64,000 nt of DNA. Origin: Bradyrhizobium sp. AUGA SZCCT0176. GTDB lineage: Bacteria > Pseudomonadota > Alphaproteobacteria > Rhizobiales > Xanthobacteraceae. Positions within the stretch are counted from its first letter, which is position 1. Each line of letters opens with the position of its first letter. This document shows, one piece after another, positions 1 to 64,000 of the stretch. Made by a program: the position numbers and the translations under genes. The stretch spans positions 1 to 64,000 of the forward strand of contig NZ_JAFCMB010000005.1 of NCBI RefSeq assembly GCF_018130145.1. The letters run 5' to 3'. The notes below the pieces were generated by a model. That model saw only the letters and a program-made list of their open reading frames with translations. It ran no database searches and was not told the origin of the DNA.

Positions 1-363
1 GAGAGCACGGCATAAGCCGTAAAGCCATTGCGCAGGGAAGGCCGGGTGTTCTCCGCTGCCCTGTATGCTCGTGTGCACTTTGTTTTGTGCAAACCGCACA
101 CGGGACCGCGGGTGCAGCGCGCACCCGGTCTTCCCTGCGCCCTCTTGATGAGAGGGCGGGAGGTTTCCAGCAAACCTCGGGCGCAATGCGTCGCGAGAAT
201 GCGAAACTGCGTTTTGGATGATGGTGCAACAACATACACCCCTGTCGTCCCGGCCTTGAGCCGGGACCCATACGCCGCGGCCCATCGGTGAGAGCGCTGA
301 CGTTAGATACCTTTCGCAAAATAACCGCCGCGGAGTATGGGTCCCGGCGTTCGCCGGGACGAC
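1..363 (+). repeat. Composite intergenic repeat, copy 1 (truncated by the window edge)
   Basis: Almost all of 1-363 reappears in inverted orientation at 19041-19392, with scattered substitutions and small indels. The right part (about 244-363) is a mini inverted-repeat element with GTCGTCCCGG at one end and CCGGGACGAC at the other. The left part contains the dyad around ggcataagccgtaaagcc and a GC-rich inverted repeat near 105-160. A short open frame starting at 28 is disrupted relative to copy 2 by small indels, so I do not call it a gene. The left boundary is unknown because pairing with copy 2 continues to base 1. No gene is seen in 1-397. Confidence 0.85.
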
Positions 364-397
364 GAAAGACGGGACGACGAGAGATGAGTGCTTTTCC

Positions 398-859
398 TCA
401 CACCGGCAGCGCGATCGAGTATTTCACCTGGCTCAGCGCAAAACTCGACTCGATCGACGCAATCCCATCCAGCCGCGTCAGCTTGTTCTTCAAGAACGCC
501 TCGTAGGACGACAGATCAGCGGCGACGACACGCAGCAGGTAGTCGCGATTTCCCGTCATCAGATAGCATTCCAGCACCTCGTCCCATTTCGAGATCGCCT
601 TGGCAAACCGGTTGAGGTCTTCTTCCTTCTGCCGCGCCAGCTTGATCGAGATGAAGACGCTGACGTGCAGGCCCAGCGATTTCTGGTCAACGGTGGCGAT
701 ATAGCGCGTGATGACGCCGCGCTCCTCGAGCAATTTCACCCGGCGGTGGCAGGGCGACACCGAGAGTCCGACCTTCTCGGAGAGCTCCTGCATGGTCATG
801 CGGCTGTCGGATTGCAGCAGGCTGAGGATCTTGCGGTCGATGGCGTCGAGGGTATGCAT
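398..859 (-). CDS. Lrp/AsnC-family transcriptional regulator
   Basis: A 153-residue protein of normal length for the Lrp/AsnC family. The N-terminal winged helix-turn-helix (about residues 5-60) carries the typical pattern LDAIDRKILSLLQSDSRMT, then LSEKVGLSVSPCHRRVKLLE. The C-terminal RAM ligand-sensing domain (about 65-140) includes the segment around MTGNRDYLLRVVA. Such proteins form dimers or octamers and sense amino acids or related acids. The gene is divergent from the 2-oxoacid dehydrogenase E1-like gene at 998, with 138 bases between the starts. That resembles the mdeR/mdeB arrangement of Pseudomonas putida, where an Lrp-type activator controls an AceE-like enzyme. Local regulation of the neighbour is inferred; the family call is firm. 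Confidence 0.93.
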   Translation of the reverse strand: MHTLDAIDRKILSLLQSDSRMTMQELSEKVGLSVSPCHRRVKLLEERGVITRYIATVDQKSLGLHVSVFISIKLARQKEEDLNRFAKAISKWDEVLECYLMTGNRDYLLRVVAADLSSYEAFLKNKLTRLDGIASIESSFALSQVKYSIALPV

Positions 860-888
860 TGGAACGAACTCTGGATAATGGGGCTCGG

Positions 889-907
889 ATTGGTATTTTA
901 TCCCAAT
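889..907. promoter_or_regulatory. Candidate Lrp-type operator in the divergent promoter region
   Basis: ATTGG, a 9-base AT-rich spacer (tattttatc), then CCAAT: perfect 5-base arms, 19 bases in all, 30 bases upstream of the regulator start. A related sequence, GGTAAAATTTGG, lies at 957-968 close to the other gene. Size and AT-rich centre fit Lrp sites. Binding by the adjacent regulator is inferred. Confidence 0.4.
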
Positions 908-997
908 TTGAGACGGTATGTCGCGGGAAATTGAGATTTCTGGGGAGGCCAGTCCCGGTAAAATTTGGCTAGAATCCTTGAAGTCCGGAGCAACGCC

Positions 998-3364
998 ATG
1001 CCCATCGAGCCCGCACGCCTGGAATTATTGTCCGCGCTGGCACGCAAGGTACTCTGGCTGTCGTCGTGGACCATCCACCACGCCAATCACATCCGCGCCA
1101 ACGCCGACGGCCTGAAGGTCGGCGGCCATCAGGCCTCTTCGGCCTCGCTCGCCAACATCATGTCGGCGCTGTATTTCTCGGTGCTGCGGCCGCAGGACCG
1201 CGTCGCGGTGAAGCCGCATGCGAGCCCGGTGTTCCACGCCATCCAGTATCTGTTCGGCCATCAGACCCGCGAGAAGCTGGAGAATTTCCGCGGCTTCAAG
1301 GGCGCGCAATCCTACCCGTCGCGCACCAAGGATGCCGACGACGTCGATTTCTCCACCGGCTCGGTCGGCCTCGGCGTGGCGCAAACCCTGTTCTCCTCGC
1401 TGGTGCAGGATTACGTCAAGTCGCATGGCTGGATGAAAGATCGTCCCGAGGGGCGAATGATCGCGCTGGTCGGCGACGCCGAAATGGATGAGGGCAATAT
1501 CTTCGAGGCGTTGCTCGAGGGCTGGAAGCACGGGCTGCGCAACACCTGGTGGGTGGTCGACTACAACCGCCAGAGCCTGGACGCCGTGGTGCGCGAAGGG
1601 CTCTGGGAAAAGTTCGAATCCATGTTCCGCAATTTCGGCTGGGACGTCAGAATCGTGAAATACGGCACGCTGATGCAGGCGGCGTTCGCCGAGCCCGGTG
1701 GCGAGGCGCTGCGGCGCTGGATCGATAATTGCCCGAACCAGATGTATGCCGCGCTGTGCTTCCAGGGCGGTGCCGCGTTCCGCAAGCATCTGCAGGACGA
1801 CATCGGCGATCAGGGGCAGGTCACCCAACTGATCGATCGCCGCAGTGACGAGGAACTGCTGGCGCTGATGTCCAATCTCGGCGGCCACGACATGACCAGC
1901 ATGATCGATGCCTTCGAGTCGATCGACCATGATCGCCCGGTCTGCTTCATCGCCTACACCATCAAGGGCGTCGGGCTGCCGATGCAGGGCCACAAGGACA
2001 ACCACGCGGGTCTGATGACGGTCGCGCAGATGGAAAAATGGCGTGCGGCGCAGAACATCCGCCCCGGCCATGAATGGGAGAAGTTCGAAGGGTTGTCGCA
2101 GGATGCAGCTGATCTCGAAGCGTTCCTCACCGAAGCGCCGTTCAACGCCGAGGGACGCCGGCGCCTCACCGCGCCCGTAATCGAGGTGCCCGAGCGACTC
2201 GCCTTCAAGCCGGCGGCGCAGATGTCGACCCAGCAGGGCTTTGGCCTCGTGCTCAACGAACTCGCGCGCGGCGATACCGAACTGGCCTCGCGCATCGTCA
2301 CCACGTCGCCCGACGTGACGGTGTCGACCAATCTTGGCGCCTGGGTCAACCGGCGCGGGCTGTTTGCGAAGGCGGAAAATCACGATCTGTTCCGTCAGGA
2401 GAAAATTCCCTCGACCTTCAACTGGGATTTCTCGCCCAAGGGCCAGCACCTCGAGCTCGGCATCGCCGAGATGAACCTGTTCATCATGCTTTCGGCGCTG
2501 GGTCTGTCGCACCAGATCAACGGCGAGCGGCTGCTGCCGATCGGCACGCTGTACGATCCCTTCATCCAGCGCGGCCTCGATGCGATGAATTACGCCTGCT
2601 ACCAGGACGCGCGCTTCATGGTGGCGGCGACCCCGTCGGGCATTACGCTGGCACCAGAAGGCGGCGCGCACCAGTCGATCGCCACGCCCCTGATCGGCAT
2701 TGCACAGGACGGCCTGGCCTCATTCGAGCCGGCCTTTGTCGATGAACTCTCCGTGATCATGGGCTGGGGATTCCAGCACATGCAGCGCGAAGCCGGTGAG
2801 GGCGGGTCGGTGTATCTGCGGTTGTCGACGCGGACGATCGACCAGCCCCAGCGGATCATGACGCCGGACCTGCAGCGCGAGATCACCGACGGCGCCTATT
2901 GGCTGCGCAAGCCGGGTGCGAACTGCGACGTCGTGATCGCCTATACCGGCGCGGTCGCGCCCGAGGCGATCGAGGCGGTCGGCTTCATCGGGGAGAGCCA
3001 CCGGGACGTTGGACTATTGGCGGTGACCTCGGCGGACCGGCTGCATTCAGGCTGGACCGCGGCGCGAAAACTGCGCCGCGACCGCCGCGGCGCGGCGCAT
3101 CTCAGCCATATCGAACAATTGCTGGCGCCGCTGCCGCGCGACTGCGGCATCGTCAGCGTGATCGACGGCCACCCGGCCGCACTGGGCTGGCTCGGCAGCG
3201 TGCGCGGCCACCGGGTGGAGGCGCTGGGCGTCGAGCAGTTCGGCCAGACCGGCACCATCGCCGACCTCTACCGCCACCACGGCATGGACGCCAACGCCAT
3301 CATCGATGCGGCGGAAAGCCTCACGGTGGGGGCGCCGGTGCGGCATCGGAAGATGGCGGTGTGA
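998..3364 (+). CDS. AceE/transketolase-like thiamine-diphosphate enzyme (2-oxoacid dehydrogenase E1-type)
   Basis: 788 residues. It resembles the homodimeric E1 of pyruvate dehydrogenase (AceE) and its relative MdeB more than a true transketolase, though it is shorter than AceE (about 890). The ThDP/Mg motif is GDAEMDEGN at residue 159, with the paired Asn at about 190 (DYNRQSLD). The N-terminal region has HHANHIRANADG and a transketolase-like GSVGLG segment. The central pyrimidine domain and the C-terminal domain are intact. I chose ATG 998, behind a CCGGAG ribosome site, over a TTG at 965. The divergent Lrp regulator suggests induction by an amino acid or 2-oxoacid such as 2-oxobutyrate. 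No E2 or E3 gene is nearby, so it would borrow them from elsewhere or act alone. Exact substrate unknown. Confidence 0.85.
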   Translation: MPIEPARLELLSALARKVLWLSSWTIHHANHIRANADGLKVGGHQASSASLANIMSALYFSVLRPQDRVAVKPHASPVFHAIQYLFGHQTREKLENFRGFKGAQSYPSRTKDADDVDFSTGSVGLGVAQTLFSSLVQDYVKSHGWMKDRPEGRMIALVGDAEMDEGNIFEALLEGWKHGLRNTWWVVDYNRQSLDAVVREGLWEKFESMFRNFGWDVRIVKYGTLMQAAFAEPGGEALRRWIDNCPNQMYAALCFQGGAAFRKHLQDDIGDQGQVTQLIDRRSDEELLALMSNLGGHDMTSMIDAFESIDHDRPVCFIAYTIKGVGLPMQGHKDNHAGLMTVAQMEKWRAAQNIRPGHEWEKFEGLSQDAADLEAFLTEAPFNAEGRRRLTAPVIEVPERLAFKPAAQMSTQQGFGLVLNELARGDTELASRIVTTSPDVTVSTNLGAWVNRRGLFAKAENHDLFRQEKIPSTFNWDFSPKGQHLELGIAEMNLFIMLSALGLSHQINGERLLPIGTLYDPFIQRGLDAMNYACYQDARFMVAATPSGITLAPEGGAHQSIATPLIGIAQDGLASFEPAFVDELSVIMGWGFQHMQREAGEGGSVYLRLSTRTIDQPQRIMTPDLQREITDGAYWLRKPGANCDVVIAYTGAVAPEAIEAVGFIGESHRDVGLLAVTSADRLHSGWTAARKLRRDRRGAAHLSHIEQLLAPLPRDCGIVSVIDGHPAALGWLGSVRGHRVEALGVEQFGQTGTIADLYRHHGMDANAIIDAAESLTVGAPVRHRKMAV

Positions 3365-3366
3365 CG

Positions 3367-3487
3367 CGTCGCCCCGGCGAAGGCCGGGGCCCATACTCCG
3401 CAGCAGTGGTTGTGTTAATCGGTGTCGGCGGGAGTGCCAAAATGAGAGTTCACGGCGTATGGGCCCCGGCCTTCGCCGGGGCGACGG
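3367..3487. repeat. 121-bp inverted-repeat element, GTCG(T/C)CCCGG family
   Basis: Perfect 30-base inverted arms at 3367-3396 and 3458-3487, starting CGTCGCCCCGGCGAAGG, surround a 61-base unpaired centre. It begins 3 bases after the E1-like stop codon. It can fold into one long hairpin in RNA. No coding capacity; the family recurs throughout the window. Confidence 0.9.
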
Positions 3488-3651
3488 TTACCGTCTTGCA
3501 TCCGTCACGCGCCTGACCTTATATCCGGTGCCTGCCGCGACGCGGTATCCCGCATATGGCGGGTTCAATTGCCGGGATTTTCGTGCAAGGATGCCTGCCG
3601 AACGCCCCCGTTCCCTTAATCCTTCCGTCCTGTGAAATAACGAGGTTTCCG

Positions 3652-5082
3652 ATGGTCAACCGTATGCAATTCTACATCGACGGCGCCTGGGTCGATCCCG
3701 CCGTCAAGAAGTCCACGCCCGTCGTCAATCCGGCGACCGAAGAGGCGATGTATGAGGTTGCGCTCGGCTCGAAGGCCGATCTCGACAAGGCCGTCGCTGC
3801 CGCCAAGCGCGCCTTCGTGACCTTCTCGCAGACCAGCCGCGAGGAGCGCGTCGCGCTCCTGGAAAAGATCATCGAGATCTATAAGGGCCGCATGAAGGAC
3901 ATCGGCGCTGCCGTTTCCGACGAAATGGGCGCGCCGCTGCCGATGGCAGAGCGCCTGCAGGCCGGCGCCGGCCTCGGCCACATCGCTTCCACGCTGGAAG
4001 TGCTGAAGAACTATCACTTCGAGGAAAACCTCGGCACCGCCACGGTGCTGCGCGAGCCCGTCGGCGTCATCGGCATGATCACGCCGTGGAACTGGCCGCT
4101 GAACCAGATCGCCTGCAAGGTCGCGCCCGCGCTTGCCGCCGGCTGCACCATGATCCTGAAGCCGTCGGAATTCACACCGACCTCGGCATTGATTTTCGCG
4201 GAAATCCTCCATGAAGCCGGCGTGCCGAAGGGCGTGTTCAACCTCGTCAACGGCCTCGGCCCCGAGGTGGGTGCCGCGATGAGCGAGCATCCGGATATCG
4301 ACATGATCTCGTTCACCGGCTCGACCCGCGCCGGCGTCGATGTCGCCAAGCGCGCCGCGCCGACCGTGAAGCGTGTCAGCCAGGAACTCGGCGGCAAGTC
4401 GCCGAACGTGATCCTCGAAGGCGCCGACCTCACCAAGGCGGTCACCGGCGGCGTCATGCACATGTTCAACAACTCTGGACAATCGTGCAACGCGCCGTCG
4501 CGGATGATCGTGCCGTTGTCGAAGATGAAGGAAGTCGCCGCCATCGCGAAGGCGGTCGCCGACAAGACCAAGGCCGGCGATCCCCGTGCCGACGGCACCA
4601 CCATCGGCCCGGTCGTGTCCCGCATCCAGTGGGACAAGATCCAGGCGCTGATCCACAAGGGCATCGAGGAAGGTGCAACCCTCGTGGCCGGTGGTCCCGG
4701 TCTGCCCGAGGGCGTCAACAAGGGCTTCTACGTGCGCCCGACCATCTTCGCCGACGTCACCAACGACATGACCATTGCCCGTGAGGAAATCTTCGGACCG
4801 GTGCTCACGATCCTCGGTGCCAAGGACGAAGCCGAGGCGGTCAAGATCGCCAACGACACGCCGTATGGTCTGGCCGGTTACGTCACCGGTGACACCGTCG
4901 AAAGCGCGCGCCGCGTCGGCCGACAGATCCGCGCCGGCAACGTCAACCTGCAGGGCGTTCCGAACGATCGCACCGCGCCGTTCGGCGGCTACAAGCAGTC
5001 CGGCAACGGCCGCGAGTGGGGCAAGTACGGCCTGGAAGAATATCTCGAAGTGAAGGCGGTCGCCGGCTACAACGCCGCGTAA
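3652..5082 (+). CDS. NAD(P)+-dependent aldehyde dehydrogenase
   Basis: A 476-residue member of the aldehyde dehydrogenase superfamily, oxidising an aldehyde to its acid with NAD(P)+. Visible motifs are ITPWNWP (Asn147 in the oxyanion hole), SQELGGKSP (general base Glu245), the nucleophile Cys279 in GQSCNAPSR, EEIFGPV and the C-terminal FGGYKQSG. The start ATG 3652 (MVNRMQFYIDG) gives the usual family N-terminus; an upstream in-frame extension looks non-coding. It stands alone between a repeat element and a strong terminator, so it is probably monocistronic. The aldehyde it uses cannot be told from sequence. Confidence 0.95.
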   Translation: MVNRMQFYIDGAWVDPAVKKSTPVVNPATEEAMYEVALGSKADLDKAVAAAKRAFVTFSQTSREERVALLEKIIEIYKGRMKDIGAAVSDEMGAPLPMAERLQAGAGLGHIASTLEVLKNYHFEENLGTATVLREPVGVIGMITPWNWPLNQIACKVAPALAAGCTMILKPSEFTPTSALIFAEILHEAGVPKGVFNLVNGLGPEVGAAMSEHPDIDMISFTGSTRAGVDVAKRAAPTVKRVSQELGGKSPNVILEGADLTKAVTGGVMHMFNNSGQSCNAPSRMIVPLSKMKEVAAIAKAVADKTKAGDPRADGTTIGPVVSRIQWDKIQALIHKGIEEGATLVAGGPGLPEGVNKGFYVRPTIFADVTNDMTIAREEIFGPVLTILGAKDEAEAVKIANDTPYGLAGYVTGDTVESARRVGRQIRAGNVNLQGVPNDRTAPFGGYKQSGNGREWGKYGLEEYLEVKAVAGYNAA

Positions 5083-5118
5083 GCTGATGCGGCGCTAGCG
5101 TCGTCTATTCGAAAGAGT

Positions 5119-5149
5119 GCCGGCTGCCCTAAAGCAGCCGGCATTTTCC
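5119..5149 (+). terminator. Rho-independent terminator of the aldehyde dehydrogenase gene
   Basis: A perfect 9-bp stem (GCCGGCTGC / GCAGCCGGC) with a 6-base loop is followed by ATTTTCC, 36 bases after the stop codon. Confidence 0.88.
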
Positions 5150-5237
5150 GTTGAGGGACCTCGCATAGCGTGTTGGCCGTGCCTCGCCGTAAAGCCGCCA
5201 TGGCGAGACGATACAAGAGCAAGAACGGAGGGTGGAA

Positions 5238-6128
5238 ATGAAAAAGCTGATCGTGATGTTGGTCGCCTTGCTGTCGCTCGCTGGCGCAGCGCAGGCTCAG
5301 AACCTCAAGGGTCTGCTCGCGACACTTACGATTGCCTGGAACAAGCCGACTGAGCCGTTCAAGATCATCGGTAACGTCTATTATGTCGGCACCCATGGGC
5401 TCGCGTCCTACCTGATCACCACGCCGCAGGGGCACATCCTGGTCGACACCGTGATGCCGGAGGCGACCTCGCAGATCAAAGGCAACATCGAAAAGCTCGG
5501 CTTCAAGGTCACCGACATCAAATACCTCCTCAACACCCACGCCCATATCGACCACACCGGTGGTCTGGCCGAAATGAAAGCGGCGAGCGGTGCCCAGCTT
5601 GTCGCCGGTGAGGCAGACAAGCCGCTGCTCGAAGGCGGCTATTATCCGGGCGCGCGGGAGGAAACGTTGCTGAATTTCCCGCCGGTCAAAGTGGACCGCA
5701 CCATGCGCGAGGGTGACACGATTACGCTCGGCGATGTGAAGATCACCGCGCGCGAAACGCCTGGCCATTCGCCGGGCTGCACCAGCTGGGAATTTTCGGT
5801 GAAGGACAACAACGTCACGCGCTCGGTCCTGATCTTCTGCAGTGGCACCGTGGCGCTGAACCGACTTGTCACCAACCCGACCTATCCGGGCATCGTCGCG
5901 GACTACCGCAAGACGTTCGCGCGGGCCCGGGGCATGAAGGTGGATGTCCTGCTCGCGCCGCATCCGGAAATGTACAAGATGGCCGAGAAGCGCGCCAAAC
6001 TCGCCGAGGGCGGACCCAATCCGTTCGTTAATCCCGGCGAGTTCAACGACTATGCCGCGACGCTGGAAAAGGCGTTCGAGGAGGGGCTCGCCAAGCAGAC
6101 CGCCGCCGCGCAGGAAAAGAAGGGCTGA
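5238..6128 (+). CDS. Subclass B3 metallo-beta-lactamase, BJP-1-like
   Basis: 296 residues with a signal peptide (residues 1-20, cleavage near AQA-QN), so periplasmic. The zinc motif is HAHIDH at 101-106 (His101, His103, Asp105, His106), with His177 in GHSPGCTSW and His242 in PHPEMY. The segments LLEGGYYPG, GHSPGCTSWE and FCSGTVALNRLV match what I remember of BJP-1, the subclass B3 enzyme of Bradyrhizobium, so the family call is strong. Such enzymes hydrolyse beta-lactams using one or two zinc ions. The ATG at 5238 has GGAGG 6 bases upstream and is preferred to the GTG at 5232. No regulator is adjacent. Whether the natural substrate is an antibiotic is unknown. Confidence 0.9.
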   Translation: MKKLIVMLVALLSLAGAAQAQNLKGLLATLTIAWNKPTEPFKIIGNVYYVGTHGLASYLITTPQGHILVDTVMPEATSQIKGNIEKLGFKVTDIKYLLNTHAHIDHTGGLAEMKAASGAQLVAGEADKPLLEGGYYPGAREETLLNFPPVKVDRTMREGDTITLGDVKITARETPGHSPGCTSWEFSVKDNNVTRSVLIFCSGTVALNRLVTNPTYPGIVADYRKTFARARGMKVDVLLAPHPEMYKMAEKRAKLAEGGPNPFVNPGEFNDYAATLEKAFEEGLAKQTAAAQEKKG

Positions 6129-6155
6129 ACCGGCGCGGGCAGGGATGGCGCTGAC

Positions 6156-7121
6156 TTATCCCCCGAGCGCGCCCTGCGTGTTCACATACAGCGCGTAGAT
6201 CGACTGGCTCGCTGCCATGAACAGCCGGTTGCGCTTCAAGCCGCCGAAACAGAGATTGGCGCAGCGTTCGGGCAGGGCGATGCGGCCGATCATCACGCCA
6301 TCGGGCGCGAATACCACGACGCCGTCGAGTTCGGGATCGCCCATGCCCCAGCCGCACCACAGATTGCCATCGATGTCGGCGCGCATGCCGTCGGGCGTGC
6401 CGGGACCGGCGTCGACGAACACGCGCTTGTCGGAAAGCGTGTCGCCGCCGGGCGAGACGTCGTAGGCGAGGATCTTGCGGGTCGGCACGCCCCGGGATTC
6501 GATCACGTAGAGAATCTTCTCGTCCGGCGAGAAGCAAAGCCCGTTCGGCCCCAAAATGCCCTCGGCGACGATGGTCGCCTTTCCGGTGGTGCCATCGAGG
6601 CGGTAGACGTTCATGTCGAGTTCGGGCTCGGCCTTGTAGCCCTCGTAATTGCCGAGCAGGCCGAAGATCGGATCGGTGAACCAGATCGAACCGTCCGATT
6701 TCACCACGACGTCGTTCGGCGAATTCAGCCGCTTGCCGCCAAAGGAATCGATCAGCACCGTGATCGAGCCGTCATATTCGGTGCGGGTAACACGCCGGCC
6801 GCCGTGTTCGCAGGTGATCAGCCGGCCCTGGCGGTCGCGGGTATGGCCGTTGGCGAAATTCGACGGCTTGCGGTAGTGGCTGACCGCGCCGGTCTCCTCT
6901 TCCCACTTGATGATGCGGTTGTTGGGAATGTCGCTGCACAACAGATAGCGCCCGTCGCCGAACCATACCGGGCCTTCGGCCCAGCGCAGGCCGGTGGTCA
7001 GCCGTTCCACCGCCGAAAGCTTGAGCCAGTATTTCTCAAACCGCGGATCGAGCGCGTGGATCGCCGGATCGGGATAACAGGTCGCCGGCTGCCAGCCGGC
7101 GCGGGGTGTTGCCTCGGACAT
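6156..7121 (-). CDS. SMP-30/gluconolactonase-family sugar lactone hydrolase
   Basis: 321 residues, a six-bladed beta-propeller of the SMP-30/gluconolaconase/LRE family, which opens sugar-acid lactones using a divalent metal. Seen motifs: RWAEGPVWFGDGRYLLCSDI (entry strand with the metal Glu), NGHTRDRQGRLITCEH, LNSPNDVVVKSDGSIWFTDP (Asn ligand) and GTPDGMRADIDGNLWCG (Asp ligand). The start at MSEATP (7121) gives normal length and avoids running into the divergent gene at 7228. Uronate dehydrogenase makes aldarolactones, which are the kind of substrate this family uses. The divergent pairing with the udh-like gene therefore makes biochemical sense. The gene is convergent with the beta-lactamase, with 27 bases between. 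Confidence 0.88.
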   Translation of the reverse strand: MSEATPRAGWQPATCYPDPAIHALDPRFEKYWLKLSAVERLTTGLRWAEGPVWFGDGRYLLCSDIPNNRIIKWEEETGAVSHYRKPSNFANGHTRDRQGRLITCEHGGRRVTRTEYDGSITVLIDSFGGKRLNSPNDVVVKSDGSIWFTDPIFGLLGNYEGYKAEPELDMNVYRLDGTTGKATIVAEGILGPNGLCFSPDEKILYVIESRGVPTRKILAYDVSPGGDTLSDKRVFVDAGPGTPDGMRADIDGNLWCGWGMGDPELDGVVVFAPDGVMIGRIALPERCANLCFGGLKRNRLFMAASQSIYALYVNTQGALGG

Positions 7122-7227
7122 TTGCTGTTCTCGTTGCTGTTGCGTTTCCTCGCAGAATGTTTTGCTATCATTGTCGGCCAGCGACCGCAAATCGGTCGCA
7201 ACGAAGAGGAAAGACAAGAGGAAATAA

Positions 7228-8046
7228 ATGCCACGCATATTGATGACCGGCGCTGCCGGTGGAATCGGCACCAGCCTGCGCAAACTGTTGCCGCCGATCT
7301 ATCCGGATTTGCTGCTGAGCGACCTTGCGACGCCTGCGGATCTCGGCGCGAATGAAAAATTCAAAGCGGCTGATCTGGCCGATCCCGCGCAGGTCGAGGC
7401 GATCTGCGAAGGTGTCGACGGCATCCTGCATTTCGGCGGCTATTCGGTCGAGGGCCCGTGGGACTCTATCCTGCAATCCAACATCATCGGCTGCTACAAT
7501 CTGTTCGAGGCGGCGCGCAAGAAGGGTGTCAAGCGCGTGGTGTTCGCTTCATCCAACCACGCGGTCGGCTTCTACCCCCGCCACCACCGGATCGGCACCG
7601 ACGTCACCGCGCGCCCGGACAGCCGTTATGGCGTCAGCAAGGTATTTGGTGAGGCGGTCGGTTCGCTCTATGCCGACAAGCACGGGCTTGGGGTAACGTG
7701 TCTGCGCATCGGCAATTTCGGCGAAAAGCCGCTGGACCAGCGCCGGCTCGCGATCTGGCTGAAGCCGGAAGATCTGGTGCAACTCTGCCGGATCGGGCTC
7801 GACCATCCCGACATTCATTTCGAGATCTTCTACGGCGCGTCCTACAACGAGCGCGCCTGGTGGGATAATCATCGCGCCTACGAACTCGGCTACCGCCCGA
7901 CCGGCCGCGGCGAAGATCATCGCGAGCATGCGATGGCCGAGCAGGCCAAGCTCAAGCCTGATCCCGTCAGCGATTTCTACCAGGGCGGCACGTTCTGCGG
8001 CATGGAGTTCGACGGCGACAAGAGCAGGATCGTGGACTGGAAGTGA
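7228..8046 (+). CDS. udh: Uronate dehydrogenase-like NAD-dependent oxidoreductase
   Basis: A 272-residue short-chain dehydrogenase/epimerase-fold protein. N-terminal Rossmann motif TGAAGGIG (7-14); catalytic Ser in FASSN (108-109), Tyr134 and Lys138 (YGVSK). HFGGYSVEGPW, FASSNHAVGFYP, WGAS-like YGASYNERAWWDN and FQGGTF-like YQGGTF match the Agrobacterium uronate dehydrogenase pattern. Known members oxidise D-galacturonate or D-glucuronate to the aldarolactone with NAD+. It has a purine-rich ribosome site (AAGAGGAAATAA) and is divergent from the SMP-30 lactonase. The dehydratase and GntR regulator of the next block would fit later steps. The exact sugar acid is inferred. Confidence 0.85.
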   Translation: MPRILMTGAAGGIGTSLRKLLPPIYPDLLLSDLATPADLGANEKFKAADLADPAQVEAICEGVDGILHFGGYSVEGPWDSILQSNIIGCYNLFEAARKKGVKRVVFASSNHAVGFYPRHHRIGTDVTARPDSRYGVSKVFGEAVGSLYADKHGLGVTCLRIGNFGEKPLDQRRLAIWLKPEDLVQLCRIGLDHPDIHFEIFYGASYNERAWWDNHRAYELGYRPTGRGEDHREHAMAEQAKLKPDPVSDFYQGGTFCGMEFDGDKSRIVDWK

Positions 8047-8053
8047 CGTTTAC

Positions 8054-8175
8054 GTCATTCCGGGATGCGCGAAGCGCAGACCTCAGATGTGCACTGGCAC
8101 ATCGGGGAATCTCGAGATTCCCCAATGCGCAATTGCGCATCTGAGGTTCGATGCTTCGCATCGCCCCGGAATGAC
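8054..8175. repeat. Inverted-repeat element, GTCATTCCGG family, with nested TGCGCA palindromes
   Basis: Ends GTCATTCCGG (8054-8063) and CCGGAATGAC (8166-8175). Inside are ggggaatctcgagattcccc and tgcgcaattgcgcat palindromes. It fills the convergent gap between the udh-like and GntR genes and could act as a terminator for both. Confidence 0.88.
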
Positions 8176-8180
8176 AGCTG

Positions 8181-8873
8181 CTATCTCGCGGTCTCATCCC
8201 CCGCGATGCGGTCGAGATAATCCGACTTGCTGAACTGCATGTGATCGACGCAGAGCTGCGCCAGCGCCCAGTTGTCGCGGCCTTTCAGCAGTTCAATCAT
8301 GAATTCGTGCTGGCGCCGTGACAGCGCCAGCCCCTCTTTGTCGGCCAGATTCTTGGCGCGCATCGGCAGCGTCAGGTTCATGTAGTCCTGCAGCGAACGC
8401 ACCAGATAGGGATTGCCGCAAGCGGAGAACAGCGCGACGTGAAAGGCGTCGTTGGCTTCATGTATGCCGCGCAGATCCTGGGCGTCAGCCCTGGCGCAGT
8501 ACTGCCGCTGCAATTCGCTCAATTGCTCGATCAGGCTTGAGGGTGCGGGCAACGCGATCATCAGCGCCGCCTGCCGCGTCAGCATTTCCCGCACCTCGTA
8601 GATCTGCCGCACTTCCTCGGCCGAATAGAACCGCACGGTGGCGCCGATGTTCTTCTCGCGCAGCACGATGCCTTGGCGTTCAAGTTGAAACAGCCCCTGG
8701 CGCACGAAATGCCGGCTGGCGCGGTAGCGCGTCATCAGCGTGTCTTCGACCAGCCGCGAACCCGGCGCGAAGCGGCCGAAGATGATGTCCTCTTCCAGCC
8801 GGCGGATCACTTCCGCCTGCTCTTCCTCTCGCGTCAGCGCGGAAATCTCGGTCAATGCTTCTTGCGGCTTCAT
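8181..8873 (-). CDS. GntR-family (FCD/FadR subfamily) transcriptional regulator
   Basis: 230 residues: an N-terminal winged helix (about 15-80; LEEDIIFGRFAPGSRLVEDTLMTRY is the GntR signature region) and an all-helical FCD ligand domain (about 90-220; conserved pattern NDAFHVALFSACGNPYL with metal-type His). FCD regulators commonly sense sugar acids or other organic acids. The start ATG 8873 has GGAGG 7 bases upstream and overlaps the preceding gene's stop codon (ATGA), so it is translationally coupled to the MocA-type gene. Two matching palindromes upstream of the operon (9923-9937 and 9985-9999) are the likely targets, so it probably controls its own operon and the divergent dehydratase. 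Confidence 0.9.
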   Translation of the reverse strand: MKPQEALTEISALTREEEQAEVIRRLEEDIIFGRFAPGSRLVEDTLMTRYRASRHFVRQGLFQLERQGIVLREKNIGATVRFYSAEEVRQIYEVREMLTRQAALMIALPAPSSLIEQLSELQRQYCARADAQDLRGIHEANDAFHVALFSACGNPYLVRSLQDYMNLTLPMRAKNLADKEGLALSRRQHEFMIELLKGRDNWALAQLCVDHMQFSKSDYLDRIAGDETAR

Positions 8874-9877
8874 TGCAAAGCCTCCCAGCCTGACATCCGA
8901 TAGCAATCCTCGACCAGCCGCAACGTCTCCAGATTATCCTGCGGCGCGGTCTCGAACGGCGTGTTGTCCCGTAGTGATTGCACGAAGTGCGCAATCGTCC
9001 GGTTATAGGACCCCTGATACTCGGTAGCGAGATCGTAGACCCTCTGCTGCGGCGTTACGCCCGAACAGATGAGTTGTGGCCCGTCTAGCTTGATGGCGCC
9101 CTTGTCGCCCAGAATTTCGAGCCGGTCGATCTGGGTGGCCGGATGCCCGTGCGCGGCAAAGCTCGCAAACACCGTGACGCCGGCGCCGTTCTGGGTCTGG
9201 AGCTGGATCACCGCGCCGTCTTCGCCGACCAGCTGCTCGCTCGAGCGCGAAAGCGCAGCCGCCGTCACGCGCAGCGGCCCGAGCAGCATCCGCAGCGTAT
9301 CGAGGTGGTGGATCAAGACCTCCGCGACCAGCATGCGCTTCTCGCGCCGCATGAAGGGCTGTCGCTCCAGGGCCGGACAAAGCCCGTCGGGTCCCGGCAG
9401 CACACCCGACGTGAGCAAGGTGAGTTGCGCCTGCTTGATGTTGCCGATACGGCCCTCTCGCAGCCAGGCCGCGGCGTCACGATAATATCCGCGAAAACGC
9501 CAGTTCTCGTGCACCATCAACCGCGTCAGGTCGCGGACCTCGGCAGCGAGGTCGGTCGCTTGCTGCAGGTTCGGTGCCAGCGGCTTCTGGCAGAGCACCG
9601 GCAGGCGCTTAGCTGCCGCGAGCCGCACCAGCGGCGCGTGCATCTCGCGTGGCGCCGCGATGTCGATGGCGTCAAGTTCGGTCTCGGCCAGCATCGCTTC
9701 CGCGCTGGCGTAGGTGTTGGATATTGCGAATTCGGTTGCACGGCGTGCGGAGTTGTCGGCCGAGGGATCGGCGACCGCAACAACGCGCGCCTGATCTGCT
9801 ATACTGGCCCATGCGATCAGATGATGGCGGCTCACCATGCCGGCGCCGACGAGGCCAACGCGCAACGGCTTGTTCAT
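8870..9877 (-). CDS. Gfo/Idh/MocA-family NAD(P)-dependent oxidoreductase
   Basis: 335 residues. N-terminal Rossmann fold with VGLVGAGMVSRHH (dinucleotide loop about 6-20). The family EKP motif appears as CQKPLAP, with Gln in place of Glu. The C-terminal alpha/beta substrate domain includes the conserved HHLDTLRMLLG (LxxHxxDxxR-like). These enzymes oxidise or reduce a sugar-type hydroxyl or carbonyl. I start at ATG 9877 (MNKPLRVG); an ATG seven codons earlier lacks a ribosome site. It is the first gene of a two-gene operon with the GntR regulator. It is divergent from the dehydratase, with the two operators in between. Substrate unknown, probably a sugar acid or derivative by context. Confidence 0.88.
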   Translation of the reverse strand: MNKPLRVGLVGAGMVSRHHLIAWASIADQARVVAVADPSADNSARRATEFAISNTYASAEAMLAETELDAIDIAAPREMHAPLVRLAAAKRLPVLCQKPLAPNLQQATDLAAEVRDLTRLMVHENWRFRGYYRDAAAWLREGRIGNIKQAQLTLLTSGVLPGPDGLCPALERQPFMRREKRMLVAEVLIHHLDTLRMLLGPLRVTAAALSRSSEQLVGEDGAVIQLQTQNGAGVTVFASFAAHGHPATQIDRLEILGDKGAIKLDGPQLICSGVTPQQRVYDLATEYQGSYNRTIAHFVQSLRDNTPFETAPQDNLETLRLVEDCYRMSGWEALQ

Positions 9878-9922
9878 GGGATGCTCGCTTCCGATCATCG
9901 CTGGAAGTCAGCACGCGCGGAT

Positions 9923-9937
9923 ATTATTGTCAATAAT
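9923..9937. promoter_or_regulatory. Operator 1 (ATTATTGTCAATAAT), probable GntR site
   Basis: A 15-base palindrome, perfect apart from its central base. On the minus strand it contains TTGACA, positioned to be the -35 of the MocA/GntR operon (the -10 is weak). Its near-twin lies 62 bases away centre to centre, about six helical turns. Confidence 0.65.
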
Positions 9938-9984
9938 GCCACATGATTGGTGACGAAACAGCGTAATTTTGGCGCCGAATATCA

Positions 9985-10017
9985 AATATTGACAATAATT
10001 TCTCAGGCTCCTTTAGT
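9985..10017 (+). promoter_or_regulatory. Dehydratase promoter with operator 2 over the -35
   Basis: AATATTGACAATAAT (9985-9999) repeats operator 1 with two changed bases. It contains a perfect -35 TTGACA (9989-9994), then a 17-base spacer and a -10-like TTTAGT (10012-10017), 30 bases before the dehydratase ATG. A repressor bound here would block RNA polymerase. Confidence 0.65.
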
Positions 10018-10046
10018 GCGAGTCTGCTGCAACAGGGAAGAACAAG

Positions 10047-11756
10047 ATGGCTGATGACGGACTTCGCAAGGGACTGGCAAGTTATGGCGATGCTGGCTTC
10101 TCGCTGTTCCTGCGCAAGGCCTTCATCAAGGCGATGGGCTATTCCGACGACGCGCTCAACCGCCCGATCGTCGGCATCACCAACACCTACAGCGACTACA
10201 ATCCCTGCCATGGCAACGTGCCGCAGATTATCGAAGCGGTGAAGCGCGGGGTGATGCTGACCGGCGCGATGCCGATGGTGTTCCCGACCATCTCGATCGC
10301 CGAAAGTTTTTCGCATCCGACTTCGATGTATCTGCGCAACCTGATGGCTATGGATACCGAGGAGATGATCCGCGCCCAGCCGATGGACGCCATTGTCGTG
10401 ATCGGCGGTTGCGACAAGACCCTGCCGGCGCAAATTATGGCTGCGGTCAGTGCGGACCTTCCGACCGTCGTCATTCCCGTAGGGCCCATGGTGGTCGGGC
10501 ATCACAAGGGCGAAGTGCTGGGCGCCTGCACCGATTGCCGGCGGCTATGGGGAAAATACCGCGCCGGTGAAATCGACGATGTCGAGATCGAAGCCGTCAA
10601 CGGCCGCCTCGCTCCATCGGTCGGCACCTGCATGGTGATGGGCACGGCGTCCACAATGGCGTGCATCACCGAAGCGCTGGGCCTGTCGCTGCCGATGAGC
10701 GCCACCATTCCCGCGCCACACGCCGAACGCTTCCGTTCCGCGGAGGCGAGCGGCAAGGTCGCCGCCGCGTTGGCCAAGGCGAAGGGGCCGCGGCCGAGCG
10801 AGTTTTTGACCGCGTCGTCGTTCCGGAATGCGCAAGTCGTGCTGCAGGCGATCGGTGGCTCGACCAACGGCCTCATTCATCTGACCGCGATTGCCAACCG
10901 CACCAAACATCGCATCGATCTCGAAGGTTTTGACAAGCTTGGCCGCGAGGTGCCTGTTCTGATCGACCTGAAGCCGTCGGGTGAGCATTACATGGAGCAC
11001 TTCCATCATGCCGGCGGCCTGCCGAAGCTGATGGCGCAGCTCGGCGATCTCATCGATCTCGATGCAAAGACCATCACCGGTGCGACGCTGCGCGATGTCG
11101 TGGCTGACGCCGAAGAAGTGCCGGGGCAGGATGCGATCCGTCCCCGCAGCAATCCGATCAAGCCGGAAGGCGCGATGGCGGTGTTGCACGGCAACCTAGC
11201 GCCGCGCGGCGCCGTGATCAAGCATTCAGCGGCAAGCCCCAAGCTCTTGCAGCATACCGGCCGCGCCGTGGTGTTCGAGTCGGTCGAGGACATGACGCTG
11301 CGGGTCGACGATCCCGCACTCGACGTCAACGCCGACGACGTGCTGGTGCTGCGCAATGCCGGGCCGAAGGGCGCGCCGGGCATGCCGGAGGCGGGCTATC
11401 TGCCGATCCCGAAAAAGCTCGGACGCGCAGGCGTCAAGGACATGGTGCGGATATCGGACGCGCGCATGAGCGGGACGGCGTTCGGCACCATCGTGCTGCA
11501 CATCACGCCGGAATCCGCCGTCGGCGGTCCGCTGGCGCTGGTGAGGAATGGCGATATGATCCGGCTCGACGTCGCCAAACGCAGCATCGATCTCCTGGTC
11601 GACAATGCCGAGCTCGAAAAACGCCGCGCCGCGCTGGCGCCGCCAGCAACACCCGAATGGGCCAGGCGCGGATACGCGCATCTGTTCAACGAGACCATCC
11701 TGCAGGCCGACGAAGGCTGCGATTTCGATTTCATGCGCGGCGAGGGGAAGGGCTAG
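10047..11756 (+). CDS. IlvD/Edd-family sugar-acid dehydratase
   Basis: 569 residues, standard for the family. Fe-S ligands are Cys54 (NPCHGN), Cys122 (GGCDKT) and Cys195 (GTCMVMGTA), the set seen in dihydroxyacid, phosphogluconate and pentonate dehydratases; SGTAFG at the C-terminal domain is also typical. The enzyme removes water from a 2,3-dihydroxy acid to give a 2-oxo-3-deoxy acid. Amino-acid biosynthesis (true IlvD) is less likely. The gene is divergently paired with a GntR/FCD regulator and a Gfo/Idh/MocA enzyme, and lies near uronate dehydrogenase and a lactonase. This points to aldonate or aldarate catabolism. Ribosome site GGGAAG lies before ATG 10047. Expression is probably controlled by the operator on its -35. 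Confidence 0.9.
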   Translation: MADDGLRKGLASYGDAGFSLFLRKAFIKAMGYSDDALNRPIVGITNTYSDYNPCHGNVPQIIEAVKRGVMLTGAMPMVFPTISIAESFSHPTSMYLRNLMAMDTEEMIRAQPMDAIVVIGGCDKTLPAQIMAAVSADLPTVVIPVGPMVVGHHKGEVLGACTDCRRLWGKYRAGEIDDVEIEAVNGRLAPSVGTCMVMGTASTMACITEALGLSLPMSATIPAPHAERFRSAEASGKVAAALAKAKGPRPSEFLTASSFRNAQVVLQAIGGSTNGLIHLTAIANRTKHRIDLEGFDKLGREVPVLIDLKPSGEHYMEHFHHAGGLPKLMAQLGDLIDLDAKTITGATLRDVVADAEEVPGQDAIRPRSNPIKPEGAMAVLHGNLAPRGAVIKHSAASPKLLQHTGRAVVFESVEDMTLRVDDPALDVNADDVLVLRNAGPKGAPGMPEAGYLPIPKKLGRAGVKDMVRISDARMSGTAFGTIVLHITPESAVGGPLALVRNGDMIRLDVAKRSIDLLVDNAELEKRRAALAPPATPEWARRGYAHLFNETILQADEGCDFDFMRGEGKG

Positions 11757-11772
11757 GCTTCGGTTGCCGCCT

Positions 11773-12576
11773 CTACTTCCCCTTGCTGGTGAACTTCTTC
11801 ACCGCAACACGGAAATCATCGGTGTGCATGGCGTCGATGATCTTCTGTTCCTCGGCATCAAGTTGCTGTTTGGTGGGGGTGACCGCGGCCTGGTAAACCA
11901 GCGACTTGGTGCCGCTGATCGCCGCTGGCGGGTTTTGCGCCAATCGCTCGGCGAATTTTTGCGTCGCCGCTTTCAGTTCTGCGGCCGGAACAACCCTGGC
12001 GACCAAACCCCAATCGTAAGCCTGCTGCGCCGAAAAACTGTCTTCAGCGAGAAACAGCTGCAGCGCGCGGCGGGTGCCGACGGTGCCGACCATGCCGACG
12101 GTGCTGCCGCCATCCGGCGACACGCCGATCTTGGCGTAAGCCGGCGTGAAGCGGGCGTCTTCAGCGGCGATGCAAAGATCCGTCACGAAGGCGAGGCCCA
12201 TGCCGGCGCCCGCCGCCGAGCCGTGAACGCTCGACAGCACGATCTTCGGCATCCGCCGGATGGTTTCGATGAAGGCGTGATAGTGCTTCAAGAGTTCGCC
12301 GACCACGGGCGCAATGGTGTCTGCGGCTGCGGCAGCACCGATGGTCTGCAGATCGCCGCCGGCGCTGAAGGCGCGGCCTTCGCCCTGGATCACCAGCACT
12401 CTTATCGCGTCATTGCCCTCGACCTCGGCGCCAAGCTGTTCCAGCTTTTTCGCGATTGACAGGTCGATCGAGTTGAACGCCGCGGGCCGGTTCAGCGTGA
12501 TGGTCGCAATCGGACCTTCGATCGTGAGCCGTGCCGGCTCATCGGATGGGGCAGCGGTATGATCTTGTGTCGTCAT
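11773..12576 (-). CDS. Enoyl-CoA hydratase/isomerase (crotonase) family protein
   Basis: 267 residues with the crotonase fold. ALVIQGEGRAFSAGGDL-type segment (here VLVIQGEGRAFSAGGDL) and HGSAAGAGMGLAFVTDLCIA form the two oxyanion-hole loops. FTPAYAKIGVSPDGGSTVGM follows, with Asp where some hydratases have the second catalytic Glu. That residue pattern leaves isomerase, hydratase or another acyl-CoA activity open. True start MTTQDHT at 12576, behind GGAGGA; the longer upstream frame is non-coding. It ends 16 bases from the convergent dehydratase stop. No other beta-oxidation gene is adjacent. Confidence 0.88.
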   Translation of the reverse strand: MTTQDHTAAPSDEPARLTIEGPIATITLNRPAAFNSIDLSIAKKLEQLGAEVEGNDAIRVLVIQGEGRAFSAGGDLQTIGAAAAADTIAPVVGELLKHYHAFIETIRRMPKIVLSSVHGSAAGAGMGLAFVTDLCIAAEDARFTPAYAKIGVSPDGGSTVGMVGTVGTRRALQLFLAEDSFSAQQAYDWGLVARVVPAAELKAATQKFAERLAQNPPAAISGTKSLVYQAAVTPTKQQLDAEEQKIIDAMHTDDFRVAVKKFTSKGK

Positions 12577-12807
12577 CGGAAAATCCTCCGGGCGGAACGG
12601 ACGCCCGCATTTAAATCGCAGAAGCCCGGGGGAGACAATCCCGGACCCGGCCGCAGGATGCGGCCTTATCCGTGCTTCCGGGGCAGGGGTGCCCTTGCGC
12701 GTTGCCGAACCTTGAGGCCTAATGGGGGTGCCCATCGTTCGGGACGCGGACACGAGCGCCGCTCTCACGAGGCGAGCAAGCCAACATCAGCAGTGAGAGG
12801 AGACGAC

Positions 12808-12849
12808 ATGGGTAATTCCTGTGCGCCTGCAATTGGGTTGTCCCGATGA
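12808..12849 (+). CDS. Possible 13-residue leader peptide upstream of the ferredoxin reductase
   Basis: ATG 12808 follows a good ribosome site (GAGAGGAGACGAC) and encodes MGNSCAPAIGLSR. Its TGA overlaps the ATG of the reductase (ATGA at 12846-12849). The reductase itself has no clear ribosome site, so coupled reinitiation from this leader would explain its translation. No similarity recognised. The rest of 12577-12807 holds only a small GC-rich hairpin (GGCCGC...GCGGCC, 12649-12665) and no other gene that I can see. Confidence 0.45.
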   Translation: MGNSCAPAIGLSR

Positions 12850-14081
12850 CGCAAGGACCGGATTTGCAAGGGCCTGTCGTAATCGTCGGCGCCGGACATG
12901 CCGGCTTTCAGGTTGCGGCCTCGCTTCGCCAGCACGGCTTTGCCGAGCGCATTGTGCTCCTGAATGACGAAGGCCATCTGCCATACCAGCGGCCGCCGCT
13001 GTCCAAGGCCTATCTGAAGGGAACCGGGGGGCCTGATAGCCTGATGTTCCGGCCGGAAAAATTCTTTTCCGACCAGAAGATCGAGCTGATTTCCGACCGG
13101 GCGGTGTCGATCGACCGCGGGGCGCATAAATTGTTGCTCGCCTCCGGTTCCTTCCTCGACTACGGCCACCTCGTGCTGGCGACCGGCGCGCGCAATCGCC
13201 TGCTCGACATCCCCAACGCGAATCTGGAGGGCGTGCGCTATTTGCGCACCCTCGACGAAAGCGAGGCGTTGCGGCACCGGATCGGATCCGGCCAGCGCGT
13301 GGTCGTGATCGGGGCCGGCTTCATCGGACTGGAATTCGCCGCGACCGCCCGGGGCAAGGGCCTGGAAGTCGACGTGGTCGAACTCGGCACCCGCGTGATG
13401 GCGCGCGCGGTGACCGCTGAAATCTCCGAATTCTTCCAGTCGAGCCACACTGCGGCCGGCATTCGCATTCATCTGGGCGTGCAGGTCACGAGCATCGAAA
13501 GCGACGGCAGCAATGTCACCGGCGTCAGCCTCAGCGATGGCCGGCATATGCCTGCCGACCTCATCGTGGTCGGGGTTGGTGTCCTGCCGAATGTCGAACT
13601 GGCGGCCCAGGCCGGCCTGCCGGTGGCGGCCGGTATCATCGTCGACGAACATCTGTTGACGGCCGATCCGGATATCTCGGCGGTCGGCGATTGCGCGCTC
13701 TATGCCAGCCCGCGCTTTGGCGGGTCGCTGCGGCTTGAATCCGTGCAGAACGCCACCGACCACGCGCGCTGTGTCGCGGCGCGGCTCACCGGCGATGCCA
13801 AAGTCTATGACGGGCTGCCGTGGTTCTGGAGCGACCAGGGTCCCCACAAGCTTCAGATCGCGGGTTTGACGACGGGCTATGACCAGGTGGCGGTGCGCGG
13901 CGATCAAGGGGCGGGAGCGTTCTCCGCCTTCTGCTACAAGTCCGGGCAACTCGTCGGCATCGAATCCGTCAACCGTGCCGGGGATCACATGTTCGGACGG
14001 CGCCTGCTGGCCGCCAACGGCTCGATTGGGCCGGAGCAGGCGGCTGATAGCAGCTTCGATCTGAAGAGCGCGCTGACTTAA
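12846..14081 (+). CDS. FAD-dependent ferredoxin (rubredoxin/putidaredoxin-type) reductase
   Basis: 411 residues. FAD-binding VVIVGAGHAGFQVA near the N-terminus, PYQRPPLSKAYL, NAD(H)-binding VVVIGAGFIGLEFA mid-protein, and the second FAD motif ADPDISAVGDCA are all in place. The set is typical of putidaredoxin reductase and palustrisredoxin reductase, which pass electrons from NADH to a [2Fe-2S] ferredoxin feeding a class I P450 or dioxygenase. No ferredoxin gene is adjacent. The class I P450 at 28784-30022, 15 kb away, is a possible client but the link is only inference. Translation is probably coupled to the tiny leader ORF that overlaps its start. Confidence 0.9.
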   Translation: MTQGPDLQGPVVIVGAGHAGFQVAASLRQHGFAERIVLLNDEGHLPYQRPPLSKAYLKGTGGPDSLMFRPEKFFSDQKIELISDRAVSIDRGAHKLLLASGSFLDYGHLVLATGARNRLLDIPNANLEGVRYLRTLDESEALRHRIGSGQRVVVIGAGFIGLEFAATARGKGLEVDVVELGTRVMARAVTAEISEFFQSSHTAAGIRIHLGVQVTSIESDGSNVTGVSLSDGRHMPADLIVVGVGVLPNVELAAQAGLPVAAGIIVDEHLLTADPDISAVGDCALYASPRFGGSLRLESVQNATDHARCVAARLTGDAKVYDGLPWFWSDQGPHKLQIAGLTTGYDQVAVRGDQGAGAFSAFCYKSGQLVGIESVNRAGDHMFGRRLLAANGSIGPEQAADSSFDLKSALT

Positions 14082-14178
14082 ATCGGAGTGCCGCCAGTCC
14101 ACTTGCATCGGCGGACCATTTCGGCAACGCTGTAGAAAGCTCGCCAGAGGCTTCCGGGAGTCAATCGGGGAGGGTAGC

Positions 14179-15165
14179 ATGTCCGCCTGGACACGCTGTC
14201 TGATGCTAAGCAGCGCCGTCATCCTTGCCATGGTCATGGCCGGCCCGACCTCGGCCCAGACCAAGCTGCGATGGGCGCATGTCTACGAGATCACCGAGCC
14301 CTACCACACCGAAGCGCTGTGGGCGGCGGGCGAGATCAGGAAACGTAGCAACGGCAAATTCGATATCGAGGTGTTTCCGGCTTCCCGGCTCGGCAACGAG
14401 AATCAGCTCAATGAGGGGCTTGGGCTCGGCACCGTCGATATCGTCTATGTCGGCAACAACTTCGTCGCGGCAACCTACAAGCCGCTCGGCATCACCGGCG
14501 CGCCGTTCATGCTGCGCGATTTCGACCATTGGAAGGCCTATCGCGCCAGCAAGCTGTTTGCCGACCTTGCGAAGGACTATGAAGACAAGACCCGGCACAA
14601 GATCGTCGCGCTGACCTATTACGGGCAGCGTCATGTCACCGCCAACAAGCCGATCAGCAAGCCCGAGGACATGAAGGGCATGAAGCTGCGTGTGCCGCCG
14701 GCGCCGCTGGTCCTGATGTTCACCAGATCCGTCGGCGCCAACGCAACGCCGATCGCGTTCTCCGACGTCTATAATGCGCTCCGGCAAGGTCTGGTCGATG
14801 GTCAGGAGAATCCGCTGCCCACGATCATGGCCAAGAAATTCTACGAGGTGCAGAGTCACATCGTGCTGAGCGGCCACATCACGGAATCGATGGTGACGGT
14901 GGTCGGCAGCCACGTCTGGAACAAGCTGAAGCCGGACGAGCAGAAGCTGTTTGCGGATACGATGAAGGAGGCCGCTGCGAAGGCGACGGAGGCGATCGAG
15001 GCTTCGGAACGGGTTTTGGCGACACAGCTCAAGAAGCTCGGCATGACCGTGGTCGAGCCGGATCGCGAAGCTTTCCGGCAAGCAGCGGTTCCGCTGCACA
15101 ACGATGCCGCCGCCGGCGCCGGATGGACGCGGGCGCAATACGACGAATTGCAGTCGTTGAAGTGA
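14179..15165 (+). CDS. TRAP transporter substrate-binding protein, DctP family (orphan)
   Basis: 328 residues with an N-terminal signal peptide (about 1-26, ending TSAQ) and mature start TKLRWAHVYE. DctP-family features: FPASRLGNENQLNEGLGLGTVDIVYVG, MKGMKLRVPPAPL (including the Arg that usually binds the substrate carboxylate), and FSDVYNALRQGLVDGQENPLPTI. It binds an organic acid in the periplasm. The DctQ and DctM membrane subunits are not adjacent on either side, so it must work with an unlinked permease or as a sensor partner. Strong ribosome site GGGGAGGG before ATG 14179. Confidence 0.9.
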   Translation: MSAWTRCLMLSSAVILAMVMAGPTSAQTKLRWAHVYEITEPYHTEALWAAGEIRKRSNGKFDIEVFPASRLGNENQLNEGLGLGTVDIVYVGNNFVAATYKPLGITGAPFMLRDFDHWKAYRASKLFADLAKDYEDKTRHKIVALTYYGQRHVTANKPISKPEDMKGMKLRVPPAPLVLMFTRSVGANATPIAFSDVYNALRQGLVDGQENPLPTIMAKKFYEVQSHIVLSGHITESMVTVVGSHVWNKLKPDEQKLFADTMKEAAAKATEAIEASERVLATQLKKLGMTVVEPDREAFRQAAVPLHNDAAAGAGWTRAQYDELQSLK

Positions 15166-15209
15166 CGGCTGCGTTTCACCGGCCCTGACGCGAACGTAGC
15201 GGAGAGGGG

Positions 15210-16118
15210 TCAGATGATGGCTGCCACTTCCGCCGCCGTCGGCATTGAGGGTGCTGCGCCCATCCGTTGCACGCAGATCGACGCGGCGGCATTGGCGTAA
15301 GTGAGCGCGTCCCGGATCGCGCGCCCGTCGGACAATTGTGCTGCCAGCGCGCCGACAAAGCAGTCCCCGGCGCCTGTCGTGTCGACGGCCTTGACCGCGC
15401 GGCCGGCGATGACAGACGCATCGCCGCCGCTCAGTGCGAGCACGCCGCGCTTGCCGAGGGTTACGCAGATCATCCGATCCGAGCTCGTGCGGAGCGACCG
15501 GGCCGCCTCGACGAAGCGCGCAGGCTCATCCGTGTCGCGAAGCTCAGTGCCGGTGAGAAACCCAAGCTCAGTCTCGTTGAGAACGAGGATGTCGACGAGA
15601 TCGAGCAATTCCTGTCCGAACCTGGTCGCGGGCGCGGGGTTGAGGATCGTGGTCGCACCGGCAGCGCGGGCGCGCTCGAAGAATGCAGCGATCGTGGGCA
15701 GCGGGATTTCGAACTGGCTGACTGCGATGTCGCCCCTGGCGAGAACGGGCGTGCCGACATCCTCGGCACTCACAAGCGCATTGGCACCGGGCACGACGAC
15801 GATGGTGTTGTCGGCATTGGCAATCGTGATGAGCGCCGTTCCGGTATGGGCCTCGGCGGTGTCCTTGAGATGCGCGAGGTCAACGCCTTGCGCGGCGAGA
15901 AACGCCCGCAATTGCTGCCCGAAGGCATCCGTACCCAGCCGGCCGATCAGCGTGGTTGATCCCCCGAGCTTGGCGGCCGCCACCGCCTGGTTGGCGCCCT
16001 TGCCGCCGGGGAAATACAGCACCGCATTGCCGGCGACGGTCTCGCCGACAAGCGGATGCCGGTCGGCGGTCGCCACCACATCCATGTTGATGCTGCCGGC
16101 GACGAAGACGCGCCCCAT
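15210..16118 (-). CDS. rbsK: Ribokinase-type PfkB sugar kinase
   Basis: 302 residues with the ribokinase pattern: GSINMD at the start, FPGGKGANQAVAAAKLGG (PfkB signature 1), NPAPA, and VDTTGAGDCFVGALAAQL (signature 2, catalytic Asp in GAGD). It phosphorylates ribose or a related sugar with ATP. It is the second gene of a two-gene unit: the other PfkB gene ends 20 bases upstream on the same strand. No ribose transporter is nearby, so the substrate is a guess. Confidence 0.85.
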   Translation of the reverse strand: MGRVFVAGSINMDVVATADRHPLVGETVAGNAVLYFPGGKGANQAVAAAKLGGSTTLIGRLGTDAFGQQLRAFLAAQGVDLAHLKDTAEAHTGTALITIANADNTIVVVPGANALVSAEDVGTPVLARGDIAVSQFEIPLPTIAAFFERARAAGATTILNPAPATRFGQELLDLVDILVLNETELGFLTGTELRDTDEPARFVEAARSLRTSSDRMICVTLGKRGVLALSGGDASVIAGRAVKAVDTTGAGDCFVGALAAQLSDGRAIRDALTYANAAASICVQRMGAAPSMPTAAEVAAII

Positions 16119-16138
16119 ACTAGCTCCAATTCATCCGG

Positions 16139-17032
16139 TCACGAGCTGGCCGCAAACGCCATCTTGACCACTTCGATATCCGTCAGCGTCGGCAATCCCG
16201 CCTCGTTGCCGAGCCGCTGGATCTTGAAGGTCGACGCGGCGCGCGCAAATTCGAAATGGTCACGCCAGCTTTTGCCGGGGTTGCTCAAATAGGAATAGAC
16301 ATAGGCGCCATGGAAGACGTCGCCGGCGCCGTTGGTGTCGATCACGCGCTCGCGCGGGATCGGCAGTGCGGGCAGGCTGCGAACCGAGCCGGTCTCGTCG
16401 TACCACAGCAGGCCCTTTTCGCCGAGCGTGACGCCGCCGACCCGGCAGCCTCGGCTCTTGAGATAATCCAGCATTGTCTCCGGCGTCTTGTCCATCTGTT
16501 CGCACAGCCGCTCGGCGACGATGGCAACGTCGATGAATTCCAGGAGCTCATGGGTGTTGCTGCGCAGGCCGCCGCCGTCGAGCGAGGTCAGGATGCCGGC
16601 TTCGCGACATAGTTTGGCGTAATGGATGGCAGCGTCCGGCTGGTGGCCGTCGATATGCAGCGCGCGGCATCCCTTGATATTGAGGATGGGGAAGGGATGG
16701 ATGTGTTCGTCGTCGCGGCAACGCACGATGGCGCGCTTGCCGTCCTTTGGCATGATGAAGGACAGCGAGGAGGCGTTGACCTTGCGCGGATGGATCGAGA
16801 TTCCGTATTTCGCGCTCATGTCCCAGAACATGCGGCCGAGCCAGTCGTTGGCGACCGTCGCAATCAGGTCCGGCACGATGCCGAGCTTGGCGCAGCAGAA
16901 CGCCGCCGTGACGGCGTTGCCGCCAAACGACACCGCGTAGGCCGAGGCCACATGCTTTTCATCGCCGGTCGGCATGTGGTCGGTGATGAAGGTGACGTCG
17001 ATATAGGTCTGTCCGATGAAGAGGGCCTGCAT
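16139..17032 (-). CDS. PfkB-family carbohydrate kinase
   Basis: 297 residues, distinct in sequence from the neighbouring ribokinase. FIGQTYIDVTFITDHMPTGDE at the N-terminus, SFGGNAVTAAFCCAKLG as the first PfkB signature, and VIDTNGAGDVFHGAYVYSYL as the second (catalytic Asp in GAGD). The start at MQALFIGQ (17032) gives the family's usual beginning; a longer frame to 17119 is not needed. Cotranscribed with the ribokinase-like gene. Some relatives phosphorylate unusual sugars such as sulfofructose; nothing here fixes the substrate. Confidence 0.86.
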   Translation of the reverse strand: MQALFIGQTYIDVTFITDHMPTGDEKHVASAYAVSFGGNAVTAAFCCAKLGIVPDLIATVANDWLGRMFWDMSAKYGISIHPRKVNASSLSFIMPKDGKRAIVRCRDDEHIHPFPILNIKGCRALHIDGHQPDAAIHYAKLCREAGILTSLDGGGLRSNTHELLEFIDVAIVAERLCEQMDKTPETMLDYLKSRGCRVGGVTLGEKGLLWYDETGSVRSLPALPIPRERVIDTNGAGDVFHGAYVYSYLSNPGKSWRDHFEFARAASTFKIQRLGNEAGLPTLTDIEVVKMAFAASS

Positions 17033-17277
17033 TCGTTTTCCGTCATTGTACTTCAGAGTCTTGGGCTGAAGGGTGGGTCCGGCCCGGCGCGCTACACTAG
17101 CACCGCTTGTCGGATGCATTCGCTGAAATTATTCGCAGCCGTGCCGTGTTTGCGGCTTGAGAAGGGCATGTCAGGGGATTAGGACCGTCCTTGAGGGATC
17201 GTCAGGATGCCGGGCCATAACGGCTGACCGCTGCCCGGGGTTCCGGACGGTGCGACAAAAGGGGGAGGGCTTTTGCC

Positions 17278-18156
17278 GTGATTACAGGTCTCGATCATGT
17301 GGTCGTTCTCACCGGCGATATTTCGGCGGGCGAGGCGGCCTATCAGACGCTGTTTGGGCGGACGCCGGCCTGGCGCAACAGTGGCGACGGCGCCGAGCGC
17401 GTGTTGTTCACCCTCGATAACGTGACGCTGGAATTGATGGCGCCGAGCGGCGACGGCGAGGCCGCGGAGCGCATTCGCGCCGTGCTCGCGGCGCAGGGTG
17501 AGGGGCTGGCGAGCCTTTGTTTTCGCACCAACGACATCACGAAATTGCATCGCAGGCTCGACCGGCTGACCCTGAAGCCGGAGCCGGTCGCCGAGGTCGA
17601 AAGCCGCGATGCGGTCACGGAGGCGACCTTGTCGTGGAAGCGCACCCGCGCCGCCACAGATGCGACGCGTGGCATCCGCATGTTCTTCCTCGAACTGGCA
17701 AAGGAGCGCCCGCTGTCGGTGCGAACCGGGCCGGCATCGATCACCGCGATGGATCATGTCGTGGTCTCGACGCCCGATCCCGAGCGGGCCGCCGCGCTCT
17801 ATGGGGCGCGGCTCGGGCTCGACATGGCGCTCGACCGGTCGCATCCGGACTGGGGCCGGCTGATGTTCTTCCGCTGCGGCGATCTCATCGTCGAGGTGAC
17901 GCACCGGCCGGGCAAGCCGGCGGACGGGGCGCAAGATAAACTCCAAGATAAACTCCGGGACAGGCTGCGGGGCCTGTGCTGGCGCGTCGCAGATATCGAC
18001 GCCACCCATGCGCGGCTGACGGCTGCCGGCGTCGACGTCTCCGAAATCCGCACCGGCCGCAAGCCGGGGACGCGGGTGATGACCGTGCGCAACGGCACCT
18101 GCGGCGTGCCGACGCTGCTGGTGCAGCCTTCGGTGAAGCCGGGCGCCGCCGATTGA
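17278..18156 (+). CDS. Two-domain VOC (glyoxalase/dioxygenase fold) family protein
   Basis: 292 residues from a GTG start behind GGGGGAGGG. Two VOC modules: residues about 3-140 (LDHVVVLTGDISAGEAAYQTLFG) and about 157-285 (MDHVVVSTPDPERAAALYGARLG). Each begins with a His-containing strand typical of the metal site. Such proteins may be glyoxalase-like, extradiol dioxygenase-like or binding proteins. The metal residues alone do not decide it. A 12-base tandem duplication (caagataaactc twice, 17932-17955) encodes QDKLQDKL at residues 219-226, a small in-frame expansion. Divergent from the PfkB gene, with 245 bases between that hold no recognised site. Confidence 0.8.
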   Translation: MITGLDHVVVLTGDISAGEAAYQTLFGRTPAWRNSGDGAERVLFTLDNVTLELMAPSGDGEAAERIRAVLAAQGEGLASLCFRTNDITKLHRRLDRLTLKPEPVAEVESRDAVTEATLSWKRTRAATDATRGIRMFFLELAKERPLSVRTGPASITAMDHVVVSTPDPERAAALYGARLGLDMALDRSHPDWGRLMFFRCGDLIVEVTHRPGKPADGAQDKLQDKLRDRLRGLCWRVADIDATHARLTAAGVDVSEIRTGRKPGTRVMTVRNGTCGVPTLLVQPSVKPGAAD

Positions 18157-18161
18157 TCCAA

Positions 18162-18282
18162 CCGTCATTGCGAGCGTGAGCGAAGCAATCCATGTCGCCA
18201 CTTGCCGAGACATGGATTGCTTCCGCCTTCGCTCTTCGAGCTTCGGCGGACAAGTCGTCGCTGACGCTCCTCGCAATGACGG
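18162..18282. repeat. Inverted-repeat element, CGTCATTGCGAG family
   Basis: Starts CCGTCATTGCGAGCG and ends CTCGCAATGACGG, with inner arms gaagcaatccatg / catggattgcttc. It begins 6 bases after the VOC gene stop and lies before the TetR gene. Confidence 0.88.
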
Positions 18283-18327
18283 GGATAGCGTGCTAAATCC
18301 TATCCATGCGATCATTGAGCGACTGAT

Positions 18328-19035
18328 TTGGCAAAGGCAAAACGTGTTCTGAAATGGCAGCGCGACCCCGAGGGCATGCGGATTCGCATTCTCGAGGCCG
18401 CCAAGCAGGAATTCGCCGCCCACGGCCTTGCCGGGGCGCGCGTCGACCGGATCGCGGCCAATGCCGGCGCCAACAAGCGCATGCTGTATTATCACGTCGG
18501 CAACAAGGAGGACCTCTACCTCGAGGTGCTCGAAGGCGCCTATGAGCAGATCCGCGCCGAGGAGCGCGGCCTCGATCTCGAACATCTCGATCCGCCGGAA
18601 GCCATCGAACGGCTGATCGATTTCACCTGGAACTACTTCATCCGCAATCCGGAATTCCTGGCGCTGCTCAATACGGAAAACCTTGCCAAAGCGCGCCACC
18701 TCAAGCGCTCGACCAAGGTCAAATCGATGCACTCGCCGTTCGTCGAGATGATCCGCACCGTGGTCAATCGCGGCGTCGAAAGCGGTGACTTCCGCGTCGC
18801 GGTCGATCCGGTCCAGCTCTATATCTCGATCGCCGGTCTGTGCTTCTTCTATCTGTCGAACAGCGCGACGCTCAGCGTGATTTTCGGCCGCGACCTCCTG
18901 AAGAAGGAGGCGCGGGACGAGCGCCTCGCCCACATGGTCGCGCTGGTGCTGGCGGCCCTGACGGGGAAATCCACTGCGGATTTCGGTAAGGTCAAGGCGG
19001 CGGGATTGCGGGCTCCGGCGCATCAGCCTGTGTGA
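18328..19035 (+). CDS. TetR/AcrR-family transcriptional regulator
   Basis: 235 residues. DNA-binding domain at about 15-65: RIRILEAAKQEFAAHGLAGARVDRIAANAGANKRMLYYHVGNKEDLYLEVLE is a clear TetR helix-turn-helix region. The C-terminal ligand domain (about 75-220) has the form seen in RutR-like and aromatic-responsive relatives. The only in-frame start giving the full N-terminus is TTG 18328, which has a weak ribosome site; ATG 18376 would shorten it by 16 residues and is possible. Target unknown: the VOC gene upstream is a candidate, and the next gene downstream is nearly 900 bases away. Confidence 0.85.
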   Translation: MAKAKRVLKWQRDPEGMRIRILEAAKQEFAAHGLAGARVDRIAANAGANKRMLYYHVGNKEDLYLEVLEGAYEQIRAEERGLDLEHLDPPEAIERLIDFTWNYFIRNPEFLALLNTENLAKARHLKRSTKVKSMHSPFVEMIRTVVNRGVESGDFRVAVDPVQLYISIAGLCFFYLSNSATLSVIFGRDLLKKEARDERLAHMVALVLAALTGKSTADFGKVKAAGLRAPAHQPV

Positions 19036-19040
19036 ACTTT

Positions 19041-19392
19041 TTGTCGTCCCGGCCTTGAGCCGGGACCCATACTCCGCGGCGGTTATTTTGCGAAAGGTGT
19101 CTAACGTCTGCGCTCTCACCGATGGGCCGCGGCGTATGGGTCTCGGGTCAAGCCCGGGACGACGTGGATGGGTCATCGCAAACACAGCTTCGCATTCTCG
19201 CGACGCATTGCGCCCGAGCTTTGCCAGAAATTCCTTGCCCCCAAAATGAGAGGGCGCAGGGAAGACCGGGTGCGCGCTGCACCCGCGGTCTCGCGTGCGG
19301 TTTGCACAAACAAAATGCACACGAGCATACAGGGCAGCGGAGAACACCCGGCCTTCCCTGCGCAATGGCTTTACGGCTTATGCCGTGCTCTC
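19041..19392 (-). repeat. Composite intergenic repeat, copy 2, inverted relative to 1-363
   Basis: Reading the minus strand from 19392 to 19041 reproduces window bases 1-363 with scattered differences. It has the same order of parts: the ggcataagccgtaaagcc dyad, the GC-rich inverted repeat, then the 121-base GTCGTCCCGG element (19043-19163). The composite was therefore duplicated as one unit. It holds no supported gene. Together with 19393-19906 this is an 871-base stretch without a coding sequence. Confidence 0.85.
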
Positions 19393-19600
19393 CCCGGAGA
19401 CGAGTTCTTGGTTGACTCCGTCGCCGCCGTTCAGCTCTCGCCTACCCGACAGCTTGCCACCTGCAACGGGTGCCAGGACCACACGGTTTTGCCGTACGCT
19501 TATCCACGCCGTCGTCGAGGCGTAAACCAGCGTCCACCGCAACCCGCCCAACGTCCGTGACGACGGCCGACGCCCTTCTGAGTAGGACGGGATGGCCAAA
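19393..19600 (-). repeat. Probable outer part of the same repeat
   Basis: Directly continues copy 2 beyond the window-edge truncation of copy 1. On the minus strand it keeps an open frame (complement 19378-19599, 73 codons). From memory that frame resembles short predicted proteins scattered in Bradyrhizobium genomes, which suggests a multicopy repeat rather than a gene. The other copy lies outside the window, so this cannot be confirmed here. Confidence 0.4.
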
Positions 19601-19653
19601 CATATGCACCTGATTTGCCTTCTGGTAAACAGAAATATTTTTTATTTCGAGGC

Positions 19654-19678
19654 TTGACATGATTTCCGATAATCGGAA
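19654..19678 (+). promoter_or_regulatory. TTGACA box and IclR-like palindrome upstream of the ABC/enolase operon
   Basis: TTGACA (19654-19659) is followed by TTCCGATAATCGGAA (19664-19678), a perfect 7-1-7 palindrome of the form bound by IclR-family regulators such as PcaU. It contains GATAAT, which could itself be a -10. It lies 229 bases before the permease start, with a repeat element inserted between. No IclR gene is in the window. Confidence 0.5.
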
Positions 19679-19713
19679 CTGATTTGCCTGTCGGGCTATT
19701 TTGTCGCACCTCC

Positions 19714-19823
19714 CTCCGTCATTCCGGGCGCTGCAACGCGGCGAGCCCGGAATCCATTGGGCGGCGGCGCATGCGGCTTGATGGATTCCAGGTTCGCGCT
19801 TGGCGCGCCCCGGAATGACGGAG
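19714..19823. repeat. Inverted-repeat element, CGTCATTCCGG family
   Basis: 14-base terminal arms CTCCGTCATTCCGG / CCGGAATGACGGAG, with inner arms around gaatccat and atggattc. It sits between the candidate promoter and the first gene of the ABC/enolase operon, so it is probably transcribed as part of the leader. Confidence 0.88.
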
Positions 19824-19906
19824 AAAATGTCACAGGGATGCCACTGGACAGTATTTATCCAACGGGTTAATTTCTCGCCGACAAGAACCTGATCAGGGAG
19901 CGAGAC

Positions 19907-20716
19907 GTGGCCGAACCGAAGGGCCCCAGCGGCGTGACCAAAGCGCTTAACGCGGCGTGGGTGCGGCCGTTTTTGTTCCTTATTTTCATCGTCGTGATCT
20001 GGGACCTGACCATCCGCGTGTTCCGGATTCCCGCCTACCAGATCCCGGCGCCCGGCGATGTCGTCGCCGTGCTGTGGACCGATTGGCCGGAACTGCTGCG
20101 GCAGGCCTGGCCCACCACCTACGCCACCATTTGCGGGTTCCTGCTCTCGGCCGTGTTCGGCATTCCCGTCGCCATGCTGATCGCGGGATCGAAGACGGTG
20201 GAAAGCTACGTCTATCCGCTGCTGGTGTTCTCCCAGTCCGTGCCCAAGATCGCGATCGCGCCGCTGTTCGTGGTCTGGTTCGGCTTCGGCATCATCCCGA
20301 AAGTGATCTCGGCGTTTCTGCTGGGCTTCTTCCCGGTCGTGGTGTCGGCGGTGCAGGGCTTCAAATCGGTCGATCCTGACATGGTCGATCTGGCGCGCGC
20401 GATGCAGGGCAGCCGCTTTAGGGTATTCTGCGCCGTCAACCTGCCGCATGCGATGCCGGCGATCTTCTCCGGATTGAAAGTGTCGATCACGCTGGCTGTG
20501 GTCGGCGCGGTGGTCGGCGAATTTGTCGGTTCCAATTCCGGCATTGGCTATGTGCTGCAGCGCTCGATCGGCACCTTCGATTTGCCGACGATGTTCGCCG
20601 CGCTGGTGATTCTCGCGCTGCTGGGCGTGATCCTGTTCTGGATCGTCGACCGGATCGAAAGCCTCGTCATTCCCTGGCATGTCAGCCAGCGCGAGGACAT
20701 CATCTTTGCTTCGTAA
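19907..20716 (+). CDS. ABC transporter permease, SsuC/TauC (nitrate/sulfonate/NMT1) family
   Basis: 269 residues from GTG 19907, with GGAG 8 bases upstream. About six membrane segments in the binding-protein-dependent permease fold. The cytoplasmic EAA-type loop lies around VDPDMVDLARAMQGSRFRVFCAVNLPHAMPAIFSGLK, the normal ATPase contact. The family imports sulfonates, nitrate, thiamine precursors, riboflavin, aromatic acids and similar small molecules. First gene of a seven-gene operon running to 27425. Its transporter partners are the binding protein at 20780 and the ATPase at 21950. Confidence 0.92.
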   Translation: MAEPKGPSGVTKALNAAWVRPFLFLIFIVVIWDLTIRVFRIPAYQIPAPGDVVAVLWTDWPELLRQAWPTTYATICGFLLSAVFGIPVAMLIAGSKTVESYVYPLLVFSQSVPKIAIAPLFVVWFGFGIIPKVISAFLLGFFPVVVSAVQGFKSVDPDMVDLARAMQGSRFRVFCAVNLPHAMPAIFSGLKVSITLAVVGAVVGEFVGSNSGIGYVLQRSIGTFDLPTMFAALVILALLGVILFWIVDRIESLVIPWHVSQREDIIFAS

Positions 20717-20779
20717 ACTGTAACCCAAAAAAATCGGTTCACCCAAGGACCGCAAGCCAACACCAACGGGAGGACGACA

Positions 20780-21775
20780 ATGATACGAGCGATGACAGCG
20801 GTTTCGGCCGCGCTGATCTGGGCTGCGCTGGCAGTCCCCGCATCCGCCGCCGACAAGGTGGTGCTGATGCTGAACTGGTACGTCTATGGCGAGCATGCGC
20901 CGTTCTATTACGGCAAGGCCAAGGGCATCTATGCCGCCGAAGGCATCGATCTCGAAATTCAGGAAGGCCGCGGTTCGGCGGCGACCACGCAGGCGGTTGC
21001 GGCCAAGACCGCCAATTTCGGCTATGTCGACGTGCCAACCATGATGCGCGCGGCGGTCAAGGGCGCGCCGATCGTCGCTACCGGCGTGCTGCTGCAGACC
21101 AGCCCGATGTCGGCGATGGGTTTCGTCGAGAAGAACATCAAGAAGCCCGAAGACATCAAGGGCAAGACGGTGGCGATCACGCCCGCCGATTCCATGACCC
21201 AGATCTGGCCGCTGTTCCTGAAGAAGACCGGCCTGAAGGAAAGCGATTTCCAGACGGTGGCCGGTGACGGCCAGACCAAGCTCAACGCCGTCATCAACGG
21301 CCAGGCTGACCTCCTGCTGGGTTACGTCATGGACCAGTCGATGAAGATCAAGGACGCCACCGGCAAGGACGTCAACGCGATCAAGTTCGCCGACTACGGC
21401 ATCAACATGGTCTGCTCGGGCGTCGTCGCCAACACCGAGTTCGTCAAGGCCAATGCCGACCTCGTCAAGCGCTTCATGTCGGCGACGACCAAGGCCGTCG
21501 AAGCCGCCGAGAAGGAGCCGAAGGCCGCGGCGCAATCGATCCTCGACGCCAACCCCAAGGGCGGCAAGATCGAAACGCTGACGCAAGGCTTTGAGCTGAC
21601 CATCCCGCTCTACCGCACGGCCGAAACCAAGGGCAAGCGGCCGTTCGAGGTCACCGACCAGAACATGACCGACACGGTCAATCTGATGGTCGAGTATGGC
21701 GGCCTCGAAGCCAAGGCCAAGGACAATCCGAAGGCGTTTTATACCAATGATTATCTGCCGAAGGGTGGATCTTGA
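20780..21775 (+). CDS. ABC transporter substrate-binding protein, NMT1/SsuA-like
   Basis: 331 residues with a signal peptide (about 1-24, ending ASAAD). The mature start KVVLMLNWYVYGEHAPFYYGKAKGIYAAEGIDLEI is the classic NMT1/THI5-like opening, with the WY pair that stacks on ring-shaped ligands in THI5-type proteins. GSAATTQAVAAKTANFGYVD and KPEDIKGKTVAITPADS follow. It captures a small solute in the periplasm for the permease and ATPase on either side. Strong ribosome site GGGAGGACG. The operon contains four catabolic enzymes, so the ligand is probably a carbon source rather than sulfonate or nitrate. Confidence 0.9.
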   Translation: MIRAMTAVSAALIWAALAVPASAADKVVLMLNWYVYGEHAPFYYGKAKGIYAAEGIDLEIQEGRGSAATTQAVAAKTANFGYVDVPTMMRAAVKGAPIVATGVLLQTSPMSAMGFVEKNIKKPEDIKGKTVAITPADSMTQIWPLFLKKTGLKESDFQTVAGDGQTKLNAVINGQADLLLGYVMDQSMKIKDATGKDVNAIKFADYGINMVCSGVVANTEFVKANADLVKRFMSATTKAVEAAEKEPKAAAQSILDANPKGGKIETLTQGFELTIPLYRTAETKGKRPFEVTDQNMTDTVNLMVEYGGLEAKAKDNPKAFYTNDYLPKGGS

Positions 21776-21795
21776 GCCATTGATGACACATCCAT

Positions 21796-21933
21796 CGTCG
21801 TCCCTGCCGAGTGCGCGGTTGCGCACGGAGCAGGGACCCATAGCCACCGGCCTGCGTTGTTGCAGAAGGTCTCTACCTCCGTGCCCGAACGAAAGGGCAC
21901 GGCGTATGGGTCCCTGCGTTCGCAGGGACGACG
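21796..21933. repeat. Inverted-repeat element, GTCGTCCCTGC family, inside an operon
   Basis: Arms CGTCGTCCCTGC / GCAGGGACGACG with nested hairpins (tgcgc..gcgca and gtgccc..gggcac). It separates the binding-protein gene from the ATPase gene, so it is transcribed within the operon and may form a 3' stabilising or attenuating stem. Confidence 0.85.
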
Positions 21934-21949
21934 GGTGGAGGGAAACTGA

Positions 21950-22798
21950 ATGAGCGCAGCGACCAAAGCAACCAACCCCGATCAGCCCGCTGCGCATCTG
22001 CGCCTGGTGTCCGATCGGGCAGGCGCCGGCACGCCGGGGATCACGCTGTCGGGCGTGTCGAAGACCTATCGGTCGCGCGACGGCGATGTGCCGTCGCTGA
22101 AGCCGCTGGATTTTCATATCAACGAGGGCGAGTTCTTTGTCGTGGTCGGCCCGTCCGGCTGCGGCAAGTCCACGCTTCTCAAGATGATTTCGGGCCTGCT
22201 GGCGCCCTCGACCGGTGAAATCCTGGTCGAAGGCGAACAGGTGACAAAACCGCACGGCAATGTCGGCATCGTGTTCCAGAACGCGCTGCTGCTGCCATGG
22301 CGCAATATCCTCGGCAATGTGATGCTGCCGATCGACATGAAGCAGCTGCCGCGCGAGGAATATCTCGTGCGCGCCAAGGCGCTGCTCAAGATGGTCGGGC
22401 TCGAAGGCTTTGAGAAGAAGCTGCCCTGGCAGCTTTCGGGCGGCATGCAGCAGCGGGCCTCGATCTGCCGGGCGCTGGTGCATGATCCAAAAATCATGCT
22501 GATGGACGAGCCGTTCGGCGCGCTCGACGCCATGACGCGCGAGAAGATGAATGTCGAGCTGATGCGGATCCAGCGCGAGACCGGCAAGACCGTGCTGCTG
22601 ATTACGCATTCAATACCGGAAGCGGTGTTCCTCGCTGACCGCGTGCTGGTCATGACCGAGCGCCCCGGCGCGATCGCGGCGATCTATGACGTGCCGCTGC
22701 CGCGCCCGCGTTCGCTTGACGCGATGGCCGATCCCGCCTTCACCGAACTTGTGCAGCGAATTCGAAAGCACTTCTTCACCCAAAGCGCGCTGGATTGA
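21950..22798 (+). CDS. ABC transporter ATPase, SsuB/TauB-like
   Basis: 282 residues. Walker A GPSGCGKST, Q-loop in GIVFQNALLLPWRN, signature LSGGMQQRASICRAL, Walker B KIMLMDEPFGALD and switch His in LLITHS are all present. The N-terminal 30 residues are variable. It powers import by the permease at 19907. The ribosome site (GGAGGG) lies just past the inserted repeat element. The gene is followed after 9 bases by the enolase-superfamily gene, so transport and metabolism are on one transcript. Confidence 0.93.
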   Translation: MSAATKATNPDQPAAHLRLVSDRAGAGTPGITLSGVSKTYRSRDGDVPSLKPLDFHINEGEFFVVVGPSGCGKSTLLKMISGLLAPSTGEILVEGEQVTKPHGNVGIVFQNALLLPWRNILGNVMLPIDMKQLPREEYLVRAKALLKMVGLEGFEKKLPWQLSGGMQQRASICRALVHDPKIMLMDEPFGALDAMTREKMNVELMRIQRETGKTVLLITHSIPEAVFLADRVLVMTERPGAIAAIYDVPLPRPRSLDAMADPAFTELVQRIRKHFFTQSALD

Positions 22799-22807
22799 GC
22801 CGGGCTG

Positions 22808-24211
22808 ATGCCGCCACGTCTGACCGTCCGAGATATCGCTTTCTTTGAACGCCCGGTGACTTTTGCCCGGCCGTTCCGGTTCGGCGCCGTCGTCATCAAC
22901 GCGACGCCGCAGATGTTCGTGCGGGTCGAGATCGAGGTTGAGGGAAAAGGCAAGGCGACAGGTGCAAGTGCCGAGTTTCTCGTGGCAAAATGGTTCGACA
23001 AGCGGCCGCATCTCTCACCACAGGAGACGATCACGGAGTTGCGGCGCTCGCTGCTGATCGCGCGCGAACTCTATCTGGCGCAATCGGGCTACGAGACCGC
23101 GTTCGGCCTGCATGCGGCCTGCATCGGTTCGCAGATCGCCGCTTGCGCCAAGGAAGACATCCCGCCGCTTGCGGCCGCCTATGGCCCTGCCGAAATCGAC
23201 AAGGCGATCCTCGACGCGCTGCTGCGCGCGACCGGCGCCAACTTCTTTGACGGCATGGCTGATAATATCGCCGGCGTCGATGCGCGGCTGTCGCGCGACC
23301 TCGGCGATGAAGATGTTTCGCGCTTCCTTGTCCGCCGTCAGCGGCTGGCGCGCGTCGCGATCCGGCATACGGTCGGCATGGATGATCATGTCGAAGGCGA
23401 GGGCGGTGTTGCCGATGTCAGGGAAAATTCCGGCGCACGATACTTCAAGCTCAAGCTCAATGGCGATCCCGTCCATGATGCGGAGCGCCTGACCCGCATC
23501 GGCAGAGAACTTGCCACGCTGCCGTATGATTACAGCGTCACGCTGGATGCCAACGAGCAATATGCCGATCTCAGCGTGCTGGGCGCGCTGGTCGAGCGCC
23601 TCGACCGCGACGGTGCCCTGAAGCCGATCGCATCACGACTGCTCTATATCGAGCAGCCGATGCCGCGCGATATCACGCGGCAGTCGCCGCTCCGCGCGCT
23701 CGCCAGCCGCGACTTCATCGTCGATGAGGCCGATGATTCCTATGACGCGTTCCCCGCGGCGCGCGCGCTGGGCTATCGCGGCATCTCCTCGAAATCCTGC
23801 AAGGGCATCTACAAATCGGTCATCAACGCGACCCGCGCCGCCAAATGGAGCGCGGATGGCGACAAGGCCTTTATCGCCGGCGAGGACCTGACCTGTCAGG
23901 CCGGGCTAGCCGTGCAGCAGGATCTGGCGCTTGGCGCGCTGATCGGCGTCACCCACGCCGAGCGCAACGGCCATCATTATGTTGATGGGTTTGGTGATAC
24001 GCCCGCTCCTGAGGCGGAAGCGTTTCTAACCGCCCATCCTGATCTCTATTTACGCGACGGCAAGAAAATCCGCCTCGCGATCCATGACGGCGATCTCCTG
24101 ACGGGATCGCTGACGACACCAGGCTTTGCCACGTCAGTGCATCCGGGCTGGTCCGCGATGTCGCCGCTGGAGCGGCCAAAGCCACGCATTCCAAGGGAGC
24201 AAGCGATATGA
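22808..24211 (+). CDS. Enolase-superfamily (mandelate racemase-like) enzyme of unknown substrate
   Basis: 467 residues, longer than typical mandelate-racemase members (about 350-400). Superfamily residues visible: KLK (214-216) as the first acid/base motif, metal ligands Asp247 (LDANEQ), Glu282 (YIEQP) and Asp306/Glu307 (VDEAD), and Lys329/Lys332 in ISSKSCKGIYK on the opposite side. It should abstract a proton alpha to a carboxylate and then racemise, eliminate water or cycloisomerise. The insertion around residues 90-180 is unlike classical members. It overlaps the next gene by ATGA. I do not recognise a characterised homologue; the operon suggests the first or second catabolic step on an imported acid. 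Confidence 0.8.
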   Translation: MPPRLTVRDIAFFERPVTFARPFRFGAVVINATPQMFVRVEIEVEGKGKATGASAEFLVAKWFDKRPHLSPQETITELRRSLLIARELYLAQSGYETAFGLHAACIGSQIAACAKEDIPPLAAAYGPAEIDKAILDALLRATGANFFDGMADNIAGVDARLSRDLGDEDVSRFLVRRQRLARVAIRHTVGMDDHVEGEGGVADVRENSGARYFKLKLNGDPVHDAERLTRIGRELATLPYDYSVTLDANEQYADLSVLGALVERLDRDGALKPIASRLLYIEQPMPRDITRQSPLRALASRDFIVDEADDSYDAFPAARALGYRGISSKSCKGIYKSVINATRAAKWSADGDKAFIAGEDLTCQAGLAVQQDLALGALIGVTHAERNGHHYVDGFGDTPAPEAEAFLTAHPDLYLRDGKKIRLAIHDGDLLTGSLTTPGFATSVHPGWSAMSPLERPKPRIPREQAI

Positions 24212-25359
24212 CGACCAAACGCCTCGGCCTGATCATGAACGGTGTGACCGGCCGCATGGGGCTCAACCAGCATCTGATCCGCTCCATCGTCGCGATCCGC
24301 GACCAGGGCGGCGTGGTGCTTGGCAATGGTGACCGCATGATGCCGGACCCGATCCTGATCGGCCGTGATGCAGATAAAGTGGAGCGTCTCGCCAAGCGCT
24401 TCAACGTCGAGCGCTGGTCCACCGACCTCGACAAGGCGCTGGCCGACAAGAATGACACCATCTTCTTCGATGCTGCGACCACGCAGGCGCGGCCCACGCT
24501 GCTGACCAAGGCGATCAATGCCGGCAAGCACGTCTATTGCGAAAAGCCGATCGCGACCAATCTCGAGGAGGCCGTTGCGGTGCTGCGCCTCGCTGCTGCA
24601 AAAGGCGTCAAGCACGGCACGGTGCAGGACAAGCTGTTCCTCCCGGGCCTCAAGAAGCTCGCCTTCCTGCGCGACTCCGGCTTCTTCGGCCGCATGCTCT
24701 CGGTGCGCGGCGAGTTCGGCTATTGGGTGTTCGAAGGCGGCTGGCAGGAGGCGCAGCGGCCGTCCTGGAATTACCGCAGCGAGGACGGCGGCGGCATCAT
24801 CCTCGACATGGTCTGCCACTGGCGTTACGTGCTCGACAATCTCTTCGGCGAGGTCGAGAGCGTGAGCTGCACCGGCACCACGGACATTCCCGAACGTTTC
24901 GACGAGAAGAACAAGCAATACAAGGCGACCGCCGACGATTCCGCCTACGCCACCTTCCGCCTCAAGGGCGGGGTGATCGCGCACATCAACATGTCCTGGG
25001 TGACGCGGGTCTATCGCGACGATCTCGTCACCTTCCAGGTCGACGGCACCCATGGCTCGGCGGTCGCGGGGCTGACCGATTGCGTCATTCAGGCGCGGCA
25101 GGCGACGCCACGGCCGGTGTGGAATCCGGACGAGAAGCGCACGCATGATTTCTATGCCGATTGGCAGACGCTCCCCGAGAACGTCGTCTACGACAACGGC
25201 TTCAAGGAGCAGTGGGAAATGTTCATTCGGCACGTTTGCGAGGACGCGCCCTACAAGTATACGCTGCTGGAAGGCGCCAAGGGCGTGCAGCTCGCGGAAT
25301 GCGCCTTGCAGAGCTGGCGCGAACGGCGCTGGATCGACGTCGCTCCGATCAAGGTGTGA
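24208..25359 (+). CDS. Gfo/Idh/MocA-family oxidoreductase
   Basis: 383 residues. N-terminal nucleotide-binding domain beginning GLIMNGVTGRMGLNQHL, with GVTGRMG in place of the commoner GxGxxG. The EKP motif CEKP is at 111-114. The C-terminal domain includes GGGIILDMVCHWRYVLDNLFG, the conserved D..xH segment. Probably an NAD(P)-dependent sugar or cyclitol-type dehydrogenase. The start codon overlaps the upstream stop (ATGA) and has AGGGAG in front. It is quite different from the MocA enzyme at 8870, so a different substrate is likely. Confidence 0.87.
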   Translation: MTTKRLGLIMNGVTGRMGLNQHLIRSIVAIRDQGGVVLGNGDRMMPDPILIGRDADKVERLAKRFNVERWSTDLDKALADKNDTIFFDAATTQARPTLLTKAINAGKHVYCEKPIATNLEEAVAVLRLAAAKGVKHGTVQDKLFLPGLKKLAFLRDSGFFGRMLSVRGEFGYWVFEGGWQEAQRPSWNYRSEDGGGIILDMVCHWRYVLDNLFGEVESVSCTGTTDIPERFDEKNKQYKATADDSAYATFRLKGGVIAHINMSWVTRVYRDDLVTFQVDGTHGSAVAGLTDCVIQARQATPRPVWNPDEKRTHDFYADWQTLPENVVYDNGFKEQWEMFIRHVCEDAPYKYTLLEGAKGVQLAECALQSWRERRWIDVAPIKV

Positions 25360-25368
25360 GGTGAAGCC

Positions 25369-26562
25369 ATGAACAAGCCGGTAATGCCTGTCTCGTCGCT
25401 GTCGCTGAAACTGCCGACCGCGAACCGCAGCATCGAAACCTATCGCCTGGCGGCGTCGCGGATTTTCCCGGCGCGGCTCGAAGGCACAATGAACCGCGTG
25501 GCGTTTTCGGCGGCGCATGTGGTCGCCGATCCCTTTGCCGACAATGATCCGTGGCTGACGGCGGCGATCGATTGGGACAAGACCATCGCGTTCCGCGAAC
25601 ACATCTGGGACCTCGGTCTCGGCGTTGCCGAGTCGATGGACACCGCGCAGCGCGGCATGGGGCTGGACTGGCCGACCTCGCTGGAATTGATCCAGCGCTC
25701 GGTGAGGGCTGCCAGGGCGAGGAGCAATGCGCTGGTGTTCTCCGGCGCCGGCACCGACCACCTCGCGGTCGAGGATGCTGAGAGTATCGACGACGTGATC
25801 CGCGCCTATGAGGAGCAGATCGCGGCGGTCGAGAAAGCCGGCGGGCGCATCATCCTGATGGCCTCGCGCGCGCTGGCGAAGATCGGCCGCAATGCCGACG
25901 ATTACGCCAAGGTGTACAATCGCGTGCTGTCGCAAGTCCGCGAGCCCGTGATCATTCATTGGCTCGGCGACATGTTCGACCCGGCGCTGGCAAATTATTG
26001 GGGCACCTCGAGCCTCGATGAGGCCATGGACATCGCGGTCGGCATCATCAACGCCAACGCCGCCAAGGTTAATGGCGTCAAGGTTTCGCTGCTCGACAAG
26101 CAGCGCGAGATCGACATGCGCCGCCGGCTCGACAAGAATGTAAAAATGTATACCGGCGACGATTTCAACTATGCCGAACTGATCGCCGGCGACGACAAGG
26201 GCTTTTCGCACGCGCTGCTCGGCATCTTCGATGCGATTGCGCCGGCGGCGTCCTACGCATTGTCGCGGCTGGCGGCCGGCGATGAGGCCGGCTTTCACGA
26301 CGTGCTCGGGCCGACGGTGCCGCTGTCGCGGCATATCTTCAAGGCGCCGACCCGGTTCTACAAAACGGGAATCGTGTTCATGGCCTATCTCAACGGCCAC
26401 CAGGACCATTTCACCATGGTGGGTGGGCAGGAGAGCACGCGCTCGACGCTGCATCTGGCCGAACTGTTCAGGTTGGCCGACCAGGCGGGCCTGCTCGCCA
26501 ATCCGGAACTGGCAACACGGCGGATGAAGACCGTGCTCGCGACACGCGGCGTTGAGGCCTGA
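25369..26562 (+). CDS. DUF993 / dihydrodipicolinate-synthase-like protein
   Basis: 397 residues. I recognise the family (DUF993, often labelled dihydrodipicolinate synthase family) from MNRVAFSAAHVVADP, AIDWDKTIAFREHIWDLGLG and the long C-terminal barrel. In aldolases of the DapA fold a Lys forms a Schiff base; here Lys238 in VNGVKVSLLD is the likely equivalent. That predicts a pyruvate-type or other retro-aldol cleavage. No member has a function that I know of. It is tightly packed, overlapping the next gene by TGATG, between the MocA oxidoreductase and a TIM-barrel isomerase, consistent with the cleavage step of a short degradation pathway. Confidence 0.75.
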   Translation: MNKPVMPVSSLSLKLPTANRSIETYRLAASRIFPARLEGTMNRVAFSAAHVVADPFADNDPWLTAAIDWDKTIAFREHIWDLGLGVAESMDTAQRGMGLDWPTSLELIQRSVRAARARSNALVFSGAGTDHLAVEDAESIDDVIRAYEEQIAAVEKAGGRIILMASRALAKIGRNADDYAKVYNRVLSQVREPVIIHWLGDMFDPALANYWGTSSLDEAMDIAVGIINANAAKVNGVKVSLLDKQREIDMRRRLDKNVKMYTGDDFNYAELIAGDDKGFSHALLGIFDAIAPAASYALSRLAAGDEAGFHDVLGPTVPLSRHIFKAPTRFYKTGIVFMAYLNGHQDHFTMVGGQESTRSTLHLAELFRLADQAGLLANPELATRRMKTVLATRGVEA

Positions 26563-27425
26563 TGCGGGATTTTTCGAAAGACCATCGCTGGCTGTCGCTG
26601 AACACGGCAACGGTCCGCAAGCAGGGCGACCTCATCGCGATCATCGAGGCCTGCGCGCGGCATGGCATCCGCGCCATCGATCCGTGGCGCGATCAGGTCG
26701 CCGCCGTCGGCCTCGAGCGTGCCGCGCGGGCGGTGCGCGATGCCGGGCTGGAATTGACCGGCTATTGCCGCGGCGGCATGTTCACGGCGGATGCTGCCCG
26801 TCGCATCGAGGCGCGCGACGACAACCGCCGCGCCGTCGACGAGGCCAAGGCGCTGGGCGCGCCCTGCATCGTGCTGGTCGTCGGCGGACTACCGCAATAT
26901 TCGCGGCCGGGCAGTGCGGTCTCAAAGGATATCCTGGCAGCCCGCAGCCAGGTGCAGGACGGCATCGCCGAGATGTTGGACTATGCGAGAAGCGCAAACA
27001 TGCCGCTGGCGATCGAGCCGCTGCATCCCGCCTATGCTGGCGACCGAGCCTGCGTCAATACGACAAAGCAGGCGCTCGATATTTGCGACGCGCTCGATCC
27101 GAAACGATCAGGCGCGCTCGGCGTCGCGCTCGACGTCTATCACATCTGGTGGGATCCGGAATTGCTGCCGCAGATCGCGCGCGCCGGCAAGGACCGCCTG
27201 TTGGCGTTCCACGTCTGCGACTGGCTGGTGCCGACCAAGGACATCCTCAACGACCGCGGCATGATGGGTGACGGCGTCATCGACATCAAATCGGTGCGTG
27301 CAGCCGTCGAGGCGCAGGGCTTTGAAGGGTATTCCGAGATCGAGATTTTTTCGGAGGAGTGGTGGCGCAAGCCGATGGATGAGGTGCTGCTGACCTGCAT
27401 CGAACGGCACCGGTCGGTGGTTTAG
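26562..27425 (+). CDS. Sugar phosphate isomerase/epimerase-like TIM-barrel protein
   Basis: 287 residues of the xylose-isomerase-like AP endonuclease 2 family. The expected metal ligands are visible: Glu152 (AIEPLHP), Asp191 (ALDVYH), His217 (FHVCDW) and Glu261 (EIEIFS). Relatives include IolE-type dehydratases and keto-sugar 3-epimerases. Last gene of the operon; its start overlaps the DUF993 stop. A repeat element that could serve as terminator starts 7 bases after its stop. Whether it isomerises, epimerises or dehydrates is not clear from sequence. Confidence 0.83.
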   Translation: MRDFSKDHRWLSLNTATVRKQGDLIAIIEACARHGIRAIDPWRDQVAAVGLERAARAVRDAGLELTGYCRGGMFTADAARRIEARDDNRRAVDEAKALGAPCIVLVVGGLPQYSRPGSAVSKDILAARSQVQDGIAEMLDYARSANMPLAIEPLHPAYAGDRACVNTTKQALDICDALDPKRSGALGVALDVYHIWWDPELLPQIARAGKDRLLAFHVCDWLVPTKDILNDRGMMGDGVIDIKSVRAAVEAQGFEGYSEIEIFSEEWWRKPMDEVLLTCIERHRSVV

Positions 27426-27431
27426 GTTTAT

Positions 27432-27555
27432 GTCGTCCCGGCGAAGGCCGGGACCCATAGCCACCGATGTTGATTGTTGAGGAGGGTGGCTGGAATGCCA
27501 GCTGGTCTAACCACGAAAGCCTGTGGTTATGGGTCCCGGCCTTCGCCGGGACGAC
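27432..27555. repeat. Inverted-repeat element, GTCGTCCCGG family
   Basis: Perfect 28-base arms at 27432-27459 and 27528-27555, beginning GTCGTCCCGGCGAAGGCCGG. It fills the convergent gap between the isomerase and the coiled-coil gene and could end both transcripts. Confidence 0.9.
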
Positions 27556-27568
27556 GGCGGAGAGTATC

Positions 27569-28057
27569 TCAAACAAGCCGCTTGCGGATCATGTCCTCGA
27601 TGGCGGCGAGTTCGCGGTTGGCTTTGTGAAGCTGGGCCTCGGCGGCCTGCGCGCGGAACTCGGCTCCGATCGCATGATCCTCGGCGCTTACGATACGCTT
27701 TTCGGCCCGCTGCATGGCTTTCGCCATTTCCTCGAGCCGGGCATTGAAATCATTGATCAGTTCGCGTCGCGCGCGCTCGGAAGCGTCGCGTTGCTTTTCG
27801 GCCAGCCGCAGCCGCTCGGTGGCGCTCTTGCACAACGACTGGGCGCGGGCTTCGGTCTCGCGGGCCTGGTTTTCGATGCCTTCGAACATCTCAGTGGCCT
27901 GCTGCATCAGGCTGAGCGCGGTGGTGCCGGGTCCTTTCGCGGGTTGCCGGGCAAAACTGACGACTTTCTCTTCTTCGTCGGGCAGCGGGGCGGGCGCGGA
28001 GGGGTAGCGGTAATCCCAGATGTCCTCACGAAGCTGCTGATTTGCGCGGTACGCCAT
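27569..28057 (-). CDS. Conserved hypothetical coiled-coil protein
   Basis: 162 residues starting MAYRANQQLREDIWDYRY. The N-terminal 45 residues look unstructured and Pro/Glu-rich. From about 60 to 155 the protein is an almost unbroken charged helix (Arg/Glu/Ala heptad-like: ARETEARAQS, RLRLAEKQRDASERARREL, RAQAAEAQLHKANREL), which predicts a coiled coil. No signal peptide or membrane segment. I do not recognise a function. The preferred start is 28057; an upstream frame to 28102 adds a basic segment that looks non-coding. Bases 28058-28251 hold no gene that I can support. Confidence 0.7.
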   Translation of the reverse strand: MAYRANQQLREDIWDYRYPSAPAPLPDEEEKVVSFARQPAKGPGTTALSLMQQATEMFEGIENQARETEARAQSLCKSATERLRLAEKQRDASERARRELINDFNARLEEMAKAMQRAEKRIVSAEDHAIGAEFRAQAAEAQLHKANRELAAIEDMIRKRLV

Positions 28058-28251
28058 ACGGGAGGCCCTTTTTCGAAACGCCGGTGCGAAAAAGGTACGC
28101 AAACATGGTAAACCGGGGGTTAATTACCGGCCCAGGACAAAGACGGTGGAGGCCGGAATCGCTGATCGGGGCGGCGCAAACCCCGACGCCGGTGCAGGTG
28201 CAGGTGAGGAAGATCGGTCCAACACCGAAGCTTGTCAGACAGCCTTGCTGA

Positions 28252-28389
28252 CTATTTCTTTTTGCCCGAGCCAAAACCCGACTGCAGGCTTCCGACGCCC
28301 TTCTGGCTCGGCGCCGCCGCGATCGTCTTGATCTTTTCCTTCTTGGGCTTCTTCGCCTCGCGATTGTTCTTTTGCTCGCCCTTGGCCAT
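28252..28389 (-). CDS. Small highly basic protein (45 residues)
   Basis: Begins MAKGEQKNNREAKKPKKEK and ends SGFGSGKKK; about a third of the residues are Lys or Arg. The AGGGAGTGA ribosome site is well placed before ATG 28389. Similar short Lys-rich proteins starting MAKGEQ/MAKGQ are, from memory, common in Rhizobiales, which argues for a real gene. Function unknown; nucleic-acid binding would fit the charge but is only a guess. Confidence 0.65.
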   Translation of the reverse strand: MAKGEQKNNREAKKPKKEKIKTIAAAPSQKGVGSLQSGFGSGKKK

Positions 28390-28579
28390 GCCGGTCACTC
28401 CCTGGAGTTGATGCTTCGAAAGCATCGTGCCGGGCGAGGGTAGCAACTTGGCGAAGGATAGATACAGGGCGATCGTCCGAAAGCTGATTTAATTTGGGTC
28501 CATTGGCCTTGCCATGCCCTATGGTCACGCCGCGAATCCCTGGCAGAGCCGGATACAGCCAACAGCAAAGCGAGCCCGC

Positions 28580-28771
28580 ATGAGCGACCGACTGGACAAT
28601 TTGAAGAAGGCGAGGGATCGCATGCTCGAAGACCGCGATGCGCACGCCAAGGTGCTCGCGGCGCCGTTCGACCGCGACAAGGCCGAGCGGGCGCGCGCCA
28701 AATTCCTGGAGATGCAGGTGCTGATCGATGCGATCGACCGCGCGATCGCTGGAGAGCCGGCGACGGCGTAA
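28580..28771 (+). CDS. Small conserved hypothetical protein (63 residues)
   Basis: Starts MSDRLDNLKKARDRMLEDRD. Helical and charged, without Cys or membrane segments; it probably forms two amphipathic helices. A modest AGCGAG ribosome site precedes ATG 28580. It ends 12 bases from the convergent P450 stop. Codon use follows the genomic GC-rich pattern. Function not recognised. Confidence 0.6.
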   Translation: MSDRLDNLKKARDRMLEDRDAHAKVLAAPFDRDKAERARAKFLEMQVLIDAIDRAIAGEPATA

Positions 28772-28783
28772 GCAGGCTGCCGC

Positions 28784-30022
28784 CTACGACGCCCGCGTGC
28801 TTTCGCCGACCTGGCACGGCACGCTCAGAAATCCGCGGAAGCGGACGCGGCCGCCGCGCACCGGCTCGCCGTTCAGCGCATAGTCCGGAAACCGCGCCAG
28901 GAAGCGCGAGATCGCGATCGCGCCCTCTAACCGCGCCAGCGCCATGCCGGCACATTGATGCGCACCGGTGCCGAAGGCGAGATGCCGGTTCGGCGTGCGG
29001 CCGATATCGAGGTTTTCAGGGTCGGCGAACTGCTGCGGATCGCGGTTGGCGGCGCCGATGCACAGCGTCACCGGCGTGCCTGATGGCATTGCGATGCCGC
29101 CGAGTTCGACCGGCTCGACCGTCATGCGGTTGCCGAGCTGGTTTGAGCTTTCGAAGCGCAGCATCTCCTCGACCGCGGTCTTGATCAGGGCGGGGTTTTC
29201 GATCAGCCGCGCCTTCTGGTGCGGGTAATGCGACAGCGCCACCAGCCCGTTGCCGATCAAATTGGTGGTGGTTTCATGGCCGGCATTGAGCAGGAAGATG
29301 CAATTGTGCAGCAGTTCCTTCGAGGTCAGCCGCTCGCCATTGTCCTCACCCTGAATGAGGCGTGTCAGCACGTCGCGTTCGGGGTTGCCGGGTTTTGCGC
29401 GCCGCCGCTCGACCAGGATTTCGAGATAGCCAAGAAAATCCTTCACCGCCTTGTTGCCGCGCGCAAACGCCTCCGGACTGATCACGGGCTCCAGCGCGCC
29501 GAGGATGGCGAGCGACCAGTCGCGCAGCGGCTCGCGCTCCTCCATCGGCACGTCGAGCAGATTGCCGATCACCTGGATCGGGATGGCGGAGGCGAAATCC
29601 TCGATCAGTTCGACGTCGCCCCTGGCGGCGAGGCCGTCGAGCAGGCGGTCGATCAGCCTGATCAAATCGGGCTCCATCTCCGCGATCGCGCGCGGTGACA
29701 GCGCGCCCATGATCAGCCGCCGCACCCTGGTGTGGGCGGGGGGATCGTTGAAGACGAGGCTGGTGGTGTGGTGCTCGTAGAGCAGGCTGTCGCCGTATTT
29801 CGGCGCAAACTCCTTTTTCTTGTCGGACGAGAACACCTTGGTCGCCTTGTAGGCGGCGACCAGATCGTCATAGCGGGTCAGGAAGTAGCAGCCGTTCGGC
29901 AGCCGCTTGACGGGCTCGTTCTCGCGCAGGGCCCGATAGGTCGGATAAGGGTTGGCATAGAATTCCGGCGTCAGTTTCTCCAGGTCGAAATTCGCCGACA
30001 GCTCCCGTGCATCCCAGTTCAT
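28784..30022 (-). CDS. Class I cytochrome P450
   Basis: 412 residues, a soluble bacterial P450. I-helix AGHETTT at 247-253, K-helix ExxR in EEMLRF (286-289), and the haem loop FGTGAHQCAG with Cys357. VFNDPPAHTRVRRLI is the typical C-helix of CYPs fed by a ferredoxin. It monooxygenates an unknown hydrophobic substrate and needs a ferredoxin and ferredoxin reductase. Neither is adjacent, though a suitable reductase lies at 12846-14081. The promoter, with a large operator palindrome over the -10, indicates tight inducible control. The regulator may be the TetR at 30359 or an unlinked MarR-type protein. Confidence 0.93.
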   Translation of the reverse strand: MNWDARELSANFDLEKLTPEFYANPYPTYRALRENEPVKRLPNGCYFLTRYDDLVAAYKATKVFSSDKKKEFAPKYGDSLLYEHHTTSLVFNDPPAHTRVRRLIMGALSPRAIAEMEPDLIRLIDRLLDGLAARGDVELIEDFASAIPIQVIGNLLDVPMEEREPLRDWSLAILGALEPVISPEAFARGNKAVKDFLGYLEILVERRRAKPGNPERDVLTRLIQGEDNGERLTSKELLHNCIFLLNAGHETTTNLIGNGLVALSHYPHQKARLIENPALIKTAVEEMLRFESSNQLGNRMTVEPVELGGIAMPSGTPVTLCIGAANRDPQQFADPENLDIGRTPNRHLAFGTGAHQCAGMALARLEGAIAISRFLARFPDYALNGEPVRGGRVRFRGFLSVPCQVGESTRAS

Positions 30023-30080
30023 GGCGCGTCATGCTCTTTGCGAGACAGAGAAGGTGTGAAGCCCAGCGAGGTCGCGTGCA

Positions 30081-30134
30081 TTAAATTAGTCGCATCTGCA
30101 ACTAATTTAAACTCCGTCCCCGGGTCCGGGTCAA
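30081..30134 (-). promoter_or_regulatory. P450 promoter with a 30-bp near-perfect operator palindrome
   Basis: Minus strand: -35 TTGACC (30134-30129), 17-base spacer, -10 TTTAAA (30111-30106). The palindrome TTAAATTAGTCGCA-TC-TGCAACTAATTTAA (30081-30110) has one mismatch in 14 base pairs and covers the -10 and presumed start point. The inner TGCAACTA/TAGTCGCA form resembles MarR-family sites. The rest of the 336-base gap 30023-30358 contains a GC-rich hairpin near 30240-30265 and the TetR promoter. Confidence 0.72.
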
Positions 30135-30322
30135 CTCAAATTGAAGCGGGTAGGCGGCTTAGGCGCTCTTGTCAGGCGGCCTGCGGTCTACAGTCCTGTC
30201 TGATATGCACCCTGACAGGCAAATGCATTCCGGCGCCGATGCCCCCCGGGAGAGAACACCCGAGGGGCCTTGGATTGCAGCCGATTTAGGTCGAAATGTC
30301 CGGTTTGCGCTGCAATAAATCC

Positions 30323-30352
30323 TTGACTTGGTCAAGGTGAGTGATTACTCAC
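30323..30352 (+). promoter_or_regulatory. Promoter and TetR-type operator of the efflux operon
   Basis: -35 TTGACT (30323-30328), 17-base spacer, -10-like TACTCA (30346-30351). The inverted repeat GTGAGT-gatt-ACTCAC (30337-30352) overlaps the -10, as expected for TetR autorepression. TTGAC-ttg-GTCAA (30323-30335) is a second small palindrome on the -35. Confidence 0.58.
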
Positions 30353-30358
30353 ACGCCC

Positions 30359-31060
30359 ATGTCCAGCCTTCGCATGACGAGTGATTTACGGCGTCAATTG
30401 ATATTGAGCGCCGCCAAGCGGTGCTTCGCCCGCAACGGCTTTGCCGGCACCACGACCAAGAGCGTGGCGGCGGCTGCTGCCATTTCGGAAGGGCTGCTGT
30501 TCAAGCACTTCCCATCCAAGGCGGCGCTCTATGCGGAAATCCTGGCGGAGGAGTGCGAGGCCGATCCGGATCTGGCCCATCTGCTAGGCCAGGCGCCCTC
30601 GACCGCGACGCTGGTTGAACTGATCAAGGGCATGGTCGGGCACTTCATGCAGATCTCCGACGGCCCCGACGAGGAAGAGGCGCAGCGGCTGCGGCTGATG
30701 ACGACGAGCCATCTCGACGACGGTGAATTCGCGCGGCTGCTTTACGCCAAGGTCAGCGATCTGATCGGCACCGTGTTCACGGCATCGCTCGAAAGCGCCG
30801 TGGCGGCCGGCGATGCGTCGAAGATCGGCGATGAACCGCTCAACCTGTTCTGGTTTGCGCACCACACCGTGCTGATGGCCGCGCTGTCGCGGCTTCCGGC
30901 GGTGCCTGTTCTTACTTATGGCAACGCCGCCGATCTCGAACGGCAGCTTTGCCAATTCATCCTTCGCGGCATCGGACTCAACGAAGCCGCAATTGCTACG
31001 CATTTGGACCACGAGCCGTCGCCGAATTCGGGACAATCGGTAACTGCAGAAAGTGCATGA
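30359..31060 (+). CDS. TetR/AcrR-family regulator of the RND efflux operon
   Basis: 233 residues from ATG 30359. The TetR DNA-binding domain is LILSAAKRCFARNGFAGTTTKSVAAAAAISEGLLFKHFPSKAALYAEIL (about 14-62), followed by an all-helical ligand domain. A GTG at 30341 lies inside the operator and is unlikely. There is no clear ribosome site, and the predicted transcription start is close to the ATG, so a leaderless or nearly leaderless message is possible. It is the first gene of an operon with the RND adaptor (2 bases after its stop) and pump. That is the usual AcrR-type local repressor layout, except that here it is cotranscribed rather than divergent. Confidence 0.88.
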   Translation: MSSLRMTSDLRRQLILSAAKRCFARNGFAGTTTKSVAAAAAISEGLLFKHFPSKAALYAEILAEECEADPDLAHLLGQAPSTATLVELIKGMVGHFMQISDGPDEEEAQRLRLMTTSHLDDGEFARLLYAKVSDLIGTVFTASLESAVAAGDASKIGDEPLNLFWFAHHTVLMAALSRLPAVPVLTYGNAADLERQLCQFILRGIGLNEAAIATHLDHEPSPNSGQSVTAESA

Positions 31061-31061
31061 A

Positions 31062-32255
31062 ATGAATATCGTAACCGAAAGCCACCTCAAGGGTCAGCCG
31101 ATCGGCGACAAGGCGCGCAAGCGTCCGGTCCGGATGGTGCGCTGGTTCATCGTCGTCGGGCTGTTGCTGAGCCTGCTGGTCGGCGGCCTGGTCTGGTTCA
31201 ATTATTTCCGCGGCAAGATGATCGCGCAGTTCTTCGCGAACAACAAACCGCCGCCGACCAGCGTCAGCGTTGCCGACGCGAAGTCCGAGGTCATACCGAA
31301 CCTGTTGACCGCGGTCGGCGATCTCGCCGCCGTGCATCAGGTCAATGTCACCTCGGATTTGAACGGCCGTATTACCGAGATCATGTTCACCGCGGGTGCT
31401 GCCGTGAAGGAAGGCACCCCGCTGGTGCAGTTGTTCGATGGTCCCGAGCAGGCCGACCTCGCCAGCTTCAAGGCGCAGGCGACGATGGCGCAGCTCTCGC
31501 TCGAGCGCGCCAAGCAACTGGCAAGCCGCCAATTCGGGCCGCAGGCAACCGTCGACCAGGCGCAATCGGCGTTTGACCAGGCCAATGCCGGCATCGCCAA
31601 GACCCAGGCCATCATCTCGCAAAAGCAGGTGCGGGCCCCGTTCGACGGCGAACTCGGCGTTCGCAGGGTCGAGGTCGGTCAGTATCTGACGGCGGGAACG
31701 CAGATCGTTTCGTTGACCGATCTGTCGCGGCTCTATGCCAACTTCACCGTGACGGAAAAGGACAGCGGCGCGCTCAAGGTCGGACAGATCGTTCGTATCG
31801 CGGTCGACGCCTATCCGGGCCGCAAGTTCGAGGGCAAGATCACGACCATCGAGCCGCAGATCGCTACCGACACGCGCAACATTCGCGTGCAGGCGACGAT
31901 CGACAACCCGGACCGCATCCTCAAGCCGGGCATGTTCGCGACCACCACCGTGGTGCTGCCGGACAAGCCGCCGGTCGTCACCATTCCCGAAACCGCGGTC
32001 GACTACACGCTGTATGGCGACTCCGTCTATCTCCTCACCGAGAAGAAAGAGGATGACGGCAAGACCAGCCTGACGGCGGTGCGCACCTTCGTGCAGACCG
32101 GCAACCGCATCGACGGGCGTGCCGAGATCCTGAAAGGGCTGAAGTCCGGCGATCGTGTCGTTGCGGTCGGACAGCTCAAGCTGCAATCGGGTGCCGCGGT
32201 GACGATTTCGGCCGATCCGGCGCCTGTGATTCCGGCGAAGCCGCCGCGCTATTGA
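31062..32255 (+). CDS. RND efflux periplasmic adaptor (membrane fusion protein, MexE/AcrA-like)
   Basis: 397 residues. One N-terminal membrane anchor at about 27-48, then the adaptor domains: barrel-sandwich halves around VTSDLNGRITEIMFTAGAAVKEGTPLVQLF and KQVRAPFDGELGVRRVEVGQYLTAGTQIV, with a helical hairpin between (about 130-185). Beta-barrel and membrane-proximal domains follow, to PETAVDYTLYGDSVYLL. It links the inner-membrane pump to an outer-membrane channel. No outer-membrane factor gene follows, so a shared TolC/OprM-type channel elsewhere is needed. It lacks the usual lipobox. ATG 31062 is preferred to GTG 31053. Confidence 0.92.
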   Translation: MNIVTESHLKGQPIGDKARKRPVRMVRWFIVVGLLLSLLVGGLVWFNYFRGKMIAQFFANNKPPPTSVSVADAKSEVIPNLLTAVGDLAAVHQVNVTSDLNGRITEIMFTAGAAVKEGTPLVQLFDGPEQADLASFKAQATMAQLSLERAKQLASRQFGPQATVDQAQSAFDQANAGIAKTQAIISQKQVRAPFDGELGVRRVEVGQYLTAGTQIVSLTDLSRLYANFTVTEKDSGALKVGQIVRIAVDAYPGRKFEGKITTIEPQIATDTRNIRVQATIDNPDRILKPGMFATTTVVLPDKPPVVTIPETAVDYTLYGDSVYLLTEKKEDDGKTSLTAVRTFVQTGNRIDGRAEILKGLKSGDRVVAVGQLKLQSGAAVTISADPAPVIPAKPPRY

Positions 32256-32351
32256 ACGTGACGGGGCCGAAGGCCGCGTTTGCAACATCAGGATTCAGGC
32301 ATCGGTCTCGTGAAGGGACCGTGCCCACATGTTTGAACTGGATAACCAGCG

Positions 32352-35300
32352 ATGGCCTTAACTGATATTTTCATCAAGCGCCCGGTTTTGTCGGTCGTCG
32401 TCAGCCTGCTGATTCTCTTGCTCGGTCTGCGGGCCGCCAGCGTCCTGCCGATCCGGCAGTATCCGAAGCTGTCGAACACGGTGATCAACGTCACCACCGT
32501 CTATCCGGGCGCGTCGGCGAATTTGATTCAGGGCTTCATCACGACGCCGATCGAGCAGGCGATCGCCTCCGCCGAAGGTGTCGACTACATCACGTCATCG
32601 TCGGTGCAGGGCACGAGCACGATCCAGGTCTACATCAAGCTGAATTTCGATCCGAACCAGGCGCTGACCGAAGTTCTCGCCAAGACGAACTCGGTCAAAT
32701 ATCTGATCCCGAAAGAATCCAACGATCCGATCGTGACCAAGACAACCGGTCAGACAACGGCCGTGATGTATCTCGGCTTCTCCAGCGAGGAGTTGTCCGG
32801 TTCGGCGATCTCGGACTATCTGACGCGCGTGGTTCAGCCGGTGCTGTCGACCGTCGACGGCGTGGCGTCGGCCGACATTCTGGGCGGCCAGACATTCGCG
32901 ATGCGGCTGTGGCTTGATCCGATCAAGATGGCCGGGCGCGGCGTATCGCCGAGCGATGTCCAGGCGGCGATCCAGGCCAACAACTTCCAGGCTGCCGCCG
33001 GCCAGGCCAAGGGCTACTTCATCGTCTCCAACATTACGACCAATACCGACTTGCGGAGCCTTGATCAGTTCAAGCGGATGATCGTCAAGTCCAAGGACGG
33101 CGGCTTTGTTCGGGTCGAGGATATCGCGACCGTCGAACTGGCGGCGCAAAGCACCGACGCGAGTGTCGCGTTCAGCGGCGAGCGCGCGATCTTCATCGGC
33201 GTGCAGGCGACCCCGCAAGGCAACCCGTTGACGCTGGTCAAAGGCGTGCGTGCGCTGTTTCCGGAGCTGGAACGCAACTTGCCGCCTTCGATGAAGATGA
33301 AGGTGGCCTACGATTCCACCAAATTCATTCAGTCGTCGATCGACGAGGTGCAGAACACGCTGATCGAGGCGATGCTGATCGTCGTGGTCGTGATCTTCCT
33401 GTTCCTGGCATCGTTCCGTTCGGTCATCATTCCCGTCGTCACGATTCCGCTGTCGCTGATTGGCGTCTGCAGCCTGATGCTGGCGCTGGGCTTCAGCTTC
33501 AACCTGCTGACGCTGCTGGCGATGGTGCTCGCCATCGGGCTCGTGGTCGACGATGCCATCGTGGTGGTCGAGAACATCCATCGCCATCTGGAAGAGGGGA
33601 AAACACCGGTACAGGCGTCACTGCAGGGTGCGCGCGAAATCGTCGGTCCCGTGATCTCGATGACGATCACGCTGGCGGCGGTGTATGCACCGATCGGATT
33701 CCTCGGCGGCTTGACCGGCTCGCTGTTCCGTGAATTTGCCTTCACGCTCGCGGGCTCGGTGATCGTGTCCGGCGTGATTGCGCTGACACTGTCGCCGATG
33801 ATGTGCTCGGTCCTGCTCAAGAGCGCCGAAGAGGGGCGTTTCGCCAGGATCGTCAACCGGGTGTTCGGCGCGATGACGCGCTGGTACGGAAGGCAACTCG
33901 ATCGCTCGCTCGACTATCGCCCGATCACCGGCGTGTTCGCGCTGACGATCCTCGGTCTGGTCGGGTTCCTGTATATGAACACGGCCAAGGAACTCGCGCC
34001 CGAAGAGGACCAGGGCATTGTGTTCTCGGTGACAAAGGCGCCGAAATACGCCAACATCGACTATGTCGACTTCTACGGCGACAAGCTCGACAAGGCGTTT
34101 GCCAAATTTCCCGAAACCGACCTGCGCTTCGTCCTGAATGGCATCAATGGGCCGCAGGGCGGGATCGCCGGCATGCTGCTCAAGCCGTGGGACGAGCGTG
34201 AACGTTCCTCGATCAAGCTGAAGCCGCTGGTACAGGCGGAGATCAGCAAGATCGAAGGCGTCCAGGCGTTCGCGTTCAACCTGCCGCCGCTCCCGGGCGG
34301 GCCCGGTGGTCTGCCGGTGCAGATGGTGATCAATTCGACCGCGGGCTTCCAGGCCGTCTATGAGGAGATGAACAAGCTAAAGGACGCGGCGCGCAAGAGC
34401 GGCCTGTTCATCGTCTCCGACAGCGACCTCGACTTCAATCAGCCGGTGGTGCGGGTCAACATCGACCGTTCCAAGGCAAGCGATCTCGGCATCAACATGG
34501 CGCAGGTCGGCGCCACGTTGCAGACTCTGCTGGGCGGCAATTACGTCAATCGCTTCAACCTCGAGGGGCGCTCGTATCAGGTGATCCCGCAGGTGCCCCG
34601 CGGCATGCGGCTGTCGCCGGAATCGCTCGGCGGTTACTATGTCCCGACCAACACGGGGCAATTGGTGCCGCTGTCGACCATCGTGTCGATCGAGACCGCG
34701 ACCGATCCGAATTCGCTGACGCATTACAACCAGCTGAACTCCGCGACCTTCCAGGCGGTGCCGATGCCGGGCGTGACGGTTGGGCAGGCGGTGGACTTCC
34801 TCGAAGGTGAAGCCAAGAAGTTGCCCGCCGGCTTCGGTCACGACTACCTGGCCGATTCCCGCCAATATGTGCAGGAGGGCAATCAGCTCGCGATCACCTT
34901 CGGTTTCGCGCTGATCATAATCTTCCTGGTGCTTGCGGCGCAGTTCGAAAGCTTGCGCGATCCGCTGGTGATCATGATCAGCGTTCCCATGGCGATCGTC
35001 GGCGCGCTGATCCCGCTGTTCTTCGGCATGGCGACGATCAACATCTATACCCAGGTCGGATTGCTCACCTTGGTCGGTCTGATCACCAAGCACGGCATCC
35101 TGATGGTGGAGTTCGCCAACGAACTGCAGCTCAAGGAAGGTCTCGACAAGCGTTCGGCGATCGAAATGGCGGCCCGGATCCGGCTGCGTCCGATCCTGAT
35201 GACGACGGCGGCGATGGTCACCGGCCTGATCCCGCTTCTGACCGCAACGGGCGCAGGTGCGGCGAGCCGCTTCTCGATTGGTCTCGTCGTGGTCTCCGGC

Positions 35301-35447
35301 ATGTCGATCGGTACGCTGTTCACGCTGTTCGTGCTGCCGGCGGTCTATGTCTGGATGGCCACCGACCACCAGGCCAAGGCTGGTTCGCAGCGGACGAAGG
35401 AAATCGCGGATTTCGATCTGGGAACGCCTGGGCTCAAACCGACCTGA
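32352..35447 (+). CDS. RND multidrug efflux pump, inner-membrane subunit (AcrB/MexF family)
   Basis: 1031 residues, full length. Twelve membrane segments in two repeats; IFIKRPVLSVVVSLLILLLGL is the first. The proton-relay motif GLVVDDAIVVVEN matches AcrB Asp407/408, and the second-half Lys is in LITKHGILMVEFAN. Large periplasmic loops (about 40-330 and 560-870) are present. It exports hydrophobic compounds using the proton gradient, together with the adaptor upstream (96-base gap). Substrates cannot be predicted. A strong terminator follows. Confidence 0.94.
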   Translation: MALTDIFIKRPVLSVVVSLLILLLGLRAASVLPIRQYPKLSNTVINVTTVYPGASANLIQGFITTPIEQAIASAEGVDYITSSSVQGTSTIQVYIKLNFDPNQALTEVLAKTNSVKYLIPKESNDPIVTKTTGQTTAVMYLGFSSEELSGSAISDYLTRVVQPVLSTVDGVASADILGGQTFAMRLWLDPIKMAGRGVSPSDVQAAIQANNFQAAAGQAKGYFIVSNITTNTDLRSLDQFKRMIVKSKDGGFVRVEDIATVELAAQSTDASVAFSGERAIFIGVQATPQGNPLTLVKGVRALFPELERNLPPSMKMKVAYDSTKFIQSSIDEVQNTLIEAMLIVVVVIFLFLASFRSVIIPVVTIPLSLIGVCSLMLALGFSFNLLTLLAMVLAIGLVVDDAIVVVENIHRHLEEGKTPVQASLQGAREIVGPVISMTITLAAVYAPIGFLGGLTGSLFREFAFTLAGSVIVSGVIALTLSPMMCSVLLKSAEEGRFARIVNRVFGAMTRWYGRQLDRSLDYRPITGVFALTILGLVGFLYMNTAKELAPEEDQGIVFSVTKAPKYANIDYVDFYGDKLDKAFAKFPETDLRFVLNGINGPQGGIAGMLLKPWDERERSSIKLKPLVQAEISKIEGVQAFAFNLPPLPGGPGGLPVQMVINSTAGFQAVYEEMNKLKDAARKSGLFIVSDSDLDFNQPVVRVNIDRSKASDLGINMAQVGATLQTLLGGNYVNRFNLEGRSYQVIPQVPRGMRLSPESLGGYYVPTNTGQLVPLSTIVSIETATDPNSLTHYNQLNSATFQAVPMPGVTVGQAVDFLEGEAKKLPAGFGHDYLADSRQYVQEGNQLAITFGFALIIIFLVLAAQFESLRDPLVIMISVPMAIVGALIPLFFGMATINIYTQVGLLTLVGLITKHGILMVEFANELQLKEGLDKRSAIEMAARIRLRPILMTTAAMVTGLIPLLTATGAGAASRFSIGLVVVSGMSIGTLFTLFVLPAVYVWMATDHQAKAGSQRTKEIADFDLGTPGLKPT

Positions 35448-35471
35448 GCATGGCAGGCGAATAGGACGAAG

Positions 35472-35503
35472 ACGGCGGCGGTCCTGATCGCCGCCGTTTC
35501 GTT
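35472..35503 (+). terminator. Rho-independent terminator of the efflux operon
   Basis: 9-bp stem ACGGCGGCG / CGCCGCCGT with an 8-base loop, followed by TTCGTT, 25 bases after the pump stop codon. Confidence 0.85.
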
Positions 35504-35514
35504 ATGAGCTCCGG

Positions 35515-35533
35515 CTTGCCGCGGTGCGGCAAG
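35515..35533 (+). other. Hairpin in the leader of the histidine kinase gene
   Basis: Perfect 8-bp stem CTTGCCGC / GCGGCAAG with a 3-base loop, 35 bases before the chosen ATG. It buries an in-frame GTG at 35524, supporting the later start. It could modulate translation. Confidence 0.5.
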
Positions 35534-35568
35534 AGACAAGCGCAAGGCTTCTTGATACCTTGGCCGGG

Positions 35569-38151
35569 ATGAGCATTTCCCTGCATCCCGGCACTCCTGA
35601 GGGGCGCACGCTGGCGACTGCTTCGCCCGCGGAGAATGCTGTGCCCGCGCAGGGGGCGCCCGGGACCAAAACCCGCAGCCGGCTGTTCACCAAATACGTC
35701 GCGCTGTTCGTCGCCGTGGTGGGCGTGGCGCTGCTTTCCAACGGGATTTTCGAGGTTTTCTTCTATTATCGGGAGCACAAAACCTCCCTGATCCGGATCC
35801 AGCACGAGCAGGCCGAAGCCGCCGCCGCCAAGATTGGCCAGTTCATCAAGGAAATCGAAAGCCAGCTGGGCTGGACCACCCAATTGCCCTGGTCGGCCGG
35901 ATCGCTGCAGGATCGCCGGTTCGACGCACTCCGCCTGCTGCGGCAGGTGCCGGCGATCACTGAGCTGTCGCAGGTCGATTCCACCGGCAAGGAACGCCTG
36001 CGGGTGTCGCGCCTGGCGATGGATGTCGTCGACTCCGGCCTCGACCTTTCCAAGGACCCGAAATTCACGGAAGCCGTCGCCAACAAGGTGTTTTACGGGC
36101 CGGTGTATTTTCGCCGGGAGTCCGAGCCCTACATGACGCTATCGCTGGCCGGCACTCGCAAGGATGCCGGTGTCAGCATCGCCGAGGTCAATCTGAAGCT
36201 GATCTGGGACGTTGTCTCGCAGATCAAGGTCGGCGAGCGCGGCCACGCCTATGTCGTCGGCTCGGCGGGACGTCTGATTGCCCATCCCGACATCAGCCTG
36301 GTGCTGCGCAACACCGACATGTCGAAGCTGACGCAAGTGCAGGCCGCCCGCACCGGCAGAACCAGCGAAGCCGTTGAATTGCAGGGCGCGCTGAACATCC
36401 AGGGGCAGGAAGTGCTGACAGCATCCGCGCCGATCACCCCGCTGGGATGGACGATGTTCGTCGAACTGCCGGTCAACGAGGCCTACGCCTCGCTGTACCA
36501 GGCGCTGCAGCGGCTTGCCTTGCTGCTTGCGGCGGCATCGATCCTTGCGGTGCTCGCCGGAATTTTCCTGGCACGTCGCATGGTCGGCCCGATCCAGGCA
36601 TTGCGGGCCGGCGCCGAACGCATCGGCGGCGGCGATTTCGCCCAGCGCATCAACATCAAGACCGGCGACGAACTCGAAGGCCTCGCCAATCAGTTCAACG
36701 ACATGGGCGCGCGGCTGCAGGAATCCTATGCCGACCTGGAGAAGAAGGTCGAGACACGGACTGCGGAACTGAGAGAGACGCTCGAACAGCAAACCGCGAC
36801 GTCGGAAGTATTGGAAGTCATCAGCTCATCTCCGGGCGAACTGGATCCGGTGTTCCAGAAGATGCTCGAAAACGCTACGCATATCTGCGGCGCGCATTTT
36901 GGCACGATGAATCAGTACGACGGGAAGAGCTTCCGCAACGTTGCGCTCTTCAATGTACCGCAAGCGTATGTCGCACAGGCGGATGAGCCAATCTATCCGC
37001 ACCCCAAGAGCGGTCTCGGCACGATTGTAAGAACGCATCAGGCGGTCCAAATCGAGGATCTTCGGACACAACAGCCCTATCTCGAAGGCCATCCAGCCGT
37101 TGTTGCAATGTCCGATCTTGCAGGGGCCCGGACCATTGTCATCGTGCCGCTGCTCAAGGAAAACGAGTTGATCGGCACGATTGCGATCTATCGCCAGGAG
37201 GTCCGGCCGTTTACCGACAAGCAGATCGCGCTTGTCAGCAATTTCGCCAACCAGGCCGTGATCGCCATCGAGAACACGCGGCTGCTCCGCGAATTGCGCG
37301 AACGCACCAAGGATCTGAGCGAGTCTCTCGACGAATTGCGCACCGCGCAGGACCGCCTGGTGCAGACCGAGAAACTGGCCTCGCTCGGCCAGCTCACCGC
37401 GGGGATCGCGCACGAAATCAAGAACCCGCTCAATTTCGTCAACAATTTCTCGGCGCTGTCGGCGGAACTGATCGACGAGCTGAACGATGTGCTGAAGCCC
37501 GCCGCGCTCGACGACAAGACCCGCGAGGAGATCGACGAACTCACCCATATGCTGAAGGGAAATCTCGAAAAGGTCGTGCAGCACGGCAAGCGTGCCGACT
37601 CGATCGTCAAGAACATGCTGCTGCATTCGCGCGAGGGATCAGGCGAACTCCGCTCCGCCGACATCAATGCGATCATCGAGGAGAGCCTCAACCTCGCCTA
37701 TCACGGCGCGCGGGCGGAAAAATCCGGATTCAACATCACGCTCAAGCGCGATTTCGATCCCGAGGCCGGCATGGTCGATCTCTATCCGCAGGAAATCACG
37801 CGGGTTTTCCTCAATCTGATCTCGAACGGTTTTTACGCCGCGACCAAGCGCAAGGAGACGGGCGAGGAGGGCTTCGAGCCCGTTCTGACGGCGACGACGA
37901 AAAACCTCGGCAACAAGGTGGAAATCCGGATTCGTGACAATGGCACGGGTATCCCCTTGGAAGTGAAGGAGAAAATGTTCAATCCCTTCTTCACGACGAA
38001 ACCCGCGGGCGAGGGAACCGGGCTCGGATTATCGATGAGTCACGACATCGTGGTGAAACAGCACGGGGGCAAGATCGACGTACGGACCGAGCCTGATGTA
38101 TTCACCGAATTCATTATCACGCTGCCGCGAAAAGGCGTAGCGCAGGCATGA
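35569..38151 (+). CDS. Membrane sensor histidine kinase (Cache-HAMP-GAF-HisKA-HATPase)
   Basis: 860 residues. Order: membrane segment about 43-65; extracytoplasmic Cache-like domain about 70-310 ([39 protein letters not shown]); second membrane segment 316-335; HAMP about 336-385; coiled coil; GAF domain about 420-565; His-box [10 protein letters not shown] with phospho-acceptor His615; HATPase with DNGTGIP and [11 protein letters not shown]. The GAF segment has slightly different codon texture (more A/T), which may mark domain insertion. It senses an external small molecule plus an internal cue and passes phosphate to the two receivers downstream. Start ATG 35569 rather than GTG 35524, which sits in a hairpin. 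Confidence 0.92.
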
Positions 38152-38211
38152 TCCCGAAAAGTGGAGACCGGTTTTCGGGTAAGATCATGCCCAATGATAC
38201 TGGAGGCAAAA

Positions 38212-38601
38212 TTGAGCGTTTACATCCTCGTCGTGGATGACGAGCCCGATGTCGAAACGCTGTTTCGGCAGCAGTTCCGGCGCGACCTCAAATCCGGTCG
38301 CTTTACGATGGAGTTCGCGCCGTCGGCGCCTGCGGCGCTGGAGCGTGCTGCGGAAGTTCGTGACCCGTCGCTGATCCTGATCCTGTCCGACATCAACATG
38401 CCCGGCATGAGCGGGCTTGAAATGCTGCCGAAGGTGCGCGCGGCGCGGCCTGATGTGCCCGTCATCATGATCACCGCCTATGGCGATGCCGAAACCCGCC
38501 GCAAGGCGATCGAGCGCGGCGCGATCGGCCTCTTGACCAAGCCGATCGATTTTGCGCTGCTGCGCCACGAGATCGATACCCGGCTCGGGCAAGCCGCATG
38601 A
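38212..38601 (+). CDS. Single-domain response regulator (CheY-like)
   Basis: 129 residues: acidic pair in VVDDEPD, phospho-acceptor Asp60 in LSDINMPGMSG, Thr in ITAYGD and Lys in LTKPID. No output domain, so it acts by protein contact or as a phosphate shuttle. The start is TTG 38212 with GGAGG 5 bases upstream; ATG 38194 is an alternative but overlaps its own ribosome site region poorly. It lies 60 bases after the kinase and overlaps the cyclase gene by ATGA. Confidence 0.88.
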   Translation: MSVYILVVDDEPDVETLFRQQFRRDLKSGRFTMEFAPSAPAALERAAEVRDPSLILILSDINMPGMSGLEMLPKVRAARPDVPVIMITAYGDAETRRKAIERGAIGLLTKPIDFALLRHEIDTRLGQAA

Positions 38602-39848
38602 CCGCAACGATCCTCGTCGTCGACGACGAGCCCGATCTCGAGGCTCTGGTGCTGCAGAAATTCCGTCGTCAGATCCGCGACGGCATCGTAGCCTTTGTGT
38701 TCGCCCATGACGGGATCGAAGCGTTGGCCTCGATCGAGCAGAACCCGCATGTCGACATGGTGGTATCCGACATCAACATGCCGCGCATGGACGGGCTGTC
38801 GCTGCTCGCCAGGCTGCAGGAGGCCGAAGACAAGAAATCCACCATCATCGTGTCCGCCTATGGCGACATGAGCAACATCCGCACCGCGATGAACCGCGGC
38901 GCGTTCGATTTCCTAACCAAGCCGATCGATTTCGGCGATCTGGAAATGACGATCGACAAGACCATCCGCCATGTCGAGATGATGCGCGAGGCGCGCCGCC
39001 GCCAGGCCGAGGCCGAGCGCGCGCACGCCTCACTGTCGCGCTATTTCTCGCCGCAGATTGCGAGCCGTCTTGCCGCCATCGGCGACAGCGACGGCATGGA
39101 GGTGCATTGGCGCGAGGTCGCGGCGATCTTCACCGACATCACCGGTTTCACCTCGCTGGTGGAAACCGCCGCACCCGACGTGCTGGGTACGCTGCTCGGC
39201 GACTATGTGGGCGGCATGACCGACGTGGTGTTCGCGCATGAGGGGACGGTCGCCAAGATCATCGGCGATGCGATCCACGTTCTGTTCAACGCGCCGGGGG
39301 ATCAGCCTGATTACGCCAGGCGCGCGATCGCCTGCGCTCACGATCTCGATAGCTGGGCGCAGGAGTTTCGCCTGCGCTGGAAGGAAAAGGGCGTGAATTT
39401 CGGGGTCACGCGCGTCGGCGTCCACGCCGGTCCCGCGCTGGTCGGTAATTTCGGCGGCAGCAGGTTTTTCGACTACACCGCCTATGGCGACACCATCAAC
39501 ACGGCGGCGCGGCTGGAGGCCGCCAACAAGTTCCTGGGCACGCGGATTTGCGTCAGCGCGGTCGCCGCTGATGGCGCCGGGGATTTCCGCGGCCGGCCGG
39601 TCGGCGACCTCGTGCTGCGCGGACGCAGCGAGCCGCTGCGCGCCTATGAGCCGTTGACGGCGGCAGCGTTTGAGAGCCCCGCGACGTCGCAATATTCCGA
39701 AGCCTTCACCAAGCTCGAGGCCGGTGACCCGGCGGCAATGCCGGCCTTTGCGGCGCTGGTCGGCGCGCATGCCGACGATGCGCTCGCCGGCTTTCATTTG
39801 AAGCGGCTGCTCAACGGCGCCAAGGGCGTCCGCATGCAATTGGAATAA
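38598..39848 (+). CDS. Response regulator fused to a class III adenylate cyclase
   Basis: 416 residues. Receiver domain 1-125 (VVDDEPD; phospho-acceptor Asp58 in VSDINMPRMDG; KPID), a helical linker about 125-150, then a class III cyclase domain about 165-340. The metal Asp residues are Asp180 (FTDITGF) and Asp224 (KIIGDAI), the adenine-selecting Lys is Lys220, and the transition-state Asn301 and Arg305 are in NTAARLE. All catalytic residues are intact, and Lys220 favours cAMP over cGMP. Phosphorylation by the upstream kinase would plausibly switch cAMP synthesis. The C-terminal 60 residues are helical and unassigned. Confidence 0.92.
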   Translation: MTATILVVDDEPDLEALVLQKFRRQIRDGIVAFVFAHDGIEALASIEQNPHVDMVVSDINMPRMDGLSLLARLQEAEDKKSTIIVSAYGDMSNIRTAMNRGAFDFLTKPIDFGDLEMTIDKTIRHVEMMREARRRQAEAERAHASLSRYFSPQIASRLAAIGDSDGMEVHWREVAAIFTDITGFTSLVETAAPDVLGTLLGDYVGGMTDVVFAHEGTVAKIIGDAIHVLFNAPGDQPDYARRAIACAHDLDSWAQEFRLRWKEKGVNFGVTRVGVHAGPALVGNFGGSRFFDYTAYGDTINTAARLEAANKFLGTRICVSAVAADGAGDFRGRPVGDLVLRGRSEPLRAYEPLTAAAFESPATSQYSEAFTKLEAGDPAAMPAFAALVGAHADDALAGFHLKRLLNGAKGVRMQLE

Positions 39849-39867
39849 CAAGAAACGGAGAGCGGAT

Positions 39868-40611
39868 ATGACGACCGACTTTGTGGCAGGCAATTACCGG
39901 TTCATCCCGGCGGTGTTTCAGTATTCGGCCGGCGCAGCAGCCAATCCCGGTTTTGAGATCGAGCGGGTGCGGTTCGACAAACCGGTGGCGCTGGCCGAAG
40001 GCTTTTCCCGGATCGCCAAATACATTCAGGCCGCGGGCAGGCCGTTGATGTCGTTCTGCGCCTGCGAGCTGCGTTCGCCGGCCGCCTTCACCGACGAGGG
40101 TTTCCGTAACTTCAACCTGCACTATGTCAAAACGCTCGCCGAATGGGAAATCTATGACGGCACCACCAACCCGGTGGCGCGCAGCAATGTTTGTCCCGAG
40201 ATCGACCCGCCCGCCGAGCCGTCATTCTATGCCTTCTCGTTCACGCGTCCGAGCGCGAACACGACGCCGAGCTTCGTGATCGCAGGCAGCGGCGAATCGC
40301 TCGAAGGTGGTGCGACCTATGCCGAGCGCACCGTGCGTTACCGCGACCTCAGCCCCGACGGGTTGAAGGAGAAAGTCAGCTACGTGGTCGGCGCCATGGA
40401 AAAGCGCATGGGTGAGTTCGGCTTCGGCTGGAAGGATGCGACGGCGGCACAGACCTACACGATCCACGACTTCCATCCGGTGTTTGCCGAAGAGCTGGTC
40501 CGCCGCGGCGCCGCGCGTTCGGGCCTGACCTGGCATTTTGCAAGGCCCCCGGTGATCGACCTCGAATACGAGATGGATTGCCGGCGGGTGTTGCGGGAGA
40601 TTGTGGTTTAA
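39868..40611 (+). CDS. Conserved protein of uncertain function (possibly CnbZ/RidA-like)
   Basis: 247 residues, soluble, no signal peptide. Features include LMSFCACELRSPAAFTDEGF, ARSNVCPEIDPPAEPSFYAFSFT and a C-terminal DFHPVFAEELVRRGAARSGLTWHF. From memory, similar proteins are labelled as 2-aminomuconate-type deaminases (CnbZ), which are related to RidA folds. I cannot confirm that here. It follows the cyclase gene by 19 bases with a GAAACGGAGAG ribosome site, so it is probably cotranscribed with the signalling genes. Any role in that pathway is speculation. Confidence 0.55.
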   Translation: MTTDFVAGNYRFIPAVFQYSAGAAANPGFEIERVRFDKPVALAEGFSRIAKYIQAAGRPLMSFCACELRSPAAFTDEGFRNFNLHYVKTLAEWEIYDGTTNPVARSNVCPEIDPPAEPSFYAFSFTRPSANTTPSFVIAGSGESLEGGATYAERTVRYRDLSPDGLKEKVSYVVGAMEKRMGEFGFGWKDATAAQTYTIHDFHPVFAEELVRRGAARSGLTWHFARPPVIDLEYEMDCRRVLREIVV

Positions 40612-40618
40612 CAATTGT

Positions 40619-40727
40619 CGTCATTGCCTGCGACAAACGCAAGGCGTTTGCGCATGGGAGCGCAGCGACGAAGCAATCCATGCCTCCGCGTGGACAGATG
40701 GATTGCTTCGCTTCGCTCGCAATGACG
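40619..40727. repeat. Inverted-repeat element, CGTCATTGC family
   Basis: Ends CGTCATTGC / GCAATGACG, with inner arms aagcaatcca / tggattgctt and acgcaaggcgtttgcg. It fills the convergent gap between the CnbZ-like gene and the last gene of the peptide-transport operon. Confidence 0.88.
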
Positions 40728-40752
40728 GGGTTAGAGCCGCCGATCCTCAGTA

Positions 40753-41640
40753 TCACCGCTCCCGTGGATCGAGCGCGTCTCGCAGGCCGTCGCCGACCAG
40801 GTTGAACGACAGCACCACTAGGAAAATCGCAAGGCCCGGCCAGATCGCCATCCAGGGCGCGTTGGTCAGGAAGCGCTGCGCGGCGTTGAGCATGCTGCCC
40901 CAGGACGGCGAGGGCGGCTGCTGGCCGAGGCCGAGGAATGACAGTGCGGCCTCCGCAATGATGGCGGCCGCGATCGACAGCGTCGCCTGCACCAGAAGCG
41001 CCGGCATGATGTTCGGCAGGATATGGAACAGCGCGATGCGCCAGCGCGGATTGCCCATCGCGCGCGCGGCCTCGACATAATCCTCGACCTTGACGCTCAT
41101 CACCTGGCCGCGGGTCAGCCGCACGAAGATCGGCGTCGCCGAGATGCCGATCGCGATCATGGCATTGCCGAGGCTCGGTCCGAGAAACGCCGCCAGCGCA
41201 ATGGCGAGGATCAGGAACGGGCAGGCCAGCATCGCATCGGTGATGCGGCTGATCAGGCCGTCGATAAAGCCGCCGCGATAGCCTGACAGTAAGCCGAGCG
41301 GCACGCCGATGCCGAGCGCAATCCCGACCGAGATCGCGCCGGCCATCAGCGAGGCCCGCGCGCCATAGACCACGCGGGCAAGGATATCGCGGCCGAGATC
41401 GTCGGTGCCGAACCAGTGCTGCCACGTCGGCGGCTTGCGCACCAGCGACCAACTGGTTGCGATCGGGTCATAGGGCACGATCAGCGGCGCGAACAGCGAG
41501 AGCACCACGAACAGCGCGATCACGACGAGGCCGACCACGGCGCCCTTGCGCTTGAACAGCCGCCGCAGCGCGCGCCGGGTCGGGCTCTCCAGTTCATCGG
41601 AGGCGACTTTTGGAAGGGTGCCGAGAGCGACGTCGGTCAT
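40753..41640 (-). CDS. Dipeptide/oligopeptide ABC transporter permease, DppC/OppC-like (importer 2)
   Basis: 295 residues. N-terminal cytoplasmic stretch and first membrane segment (KGAVVGLVVIALFVVLSLFAPLIVPYDP), the DppC hallmark HWFGTDDLGRDILARVVYGAR, about six membrane segments, and the EAA loop near DYVEAARAMGNPRWRIALFHILPN. It pairs with the DppB-like subunit 4 bases upstream. Last gene of the twelve-gene minus-strand run. Confidence 0.93.
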   Translation of the reverse strand: MTDVALGTLPKVASDELESPTRRALRRLFKRKGAVVGLVVIALFVVLSLFAPLIVPYDPIATSWSLVRKPPTWQHWFGTDDLGRDILARVVYGARASLMAGAISVGIALGIGVPLGLLSGYRGGFIDGLISRITDAMLACPFLILAIALAAFLGPSLGNAMIAIGISATPIFVRLTRGQVMSVKVEDYVEAARAMGNPRWRIALFHILPNIMPALLVQATLSIAAAIIAEAALSFLGLGQQPPSPSWGSMLNAAQRFLTNAPWMAIWPGLAIFLVVLSFNLVGDGLRDALDPRER

Positions 41641-41643
41641 GGG

Positions 41644-42585
41644 TTATGCCCTCAGCCGCGGGTTGACGAGGACATAGGCGATATCGGCGACGAGATTCAG
41701 CGTGATGTAGATCGTCGCCGTCGTCAGCACGACGCCTTGCACGACCGCGTAGTCACGGTTGAACACCGCGTCGACGATCAATTTTCCAAAACCCGGAATC
41801 GAAAAAATCTGCTCGGTCAGCACCGCGCCCGACAGCAGCGTGCCGAGTTCGAGCGCGCCGAGCGTGATCACCGGCGTCAGCGCGTTGCGCATGGCGTGCT
41901 TGAGGATCACAGAACGTTCGGAAAGGCCCTTCGCGCGGGCGGTGCGGACGTAGTCGCTTTCCAGCACCTGCAGCATGGCGCTGCGGGTGTGCCGCATCAG
42001 GATCGCGGCGATGGCGTTGCCGAGCACGAAGGCGGGCATGATGGTGGAGGCGAGGCTGGCGCGCCAGTTTTCCGACAGTGGCACATAGCCGGAGGCCGGA
42101 AGCCAGCCGAGCTCGATCGAGAACAGGAAGATCAGCATGATGCCGAGCCAGAAATTCGGCGTCGAGATGCCCCACAGCGCGAACAGGTTGGCGCCGTAGT
42201 CCCACGCCGTGCCTTTCTTGACGGCCGATACGATGCCGGCGGGAATTCCGATCAGGAAGGCGATCACGATCGCCATCGAGCCGAGCTGGATCGTCACCGG
42301 CAGTTTCTGCGCGATCAGGCTCAGCACCGGCACCTTGATGCGCAGCGACTCGCCGAAATCCCCCGACAGCACGCCCTTGACCCAATAGACGTACTGGATC
42401 GGGATCGGCTGATCGAGCCGGTACTGCGCGCGGATTTGCGCGATCACTTCGGGATCGCGCTCCTCGCCGGCCATGACAAGCGCGGGATCGCCGGGCAACA
42501 GATGCTGCAGTGAAAAGATCAGGACCGACACGAAGAACAGCGTCGGGATCAGCTGCAGGATACGCTGGCCGAGGAAGTTCAGCAT
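41644..42585 (-). CDS. Dipeptide/oligopeptide ABC transporter permease, DppB/OppB-like (importer 2)
   Basis: 313 residues from MLNFLGQRILQLIPTLFFVS (ATG 42585, ribosome site GGGGA). Six membrane segments, LLPGDPALVMAGE early in the periplasmic loop, and the EAA loop DYVRTARAKGLSERSVILKHAMRNAL. The frame open further upstream lies in an inverted-repeat element and is not coding. Forms a heterodimer with the following DppC-like protein. Confidence 0.93.
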   Translation of the reverse strand: MLNFLGQRILQLIPTLFFVSVLIFSLQHLLPGDPALVMAGEERDPEVIAQIRAQYRLDQPIPIQYVYWVKGVLSGDFGESLRIKVPVLSLIAQKLPVTIQLGSMAIVIAFLIGIPAGIVSAVKKGTAWDYGANLFALWGISTPNFWLGIMLIFLFSIELGWLPASGYVPLSENWRASLASTIMPAFVLGNAIAAILMRHTRSAMLQVLESDYVRTARAKGLSERSVILKHAMRNALTPVITLGALELGTLLSGAVLTEQIFSIPGFGKLIVDAVFNRDYAVVQGVVLTTATIYITLNLVADIAYVLVNPRLRA

Positions 42586-42595
42586 GGTTTTCCCC

Positions 42596-42714
42596 GTGTC
42601 CCGGGCGCGGCGCAACATGCAATGTTGCGCTGCTGAACCGGGACCCAGTCTGGCCGCACGGTAGATCCCGGCTCTGCGGAGCAGCGTAATAACGCTGCAC
42701 CGCGTCCGGGACAC
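42596..42714. repeat. Inverted-repeat element, GTGTCCCGG family, inside an operon
   Basis: Outer arms GTGTCCCGG / CCGGGACAC and an inner perfect hairpin gcaacat-gca-atgttgc. It separates the binding-protein gene from the permease genes of importer 2. Confidence 0.85.
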
Positions 42715-42733
42715 GTGAGCATGGGTCGGCCTC

Positions 42734-44245
42734 TCACTTCAGCGTCAACCCGGTCACGCGCACCAGGCCGTCCGGCATCTGCTTGTAGCCTTCGAGTTTT
42801 GTACTATGCGCAATCAGGATCTTGCGGTGATAGATGTAGAGCAGCGGCTTTTCCTCCAGCACGAGCTTGGCCAGCTTCTCATAGATGGCCTTGCGCTGCG
42901 CCTGATCCGTCACAAGACGCCCGTCGTCGAGCGCCTTGTCGGCTTCGGGATTGGACCAGGCGCTGTAGTTCTGTGGCGCGTTGGATTTCTGGAACACGTA
43001 GGAATTGCCGTCGGGATCGATTCGTCCGCTCCAGGCCAGCATGAACGCCTGGTATTCGCCTGACTCGGCCAGTTTCAGCGAGGTTGCGAATTCGGTGACC
43101 CTGATCTTCATGTCGAAGCCGGCTTCGGAGGCCATCGACTGGATCACCTGCGCCACCGCTTCGGTTTCCGCGCCCTTCGGCACCATGAAATCGACACTGA
43201 CGGGCGCCGTGACGGCGGCTTCCTTCAACAGCGCCTTGGCCTTGGCGATATCACGGCCGCGGACCGGAAATGCCTTCTGGTAATAGGGATGGTCGGGATT
43301 GACCCATTGGTTGCCGGGTTTGAACTCGCCGTTGAACACCACCTGGTTGATGGCCTCGCGATCGAGCGACAGATCGAGCGCCTGGCGGACCTTTGCGGAT
43401 TGGCTGAGCGGTCCCTTGGTCTTGTCCTTGCCGACGTTCAGCGTCACGCCCTGATAGCCGAGCTCGATGGCGCTGGATAATTTCAGCTTCGGGTCGCTCT
43501 GCACAGCCTTGATGTCGGTGGCGAGCAGGCGTTCGATCAGATCGAGGCCGCCGGATTTCAGGTTGGCAAGACGCACGGTGGCGTCGACCAGCGGCAGATA
43601 AACGATGCGGTCGATCTTGACCGCGTCCTTGTTCCAGTAATCGGCGAATTTCTCGAACACGATGCGGTCCTGCTGCACGCGCTCGACGAACTTGTATGGC
43701 CCTGCACACACCGGCTTCAAGCCGAACTTGTCGCCTTCGGCCTTCGCGGCCTTTGGCGAAACCATCATGCCGGCGCGGTCGGTGAGCTGGGCGATCAGGG
43801 GCGAGAACGGCGTCTTCAACACCAGTTTGATGGTGAGGGGATCGACCACGTCGACACGGTCGAGCTGCGCCAGTTCCGGCTTGCGGAACGAGGTCGGCAT
43901 GGTCAGATGGCGGTCGAGCGAGAATTTCGCGGCCTCGGCGTCCAGCGGCTCGCCGTCGTGGAATTTCACGCCCGGCCGCAGCTTGATGATGACCTCCTTG
44001 CCGTCGGCCGAGGTCTCATGCGACAGCGCGAGCTGCGGCACGATGTTGATCTTTTCGTCGATGTCGAACAGCTTGTCGCACAATGATGCGAACACGATGC
44101 GGCCGACATAGGTACGCCCGAGCGTCGGATCGAGAATGTCCGGGTCCTCGGCCAGGCCGATGCGCAGCGTGGTCTGGGCCTGAACACTCGCCTCGAACGA
44201 CAGCAACAGAGCTGCCGCAGTTACCGCCAAACGCAAGATTTTCAT
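42734..44245 (-). CDS. Peptide ABC transporter substrate-binding protein, family 5 (importer 2)
   Basis: 503 residues with a signal peptide (about 1-23, ending VQAQ). Family-5 (DppA/OppA) features: TLRIGLAEDPDILDPT, the KLRPGVKFHDGEPLDAEAAKFSLDRHL signature, and VRQALDLSLDREAINQVVF. It captures a peptide or similar ligand in the periplasm. The start at MKILRLAV (44245) gives a proper signal sequence behind AAGGGGA. It lies 32 bases after the OppF-like gene. Its sequence is clearly unlike the binding protein of importer 1, so the two systems probably differ in ligand. Confidence 0.92.
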   Translation of the reverse strand: MKILRLAVTAAALLLSFEASVQAQTTLRIGLAEDPDILDPTLGRTYVGRIVFASLCDKLFDIDEKINIVPQLALSHETSADGKEVIIKLRPGVKFHDGEPLDAEAAKFSLDRHLTMPTSFRKPELAQLDRVDVVDPLTIKLVLKTPFSPLIAQLTDRAGMMVSPKAAKAEGDKFGLKPVCAGPYKFVERVQQDRIVFEKFADYWNKDAVKIDRIVYLPLVDATVRLANLKSGGLDLIERLLATDIKAVQSDPKLKLSSAIELGYQGVTLNVGKDKTKGPLSQSAKVRQALDLSLDREAINQVVFNGEFKPGNQWVNPDHPYYQKAFPVRGRDIAKAKALLKEAAVTAPVSVDFMVPKGAETEAVAQVIQSMASEAGFDMKIRVTEFATSLKLAESGEYQAFMLAWSGRIDPDGNSYVFQKSNAPQNYSAWSNPEADKALDDGRLVTDQAQRKAIYEKLAKLVLEEKPLLYIYHRKILIAHSTKLEGYKQMPDGLVRVTGLTLK

Positions 44246-44277
44246 CGCAACAATCCCCTTGATTACACTGCTGCCGG

Positions 44278-46414
<2,137 letters not shown>

Positions 46415-46418
<4 letters not shown>

Positions 46419-47137
46419 GCCTTGCCTGCAGCCGCCGCTTTGATGCTGGCCTCGATGCCGGCGTCGATGGTCGCGCGATCGGTGATTCCGGCCGGGTTTT
46501 TGCGCGTCGGCATGAATGCGCGGAAATGCACCCAGCGCTCGCGGCTCACTTCTTCCAGCCGCTCGAGCTCGCGCAGCGGATCGGTATGGTCGTCGACACG
46601 CAAATTGAGCTCGGACCATTCCTCCTCGCCATGGATCAGCAGCGCCGCGGATTGCTTGCCACGCTTGTCGCCGCCCGCCGCTTCGCCCGCAAGCATCGCG
46701 GCGATCAGCCGGCGGGGGAAGGGCAGGCCAGCATTGGCGACATAGGCTTTTGCGGTGTCGTCGAGCACGGCGGCGCCGGCCAGCATGTTGCCCGCGATCG
46801 AGAAGCCGTCGCCCTGAATGTGTCCGCACCAGTCGACGCAATCGCGGCCGGTATGCGCGGCGATGCGGCCTTTCGCGTCCATGATGTGCAATTGCCGGCT
46901 TTCGCGGCCGTCGTCGGTGGCAACAAGGGTCTTGAGGATGTCGTCCGGTTCACGTCCCTGGCTCAACAGTTTCACGCCGTCGATGCCGTAATAGGGATTA
47001 ACCAGCGCCTGGGTCGCGATGCCGCCGATGCCGGCCACGACATGCGGTACGCGCGCGCCGACTGCGAAGAATTTGGTCGCGACCGCGATGCCGAACTGGC
47101 CGGTTGCGGGATCGCGCGCGATGATCGACCAAGTCAT
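46415..47137 (-). CDS. DUF1028-family protein (Ntn-hydrolase-like)
   Basis: 240 residues beginning MTWSIIARDPATGQFGIAVATKFFAVGARVP, the diagnostic opening of DUF1028. VNPYYGIDGVKLLSQG, AKGRIAAHTGRDCVDWCGH and GNMLAG are also typical. The fold is reported as Ntn-hydrolase-like; no activity is established that I know of. Here it sits between a gamma-glutamyltransferase, itself an Ntn hydrolase, and a peptide importer. That hints at a role in hydrolysing an imported peptide or amide. It has no signal peptide, so probably cytoplasmic. Confidence 0.88.
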
Positions 47138-47165
47138 CTCAAACCTTACAAGTCATCTGAAGCCC

Positions 47166-48971
47166 TTATCGTCCGGCCGCGTAGCCTTGCATGCCCCGGG
47201 GATTGGCGGCCGCACGGCGGCGGCGGCCGACCTTGGAGGCGGCGGTGAGGCGGCCTTCCGACCAGTCGGGGCCGACCTCGACGACATGGCCGCGGCTCTT
47301 CAAGGTATCGATAGTCGCCTTCGGCACGCGGTTTTCAACGACCAGCACGCCGGGCCGGGCGGTGCGCGGCCAGAACGAGATCGGGAAATGTTCGGAGTGC
47401 CATGCCGGCGCGTCGATCGCTTCCTGCAGGTTCAGATTGGCGTGGACATGGCGCAGGAAGAACTGCGTGGTCCATTGATCCTGCTGGTCGCCGCCGGGCG
47501 AACCCCAGGCCATGTACGGCTCGCCGTCGCGTAGCGCCATGGTCGGCGAGAGCGTGGTGCGCGGGCGCTTGCCCGGCGCCAGTGCCGCGGGATGGTCTTC
47601 CTCGAGCCAGAACATCTGGGCGCGGCTGCCGAGGCAGAAGCCGAGTTCGGGAATCACCGGCGAGGATTGCAGCCAGCCGCCGGACGGCGTCGCCGAGATC
47701 ATGTTGCCGGCCTGGTCGATGATGTCGAAATGCACGGTGTCGCCGCGCACCTCGCCGAAGCGGCCGACGGTCGGCTCGCCCGCGCCCATGGCGCCAACCG
47801 CCTCGCGATGGCCTTCGGCGCGGCGCATCTTGACGACCGACCCGAAACCTTCCACGGAGCCGGGGAGGAAATCGAGCGAGGCCTTGTCCCTTGAGATCAG
47901 CTTGCGGCGCTCGTCGTTGTAGGCGTCCGACAGCAAGGTCGCGATCGGGATGTCGGTAAACTTTGGATCGCCGTAGAATTTCTCGCGGTCGGCGAAGGCA
48001 AGCTTGGCGCATTCGGTCTGCAGATGGATGAATTCGGGTCCGGCGGGATCAAGCCCGTCGAGTTCAAAACCCTTGAGCAACGCCAGCTGCTGCAGCATGA
48101 CGGGACCCTGGCTCCAGACACCGGGCTTGCACACGGTGTAACGGCCGTAATCGTAAGTGAGCGGCGCCTCGACCGTCGGCTGCCAGCGCGCCATGTCGTC
48201 GGCACGGAGCACGCCGCGATGCGGCGAGCCGCTGACGTCCATGATGTCCTGCGTGCGGCAGAACTTGTCGATCGCCTCCGCGACGAAGCCGTGCGACCAG
48301 GCTTTTCGCGCGGCTTCGATCTGCGCGACGCGATCGCCGCCGGCGCTCTCGGCTTCTTTCAGGATGCGGGCGTAGGTTTCCGAGAGCTGCTTGTTTGTGA
48401 AGAGCGTGCCGGGTTTTGGCACTTCATTGTTCGGCAGATAGACCGCAGCCGATGTCTTCCAGTGATTACGGAACAGTTTTTCGACGATCTGAATCGTCGC
48501 CGCCGCGCGCTCCACCAGGGGATAGCCGTCGCGGGCATAGGCGATCGCAGGTTCCAGCACGTCGCGCAGCCGCATCGTGCCGTAATCGCGCAAGAGCAGC
48601 ATCCAGGATTCGAACGTGCCGGGCACGCAGGCCGCGAGCAACCCGGTGCCGGGCACCATCTCCAGCCCCTCGCTGCGGTAATGCGCGATGGTGGCGCCCG
48701 CCGGCGCCGGGCCCTGGCCGCAGATCACTTCGGTGCGGCCGCGCTTGGTGTCATGCACGATGATGGGCACATCGCCGCCCGGGCCGTTCAGATGCGGCTC
48801 GACGATTTGCAGCGTGAAGGCGGTGGCAACGCCGGCGTCAAATGCGTTGCCGCCCTTTTCCAGGATGCCCATCCCGACCGCAGTGGCGATCCAGTGGGTC
48901 GAGGTCACGACCCCGAACGTGCCTTCAATTTCAGGCCTGGTCGTGAACGGATCGGGATTGATGTTGCTCAT
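47166..48971 (-). CDS. Gamma-glutamyltransferase-family enzyme
   Basis: 601 residues. Ntn-hydrolase signature: the nucleophilic Thr412 in RGDTVHFDIIDQAGNMIS, where the proenzyme would cleave itself, and the glycine-rich PSGGW and WGSPGGDQQ loops of the small subunit. The large-subunit region GGNAFDAGVATAFTLQIVEPHLNGPGGD is typical. No signal peptide is visible at MSNINPDP, so it is probably cytoplasmic, unlike the periplasmic Ggt of enterics. It would cleave gamma-glutamyl amide bonds of imported compounds. The family also includes acylases such as cephalosporin acylases. It lies 28 bases upstream of the DUF1028 gene in the same operon. Confidence 0.9.
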   Translation of the reverse strand: MSNINPDPFTTRPEIEGTFGVVTSTHWIATAVGMGILEKGGNAFDAGVATAFTLQIVEPHLNGPGGDVPIIVHDTKRGRTEVICGQGPAPAGATIAHYRSEGLEMVPGTGLLAACVPGTFESWMLLLRDYGTMRLRDVLEPAIAYARDGYPLVERAAATIQIVEKLFRNHWKTSAAVYLPNNEVPKPGTLFTNKQLSETYARILKEAESAGGDRVAQIEAARKAWSHGFVAEAIDKFCRTQDIMDVSGSPHRGVLRADDMARWQPTVEAPLTYDYGRYTVCKPGVWSQGPVMLQQLALLKGFELDGLDPAGPEFIHLQTECAKLAFADREKFYGDPKFTDIPIATLLSDAYNDERRKLISRDKASLDFLPGSVEGFGSVVKMRRAEGHREAVGAMGAGEPTVGRFGEVRGDTVHFDIIDQAGNMISATPSGGWLQSSPVIPELGFCLGSRAQMFWLEEDHPAALAPGKRPRTTLSPTMALRDGEPYMAWGSPGGDQQDQWTTQFFLRHVHANLNLQEAIDAPAWHSEHFPISFWPRTARPGVLVVENRVPKATIDTLKSRGHVVEVGPDWSEGRLTAASKVGRRRRAAANPRGMQGYAAGR

Positions 48972-49059
48972 GAGAATCCGATGCTGCGCTGGTATTTGGT
49001 GCGCCACTTGACCACAGGCGAGGCCTGCTGCCAACCGTTTGGTTGAACCATCCCTGTGA

Positions 49060-50058
49060 TCAGGCAGGCACGGCCTCGGCCGGCGAATTGACGGCGTGGC
49101 AGGCGACGCCGTTGATCAGTGTGGGCGCCTGCTGGCGGCAGAGATCGTAGACCAGCGGGCAGCGCGGGTTGAAAGCGCAGCCGGGCGGCGGGTTGATCGG
49201 ATTGGGGATCTCGCCCTTGACCGGAATCCGCTGGCGGCCAGACATCGCGAGATCGGGAACCGCACCCAGCAGCATCTTGGTGTAAGGCATCCGTGGATTG
49301 CTGAAGAGTTCGCGCCCTTCCGCGATTTCGACGATGCGGCCGAGATACATCACGCCGATGCGGCTCGCCATATGCCGCACCACGGCAAGATTGTGGCTGA
49401 TGAAGAGATAAGTCAGGCCGAACTTGTCCTGCAGGTCGCGCATCAGATTGAGGATCTGCGCCTGCACCGAGACATCCAGCGCCGAGGTCGGCTCGTCGCA
49501 AACGATGAATTCGGCTTCCGAGGCCAGCGCGCGGGCGATCGCGATGCGCTGGCGCTGCCCGCCGGAAAACTCATGCGGAAATTTCAGGCCGTCGTCGGCA
49601 TGCAGGCCGACGAGACTCAGCAATTCACCGACGCGTGCGGCGATGTCGCGCTCGCCCGCGATCAGGTCGAAGGCGCGGATCGGCTCGGAGACGATGGCAT
49701 CGACCCGGAAACGTGGATTGAGGCTCGCATAGGGATCCTGGAAAATCATCTGGATGCGGCGGCGCAGCTTCTGCCGTACCTGCGCCTGCCTTGCATCGGT
49801 CATCGAGACGCCGTCGATGACGACTTCGCCGGAGCTCGGCGGCAGCAATCCGACCACCATCCGTGCCACGGTGGTCTTGCCCGAACCGGATTCGCCGACG
49901 AGGGCAAAAGTCTCGCCCTTCTTGATGCCGAAGGTCACGCCGTCGACCGCCTTGAGGAATTCCAGGTGCCCGCCTTCAAGCACGCGGTTGAGCCACGGCT
50001 TTGAGACGTCGAACTCGCGGCGCAAATTCCTGACGTCGATGAAGGGTACCGCGCTCAT
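49060..50058 (-). CDS. Oligopeptide ABC transporter ATPase, DppF/OppF-like (importer 1)
   Basis: 332 residues. Walker A GESGSGKTT, Q-loop [14 protein letters not shown], signature [15 protein letters not shown], Walker B FIVCDEPTSALD, C-terminal Cys cluster CAFNPRCPLVYDLC. Start overlaps the DppD-like stop (ATGA). It is followed after 88 bases by the gamma-glutamyltransferase gene. Confidence 0.93.
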   Translation of the reverse strand: MSAVPFIDVRNLRREFDVSKPWLNRVLEGGHLEFLKAVDGVTFGIKKGETFALVGESGSGKTTVARMVVGLLPPSSGEVVIDGVSMTDARQAQVRQKLRRRIQMIFQDPYASLNPRFRVDAIVSEPIRAFDLIAGERDIAARVGELLSLVGLHADDGLKFPHEFSGGQRQRIAIARALASEAEFIVCDEPTSALDVSVQAQILNLMRDLQDKFGLTYLFISHNLAVVRHMASRIGVMYLGRIVEIAEGRELFSNPRMPYTKMLLGAVPDLAMSGRQRIPVKGEIPNPINPPPGCAFNPRCPLVYDLCRQQAPTLINGVACHAVNSPAEAVPA

Positions 50059-51053
50059 GCCGCGGTCTCCTTGATCGCCGTCTTGGGCGCGGCATCATAG
50101 AGATGACAGGCCACGGCCTGCGTACCGTGCGCGATCGGCTCCGGACGCTCGACGCGGCAGCGGTCGAAGACGAAGCCGCAGCGCGGGTTGAACGAGCAGC
50201 CATTCGGGATCGCGGACAGCCGCGGCATCGAACCGGGTATCTGCACCAGCCGCTTGTCTTCGCCCGCCAGTGTCGGGATCGCGCCCATCAAGCCCTTGGC
50301 GTAGGGATGCAGCGGGTTCTGCACGACGTCCTGAACCGGGCCGATCTCGGCAATCCGGCCCGAATACATCACCGCGACGCGGTCGGACGTTTCGGCGATC
50401 ACGCCCATGTCGTGCGTCACCAGCATCACGGCGGTGCCATGGTCGCGGCCAAGGCGTTTGATCAGCGAGATGATCTGCGCCTGCACGGAGACGTCGAGGG
50501 CCGTGGTCGGCTCGTCGGCGATGATCAGATCCGGTTCGGCGCAGATCGCAAGCGCGATCACGACGCGCTGGCGCATGCCGCCGGAGAATTCATGCGGATA
50601 GGCGTCGATGCGTTTTTCCGGCGCGGGAATTCCGACCTCCGCCAAGAGGTCGATGGCGCGCTTGCGCGCCGCGGTTTCCGAGAGATTGAGATGGGTCCGG
50701 ATGGTTTCGACGATCTGGTCACCGATCTTGTAGAGCGGATTGAGGCTGGTGAGCGGATCCTGGAAGATCATCCCGATGCGTTTGCCGCGGATGCGGCGGA
50801 TTTCTTCCGGCGGCAGATGATCGATCCGCATCCCCGACAGATAGATCTCGCCGCCCGAGATGCGTCCGGGCGGATCGATCAGGCCGATCACGGCAAGCCC
50901 CGTCACGGATTTTCCCGCGCCGGATTCGCCGACCACGCCGAGCACCTCGCCCTTGGCGATGTCGAAGGAGATACCGTTGATGGCGTGCAAGATGCTGCGG
51001 CGGGTGTGGAACTCCACCTCGAGGTTACGCACGGAAAGGACAGGGTTGGTCAT
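50055..51053 (-). CDS. Oligopeptide ABC transporter ATPase, DppD/OppD-like (importer 1)
   Basis: 332 residues from MTNPVLSVRNLEVEF. Walker A GESGAGKSV, Q-loop MIFQDPLTSLNPLY, signature FSGGMRQRVVIALAI, Walker B LIIADEPTTALD, Cys cluster CSFNPRCGFVFDRC. ATG 51053 overlaps the stop of the DppC-like gene (ATGA). The long frame open upstream is a shadow of that permease. Confidence 0.93.
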   Translation of the reverse strand: MTNPVLSVRNLEVEFHTRRSILHAINGISFDIAKGEVLGVVGESGAGKSVTGLAVIGLIDPPGRISGGEIYLSGMRIDHLPPEEIRRIRGKRIGMIFQDPLTSLNPLYKIGDQIVETIRTHLNLSETAARKRAIDLLAEVGIPAPEKRIDAYPHEFSGGMRQRVVIALAICAEPDLIIADEPTTALDVSVQAQIISLIKRLGRDHGTAVMLVTHDMGVIAETSDRVAVMYSGRIAEIGPVQDVVQNPLHPYAKGLMGAIPTLAGEDKRLVQIPGSMPRLSAIPNGCSFNPRCGFVFDRCRVERPEPIAHGTQAVACHLYDAAPKTAIKETAA

Positions 51054-52021
51054 CGGAGCTTCGGGTTGAGCGCGTCGCGCAGCCAGTCGCCGAGCAGATT
51101 GATGGACAGGATCAGTCCGGCCAGCGCAAAGCCGGGGAAGGCCACGATCCACCATTCGCCCGCAAACAGATAGTTGTTGCCGATCCGGATCAACGTGCCC
51201 AGCGACGGCATGGTATCGGGCATCCCGGCGCCGAGGAATGACAGCGTGGCTTCCGTAATGACGGCGAGCGCGAGGTTGATGGTGGCGATCACCAGGATCG
51301 GACCCATCGTGTTCGGCAGCACGTGACGCAGCATGATGATGGGGGCGGGGAGCCCGATCAATTGGGCGGCCGCGACATAATCCTTGTTCTTCTCGACCAT
51401 GACGGAGCCGCGCACGGTGCGGGCATACTGCACCCAGAAACTCAGTCCGATCGCGATCACCAGCACCACCAGCGTACTCATGGCGTCCAGCCGGTTGCCG
51501 AACACCGACTTGGCGACACCGTTGACCAGGAGCGCGATCAGGATGGCCGGGAAGGTGAGTTGCACGTCGGCGATGCGCATGATCAGGCCATCGACCGCGC
51601 CGCCGACATAGCCAGCGATCAGCCCAAGCGTAATTCCGAGCGTGCCGGCGAAGACGACGCCGAGCACGCCGACGACGAGCGAGATCCGAAGCCCGTAGAG
51701 AATGGCCGAGAACACGTCGCGGCCCTGTTCGTCGGTGCCGAGCAGGAACGGGCTTTGGCCGTCGGCGGTCCACAACGGCGAAATGCGCGAATTCATCAGC
51801 TGAAGCTGCGCCGGATCGAACGGGTTCTGAACCGAAAGGACCGAAGCGAAGATCGCCAGCAGGAAAAACAGGAGGGTAACGGTTGCCGCCACCATCGTCA
51901 GCTTGGAACGGCGGAACGAATAGAAGATGTCGCTGTCGAGCGCGCGTCTGAACCAGCCCGTGCCGGCGCGCGCAGGCGCTGCGCTCGGCTCGGCTCGGTG
52001 GGGAACGACGGCGTCGGACAT
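51050..52021 (-). CDS. Dipeptide/oligopeptide ABC transporter permease, DppC/OppC-like (importer 1)
   Basis: 323 residues from MSDAVVPHRAEPS (ribosome site GAAGGA). About 35 residues of Ala/Pro-rich N-terminus precede the first membrane segment; PFLLGTDEQGRDVFSAILYGLR is the DppC hallmark; the EAA loop lies near DYVAAAQLIGLPAPIIMLRHVLPN. Partner of the DppB-like permease encoded 14 bases upstream. Confidence 0.93.
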   Translation of the reverse strand: MSDAVVPHRAEPSAAPARAGTGWFRRALDSDIFYSFRRSKLTMVAATVTLLFFLLAIFASVLSVQNPFDPAQLQLMNSRISPLWTADGQSPFLLGTDEQGRDVFSAILYGLRISLVVGVLGVVFAGTLGITLGLIAGYVGGAVDGLIMRIADVQLTFPAILIALLVNGVAKSVFGNRLDAMSTLVVLVIAIGLSFWVQYARTVRGSVMVEKNKDYVAAAQLIGLPAPIIMLRHVLPNTMGPILVIATINLALAVITEATLSFLGAGMPDTMPSLGTLIRIGNNYLFAGEWWIVAFPGFALAGLILSINLLGDWLRDALNPKLR

Positions 52022-52035
52022 TGATAATCCTTCTT

Positions 52036-53016
52036 TCAAGCCGGACGGCGGATGGTCGAGCGCAGCCGCGGATCGACGACGGTATAGAGGATGTCGACCA
52101 CCAGGTTGATGGTGACGAAGATCAGCGACACCATCAAAAGGTAGGCCGCCATGATCGGGATATCGACGTTTTGCACTGCCTGCACGAACAGCAACCCCAT
52201 GCCCGGCCACTGGAATACGGTCTCGGTGATGATGGCAAATGCAATAACCGAGCCAAATTGCAACCCGGCCACCGTGATGACGGGAACCAGCGTGTTCTTG
52301 AGCGCGTGGCCGAAATGGATCGCCCGCGTGGTCAGGCCGCGGGCACGCGCGAAGCGGATGTAATCGGTGCGCAGGACTTCCAGCATTTCAGCACGCACCA
52401 GCCGCATGATCAGGGTCAGCTGGAACAGGCCGAGCGTGATGGACGGCAGGATCAGCGCCTTGAGGCCGGAAAGAGTCAGGAGGCCCGTGGTCCACCAGCC
52501 CACCCGCACGACATCGCCGCGGCCGAACGAGGGCAGCCAGCCCAGCGTCACCGAGAACAGATAGATCAGCAAAATACCGATCAGGAAGGTCGGTAGCGAA
52601 ATTCCGATCAGCGATACGGCCTGGAATATTTTGGCAAGCGCGCTGTCGCGTTTGAGCGCCGAATAAACCCCCATCAGGATGCCGAACACCATCGCGAAGA
52701 TGGTGGCGCAGATCGCGAGTTCCAGCGTCGCCGGCATGCGCTCGGCGAGCAGGCTCGAGACCGGCTGGCGGAATTGATAGGACACGCCGAATTTGAACTG
52801 GGCGGCATTGCCGAAATAACGCGCGAACTGCATCACCACGGGATCGTCGAGACCGAGCGACTTGCGCACCGCTTCGCGTTCGGCCGCAGACGTATCCAGT
52901 GAGACGATCTGGTTGACGGGGTCGCCGGCGAACCGGAACATCGAAAACGAGATGATCCCGACCGCAAGCATGACGCCGATGGCCTGGATCGCCCGGCGAA
53001 GAGTGAAAGCGAGCAT
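52036..53016 (-). CDS. Dipeptide/oligopeptide ABC transporter permease, DppB/OppB-like (importer 1)
   Basis: 326 residues beginning MLAFTLRRAIQAIGVMLAVG. Six membrane segments, an early FRFAGDPVNQIV loop, and the EAA loop DYIRFARARGLTTRAIHFGHALKNTL. Ribosome site AAAGGA before ATG. Separated from the binding-protein gene by 105 bases that contain two strong hairpins. Confidence 0.93.
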   Translation of the reverse strand: MLAFTLRRAIQAIGVMLAVGIISFSMFRFAGDPVNQIVSLDTSAAEREAVRKSLGLDDPVVMQFARYFGNAAQFKFGVSYQFRQPVSSLLAERMPATLELAICATIFAMVFGILMGVYSALKRDSALAKIFQAVSLIGISLPTFLIGILLIYLFSVTLGWLPSFGRGDVVRVGWWTTGLLTLSGLKALILPSITLGLFQLTLIMRLVRAEMLEVLRTDYIRFARARGLTTRAIHFGHALKNTLVPVITVAGLQFGSVIAFAIITETVFQWPGMGLLFVQAVQNVDIPIMAAYLLMVSLIFVTINLVVDILYTVVDPRLRSTIRRPA

Positions 53017-53046
53017 GTGATCCTTTCACTTCTCTCTTTACGCTGT

Positions 53047-53103
53047 GGCGGACGCCACTGTCCGCCGGAAACGAAAAGTCCCGGGGCGTGAAGCCACCGG
53101 GAC
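53047..53103 (-). other. Two tandem hairpins between binding-protein and permease genes
   Basis: GGCGGAC-6-GTCCGCC (53047-53066, perfect 7 bp) and GTCCCGG-12-CCGGGAC (53078-53103, perfect 7 bp). Such stems downstream of a binding-protein gene often protect its message and lower downstream expression. Confidence 0.65.
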
Positions 53104-53121
53104 CTGGGTCGTTGGGCCTGC

Positions 53122-54717
53122 CTACGGTTCTTTGACCATCCAGTAGGGCAGGACCTGGTTGTCGGCGCGCTGCACCACTTTGAGTTTTTTCGACACGCCC
53201 CAGGCCAGGGCCTGCTGATGCAGCGGGATGTAGGCGTAATCCTTCGCCGCGATCTCGAACGCTTCCTTGATCAGCTGATCGCGCTTGGCAGGATCAGGTT
53301 CGACCAGCACCTTGTCGGTGATCTCGTCCATCTTCTTGTTGCAGTAGCCGGAAACGTTGGCTTCGCCGCGTGAGGATTTCGGGTCGTCGCGGCAGCCCAT
53401 GATGTCATAGAGCACATTGTGCGAGTCCGACGTGCCGGGCGTCCAGCCGAGCAGATAGAACGATGACTGGTAGCCGCCGGGTTTCAGGATCTTGGCGAAA
53501 TACTGCGCCTTGGGCTGCGCCAGCAGATCGACCTTGACGCCAATGCGCGCCAGCATGCCGACCACCGCCTGGCAGATCGCGGCGTCGTTGACATAGCGGT
53601 CGTTGGGGCAATCCATCGTGACCTGGAAACCGTCGGGATAGCCCGCTTCCGTCAAGAGCTTCTTGGCGCCGTCGGGATCGAATTTCGGGCGGGTAAAGTC
53701 CTTGGAAAGCGGAAACAGTTGCGGCGCAATCATCAGGGCCGAGGGCGTCGAGAGCCCACGCATCACGCGGGTCTTGATCAGTTCGATATCGATCGCCTTG
53801 AAGAAGGCTTCGCGGACCTTGATGTCCTTGAATGGATTCTTGCCCTTGATGTTCGAATACAGCAATTCGTCGCGGGCCTGGTCCATGCCGAGGAAGATGG
53901 TGCGCAGCTCAGGCCCCTTCATCACCTGGGTGGTCGGGGTGGAATCGACGCGGCCGATGTCCTGGGTCGGAACCGGCTCCATGATGTCGACTTCGCCCGA
54001 CAGCAGGGCAGCGACGCGCGTGGCGTCGGACCCGATTGGCGTGAAGACGATTTCCTTGAGATTGTGCTCGGGCTTGCGCCACCAGTTCGGGTTCGCCTTG
54101 AACACGGTCTTGACGCCGGGCTGATGGCTCTCGACGGTGAAGGCGCCGGTGCCGTTGGCATTGAGCGAGGCGAAGCTCGGCGTCGTCGCTGCGGCCGGCG
54201 TCGGCGCCGTGGCGTTGTTCGCCTCGGCCCACTTCTTGTCCATGATGTACCAGGTATCCCACTGGTAGTGCAGAATGGGATTGGGCGAGGTCAGGATGAA
54301 ATCGACGGTGTTGTCGTCAACCTTGACGACCTTTACGTCGGCGGCCACGCGGGCCTGTACATTCGAACCCTTGGCGCGAGCGCGGTCGGCCGAGAACACC
54401 ACGTCGTCGGCGGTGAAGGGGTCGCCGTTCTGGAACTTGACACCCTTGCGCAAATGGAAACGCCAGCGGGTCGGCTCCGGGGTTTCCCAGCGTTCGGCCA
54501 GCCCCGGAATGATCTTGAGGTCCTTGTCGCGCGCAATCAAGCCTTCATAGACCTGCCCTAGATGCGCATGCGTGGTGCTTTCGTTCAGCGTATACGGGTC
54601 CAGCGATTTGAGGTCGCCCTGGTTGGCGTAGCGCAGGGTCTGGGCCGATGCCGGCGCAACCGTAAAGCCGAGCATTGTAACCGTAGCCGCTGCAAGCAAA
54701 CTCTGACGTAACGACAT
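53122..54717 (-). CDS. Peptide ABC transporter substrate-binding protein, family 5 (importer 1)
   Basis: 531 residues with a signal peptide (about 1-26, ending ASAQ). TLRYANQGDLKSLDPYTLNEST opens the mature protein, and HLRKGVKFQNGDPFTADDVVFSADRA is the family-5 signature. It would bind peptides or glutathione-like compounds; the ligand is not determined. The start at MSLRQSLL (54717) has GGGGA upstream. First gene of the twelve-gene minus-strand unit. Divergent from the FAD oxidoreductase at 54912; the 194 bases between presumably hold both promoters, but I could not pick a convincing one. Confidence 0.92.
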   Translation of the reverse strand: MSLRQSLLAAATVTMLGFTVAPASAQTLRYANQGDLKSLDPYTLNESTTHAHLGQVYEGLIARDKDLKIIPGLAERWETPEPTRWRFHLRKGVKFQNGDPFTADDVVFSADRARAKGSNVQARVAADVKVVKVDDNTVDFILTSPNPILHYQWDTWYIMDKKWAEANNATAPTPAAATTPSFASLNANGTGAFTVESHQPGVKTVFKANPNWWRKPEHNLKEIVFTPIGSDATRVAALLSGEVDIMEPVPTQDIGRVDSTPTTQVMKGPELRTIFLGMDQARDELLYSNIKGKNPFKDIKVREAFFKAIDIELIKTRVMRGLSTPSALMIAPQLFPLSKDFTRPKFDPDGAKKLLTEAGYPDGFQVTMDCPNDRYVNDAAICQAVVGMLARIGVKVDLLAQPKAQYFAKILKPGGYQSSFYLLGWTPGTSDSHNVLYDIMGCRDDPKSSRGEANVSGYCNKKMDEITDKVLVEPDPAKRDQLIKEAFEIAAKDYAYIPLHQQALAWGVSKKLKVVQRADNQVLPYWMVKEP

Positions 54718-54911
54718 TTGTTCGATTTCCCCGCTTTGATCAGCCCAATTCCGCAATAACGGCGGATATTGCCGATCCATGTTGCCAAAGTCCAGCCGCC
54801 GCGCAAGCGCGATCTCGTTCAGCGAGCCGGTTTGCGCCGCGATGCGGCAACGACTAGCTTCACCTTAAGCTGAGCGCGAGACCGCGTTACATTAAACTTT
54901 CGGAGTGCCGG

Positions 54912-56165
54912 GTGGCGGAACTGAAGGCTGACGTTCTTGTGTTGGGGGCGGGCATGGTCGGCGTCGGCGCTGCCCTGCACCTGCAGAAAAAGGGCCGCGA
55001 TACGGTCCTGATCGACCGGCACGAACTTGCCGGCGAGGAGACCAGCTATGGCAATGGCGGACTGATCGAATGCGCGTCGGTCTTTCCCTACATGTTTCCC
55101 CGCGATCTGCGCCAGATCCTGCAATATGCGACCAACCGTACGCCGCAGTTGCGTTATCATTTCGCCGATCTGCCGTCCTTCCTGCCCTGGCTGATGCGTT
55201 ACTTCCTGGCGTCTTCGCCGGAGCGTGCGCTGCACAGTGCAATGGCCGAACTGCCGCTGATCCAGCGCAGCCTGGTCGAGCATGAGGCGTTGATCGCGGA
55301 AGCCGATGTGCCGGAGCTGTTGCGCCGGACCGGCTGGATCAAGCTCTATCGCTCCGATGCGACGCTGGCGAAAGCGGTGAAGGAACTCGAACGCGCCAAG
55401 CAATATGGCGTCGCGGGCGACATCCTCGACGCATCTGCTATCGCGGCGCGCGAGCCGAATTTGACCGGCGATTTCGCCGGCGCGGTGCATTTTCCCGATC
55501 CCGGTTTTGTCCCCGATCCCGGCGGCCTCACCAAGGCCTATGCGGCGCTGTTCGGCCGCAAGGGCGGCCGGTTCCTGGTCGGCGATGCGCGAACGCTCGA
55601 ACAATCCGGTGCGCGCTGGCGCGTCGCAACCCAGAATGGCTCAATCACCGCGCGCGAAGTGGTCGTCGCGATGGGGCCGTGGTCCGATCAGATCTTCGCC
55701 CCGCTCGGCTATTCGATCCCGCTCAACGTCAAGCGCGGCTATCACATCCATCTGGCGCCGCGCGGCAACGCCGTGCTCAATCATCCCGTGCTGGACACCG
55801 ATCAGGGCTTTCTGCTGGCGCCGATGAACCGCGGCATTCGCCTGACCACCGGCGCCGAGATGGCCCGCCGCGATGCGCCGCCGACCCCGGTCCAGGTCGA
55901 ACGGGCCATGCCAAAGGCGCATAAGTTGTTTCCCCTGGGGGAGCCGGTCGACGCCCAGCCATGGAAGGGGGCGCGGCCCTGTTTGCCGGATATGCTGCCG
56001 GTGATCGGGAAGGCGCCCCGCCATCCCGGTTTGTGGTTCGATTTCGGCCACCAGCACCACGGCTTGACGCTCGGACCCGCAACCGGCCGGCTGCTGGCGG
56101 AAATGATGACCGGCGAGACCCCGTTTGCCGATACTACCCCTTTTGCTGTCGAACGTTTTGGTTGA
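54912..56165 (+). CDS. FAD-dependent oxidoreductase, D-amino-acid dehydrogenase (DadA)-like
   Basis: 417 residues from GTG 54912 (GGAG 6 bases upstream). FAD-binding VLVLGAGMVGVGAALHLQKKGRDTVLID near the N-terminus, GEETSYGNGGLIE as in DadA, and the C-terminal FDFGHQHHGLTLGPATGRLLAEMMTG second FAD segment. It oxidises an amine or amino acid, feeding electrons to the respiratory chain. The D-amino-acid preference is a family-level guess. Divergent from the peptide-import/GGT operon, so it may handle an amino acid released by that system. Confidence 0.87.
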   Translation: MAELKADVLVLGAGMVGVGAALHLQKKGRDTVLIDRHELAGEETSYGNGGLIECASVFPYMFPRDLRQILQYATNRTPQLRYHFADLPSFLPWLMRYFLASSPERALHSAMAELPLIQRSLVEHEALIAEADVPELLRRTGWIKLYRSDATLAKAVKELERAKQYGVAGDILDASAIAAREPNLTGDFAGAVHFPDPGFVPDPGGLTKAYAALFGRKGGRFLVGDARTLEQSGARWRVATQNGSITAREVVVAMGPWSDQIFAPLGYSIPLNVKRGYHIHLAPRGNAVLNHPVLDTDQGFLLAPMNRGIRLTTGAEMARRDAPPTPVQVERAMPKAHKLFPLGEPVDAQPWKGARPCLPDMLPVIGKAPRHPGLWFDFGHQHHGLTLGPATGRLLAEMMTGETPFADTTPFAVERFG

Positions 56166-56264
56166 CCATAGGGGGCGAATGGGGGCCCCGGAAGGCGGTC
56201 TTGTCCTTGCGTGACTCAGCCAGTCACGGTGATACTGCGGCAAGCCATTAATGAAGGAGCGGCC

Positions 56265-56519
56265 ATGAAGGTAAACGTCGAAATTGATTGCACGCCGCTC
56301 GAGGCCCGGCAGTTTTTCGGACTTCCGGACGTTCAGCCGATGCAGACCGCGGTCATGGACAAGTTGCAGCAGCAGATGATGGCCAACATCGACAAGGTCT
56401 CGCCGGAATCGCTGATGCAGTCCTGGTTCACCTTCGACCCCAAGATCGCTGAACGCTTTCAGGACATGTTCGTGACCATGGCCGGTCTCGGCGGCATGGC
56501 CAAGAAGGACAAGAAATAG
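56265..56519 (+). CDS. Small conserved protein (DUF6489-like)
   Basis: 84 residues starting MKVNVEIDCTPLEARQFFGLPDV and ending MAKKDKK. Strong AAGGAG ribosome site before ATG 56265. From memory the opening matches DUF6489, widespread in Alphaproteobacteria. A helix-rich middle (MQTAVMDKLQQQMMANI) suggests a phasin-like or lipid-granule protein, but this is unproven. The stop overlaps the next start (TAGTG), so it is coupled to a hydrolase gene and lies near a storage-lipid acyltransferase gene. Confidence 0.75.
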   Translation: MKVNVEIDCTPLEARQFFGLPDVQPMQTAVMDKLQQQMMANIDKVSPESLMQSWFTFDPKIAERFQDMFVTMAGLGGMAKKDKK

Positions 56520-57316
56520 TGGCCGTCGCGGAGGACTCGCCGGCGGCAGAACGCAAGCTTCGTCCGCCGAGCCTGTTCCTGATGCTCGCCGAAGCCAGAA
56601 GCGTGTTCGAACTGAATTCGAGTCTGCTGCTGTCGCCGCTGTTGATGCGCGCCCCGAAGGGCGACGGTCATCCGGTGCTGACGCTGCCGGGATTTCTCGC
56701 CAGCGACCTGTCGATGGCGCCGATGCGGCGCTACCTGAAAGAACTCGGCTACGACACCTATGCCTGGAACATGGGCCGCAATTTCGGCGGCGTCGCCAGC
56801 AAGCGCGGTGCGTTACGCGACCTCGTCAGGCGAATCCACGAGACCGCGGGACGAAAGGTCAGCATCATTGGCTGGAGTCTCGGCGGCATCTACGCACGCG
56901 ATCTCGCGCTGCAACTGCCGGACCTGGTGCGATCGGTGATCACGCTCGGCAGCCCGTTCGCCAACGACATCACCGCGACCAATGCGACGCGACTGTACGA
57001 AGCGCTGTCGGGGGAAGGCATCAACGACAATCCAGAGATCCGGGAAGCGATCGCCGGCGACCTGCCGGTGCCCGCGACCTCGATCTATTCCCGCACCGAT
57101 GGCATCGTGAACTGGCGTACCAGCCTGCTGCGCCCCTCCAGCAAGGCCGAAAATATCGAGGTGCATCTCGCAAGCCATATCGGCCTTGGCGTCAACCCGG
57201 CCGCCTTGTGGGCGGTGGCCGACCGCCTGGCGCAGCCGGAAGGCGAATTTAAGCAATTTGACCGATCGGGGCCGTTTGCCATTGCATATGGGGCCCCGGA
57301 AAATGCACTATCCTGA
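56519..57316 (+). CDS. Alpha/beta hydrolase (lipase/acyltransferase-like)
   Basis: 265 residues from GTG 56519. Nucleophile elbow GWSLGG, with PVLTLPGFLASDLSM as the oxyanion region. Probable acid Asp in YSRTDGIVNW and His in ASHIGLGVNP. The region after the elbow (LPDLVRSVITLGSPF) is like triacylglycerol lipases and PHB-type hydrolases. No signal peptide. Coupled to the small DUF6489-like gene and followed after 102 bases by the wax ester synthase gene, suggesting a lipid substrate. Confidence 0.85.
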   Translation: MAVAEDSPAAERKLRPPSLFLMLAEARSVFELNSSLLLSPLLMRAPKGDGHPVLTLPGFLASDLSMAPMRRYLKELGYDTYAWNMGRNFGGVASKRGALRDLVRRIHETAGRKVSIIGWSLGGIYARDLALQLPDLVRSVITLGSPFANDITATNATRLYEALSGEGINDNPEIREAIAGDLPVPATSIYSRTDGIVNWRTSLLRPSSKAENIEVHLASHIGLGVNPAALWAVADRLAQPEGEFKQFDRSGPFAIAYGAPENALS

Positions 57317-57418
57317 CCAATGTCGTTGAAGACCGGGGACACCCAACCCCCGTATTCAGGACCATCTGAACGCCAGAAGCGCCATCAAGGCGTCGCGTGA
57401 TCTCTGCGGGAGGAAAAC

Positions 57419-58966
57419 ATGACTGACGCCAAGAAACTGTCCTCGATGGACGCGTCGTTTCTGTATCTGGAAACGCCGGAAATGCCGATGCATGTCGGAA
57501 GCATGGCGATCTTCCGCCTGCCCGAGAATTACAACGGCAACTTCTTCGAAGAGTTCAAGGCGATGATCGGCTCGCGGCTGCATCTTGCGCCGATCCTGAA
57601 AGCGCGCCTGGAAAAGGCGCCGCTCGACATCGATCATCCGTCCTGGGTCGAGGACGACCAGTTCGACATCGACCGCCACATTTTCCGCGGCAGCCTGCCG
57701 GCCCCCTACGACCGCGCGACGCTGGAGCGCATCGTCGGCTGGATGCATGCCAAGCTGCTCAACCGCGCCCGCCCACTCTGGGAGTTCTATGTCTTCGAGG
57801 GCATGAAGGACAACGAGATCGGGCTTTATTCCAAGATGCACCACGCCTGCATCGACGGCGGCGCCGGTGCGGCGCTGACCAACATGATCTACGATCTGAC
57901 GCCGGTGCCGCGCCAGGTCGAGCCGCCGACCGCGCGCAAGGTCGCCCAGGAGCCGCGCGATATCGCCGCCAATTTGATCGATTCCTATCAGCAGCTCTGG
58001 CGCCAGCCGTTCGATTCCTCCACCGCGCCGAAGAGCCTGGAATTGCCGCGTTCGGGCAAGAGCGATCTCGGATCGATCCTGTTCGACAACGCCATGTTCC
58101 AGATCGAGAGCGCGGTGAAATTCGCCGCCAGCGTGCCGACGATGCTCAAGAGCGTTTCCGAAGTGGTCGGCAAGATTTCCGATCCGAAGTCGCGCGACAG
58201 CATCGCCAGCATGGTTTCGCCGCCGACCATCCTGAACAAGGCGATCTCGTCGGAGCGCAGCTTTGCCGGCACCTCGATCTCGCTGTCGCGGGCCAAGGCG
58301 GTGGCGAAAGCCTCCGGCGGCAAGCTCAACGACGTCGTGCTGGCGCTGTCCTCCGGCGTGGTGCGGCGCTATCTGCTGCAGCAGGGCGCGCTGCCGACCA
58401 AGTCGCTGACGGCGGCGGTGCCGATTTCGCTGCGCGAGGAAGGCAACACCGAGGCCAACAACCAGGTGTTCGGCATGATCTGCTCGATCGCCACCAACGT
58501 CGAAGATCCCAAGGGGCGGCTGGAGGCGATCATCGCGCAATCCACCAAGTCCAAGGAAATGTCGCACCCGCTGCGGGCCCTGATGCCGCAGGTGTCCAAC
58601 ATCTCGATGCTGGGCGCGCCGATCGTGGTGCAGATCCTGGCGCTGCTCTACAGCCGTTCCGACCTCTCGAACGTGCTGCCGCCGGCGGCGAACATCACCG
58701 TGTCCAACGTGCCGGGGCCGCGGCAGACGCTCTATGCGGCCGGCGCGGAGTTGCTGCACATCTTCCCGGTGTCGATCTCGACCCACGGGCTGGCGCTCAA
58801 CATCACCGTGCAGAGCTATCGCGACCAGCTCGATTTCGGCTTCATCGCCGGCGCCAATATCATCCCGCATGTCCAGGTCTTGTGCGACATGCTTCCGCTG
58901 GAATTTGAAGCGCTGGAGGCGGCCTATGCGCCGCCGCCGTCCAAGATGACCAGCGCGGCTGAATAG
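57419..58966 (+). CDS. Wax ester synthase / diacylglycerol acyltransferase (WS/DGAT)
   Basis: 515 residues, the usual WS/DGAT size. Catalytic HHACIDG at 141-147 (His142 base). The conserved C-terminal NVPGP (ITVSNVPGPRQTLYAAGAEL) and PLRAL regions are present. It esterifies fatty alcohols or diacylglycerol with acyl-CoA to make wax esters or triacylglycerol at the membrane or lipid body. Strong ribosome site GGGAGGA. The next gene starts 9 bases on, so it is probably cotranscribed with the epoxide hydrolase gene. Confidence 0.93.
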   Translation: MTDAKKLSSMDASFLYLETPEMPMHVGSMAIFRLPENYNGNFFEEFKAMIGSRLHLAPILKARLEKAPLDIDHPSWVEDDQFDIDRHIFRGSLPAPYDRATLERIVGWMHAKLLNRARPLWEFYVFEGMKDNEIGLYSKMHHACIDGGAGAALTNMIYDLTPVPRQVEPPTARKVAQEPRDIAANLIDSYQQLWRQPFDSSTAPKSLELPRSGKSDLGSILFDNAMFQIESAVKFAASVPTMLKSVSEVVGKISDPKSRDSIASMVSPPTILNKAISSERSFAGTSISLSRAKAVAKASGGKLNDVVLALSSGVVRRYLLQQGALPTKSLTAAVPISLREEGNTEANNQVFGMICSIATNVEDPKGRLEAIIAQSTKSKEMSHPLRALMPQVSNISMLGAPIVVQILALLYSRSDLSNVLPPAANITVSNVPGPRQTLYAAGAELLHIFPVSISTHGLALNITVQSYRDQLDFGFIAGANIIPHVQVLCDMLPLEFEALEAAYAPPPSKMTSAAE

Positions 58967-58975
58967 GGTTTTGCA

Positions 58976-59971
58976 ATGATTGAAATGCCGCCGCTGCAGT
59001 TCGCCGAGACGAACGGCATTCGCATGGGTTACTACGAGGCCGGGCCGAAGACCGACAAGCCGCCGGTCATACTGTGCCACGGCTGGCCGGAGATCGCGTT
59101 CTCCTGGCGTCACCAGATCAAGGCGCTAAGCGAGGCCGGGATCCGGGTGATCGCGCCGGATCAGCGCGGCTATGGTTCGACCGACCGGCCCGAGCCGGTC
59201 GAGGCCTATGACATCGAGCACCTGACCGGCGATCTCGTCGGCCTGATGGACCATCTGAAGATCGACAAAGCGATCTTCGTCGGCCACGATTGGGGCGGCT
59301 TCATCATCTGGCAGATGCCGCTCCGCCACATTGATCGCGTTGCCGGCGTGGTCGGCATCAACACGCCGCATCACGATCGCCCGCCGGCCGATCCGATCGA
59401 GCTGTTCCGCAAACGGTTCGGCGACAGCATGTACATCGTGCAGTTCCAGGATCCGGCCCGCGAGCCCGACAGGATCTTCGGCAGCCGGGTCGAGCAGACG
59501 TTTGACGCCTTCATGCGCAAGCCGGTGCCGCGGCCCGCCGACACACCCGCCGATCAGGTGGTTGCCGGCGTCGGTGCTTCACCGCGACTCAATTTGGCGT
59601 TTCCGCAGATGATTGCGGGTTACGACGCCAAGCATGATCCGCGCACACCAATCCTGTCGCCGGAAGAGAAGAAGGTGTTCGTCGATACGTTCACGAAGTC
59701 AGGTTTCACGGGCGGCATCAACTGGTACCGCAACATGTCGCGCAACTGGCAGCGTTCGGCCGCGATCGATCACACGGTGAAAGTACCGGCGCTGATGATC
59801 ATGGCCGAGAACGACCATGTGCTGCCGCCGTCGTCGGCTGACGGCATGGAAAAGATCGTTCCCGATCTCGAAAAATATCTGGTGCGCGACAGCGGCCATT
59901 GGACGCAACAGGAAAAGCCGGACGAGGTCAGCGCCAAACTGATCGAATGGCGCAGGAAGCGGTTTGGCTAG
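58976..59971 (+). CDS. Epoxide hydrolase (alpha/beta hydrolase fold)
   Basis: 331 residues. Oxyanion motif CHGWPE, nucleophile Asp in GHDWGGF, acid Asp in AENDHVLP, His in SGHWTQQ, and a lid Tyr in NWYRN. This is the soluble epoxide hydrolase pattern, opening an epoxide to a diol through an ester intermediate. It lies between the WS/DGAT gene and a fatty-acid-type P450, which could produce epoxides from unsaturated chains. Haloalkane dehalogenases share the fold but lack this lid Tyr pattern, so epoxide hydrolase is favoured. Confidence 0.9.
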   Translation: MIEMPPLQFAETNGIRMGYYEAGPKTDKPPVILCHGWPEIAFSWRHQIKALSEAGIRVIAPDQRGYGSTDRPEPVEAYDIEHLTGDLVGLMDHLKIDKAIFVGHDWGGFIIWQMPLRHIDRVAGVVGINTPHHDRPPADPIELFRKRFGDSMYIVQFQDPAREPDRIFGSRVEQTFDAFMRKPVPRPADTPADQVVAGVGASPRLNLAFPQMIAGYDAKHDPRTPILSPEEKKVFVDTFTKSGFTGGINWYRNMSRNWQRSAAIDHTVKVPALMIMAENDHVLPPSSADGMEKIVPDLEKYLVRDSGHWTQQEKPDEVSAKLIEWRRKRFG

Positions 59972-59988
59972 AGCATAAATTACCTTAT

Positions 59989-60126
59989 CGTCATTGCATG
60001 CAACAAACGCGAAGCGTTTGTGCAAGGGAGCGAAGCGACGAAGCAATCCATTCTTTCTTTTCAAGGCGAGATGGATTGCTTCCCTTCGCTCGTAATGACG
60101 AGCTGATACAATGACGGGCTGATACA
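59989..60126. repeat. Inverted-repeat element, CGTCATTGC family, plus a 16-bp tandem duplication
   Basis: Element 59989-60100 (CGTCATTGC / G(T)AATGACG, inner aagcaatcca / tggattgctt). Its right end and flank are then duplicated: ATGACG(A/G)GCTGATACA at 60095-60110 and 60111-60126. It separates the epoxide hydrolase gene from the P450 fusion. Confidence 0.88.
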
Positions 60127-60159
60127 AAGAATCGGACCAAGGCAGGAGACAATTCGACA

Positions 60160-63100
60160 ATGGCGTCACCGAACAAACTCAGTCCGATCCCGCATCCGCC
60201 GAAAAAACCCGTTGTCGGCAACATGCTGTCGCTGGATCCGAACGCGCCCGTTCAGCATCTGGTGCGGCTGACCAAGGAGCTCGGGCCGATCTTCTGGCTC
60301 GACATGATGGGTGCGCCGCTGGTGATCGTGTCGGGCCACGATCTGATCGACGAACTCTCCGACGAGAAGCGCTTCGACAAGGCGGTGCGCGGCTCGCTGC
60401 GCCGGGTGCGCGCGGTCGGCGGCGACGGTCTTTTCACCGCCGACACGTCAGAGCCGAACTGGAGCAAGGCGCACAACATCCTGCTGCAGCCGTTCGGCAA
60501 CCGCGCGATGACGTCCTATCATCCGAGCATGGTCGACATCGCCGAGCAGCTGGTGAAAAAATGGGAGCGGCTGAACGGCGACGAGGAAATCGACGTCGTC
60601 CATGACATGACCGCGCTGACGCTCGACACCATCGGCCTCTGCGGCTTCGACTACCGTTTCAACTCGTTCTATCGCCGCGACTATCATCCGTTCGTGGAAT
60701 CGCTGGTGCGCTCGCTCGAGACCATCATGATGACCCGCGGCATCCCGCTGGAAGGCCTGTGGCTGCAGAAGCGCCGCAAGGATCTGGCGCTGGACGTCGC
60801 CTTCATGAACAAGATGGTCGACGAGATCATCGCCGAGCGCCGCGGCAACGCGGAAGCTGCCGAGGGCAAGAAGGACATGCTCGGCGCCATGATGACCGGC
60901 GTCGACCGCGCCACCGGAGAGCAGCTCGACGACGTCAACATCCGCTACCAGATCAACACCTTCCTGATCGCGGGCCATGAGACCACCAGCGGCCTCTTGT
61001 CCTGCACGCTCTATGCGTTGCTCAAGCATCCCGACGTGCTGAAGAAGGCCTATGAGGAAGTCGACCGCGTGCTCGGTCCCGATGTCGACGCGCGGCCGAC
61101 CTATCAGCAGGTCACGCAGCTGACCTACATCACGCAGATTCTGAAGGAGGCGCTGCGGCTGTGGCCGCCGGCGCCGGCCTATGGCATCGCCCCGCTCCAG
61201 GACGAGACCATCGGCGGCAAATACAAGCTGAAGAAAAACACCTTCGTCACCGTGCTCGTCATGGCGCTGCACCGCGATCCCAGCGTGTGGGGCCCGAACC
61301 CTGACGCGTTCGATCCGGAGAATTTCAGCCGCGAGGCCGAGGCCAAGCGTCCGGTCAACGCCTGGAAACCGTTCGGCAACGGCCAGCGCGCCTGTATCGG
61401 GCGCGGCTTTGCGATGCACGAGGCGGCGCTGGCGATCGGCATGATCCTGCAGCGCTTCAAGCTGATCGACGTCAACCGCTACCAGATGCATTTGAAGGAG
61501 ACGCTGACGATCAAGCCGGACGGCTTCAAGATCAAGGTGCGCCCGCGTGCCGACAAGGAGCGCGGCGCGTTCGCTGGTCGCGCCGCTGCCGCGGTGGCGG
61601 CCTCGAACACAGCCGCAGCACCAGCCCGCAACCGCCCCGGCCACAACACGCCGCTGCTCGTGCTCTACGGTTCCAACCTCGGCACCGCCGAAGAACTCGC
61701 CACCCGCGTTGCCGATCTCGCCGAGGTCAACGGATTTTCGACCAAACTCGGCGCCCTCGATGACTACGTCGGCAAGCTGCCCGAGCAGGGCGGCGTCCTG
61801 ATCTTCTGCGCCTCCTATAATGGCGCCGCCCCCGACAACGCCACGCAGTTCGTCAATTGGCTGGACAGCGGCTTGCCCAAGGATGCGCTGGCCAAAGTCC
61901 GCTACGCGGTGTTCGGCTGCGGCAACAGCGACTGGGCGGCGACCTATCAGTCGGTGCCTCGTGCCATCGACGAGCAATTGGCCGCGCACGGCGCGCGCAG
62001 CGTCCACGGGCGCGGCGAGGGCGATGCCCGCAGCGATCTCGACGGCCAGTTCGAAAAATGGTTTGCCGCCGCCGCAGCAGCAGCAACCAAGGAGTTCGGC
62101 CTCGCGTCGACCTTCACCCGCAGCGCCGACGATGCGCCGCTTTACACGATCGAGCCGGTGGCGCCGACCGCCGTCAACGTGATTGTGGCGCAGGGCGGCG
62201 TTTCGCCGATGAAGGTGCAGGTCAATTCCGAGCTGCAGAACAAGGTCGGCGCCAATCCGTCTGACCGCTCGACGCGGCATATCGAAGTGCAGCTGCCGCC
62301 GGGCGCTTCCTATCGAGTCGGCGATCACCTCAGCGTGGTGCCGCGCAATGATCCGGCGCTGGTCGATTCCGTCGCGCGCCGGTTCGGCTTCCTGCCCGCC
62401 GATCAGATCCGGCTCGCGGTCGCCGAAGGCCGCCGTGCGCAACTGCCGACCGGCGACGCCGTGTCGGTCGGGCGTTTGCTGACCGAGTTCGTCGAATTGC
62501 AGCAGATCGCGACCCGCAAGCAGATCCAGATCATGTCGGAAAACACGCGTTGTCCGATGACCAAGCCGAAGCTGCTGGCCTATGTCGGCGATGACGCCGC
62601 CTCGACCGGGCTCTATCGGAGCGACGTTCTCGGAAAACGTAAATCGGTGTTCGACCTGCTGGAGGAATATCCGGCCTGCGAGCTGCCGTTCCATGCTTAT
62701 CTCGAAATGCTGTCGCTGCTGGCGCCTCGCTATTATTCGATCTCGTCGTCACCGGCGGGCGATGCTTCGCGCTGCAGCGTCACCGTCGGCGTGGTCGAAG
62801 CGCCCGCGAGTTCGGGCCGCGGCGTCTACAAGGGCGTCTGCTCGAACTATCTCGCCGGCCGCCGCGCCGGCGACACCATCCATGCCACGGTGCGCGAAAC
62901 CAAGGCGGGCTTCCGCCTGCCGGACGATGCGTCGGTGCCGATCATCATGATCGGACCCGGCACGGGGCTGGCGCCATTCCGCGGCTTCCTGCAGGAGCGC
63001 GCCGACCGCAAGGCCAAGGGCGCGAGCTTAGGCGCGGCGATGCTGTTCTTCGGCTGCCGCCATCCCGAGCAGGACTTTCTCTACGCCGAAGAACTGAAGG

Positions 63101-63396
63101 CGTTCTCCGCCAACGGCATCGCCGAACTGCACACCGCGTTCTCGCGCGCCGACGGGCCGAAGACTTATGTGCAGCATCTGGTCGCGGCGCAAAAGGATCA
63201 GGTGTGGAACCTGATCGAGAAGGGCGCGATCGTCTATGTCTGCGGCGACGGCGGCAAGATGGAGCCGGACGTCAAGGCCGCGCTGGTGTCGATCTATCGC
63301 GAACGCACCGGCGCGGACGAAGCAGCAGGCCTGCGCTGGATCGACGATCTCGGCGCCAGGAACCGCTACGTGCTGGATGTGTGGGCGGGCGGATAG
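60160..63396 (+). CDS. CYP102-type self-sufficient P450/NADPH reductase fusion (P450 BM3-like)
   Basis: 1078 residues. P450 domain about 1-465: GGDGLFTAD (Phe92, matching BM3 Phe87), AGHETTSG at 271-278, ExxR Glu330/Arg333, haem Cys412 in FGNGQRACIG. An Ala-rich linker about 468-495. FMN flavodoxin-like domain about 498-645 (VLYGSNLGTAEELA). FAD/NADPH reductase to the end (RYYSISSSP, GPGTGLAPFRGF, C-terminal DVWAGG with the stacking Trp). BM3-type enzymes hydroxylate or epoxidise long-chain fatty acids with NADPH. Neighbouring WS/DGAT and epoxide hydrolase genes fit a lipid substrate. No BM3-type repressor is adjacent. Confidence 0.95.
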   Translation: MASPNKLSPIPHPPKKPVVGNMLSLDPNAPVQHLVRLTKELGPIFWLDMMGAPLVIVSGHDLIDELSDEKRFDKAVRGSLRRVRAVGGDGLFTADTSEPNWSKAHNILLQPFGNRAMTSYHPSMVDIAEQLVKKWERLNGDEEIDVVHDMTALTLDTIGLCGFDYRFNSFYRRDYHPFVESLVRSLETIMMTRGIPLEGLWLQKRRKDLALDVAFMNKMVDEIIAERRGNAEAAEGKKDMLGAMMTGVDRATGEQLDDVNIRYQINTFLIAGHETTSGLLSCTLYALLKHPDVLKKAYEEVDRVLGPDVDARPTYQQVTQLTYITQILKEALRLWPPAPAYGIAPLQDETIGGKYKLKKNTFVTVLVMALHRDPSVWGPNPDAFDPENFSREAEAKRPVNAWKPFGNGQRACIGRGFAMHEAALAIGMILQRFKLIDVNRYQMHLKETLTIKPDGFKIKVRPRADKERGAFAGRAAAAVAASNTAAAPARNRPGHNTPLLVLYGSNLGTAEELATRVADLAEVNGFSTKLGALDDYVGKLPEQGGVLIFCASYNGAAPDNATQFVNWLDSGLPKDALAKVRYAVFGCGNSDWAATYQSVPRAIDEQLAAHGARSVHGRGEGDARSDLDGQFEKWFAAAAAAATKEFGLASTFTRSADDAPLYTIEPVAPTAVNVIVAQGGVSPMKVQVNSELQNKVGANPSDRSTRHIEVQLPPGASYRVGDHLSVVPRNDPALVDSVARRFGFLPADQIRLAVAEGRRAQLPTGDAVSVGRLLTEFVELQQIATRKQIQIMSENTRCPMTKPKLLAYVGDDAASTGLYRSDVLGKRKSVFDLLEEYPACELPFHAYLEMLSLLAPRYYSISSSPAGDASRCSVTVGVVEAPASSGRGVYKGVCSNYLAGRRAGDTIHATVRETKAGFRLPDDASVPIIMIGPGTGLAPFRGFLQERADRKAKGASLGAAMLFFGCRHPEQDFLYAEELKAFSANGIAELHTAFSRADGPKTYVQHLVAAQKDQVWNLIEKGAIVYVCGDGGKMEPDVKAALVSIYRERTGADEAAGLRWIDDLGARNRYVLDVWAGG

Positions 63397-63405
63397 TTTT
63401 TCATC

Positions 63406-63572
63406 CGTCGTCCCGGCGAACGCTCGGATGCGCATTTGCGCATCGGGGGACCCATACCGCGTGATCTATCGGGTTGAAAAATGCTGTTCGACGAGTCTTC
63501 GTAACCACCAGCACTTGTGGTTATGGGTCCCCCGATGCGCAATTGCGCATCTGAGCCTTCGCCGGGACGACG
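63406..63572. repeat. Nested inverted-repeat element, GTCGTCCCGG family
   Basis: Outer arms CGTCGTCCCGGCGAA / TTCGCCGGGACGACG (perfect, 15 bp). Each arm has a TGCGCA-centred palindrome (gatgcgcatttgcgcatc and gatgcgcaattgcgcatc) inserted beside it. The left insert is absent from the simpler copies at 3367 and 27432. Confidence 0.88.
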
Positions 63573-63599
63573 AAAAGCCGGTCGTGCTAGAACCCCGAC

Positions 63600-64000
63600 A
63601 TGATTCCCTGGGAAAAAATCGATACCGCGCGTGTGCCCGGCACCGACGCGGAACTGCGCCTGATGAAGCGCGGCGCCGAGTTTTCCATCATGCTCGGCAC
63701 CAACGAGCTGATGAACAGCCGCCTCAGTGGTTCCGAAGCCGCGCTCGCCACCCTTGCGGTCAAGAAGCTGGAAGCGAACAAGAAGCCGCATCTGCTGATC
63801 GGCGGATTGGGCATGGGCTTTACGTTGCGGGCTGCGCTTGCGGTGCTCGGCGCCGGGGCGCGGATCGTGGTGGCTGAACTGGTGCCGGCCGTCGTCGCCT
63901 GGGGGCGAGGTCCGATGGCGGAGATTGTTGGCGGCAGCCTGAACGATACGCGCGTCAGCATTCAGGAAGTGGACGTCACCGAGATTATTCGATCCAGCCG
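63600..64000 (+). CDS. Spermidine synthase-like protein (partial, runs off the window)
   Basis: The first 133 residues are visible. MIPWEKIDTARVPG is followed by an N-terminal beta region, then the nucleotide/SAM-type Rossmann motif LLIGGLGMGFTLRAAL and the acidic end VVAELVPAVVAWG, as in spermidine synthases and related methyltransferase folds. The pattern corresponds to SpeE-like proteins that transfer aminopropyl groups or just share the fold. There is no clear ribosome site before ATG 63600. The catalytic Asp region lies outside the window. Confidence 0.72.
   Translation, partial: MIPWEKIDTARVPGTDAELRLMKRGAEFSIMLGTNELMNSRLSGSEAALATLAVKKLEANKKPHLLIGGLGMGFTLRAALAVLGAGARIVVAELVPAVVAWGRGPMAEIVGGSLNDTRVSIQEVDVTEIIRSS

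Follow-up and report, generated by a model that had tools for sequence, protein, structure and literature searches.

The locus studied here lies within the window, a stretch of 64,000 nucleotides from Bradyrhizobium sp. AUGA SZCCT0176, and comprises seven adjacent plus-strand genes (19907-27425) that encode an NMT1-type ABC importer followed by ENO, MOC, DUF993, and TIM. The importer consists of an SsuC/TauC-like permease (19907..20716; BPD_transp_1, 115.7 bits), an NMT1/THI5-like periplasmic binding protein (20780..21775; NMT1, 154 bits), and an ATPase of the taurine/nitrate type (21950..22798; ABC_tran, 117 bits). ENO (22808..24211), recognized from its residues and modeled fold, is a divergent enolase-superfamily enzyme with a predicted MLE-like active site. 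MOC (24208..25359; three Pfam models above cut-off) is a Gfo/Idh/MocA NAD(P) oxidoreductase, the DUF993 protein (25369..26562; PF06187, 626 bits) resembles DHDPS/NAL proteins and has a candidate Schiff-base lysine, K238, and TIM (26562..27425; AP_endonuc_2, 136 bits) is a xylose-isomerase-like TIM barrel. Each of the Pfam models for the permease, binding protein, ATPase, MOC, DUF993, and TIM scores above its cut-off. The overlaps and short gaps described in the initial annotation are present: 9 bases separate the ATPase gene from ENO, ENO and MOC share a 4-base ATGA at 24208, MOC and DUF993 are 9 bases apart, and DUF993 and TIM meet at TGATG (26560-26564). The proposed operon start at 19654 is not a gene start; a TTGACA string begins there, and the permease frame contains no start codon between the preceding stop and 19907.

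The seven genes occur in this order in 73 of the 80 fetched relatives with Bradyrhizobium-type loci, and ENO and DUF993 have matches in 136 and 139, respectively, of the 146 sampled genomes of the genus. As this is more than chance would produce, the operon is real and conserved, and its gene order, protein families, and conservation uphold the earlier description of an uptake-and-degradation operon with an uncharacterized substrate. This seven-gene set is also present in Chelatococcus, in Azospirillum, and in two genomes from a different class of the phylum; hence, the pairing of this importer type with these enzymes is less unusual than had been thought. DUF993 is also found in Rhizobium, Sinorhizobium, roseobacters, Burkholderiales, and actinobacteria, and the ENO group extends across proteobacteria to an actinobacterium and haloarchaea. 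Overall, the block is retained by nearly all sampled Bradyrhizobium and occurs in mosaic forms in many other bacteria.

A TetR/AcrR regulator gene on the plus strand (18328..19035; TetR_C_29, 146 bits; TetR_N, 45 bits) is probably part of the same unit and the probable regulator of the operon. It is present in 71 of the 80 Bradyrhizobium-type loci and in 28 of the 40 long ENO loci outside Bradyrhizobium. RutR is its best NCBIfam match but was rejected as an identification (56 bits versus a cut-off of 368). Ahead of the permease gene is a plus-strand box, TGGACAGTATTTATCCAACGGGTTAATTT (19845..19873), with a 16-bp core, TTATCCAACGGGTTAA (19855-19870), which, in a scan against 25 of the 74 loci, was the best conserved stretch of the 400 upstream bases and has one perfect copy genome-wide. 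We infer that this promoter/operator-like box may act as a promoter and be bound by the TetR protein. A core-like site precedes the permease gene in 73 of the 74 loci that have one, and it precedes MOC in two loci (L078 and L080) that lack both importer and ENO; thus, the importer and enzymes look like a single unit. Were they instead unrelated neighbors under separate control, the gaps of 174 bases before the ATPase gene and 63 bases before the binding-protein gene, as well as the variation in importer kind among lineages, would be explained. However, the ATPase-ENO-MOC junctions consist of a 9-base gap and a 4-base overlap, the gene order is unchanged in distant lineages, and the box stands before MOC where importer and ENO are absent. 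We therefore regard this arrangement as extremely doubtful, and separate regulation of the importer, which the initial annotation had named as grounds for refutation, is disfavored by the conserved box.

The importer has the NMT1/Ssu-type composition of one NMT1 binding protein, one permease, and one ATPase, and every NCBIfam equivalog score falls below cut-off, including those of the permease (SaoP, 105 bits; SsuC, 84.5 bits; TauC, 81.6 bits) and of the ATPase against the taurine ATPase model (231 bits versus 357). Relatives of the binding protein in the PDB are 4nmy, THI5, and an HMP-precursor binder. In other lineages the same enzymes are accompanied by TTT or CUT1 (sugar ABC) importers. 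Among the 40 long ENO loci outside Bradyrhizobium, 15 have an NMT1 ABC importer, 15 a TTT importer, and 3 a CUT1 importer; 10 have none of these, although 3 of the 10 carry an ABC importer of the dipeptide type or corresponding ATPases. The importers are thus interchangeable around these enzymes. NMT1 ABC and TTT importers mostly carry anions.

The initial annotation considered the catalytic residues intact, and this is borne out for ENO, MOC, and TIM. In ENO, K214xK216, D247, E282, D306, and K329/K332 are conserved in 50 of 50 sequences and correspond to an MLE-subgroup active site, with a KxK motif on the second strand, three acidic metal ligands, and a lysine on the sixth strand; strands were assigned from residue spacing and a model with a pLDDT of 63.6. 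Confidence in the structure models is low to middling. That of ENO has the predicted capping-plus-barrel fold and matches enolase-superfamily structures (Foldseek E 7.6e-12 to 2oqh), with a best VIA Z of 23.6 (rmsd 3.4 over 337 residues) to 3ik4, with which the muconate-cycloisomerase entries 3my9 and 3dg3 tie. In Pfam, MR_MLE_C reaches 19.4 bits, below its cut-off of 29.4, and the N-terminal domain is not matched; NCBIfam gives no match. Judged by sequence and model, ENO is a member of an uncharacterized muconate-cycloisomerase-like group of the enolase superfamily, whose chemistry requires a carboxylate on the substrate. Of the 40 long loci outside Bradyrhizobium, 32 carry DUF993 or another DHDPS-like protein (c29) alongside ENO and 8 carry neither; 33 carry MOC or, alternatively, an SDR dehydrogenase. 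Therefore, two distinct pairs of dehydrogenase and DHDPS-like protein occupy equivalent slots beside ENO.

This neighborhood bears on the idea that ENO acts as a 4,5-dehydratase on a hexuronate or uronoside, giving a 4-deoxy-5-keto-uronate. Isomerization (by TIM here, by KduI/IolB elsewhere) and reduction (by MOC, an SDR, or a 2-hydroxyacid dehydrogenase) would then lead to a 2-keto-3-deoxy acid for cleavage by DUF993 or c29. Uronates carry the alpha-proton and beta-hydroxyl that enolase chemistry requires. ENO operons in Rhizobium hold a KduI/IolB-family isomerase, a GH39 glycosidase, a TIM barrel, and a D-2-hydroxyacid dehydrogenase, and in a haloarchaeon, genes for heparinase II/III and acetylxylan esterase are found near an ENO homologue. 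The window also encodes an IlvD/EDD dehydratase, as well as an SDR with distant similarity to an NAD sugar-phosphate dehydrogenase (140 bits versus a cut-off of 400). However, the Rhizobium KduI-family protein matches only IolB in NCBIfam (162 bits, cut-off 205), no KduI homologue is among the seven genes, and where dehydratases of this superfamily act on acid sugars, their active sites usually contain a His-Asp dyad of the MR or GlucD type, not MLE-type lysines. We consider this route unlikely.

The earlier suggestion that DUF993 is DapA-like is supported by likeness to DHDPS/NAL chains and by a profile alignment in which K238, conserved without exception (29 of 29 representatives), pairs with the "GIK" lysine of a DapA-like protein encoded in the same genome. 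K238, at the predicted end of the sixth strand, sits where DHDPS forms its Schiff base and is a candidate for the same role. The DUF993 model (pLDDT 57) gives a VIA Z of 12.7 to 3qfe over 151 residues and values near 10 to many DHDPS/NAL chains, and the sequence matches PDB 4dnh (E 3e-162); profile-profile comparison with small DHDPS sets gave no match. The invariant pair H197-W198 is at the predicted end of the fifth strand, and the invariant Y210 stands 28 residues before K238, which is the spacing of the DapA tyrosine; alignment fixed no DUF993 position for the catalytic tyrosine of DHDPS enzymes. On this alignment and model, DUF993 is a distant DHDPS/NAL-like protein.

MOC has the Rossmann and C-terminal domains, EKP lysine, and D-x3-H motif of Gfo/Idh/MocA proteins, with E112-K113-P114 and D200..H204 conserved in 13 of 13 representatives, each more than 50% identical to MOC. 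Its PDB match 3oqb (E 6.5e-240) is named only "Oxidoreductase." TIM matches 3ju2/3qc0 (SMc04130; 353 bits) and 7vpf (232 bits), and E152, D191, H217, and E259, which we take to be metal ligands, are conserved in 18 of 18 representatives. If the operon followed a cyclitol route like those for inositol (iol) or rhizopine (moc), MOC would be an inositol-type dehydrogenase and TIM an IolE/IolI/MocC-like enzyme. IolG is the best NCBIfam match of MOC (72 bits), TIM matches IolI weakly in the PDB (E 2.6e-6), and a Rhizobium ENO operon contains an IolB-like protein. However, all NCBIfam scores of MOC and TIM are far below cut-off, the seven genes include no ring-opening hydrolase, IolB, or IolC, no IolD in the genome scores above cut-off (best 243 versus 715 bits), and ENO needs a carboxylate, so that such a route seems quite improbable. 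We give similarly little credence to a 3-keto-glycoside route (levoglucosan, disaccharide 3-dehydrogenase, or C-glycoside deglycosylation), in which MOC would oxidize C3 and TIM eliminate the aglycone. MOC does match levoglucosan dehydrogenase and, in the PDB, DgpA (E 1e-4), and extra MocA proteins lie beside the MOC/DUF993/TIM triad in loci L133-L135 and L151, but its scores are 57 bits against 650 for levoglucosan dehydrogenase and 18.6 against 650 for disaccharide 3-dehydrogenase. ENO would be left unexplained, and we know of no 3-keto-glycoside route that includes a Schiff-base lyase.

We consider it reasonably likely that this operon is TetR-controlled and imports and breaks down, non-phosphorylatively, a small carboxylated polyhydroxy compound. 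The following scheme, from TetR binding and the class of substrate to the sequence of reactions, the Schiff base, and the end products, is our inference. A sugar-acid-like or cyclitol-acid-like substrate would be taken up by the ABC importer. ENO would remove the proton next to the carboxylate, leading to dehydration, epimerization, or (de)cyclization; MOC would oxidize or reduce a carbinol with NAD(P); and TIM would move a carbonyl by aldose-ketose isomerization or epimerization. DUF993 would then form a Schiff base through K238 and cleave or dehydrate a 2-oxo acid, yielding products at the level of pyruvate or hydroxypyruvate. Glycerate kinase genes close to DUF993 in several lineages, and D-2-hydroxyacid dehydrogenase genes close to either ENO or the triad in other lineages, suggest C3 acid products; a search of this genome for a glycerate kinase of the TIGR00045 type found none. 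Where the triad occurs without ENO, the importer can be of the sugar ABC kind (L133-L135) or an MFS gene can be present (L153), and therefore the substrate of the triad itself may be neutral. More tentatively, the operon could be one version of an undescribed, widespread modular pathway, in which ENO, as a new functional class, has a carboxylated sugar-like compound (perhaps a uronate or cyclic sugar acid) as its direct substrate, three unrelated kinds of importer serve, and the MOC-DUF993 or SDR-c29 pair finishes the route, DUF993 being a new kind of Schiff-base lyase.

We looked for a characterized homologous operon and found none, and no paper naming DUF993 was found among the open-access papers searched. 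DUF993 is a widespread domain of unknown function, ENO matches no curated family above cut-off, and proteins with solved structures but no assigned function include close relatives of MOC (3oqb) and DUF993 (4dnh) and relatives of TIM (3ju2/3qc0). The binding protein could help to identify the substrate, and with the substrate in hand several enzyme families would gain a name together and the reason why almost all Bradyrhizobium retain the operon would become clear.

The operon overlaps only partially with known systems. It shares an NMT1 binding protein, one permease, and one ATPase with SsuABC/TauABC/THI5-type importers, but the scores are below the NCBIfam cut-offs and no sulfonate or pyrimidine enzymes are among the seven genes. 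Like iol/moc catabolism, it combines a MocA dehydrogenase with an AP_endonuc_2 TIM barrel, but it lacks the ring hydrolase, IolB, and kinase, and ENO and DUF993 have no place there. The pAO1 cluster of Paenarthrobacter nicotinovorans likewise has, in one row of genes, a sugar ABC importer and an adjacent MocA protein (56% identical to MOC) and DUF993, with a GMC oxidoreductase, an aldehyde dehydrogenase annotated "D-xylose catabolic process," and a glycerate kinase in place of ENO and TIM. Aldose oxidation of a Weimberg/Dahms-like kind, with MOC oxidizing an aldose such as D-xylose and DUF993 acting on a 2-keto-3-deoxy acid, has been proposed for pAO1, presumably for these very genes. As an account of our operon it is very unlikely, since that cluster lacks ENO and TIM and a free pentose needs no acid-type importer. 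As outlined in PMC9795676, non-phosphorylative Weimberg/Dahms routes for aldopentoses use a Gfo/Idh/MocA dehydrogenase, an enolase-superfamily or IlvD dehydratase, and a DHDPS/NAL Schiff-base enzyme, and the enzyme logic of the operon matches this known kind of sugar-acid pathway, although the initial annotation knew of no pathway that pairs this importer type with these enzymes. In contrast to those routes, MOC, ENO, and DUF993 reach no curated equivalog, the seven genes include no lactonase, and there is an extra TIM isomerase and an acid-type importer. Finally, in Sinorhizobium meliloti SMc04130-SMc04139, SMc04130 and SMc04132 are structure-solved homologues of TIM and DUF993, and a gene table in the section of PMC12542648 on PhaR-regulated expression gives negative values for SMc04132, 04133, 04135, 04138, and 04139. 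The S. meliloti-related triad loci (L133-L135, L151, and L205) have CUT1 sugar ABC importers, and ENO is either missing from them or lies between DUF993 and TIM.

We conclude that the gene cluster is a real and conserved operon that looks coregulated. It comprises seven plus-strand genes (19907-27425), which encode an NMT1-type ABC importer (permease, 19907-20716; NMT1 binding protein, 20780-21775; ATPase, 21950-22798), a divergent enolase-superfamily enzyme (ENO, 22808-24211), a Gfo/Idh/MocA oxidoreductase (MOC, 24208-25359), a DHDPS/NAL-like DUF993 protein (25369-26562), and an AP_endonuc_2 TIM barrel (TIM, 26562-27425). A TetR gene lies upstream (18328-19035). The gene junctions are as the initial annotation described them. 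Its start for the operon, 19654, marks where a TTGACA string begins and not a gene, and the first start codon in the permease frame after the preceding stop is that at 19907.

All seven genes are present, in the same order, in 73 of the 80 Bradyrhizobium-type loci retrieved via the DUF993 protein. Of the seven incomplete loci, L009, L028, L045, and L065 start within the operon, L008 has a match to the permease and none to the binding protein, and L078 and L080 lack the importer and ENO. The genomes of the last two gave no ENO match (0/2) with the query used for the genus sample. In that sample ENO was matched in 136 of 146 genomes and DUF993 in 139 of 146, counts that include partial or paralogous matches, e.g., an ENO match of only 45% identity (G742) and fragments (G751 and G743). 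The lack of both importer and ENO in L078 and L080, together with genomes having no ENO match, argues for gain or loss of the importer and ENO as one block. Identity to the window across the 80 loci is 70-87% for ENO, 87-99% for MOC, and 86-97% for DUF993; the lower conservation of ENO might reflect shifting substrate specificity.

The best conserved segment of the 400 upstream bases, in a scan of 25 of the 74 loci, is TGGACAGTATTTATCCAACGGGTTAATTT, a box 34-62 bases before the permease start (19845-19873). The palindrome in its core is not perfect, with self-complementarity at 10 of 16 positions. A TTAWCCNNNNGGWTAA-like site with at most one mismatch occurs no more than 110 bases before the permease match in 73 of the 74 loci that have a permease. 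The 80 loci, 1.29 million bases altogether, hold 76 such sites: these 73, another elsewhere in L069, and two that stand immediately before MOC, in L078 and in L080. Within the window's genome, the exact 16-mer core is found once and a second site at two mismatches, and a reversed control pattern gave one match versus these two. The conserved position of the box before the permease, and before MOC in L078 and L080, argues for one transcription unit, putatively read from the box ahead of the importer. We infer that the TetR protein binds this predicted operator. A sigma-70 scan did not place the box among its listed promoters. Having the box directly ahead of MOC, with importer and ENO absent, L078 and L080 are natural contrast strains. 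Outside Bradyrhizobium the operator reading is weak, as box-like sites (at most one mismatch) appear in only 4 of 40 distant loci (L128, L129, L132, and L148) and in 1 of 28 further loci (L209), there remote from the TetR and enzyme genes. A perfect 15-base palindrome beside the TTGACA string, TTCCGATAATCGGAA (19664-19678), had been considered as operator because of its position at the annotated operon start. It was found exactly in 0 of 166 loci, and 28 of 100 shuffles matched at two or fewer mismatches; it was therefore rejected, and the conserved box replaced it as the candidate.

Among the enzymes, ENO reached no curated family cut-off in Pfam or NCBIfam. Its structural model (pLDDT 63.6) resembles structures of the enolase superfamily, the best matches including entries for muconate cycloisomerase and dipeptide epimerase. 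All 50 homologues compared, some as little as 30% identical and among them haloarchaeal and actinobacterial proteins, retain residues K214, K216, D247, E282, D306, K329, and K332; this set is the MLE-type arrangement. The DUF993 homologue of Sinorhizobium meliloti has a solved structure, 4dnh, which is named hypothetical. The PF06187 model weakly matches a second protein of the window's genome, by sequence an ordinary DapA-like protein. A 29-sequence DUF993 profile aligns K238 to the GIK lysine of this protein and GDD to its GED, which ties DUF993 to DHDPS more clearly than any other result here; comparing profiles of DUF993 and of small DHDPS sets found nothing. K238, H197, W198, and Y210 are invariant in all 29 DUF993 sequences, and the alignment is compatible with either Y210 or H197 at the position of the DHDPS catalytic tyrosine. 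This position matters because a pentonate dehydratase with Gln in place of the catalytic tyrosine is described as dehydrating without cleavage (PMC9795676). The closest solved relatives are 3oqb for MOC and the SMc04130 structures for TIM. NCBIfam offered no known equivalog at cut-off for MOC, TIM, the permease, the binding protein, or TetR, and none for the ATPase among the best 25 of 187 families.

The complete seven-gene set with the same importer extends beyond the genus, to two genomes that belong to the phylum but not to the class (L127 and L128), a Chelatococcus plasmid, an Azospirillum lipoferum plasmid (L148, unannotated and read by similarity), and other loci of the order (e.g., L189-L193 and L213). 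ENO was detected in 44 of 297 genomes of the order sample, a count that takes in one doubtful match (G564, E 2.7e-4). In the phylum-wide sample of 398 genomes, DUF993 occurs in 36, ENO in 15, and both in 14, of which 11 belong to the window's own family, so that this co-occurrence is no independent test.

The neighborhoods of ENO outside Bradyrhizobium were counted within up to ~10 kb on either side in 40 long loci (42 before the short L215 and L216 were dropped), which are not independent since several come from the same genera. DUF993 is present in 24 of them, another DHDPS-like family (c29) in 10, both in 2, and at least one in 32. The 24 loci with DUF993 carry MOC in 23 cases and TIM in all 24, and 9 of the 10 with c29 carry an SDR dehydrogenase. 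The c29 protein, of ~355 amino acids, scores 32.8 bits against PF00701 (cut-off 22.1), and it seems to replace DUF993. Its loci are L132, L145, L157, L197-L201, L210, L212, and L214, mostly with the SDR dehydrogenase as partner; L132, L197, and L200 are listed with c29 and DUF993 together. Importers vary as well: NMT1 ABC in 15 of the 40 loci, TTT in 15 (annotated with these enzymes in, e.g., Nitratireductor and Paroceanicella), and CUT1 sugar ABC in 3, while 10 loci have no importer of these types. The initial annotation had regarded the pairing of importer and enzymes as an oddity; in this survey it is one of several. The triad of MOC, DUF993, and TIM also occurs without ENO, alongside sugar ABC, TTT, or MFS importers, and in Paracoccus and Erwinia with a glycerate kinase. 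DUF993 is also found without a window-type MOC, and partly without TIM, beside CoA-transferase, enoyl-CoA hydratase, GMC oxidoreductase, and aldehyde dehydrogenase genes. Given these varied partners and importers, the enzymes make up a mosaic, with importers that can stand in for one another.

A divergent DUF993 with a changed GDD motif sits in a Streptomyces polyketide cluster (L159, 9034-10224), and ENO homologues of 30-33% identity are encoded on haloarchaeal plasmids (L155 and L156). In L155 the neighbors include MocA proteins and an amidase; in L156 they include genes for heparinase II/III, acetylxylan esterase, GNAT, and MocA. In the window itself, the region upstream of the operon (3556-17119) is rich in sugar- or sugar-acid-type genes: an aldehyde dehydrogenase (3556-5082), an SDR like NAD sugar-phosphate dehydrogenase (7228-8046), a second MocA protein (8870-9898, minus strand), an IlvD/EDD dehydratase above its subfamily cut-off (10047-11756), a TRAP binding protein (14179-15165), and, on the minus strand, a ribokinase just above cut-off (15210-16118) and a ribokinase-like protein (16139-17119).

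The open-access literature, which may miss subscription papers, contains no mention of "DUF993" and yielded no functional study of the SMc loci or the related PDB structures. PMC12542648 has a gene table bearing on the SMc region, PMC11387232 names SMc04134 among transcription factors or regulated genes, PMC6305408 and PMC12472514 cite the pAO1 xylose paper, and a term search of PMC6214936 and PMC10494377 returned nothing on the present gene cluster.

We propose that the importer would take up a carboxylated compound, as suggested by the ENO chemistry and by the NMT1 and TTT importers. ENO would abstract the alpha proton, MOC and TIM would alter the oxidation level and carbonyl position, and DUF993 may form a Schiff base and then cleave or dehydrate a 2-oxo acid. 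Other lineages have glycerate kinase or 2-hydroxyacid dehydrogenase genes nearby, which suggests that C3 acids are produced. The canonical inositol route was rejected because genes for it are missing, with no IolD, IolB, or IolC among the seven genes and no IolD above cut-off in the genome. A uronate as substrate of the ENO pathway would fit Rhizobium loci L149 and L150, where ENO shares an operon with an IolB-like KduI-family isomerase, a GH39 glycosidase, a TIM barrel, a dipeptide-type ABC importer, and a D-2-hydroxyacid dehydrogenase (by similarity, L146 has some of these genes too); we consider it improbable, however, because the KduI-family protein is IolB-like and falls below cut-off. 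Finding one ligand might assign both DUF993 and the uncurated enolase group. The proposed pathway would share its logic with the non-phosphorylative sugar-acid routes (PMC9795676), although in the window's operon different family members would carry out the steps.
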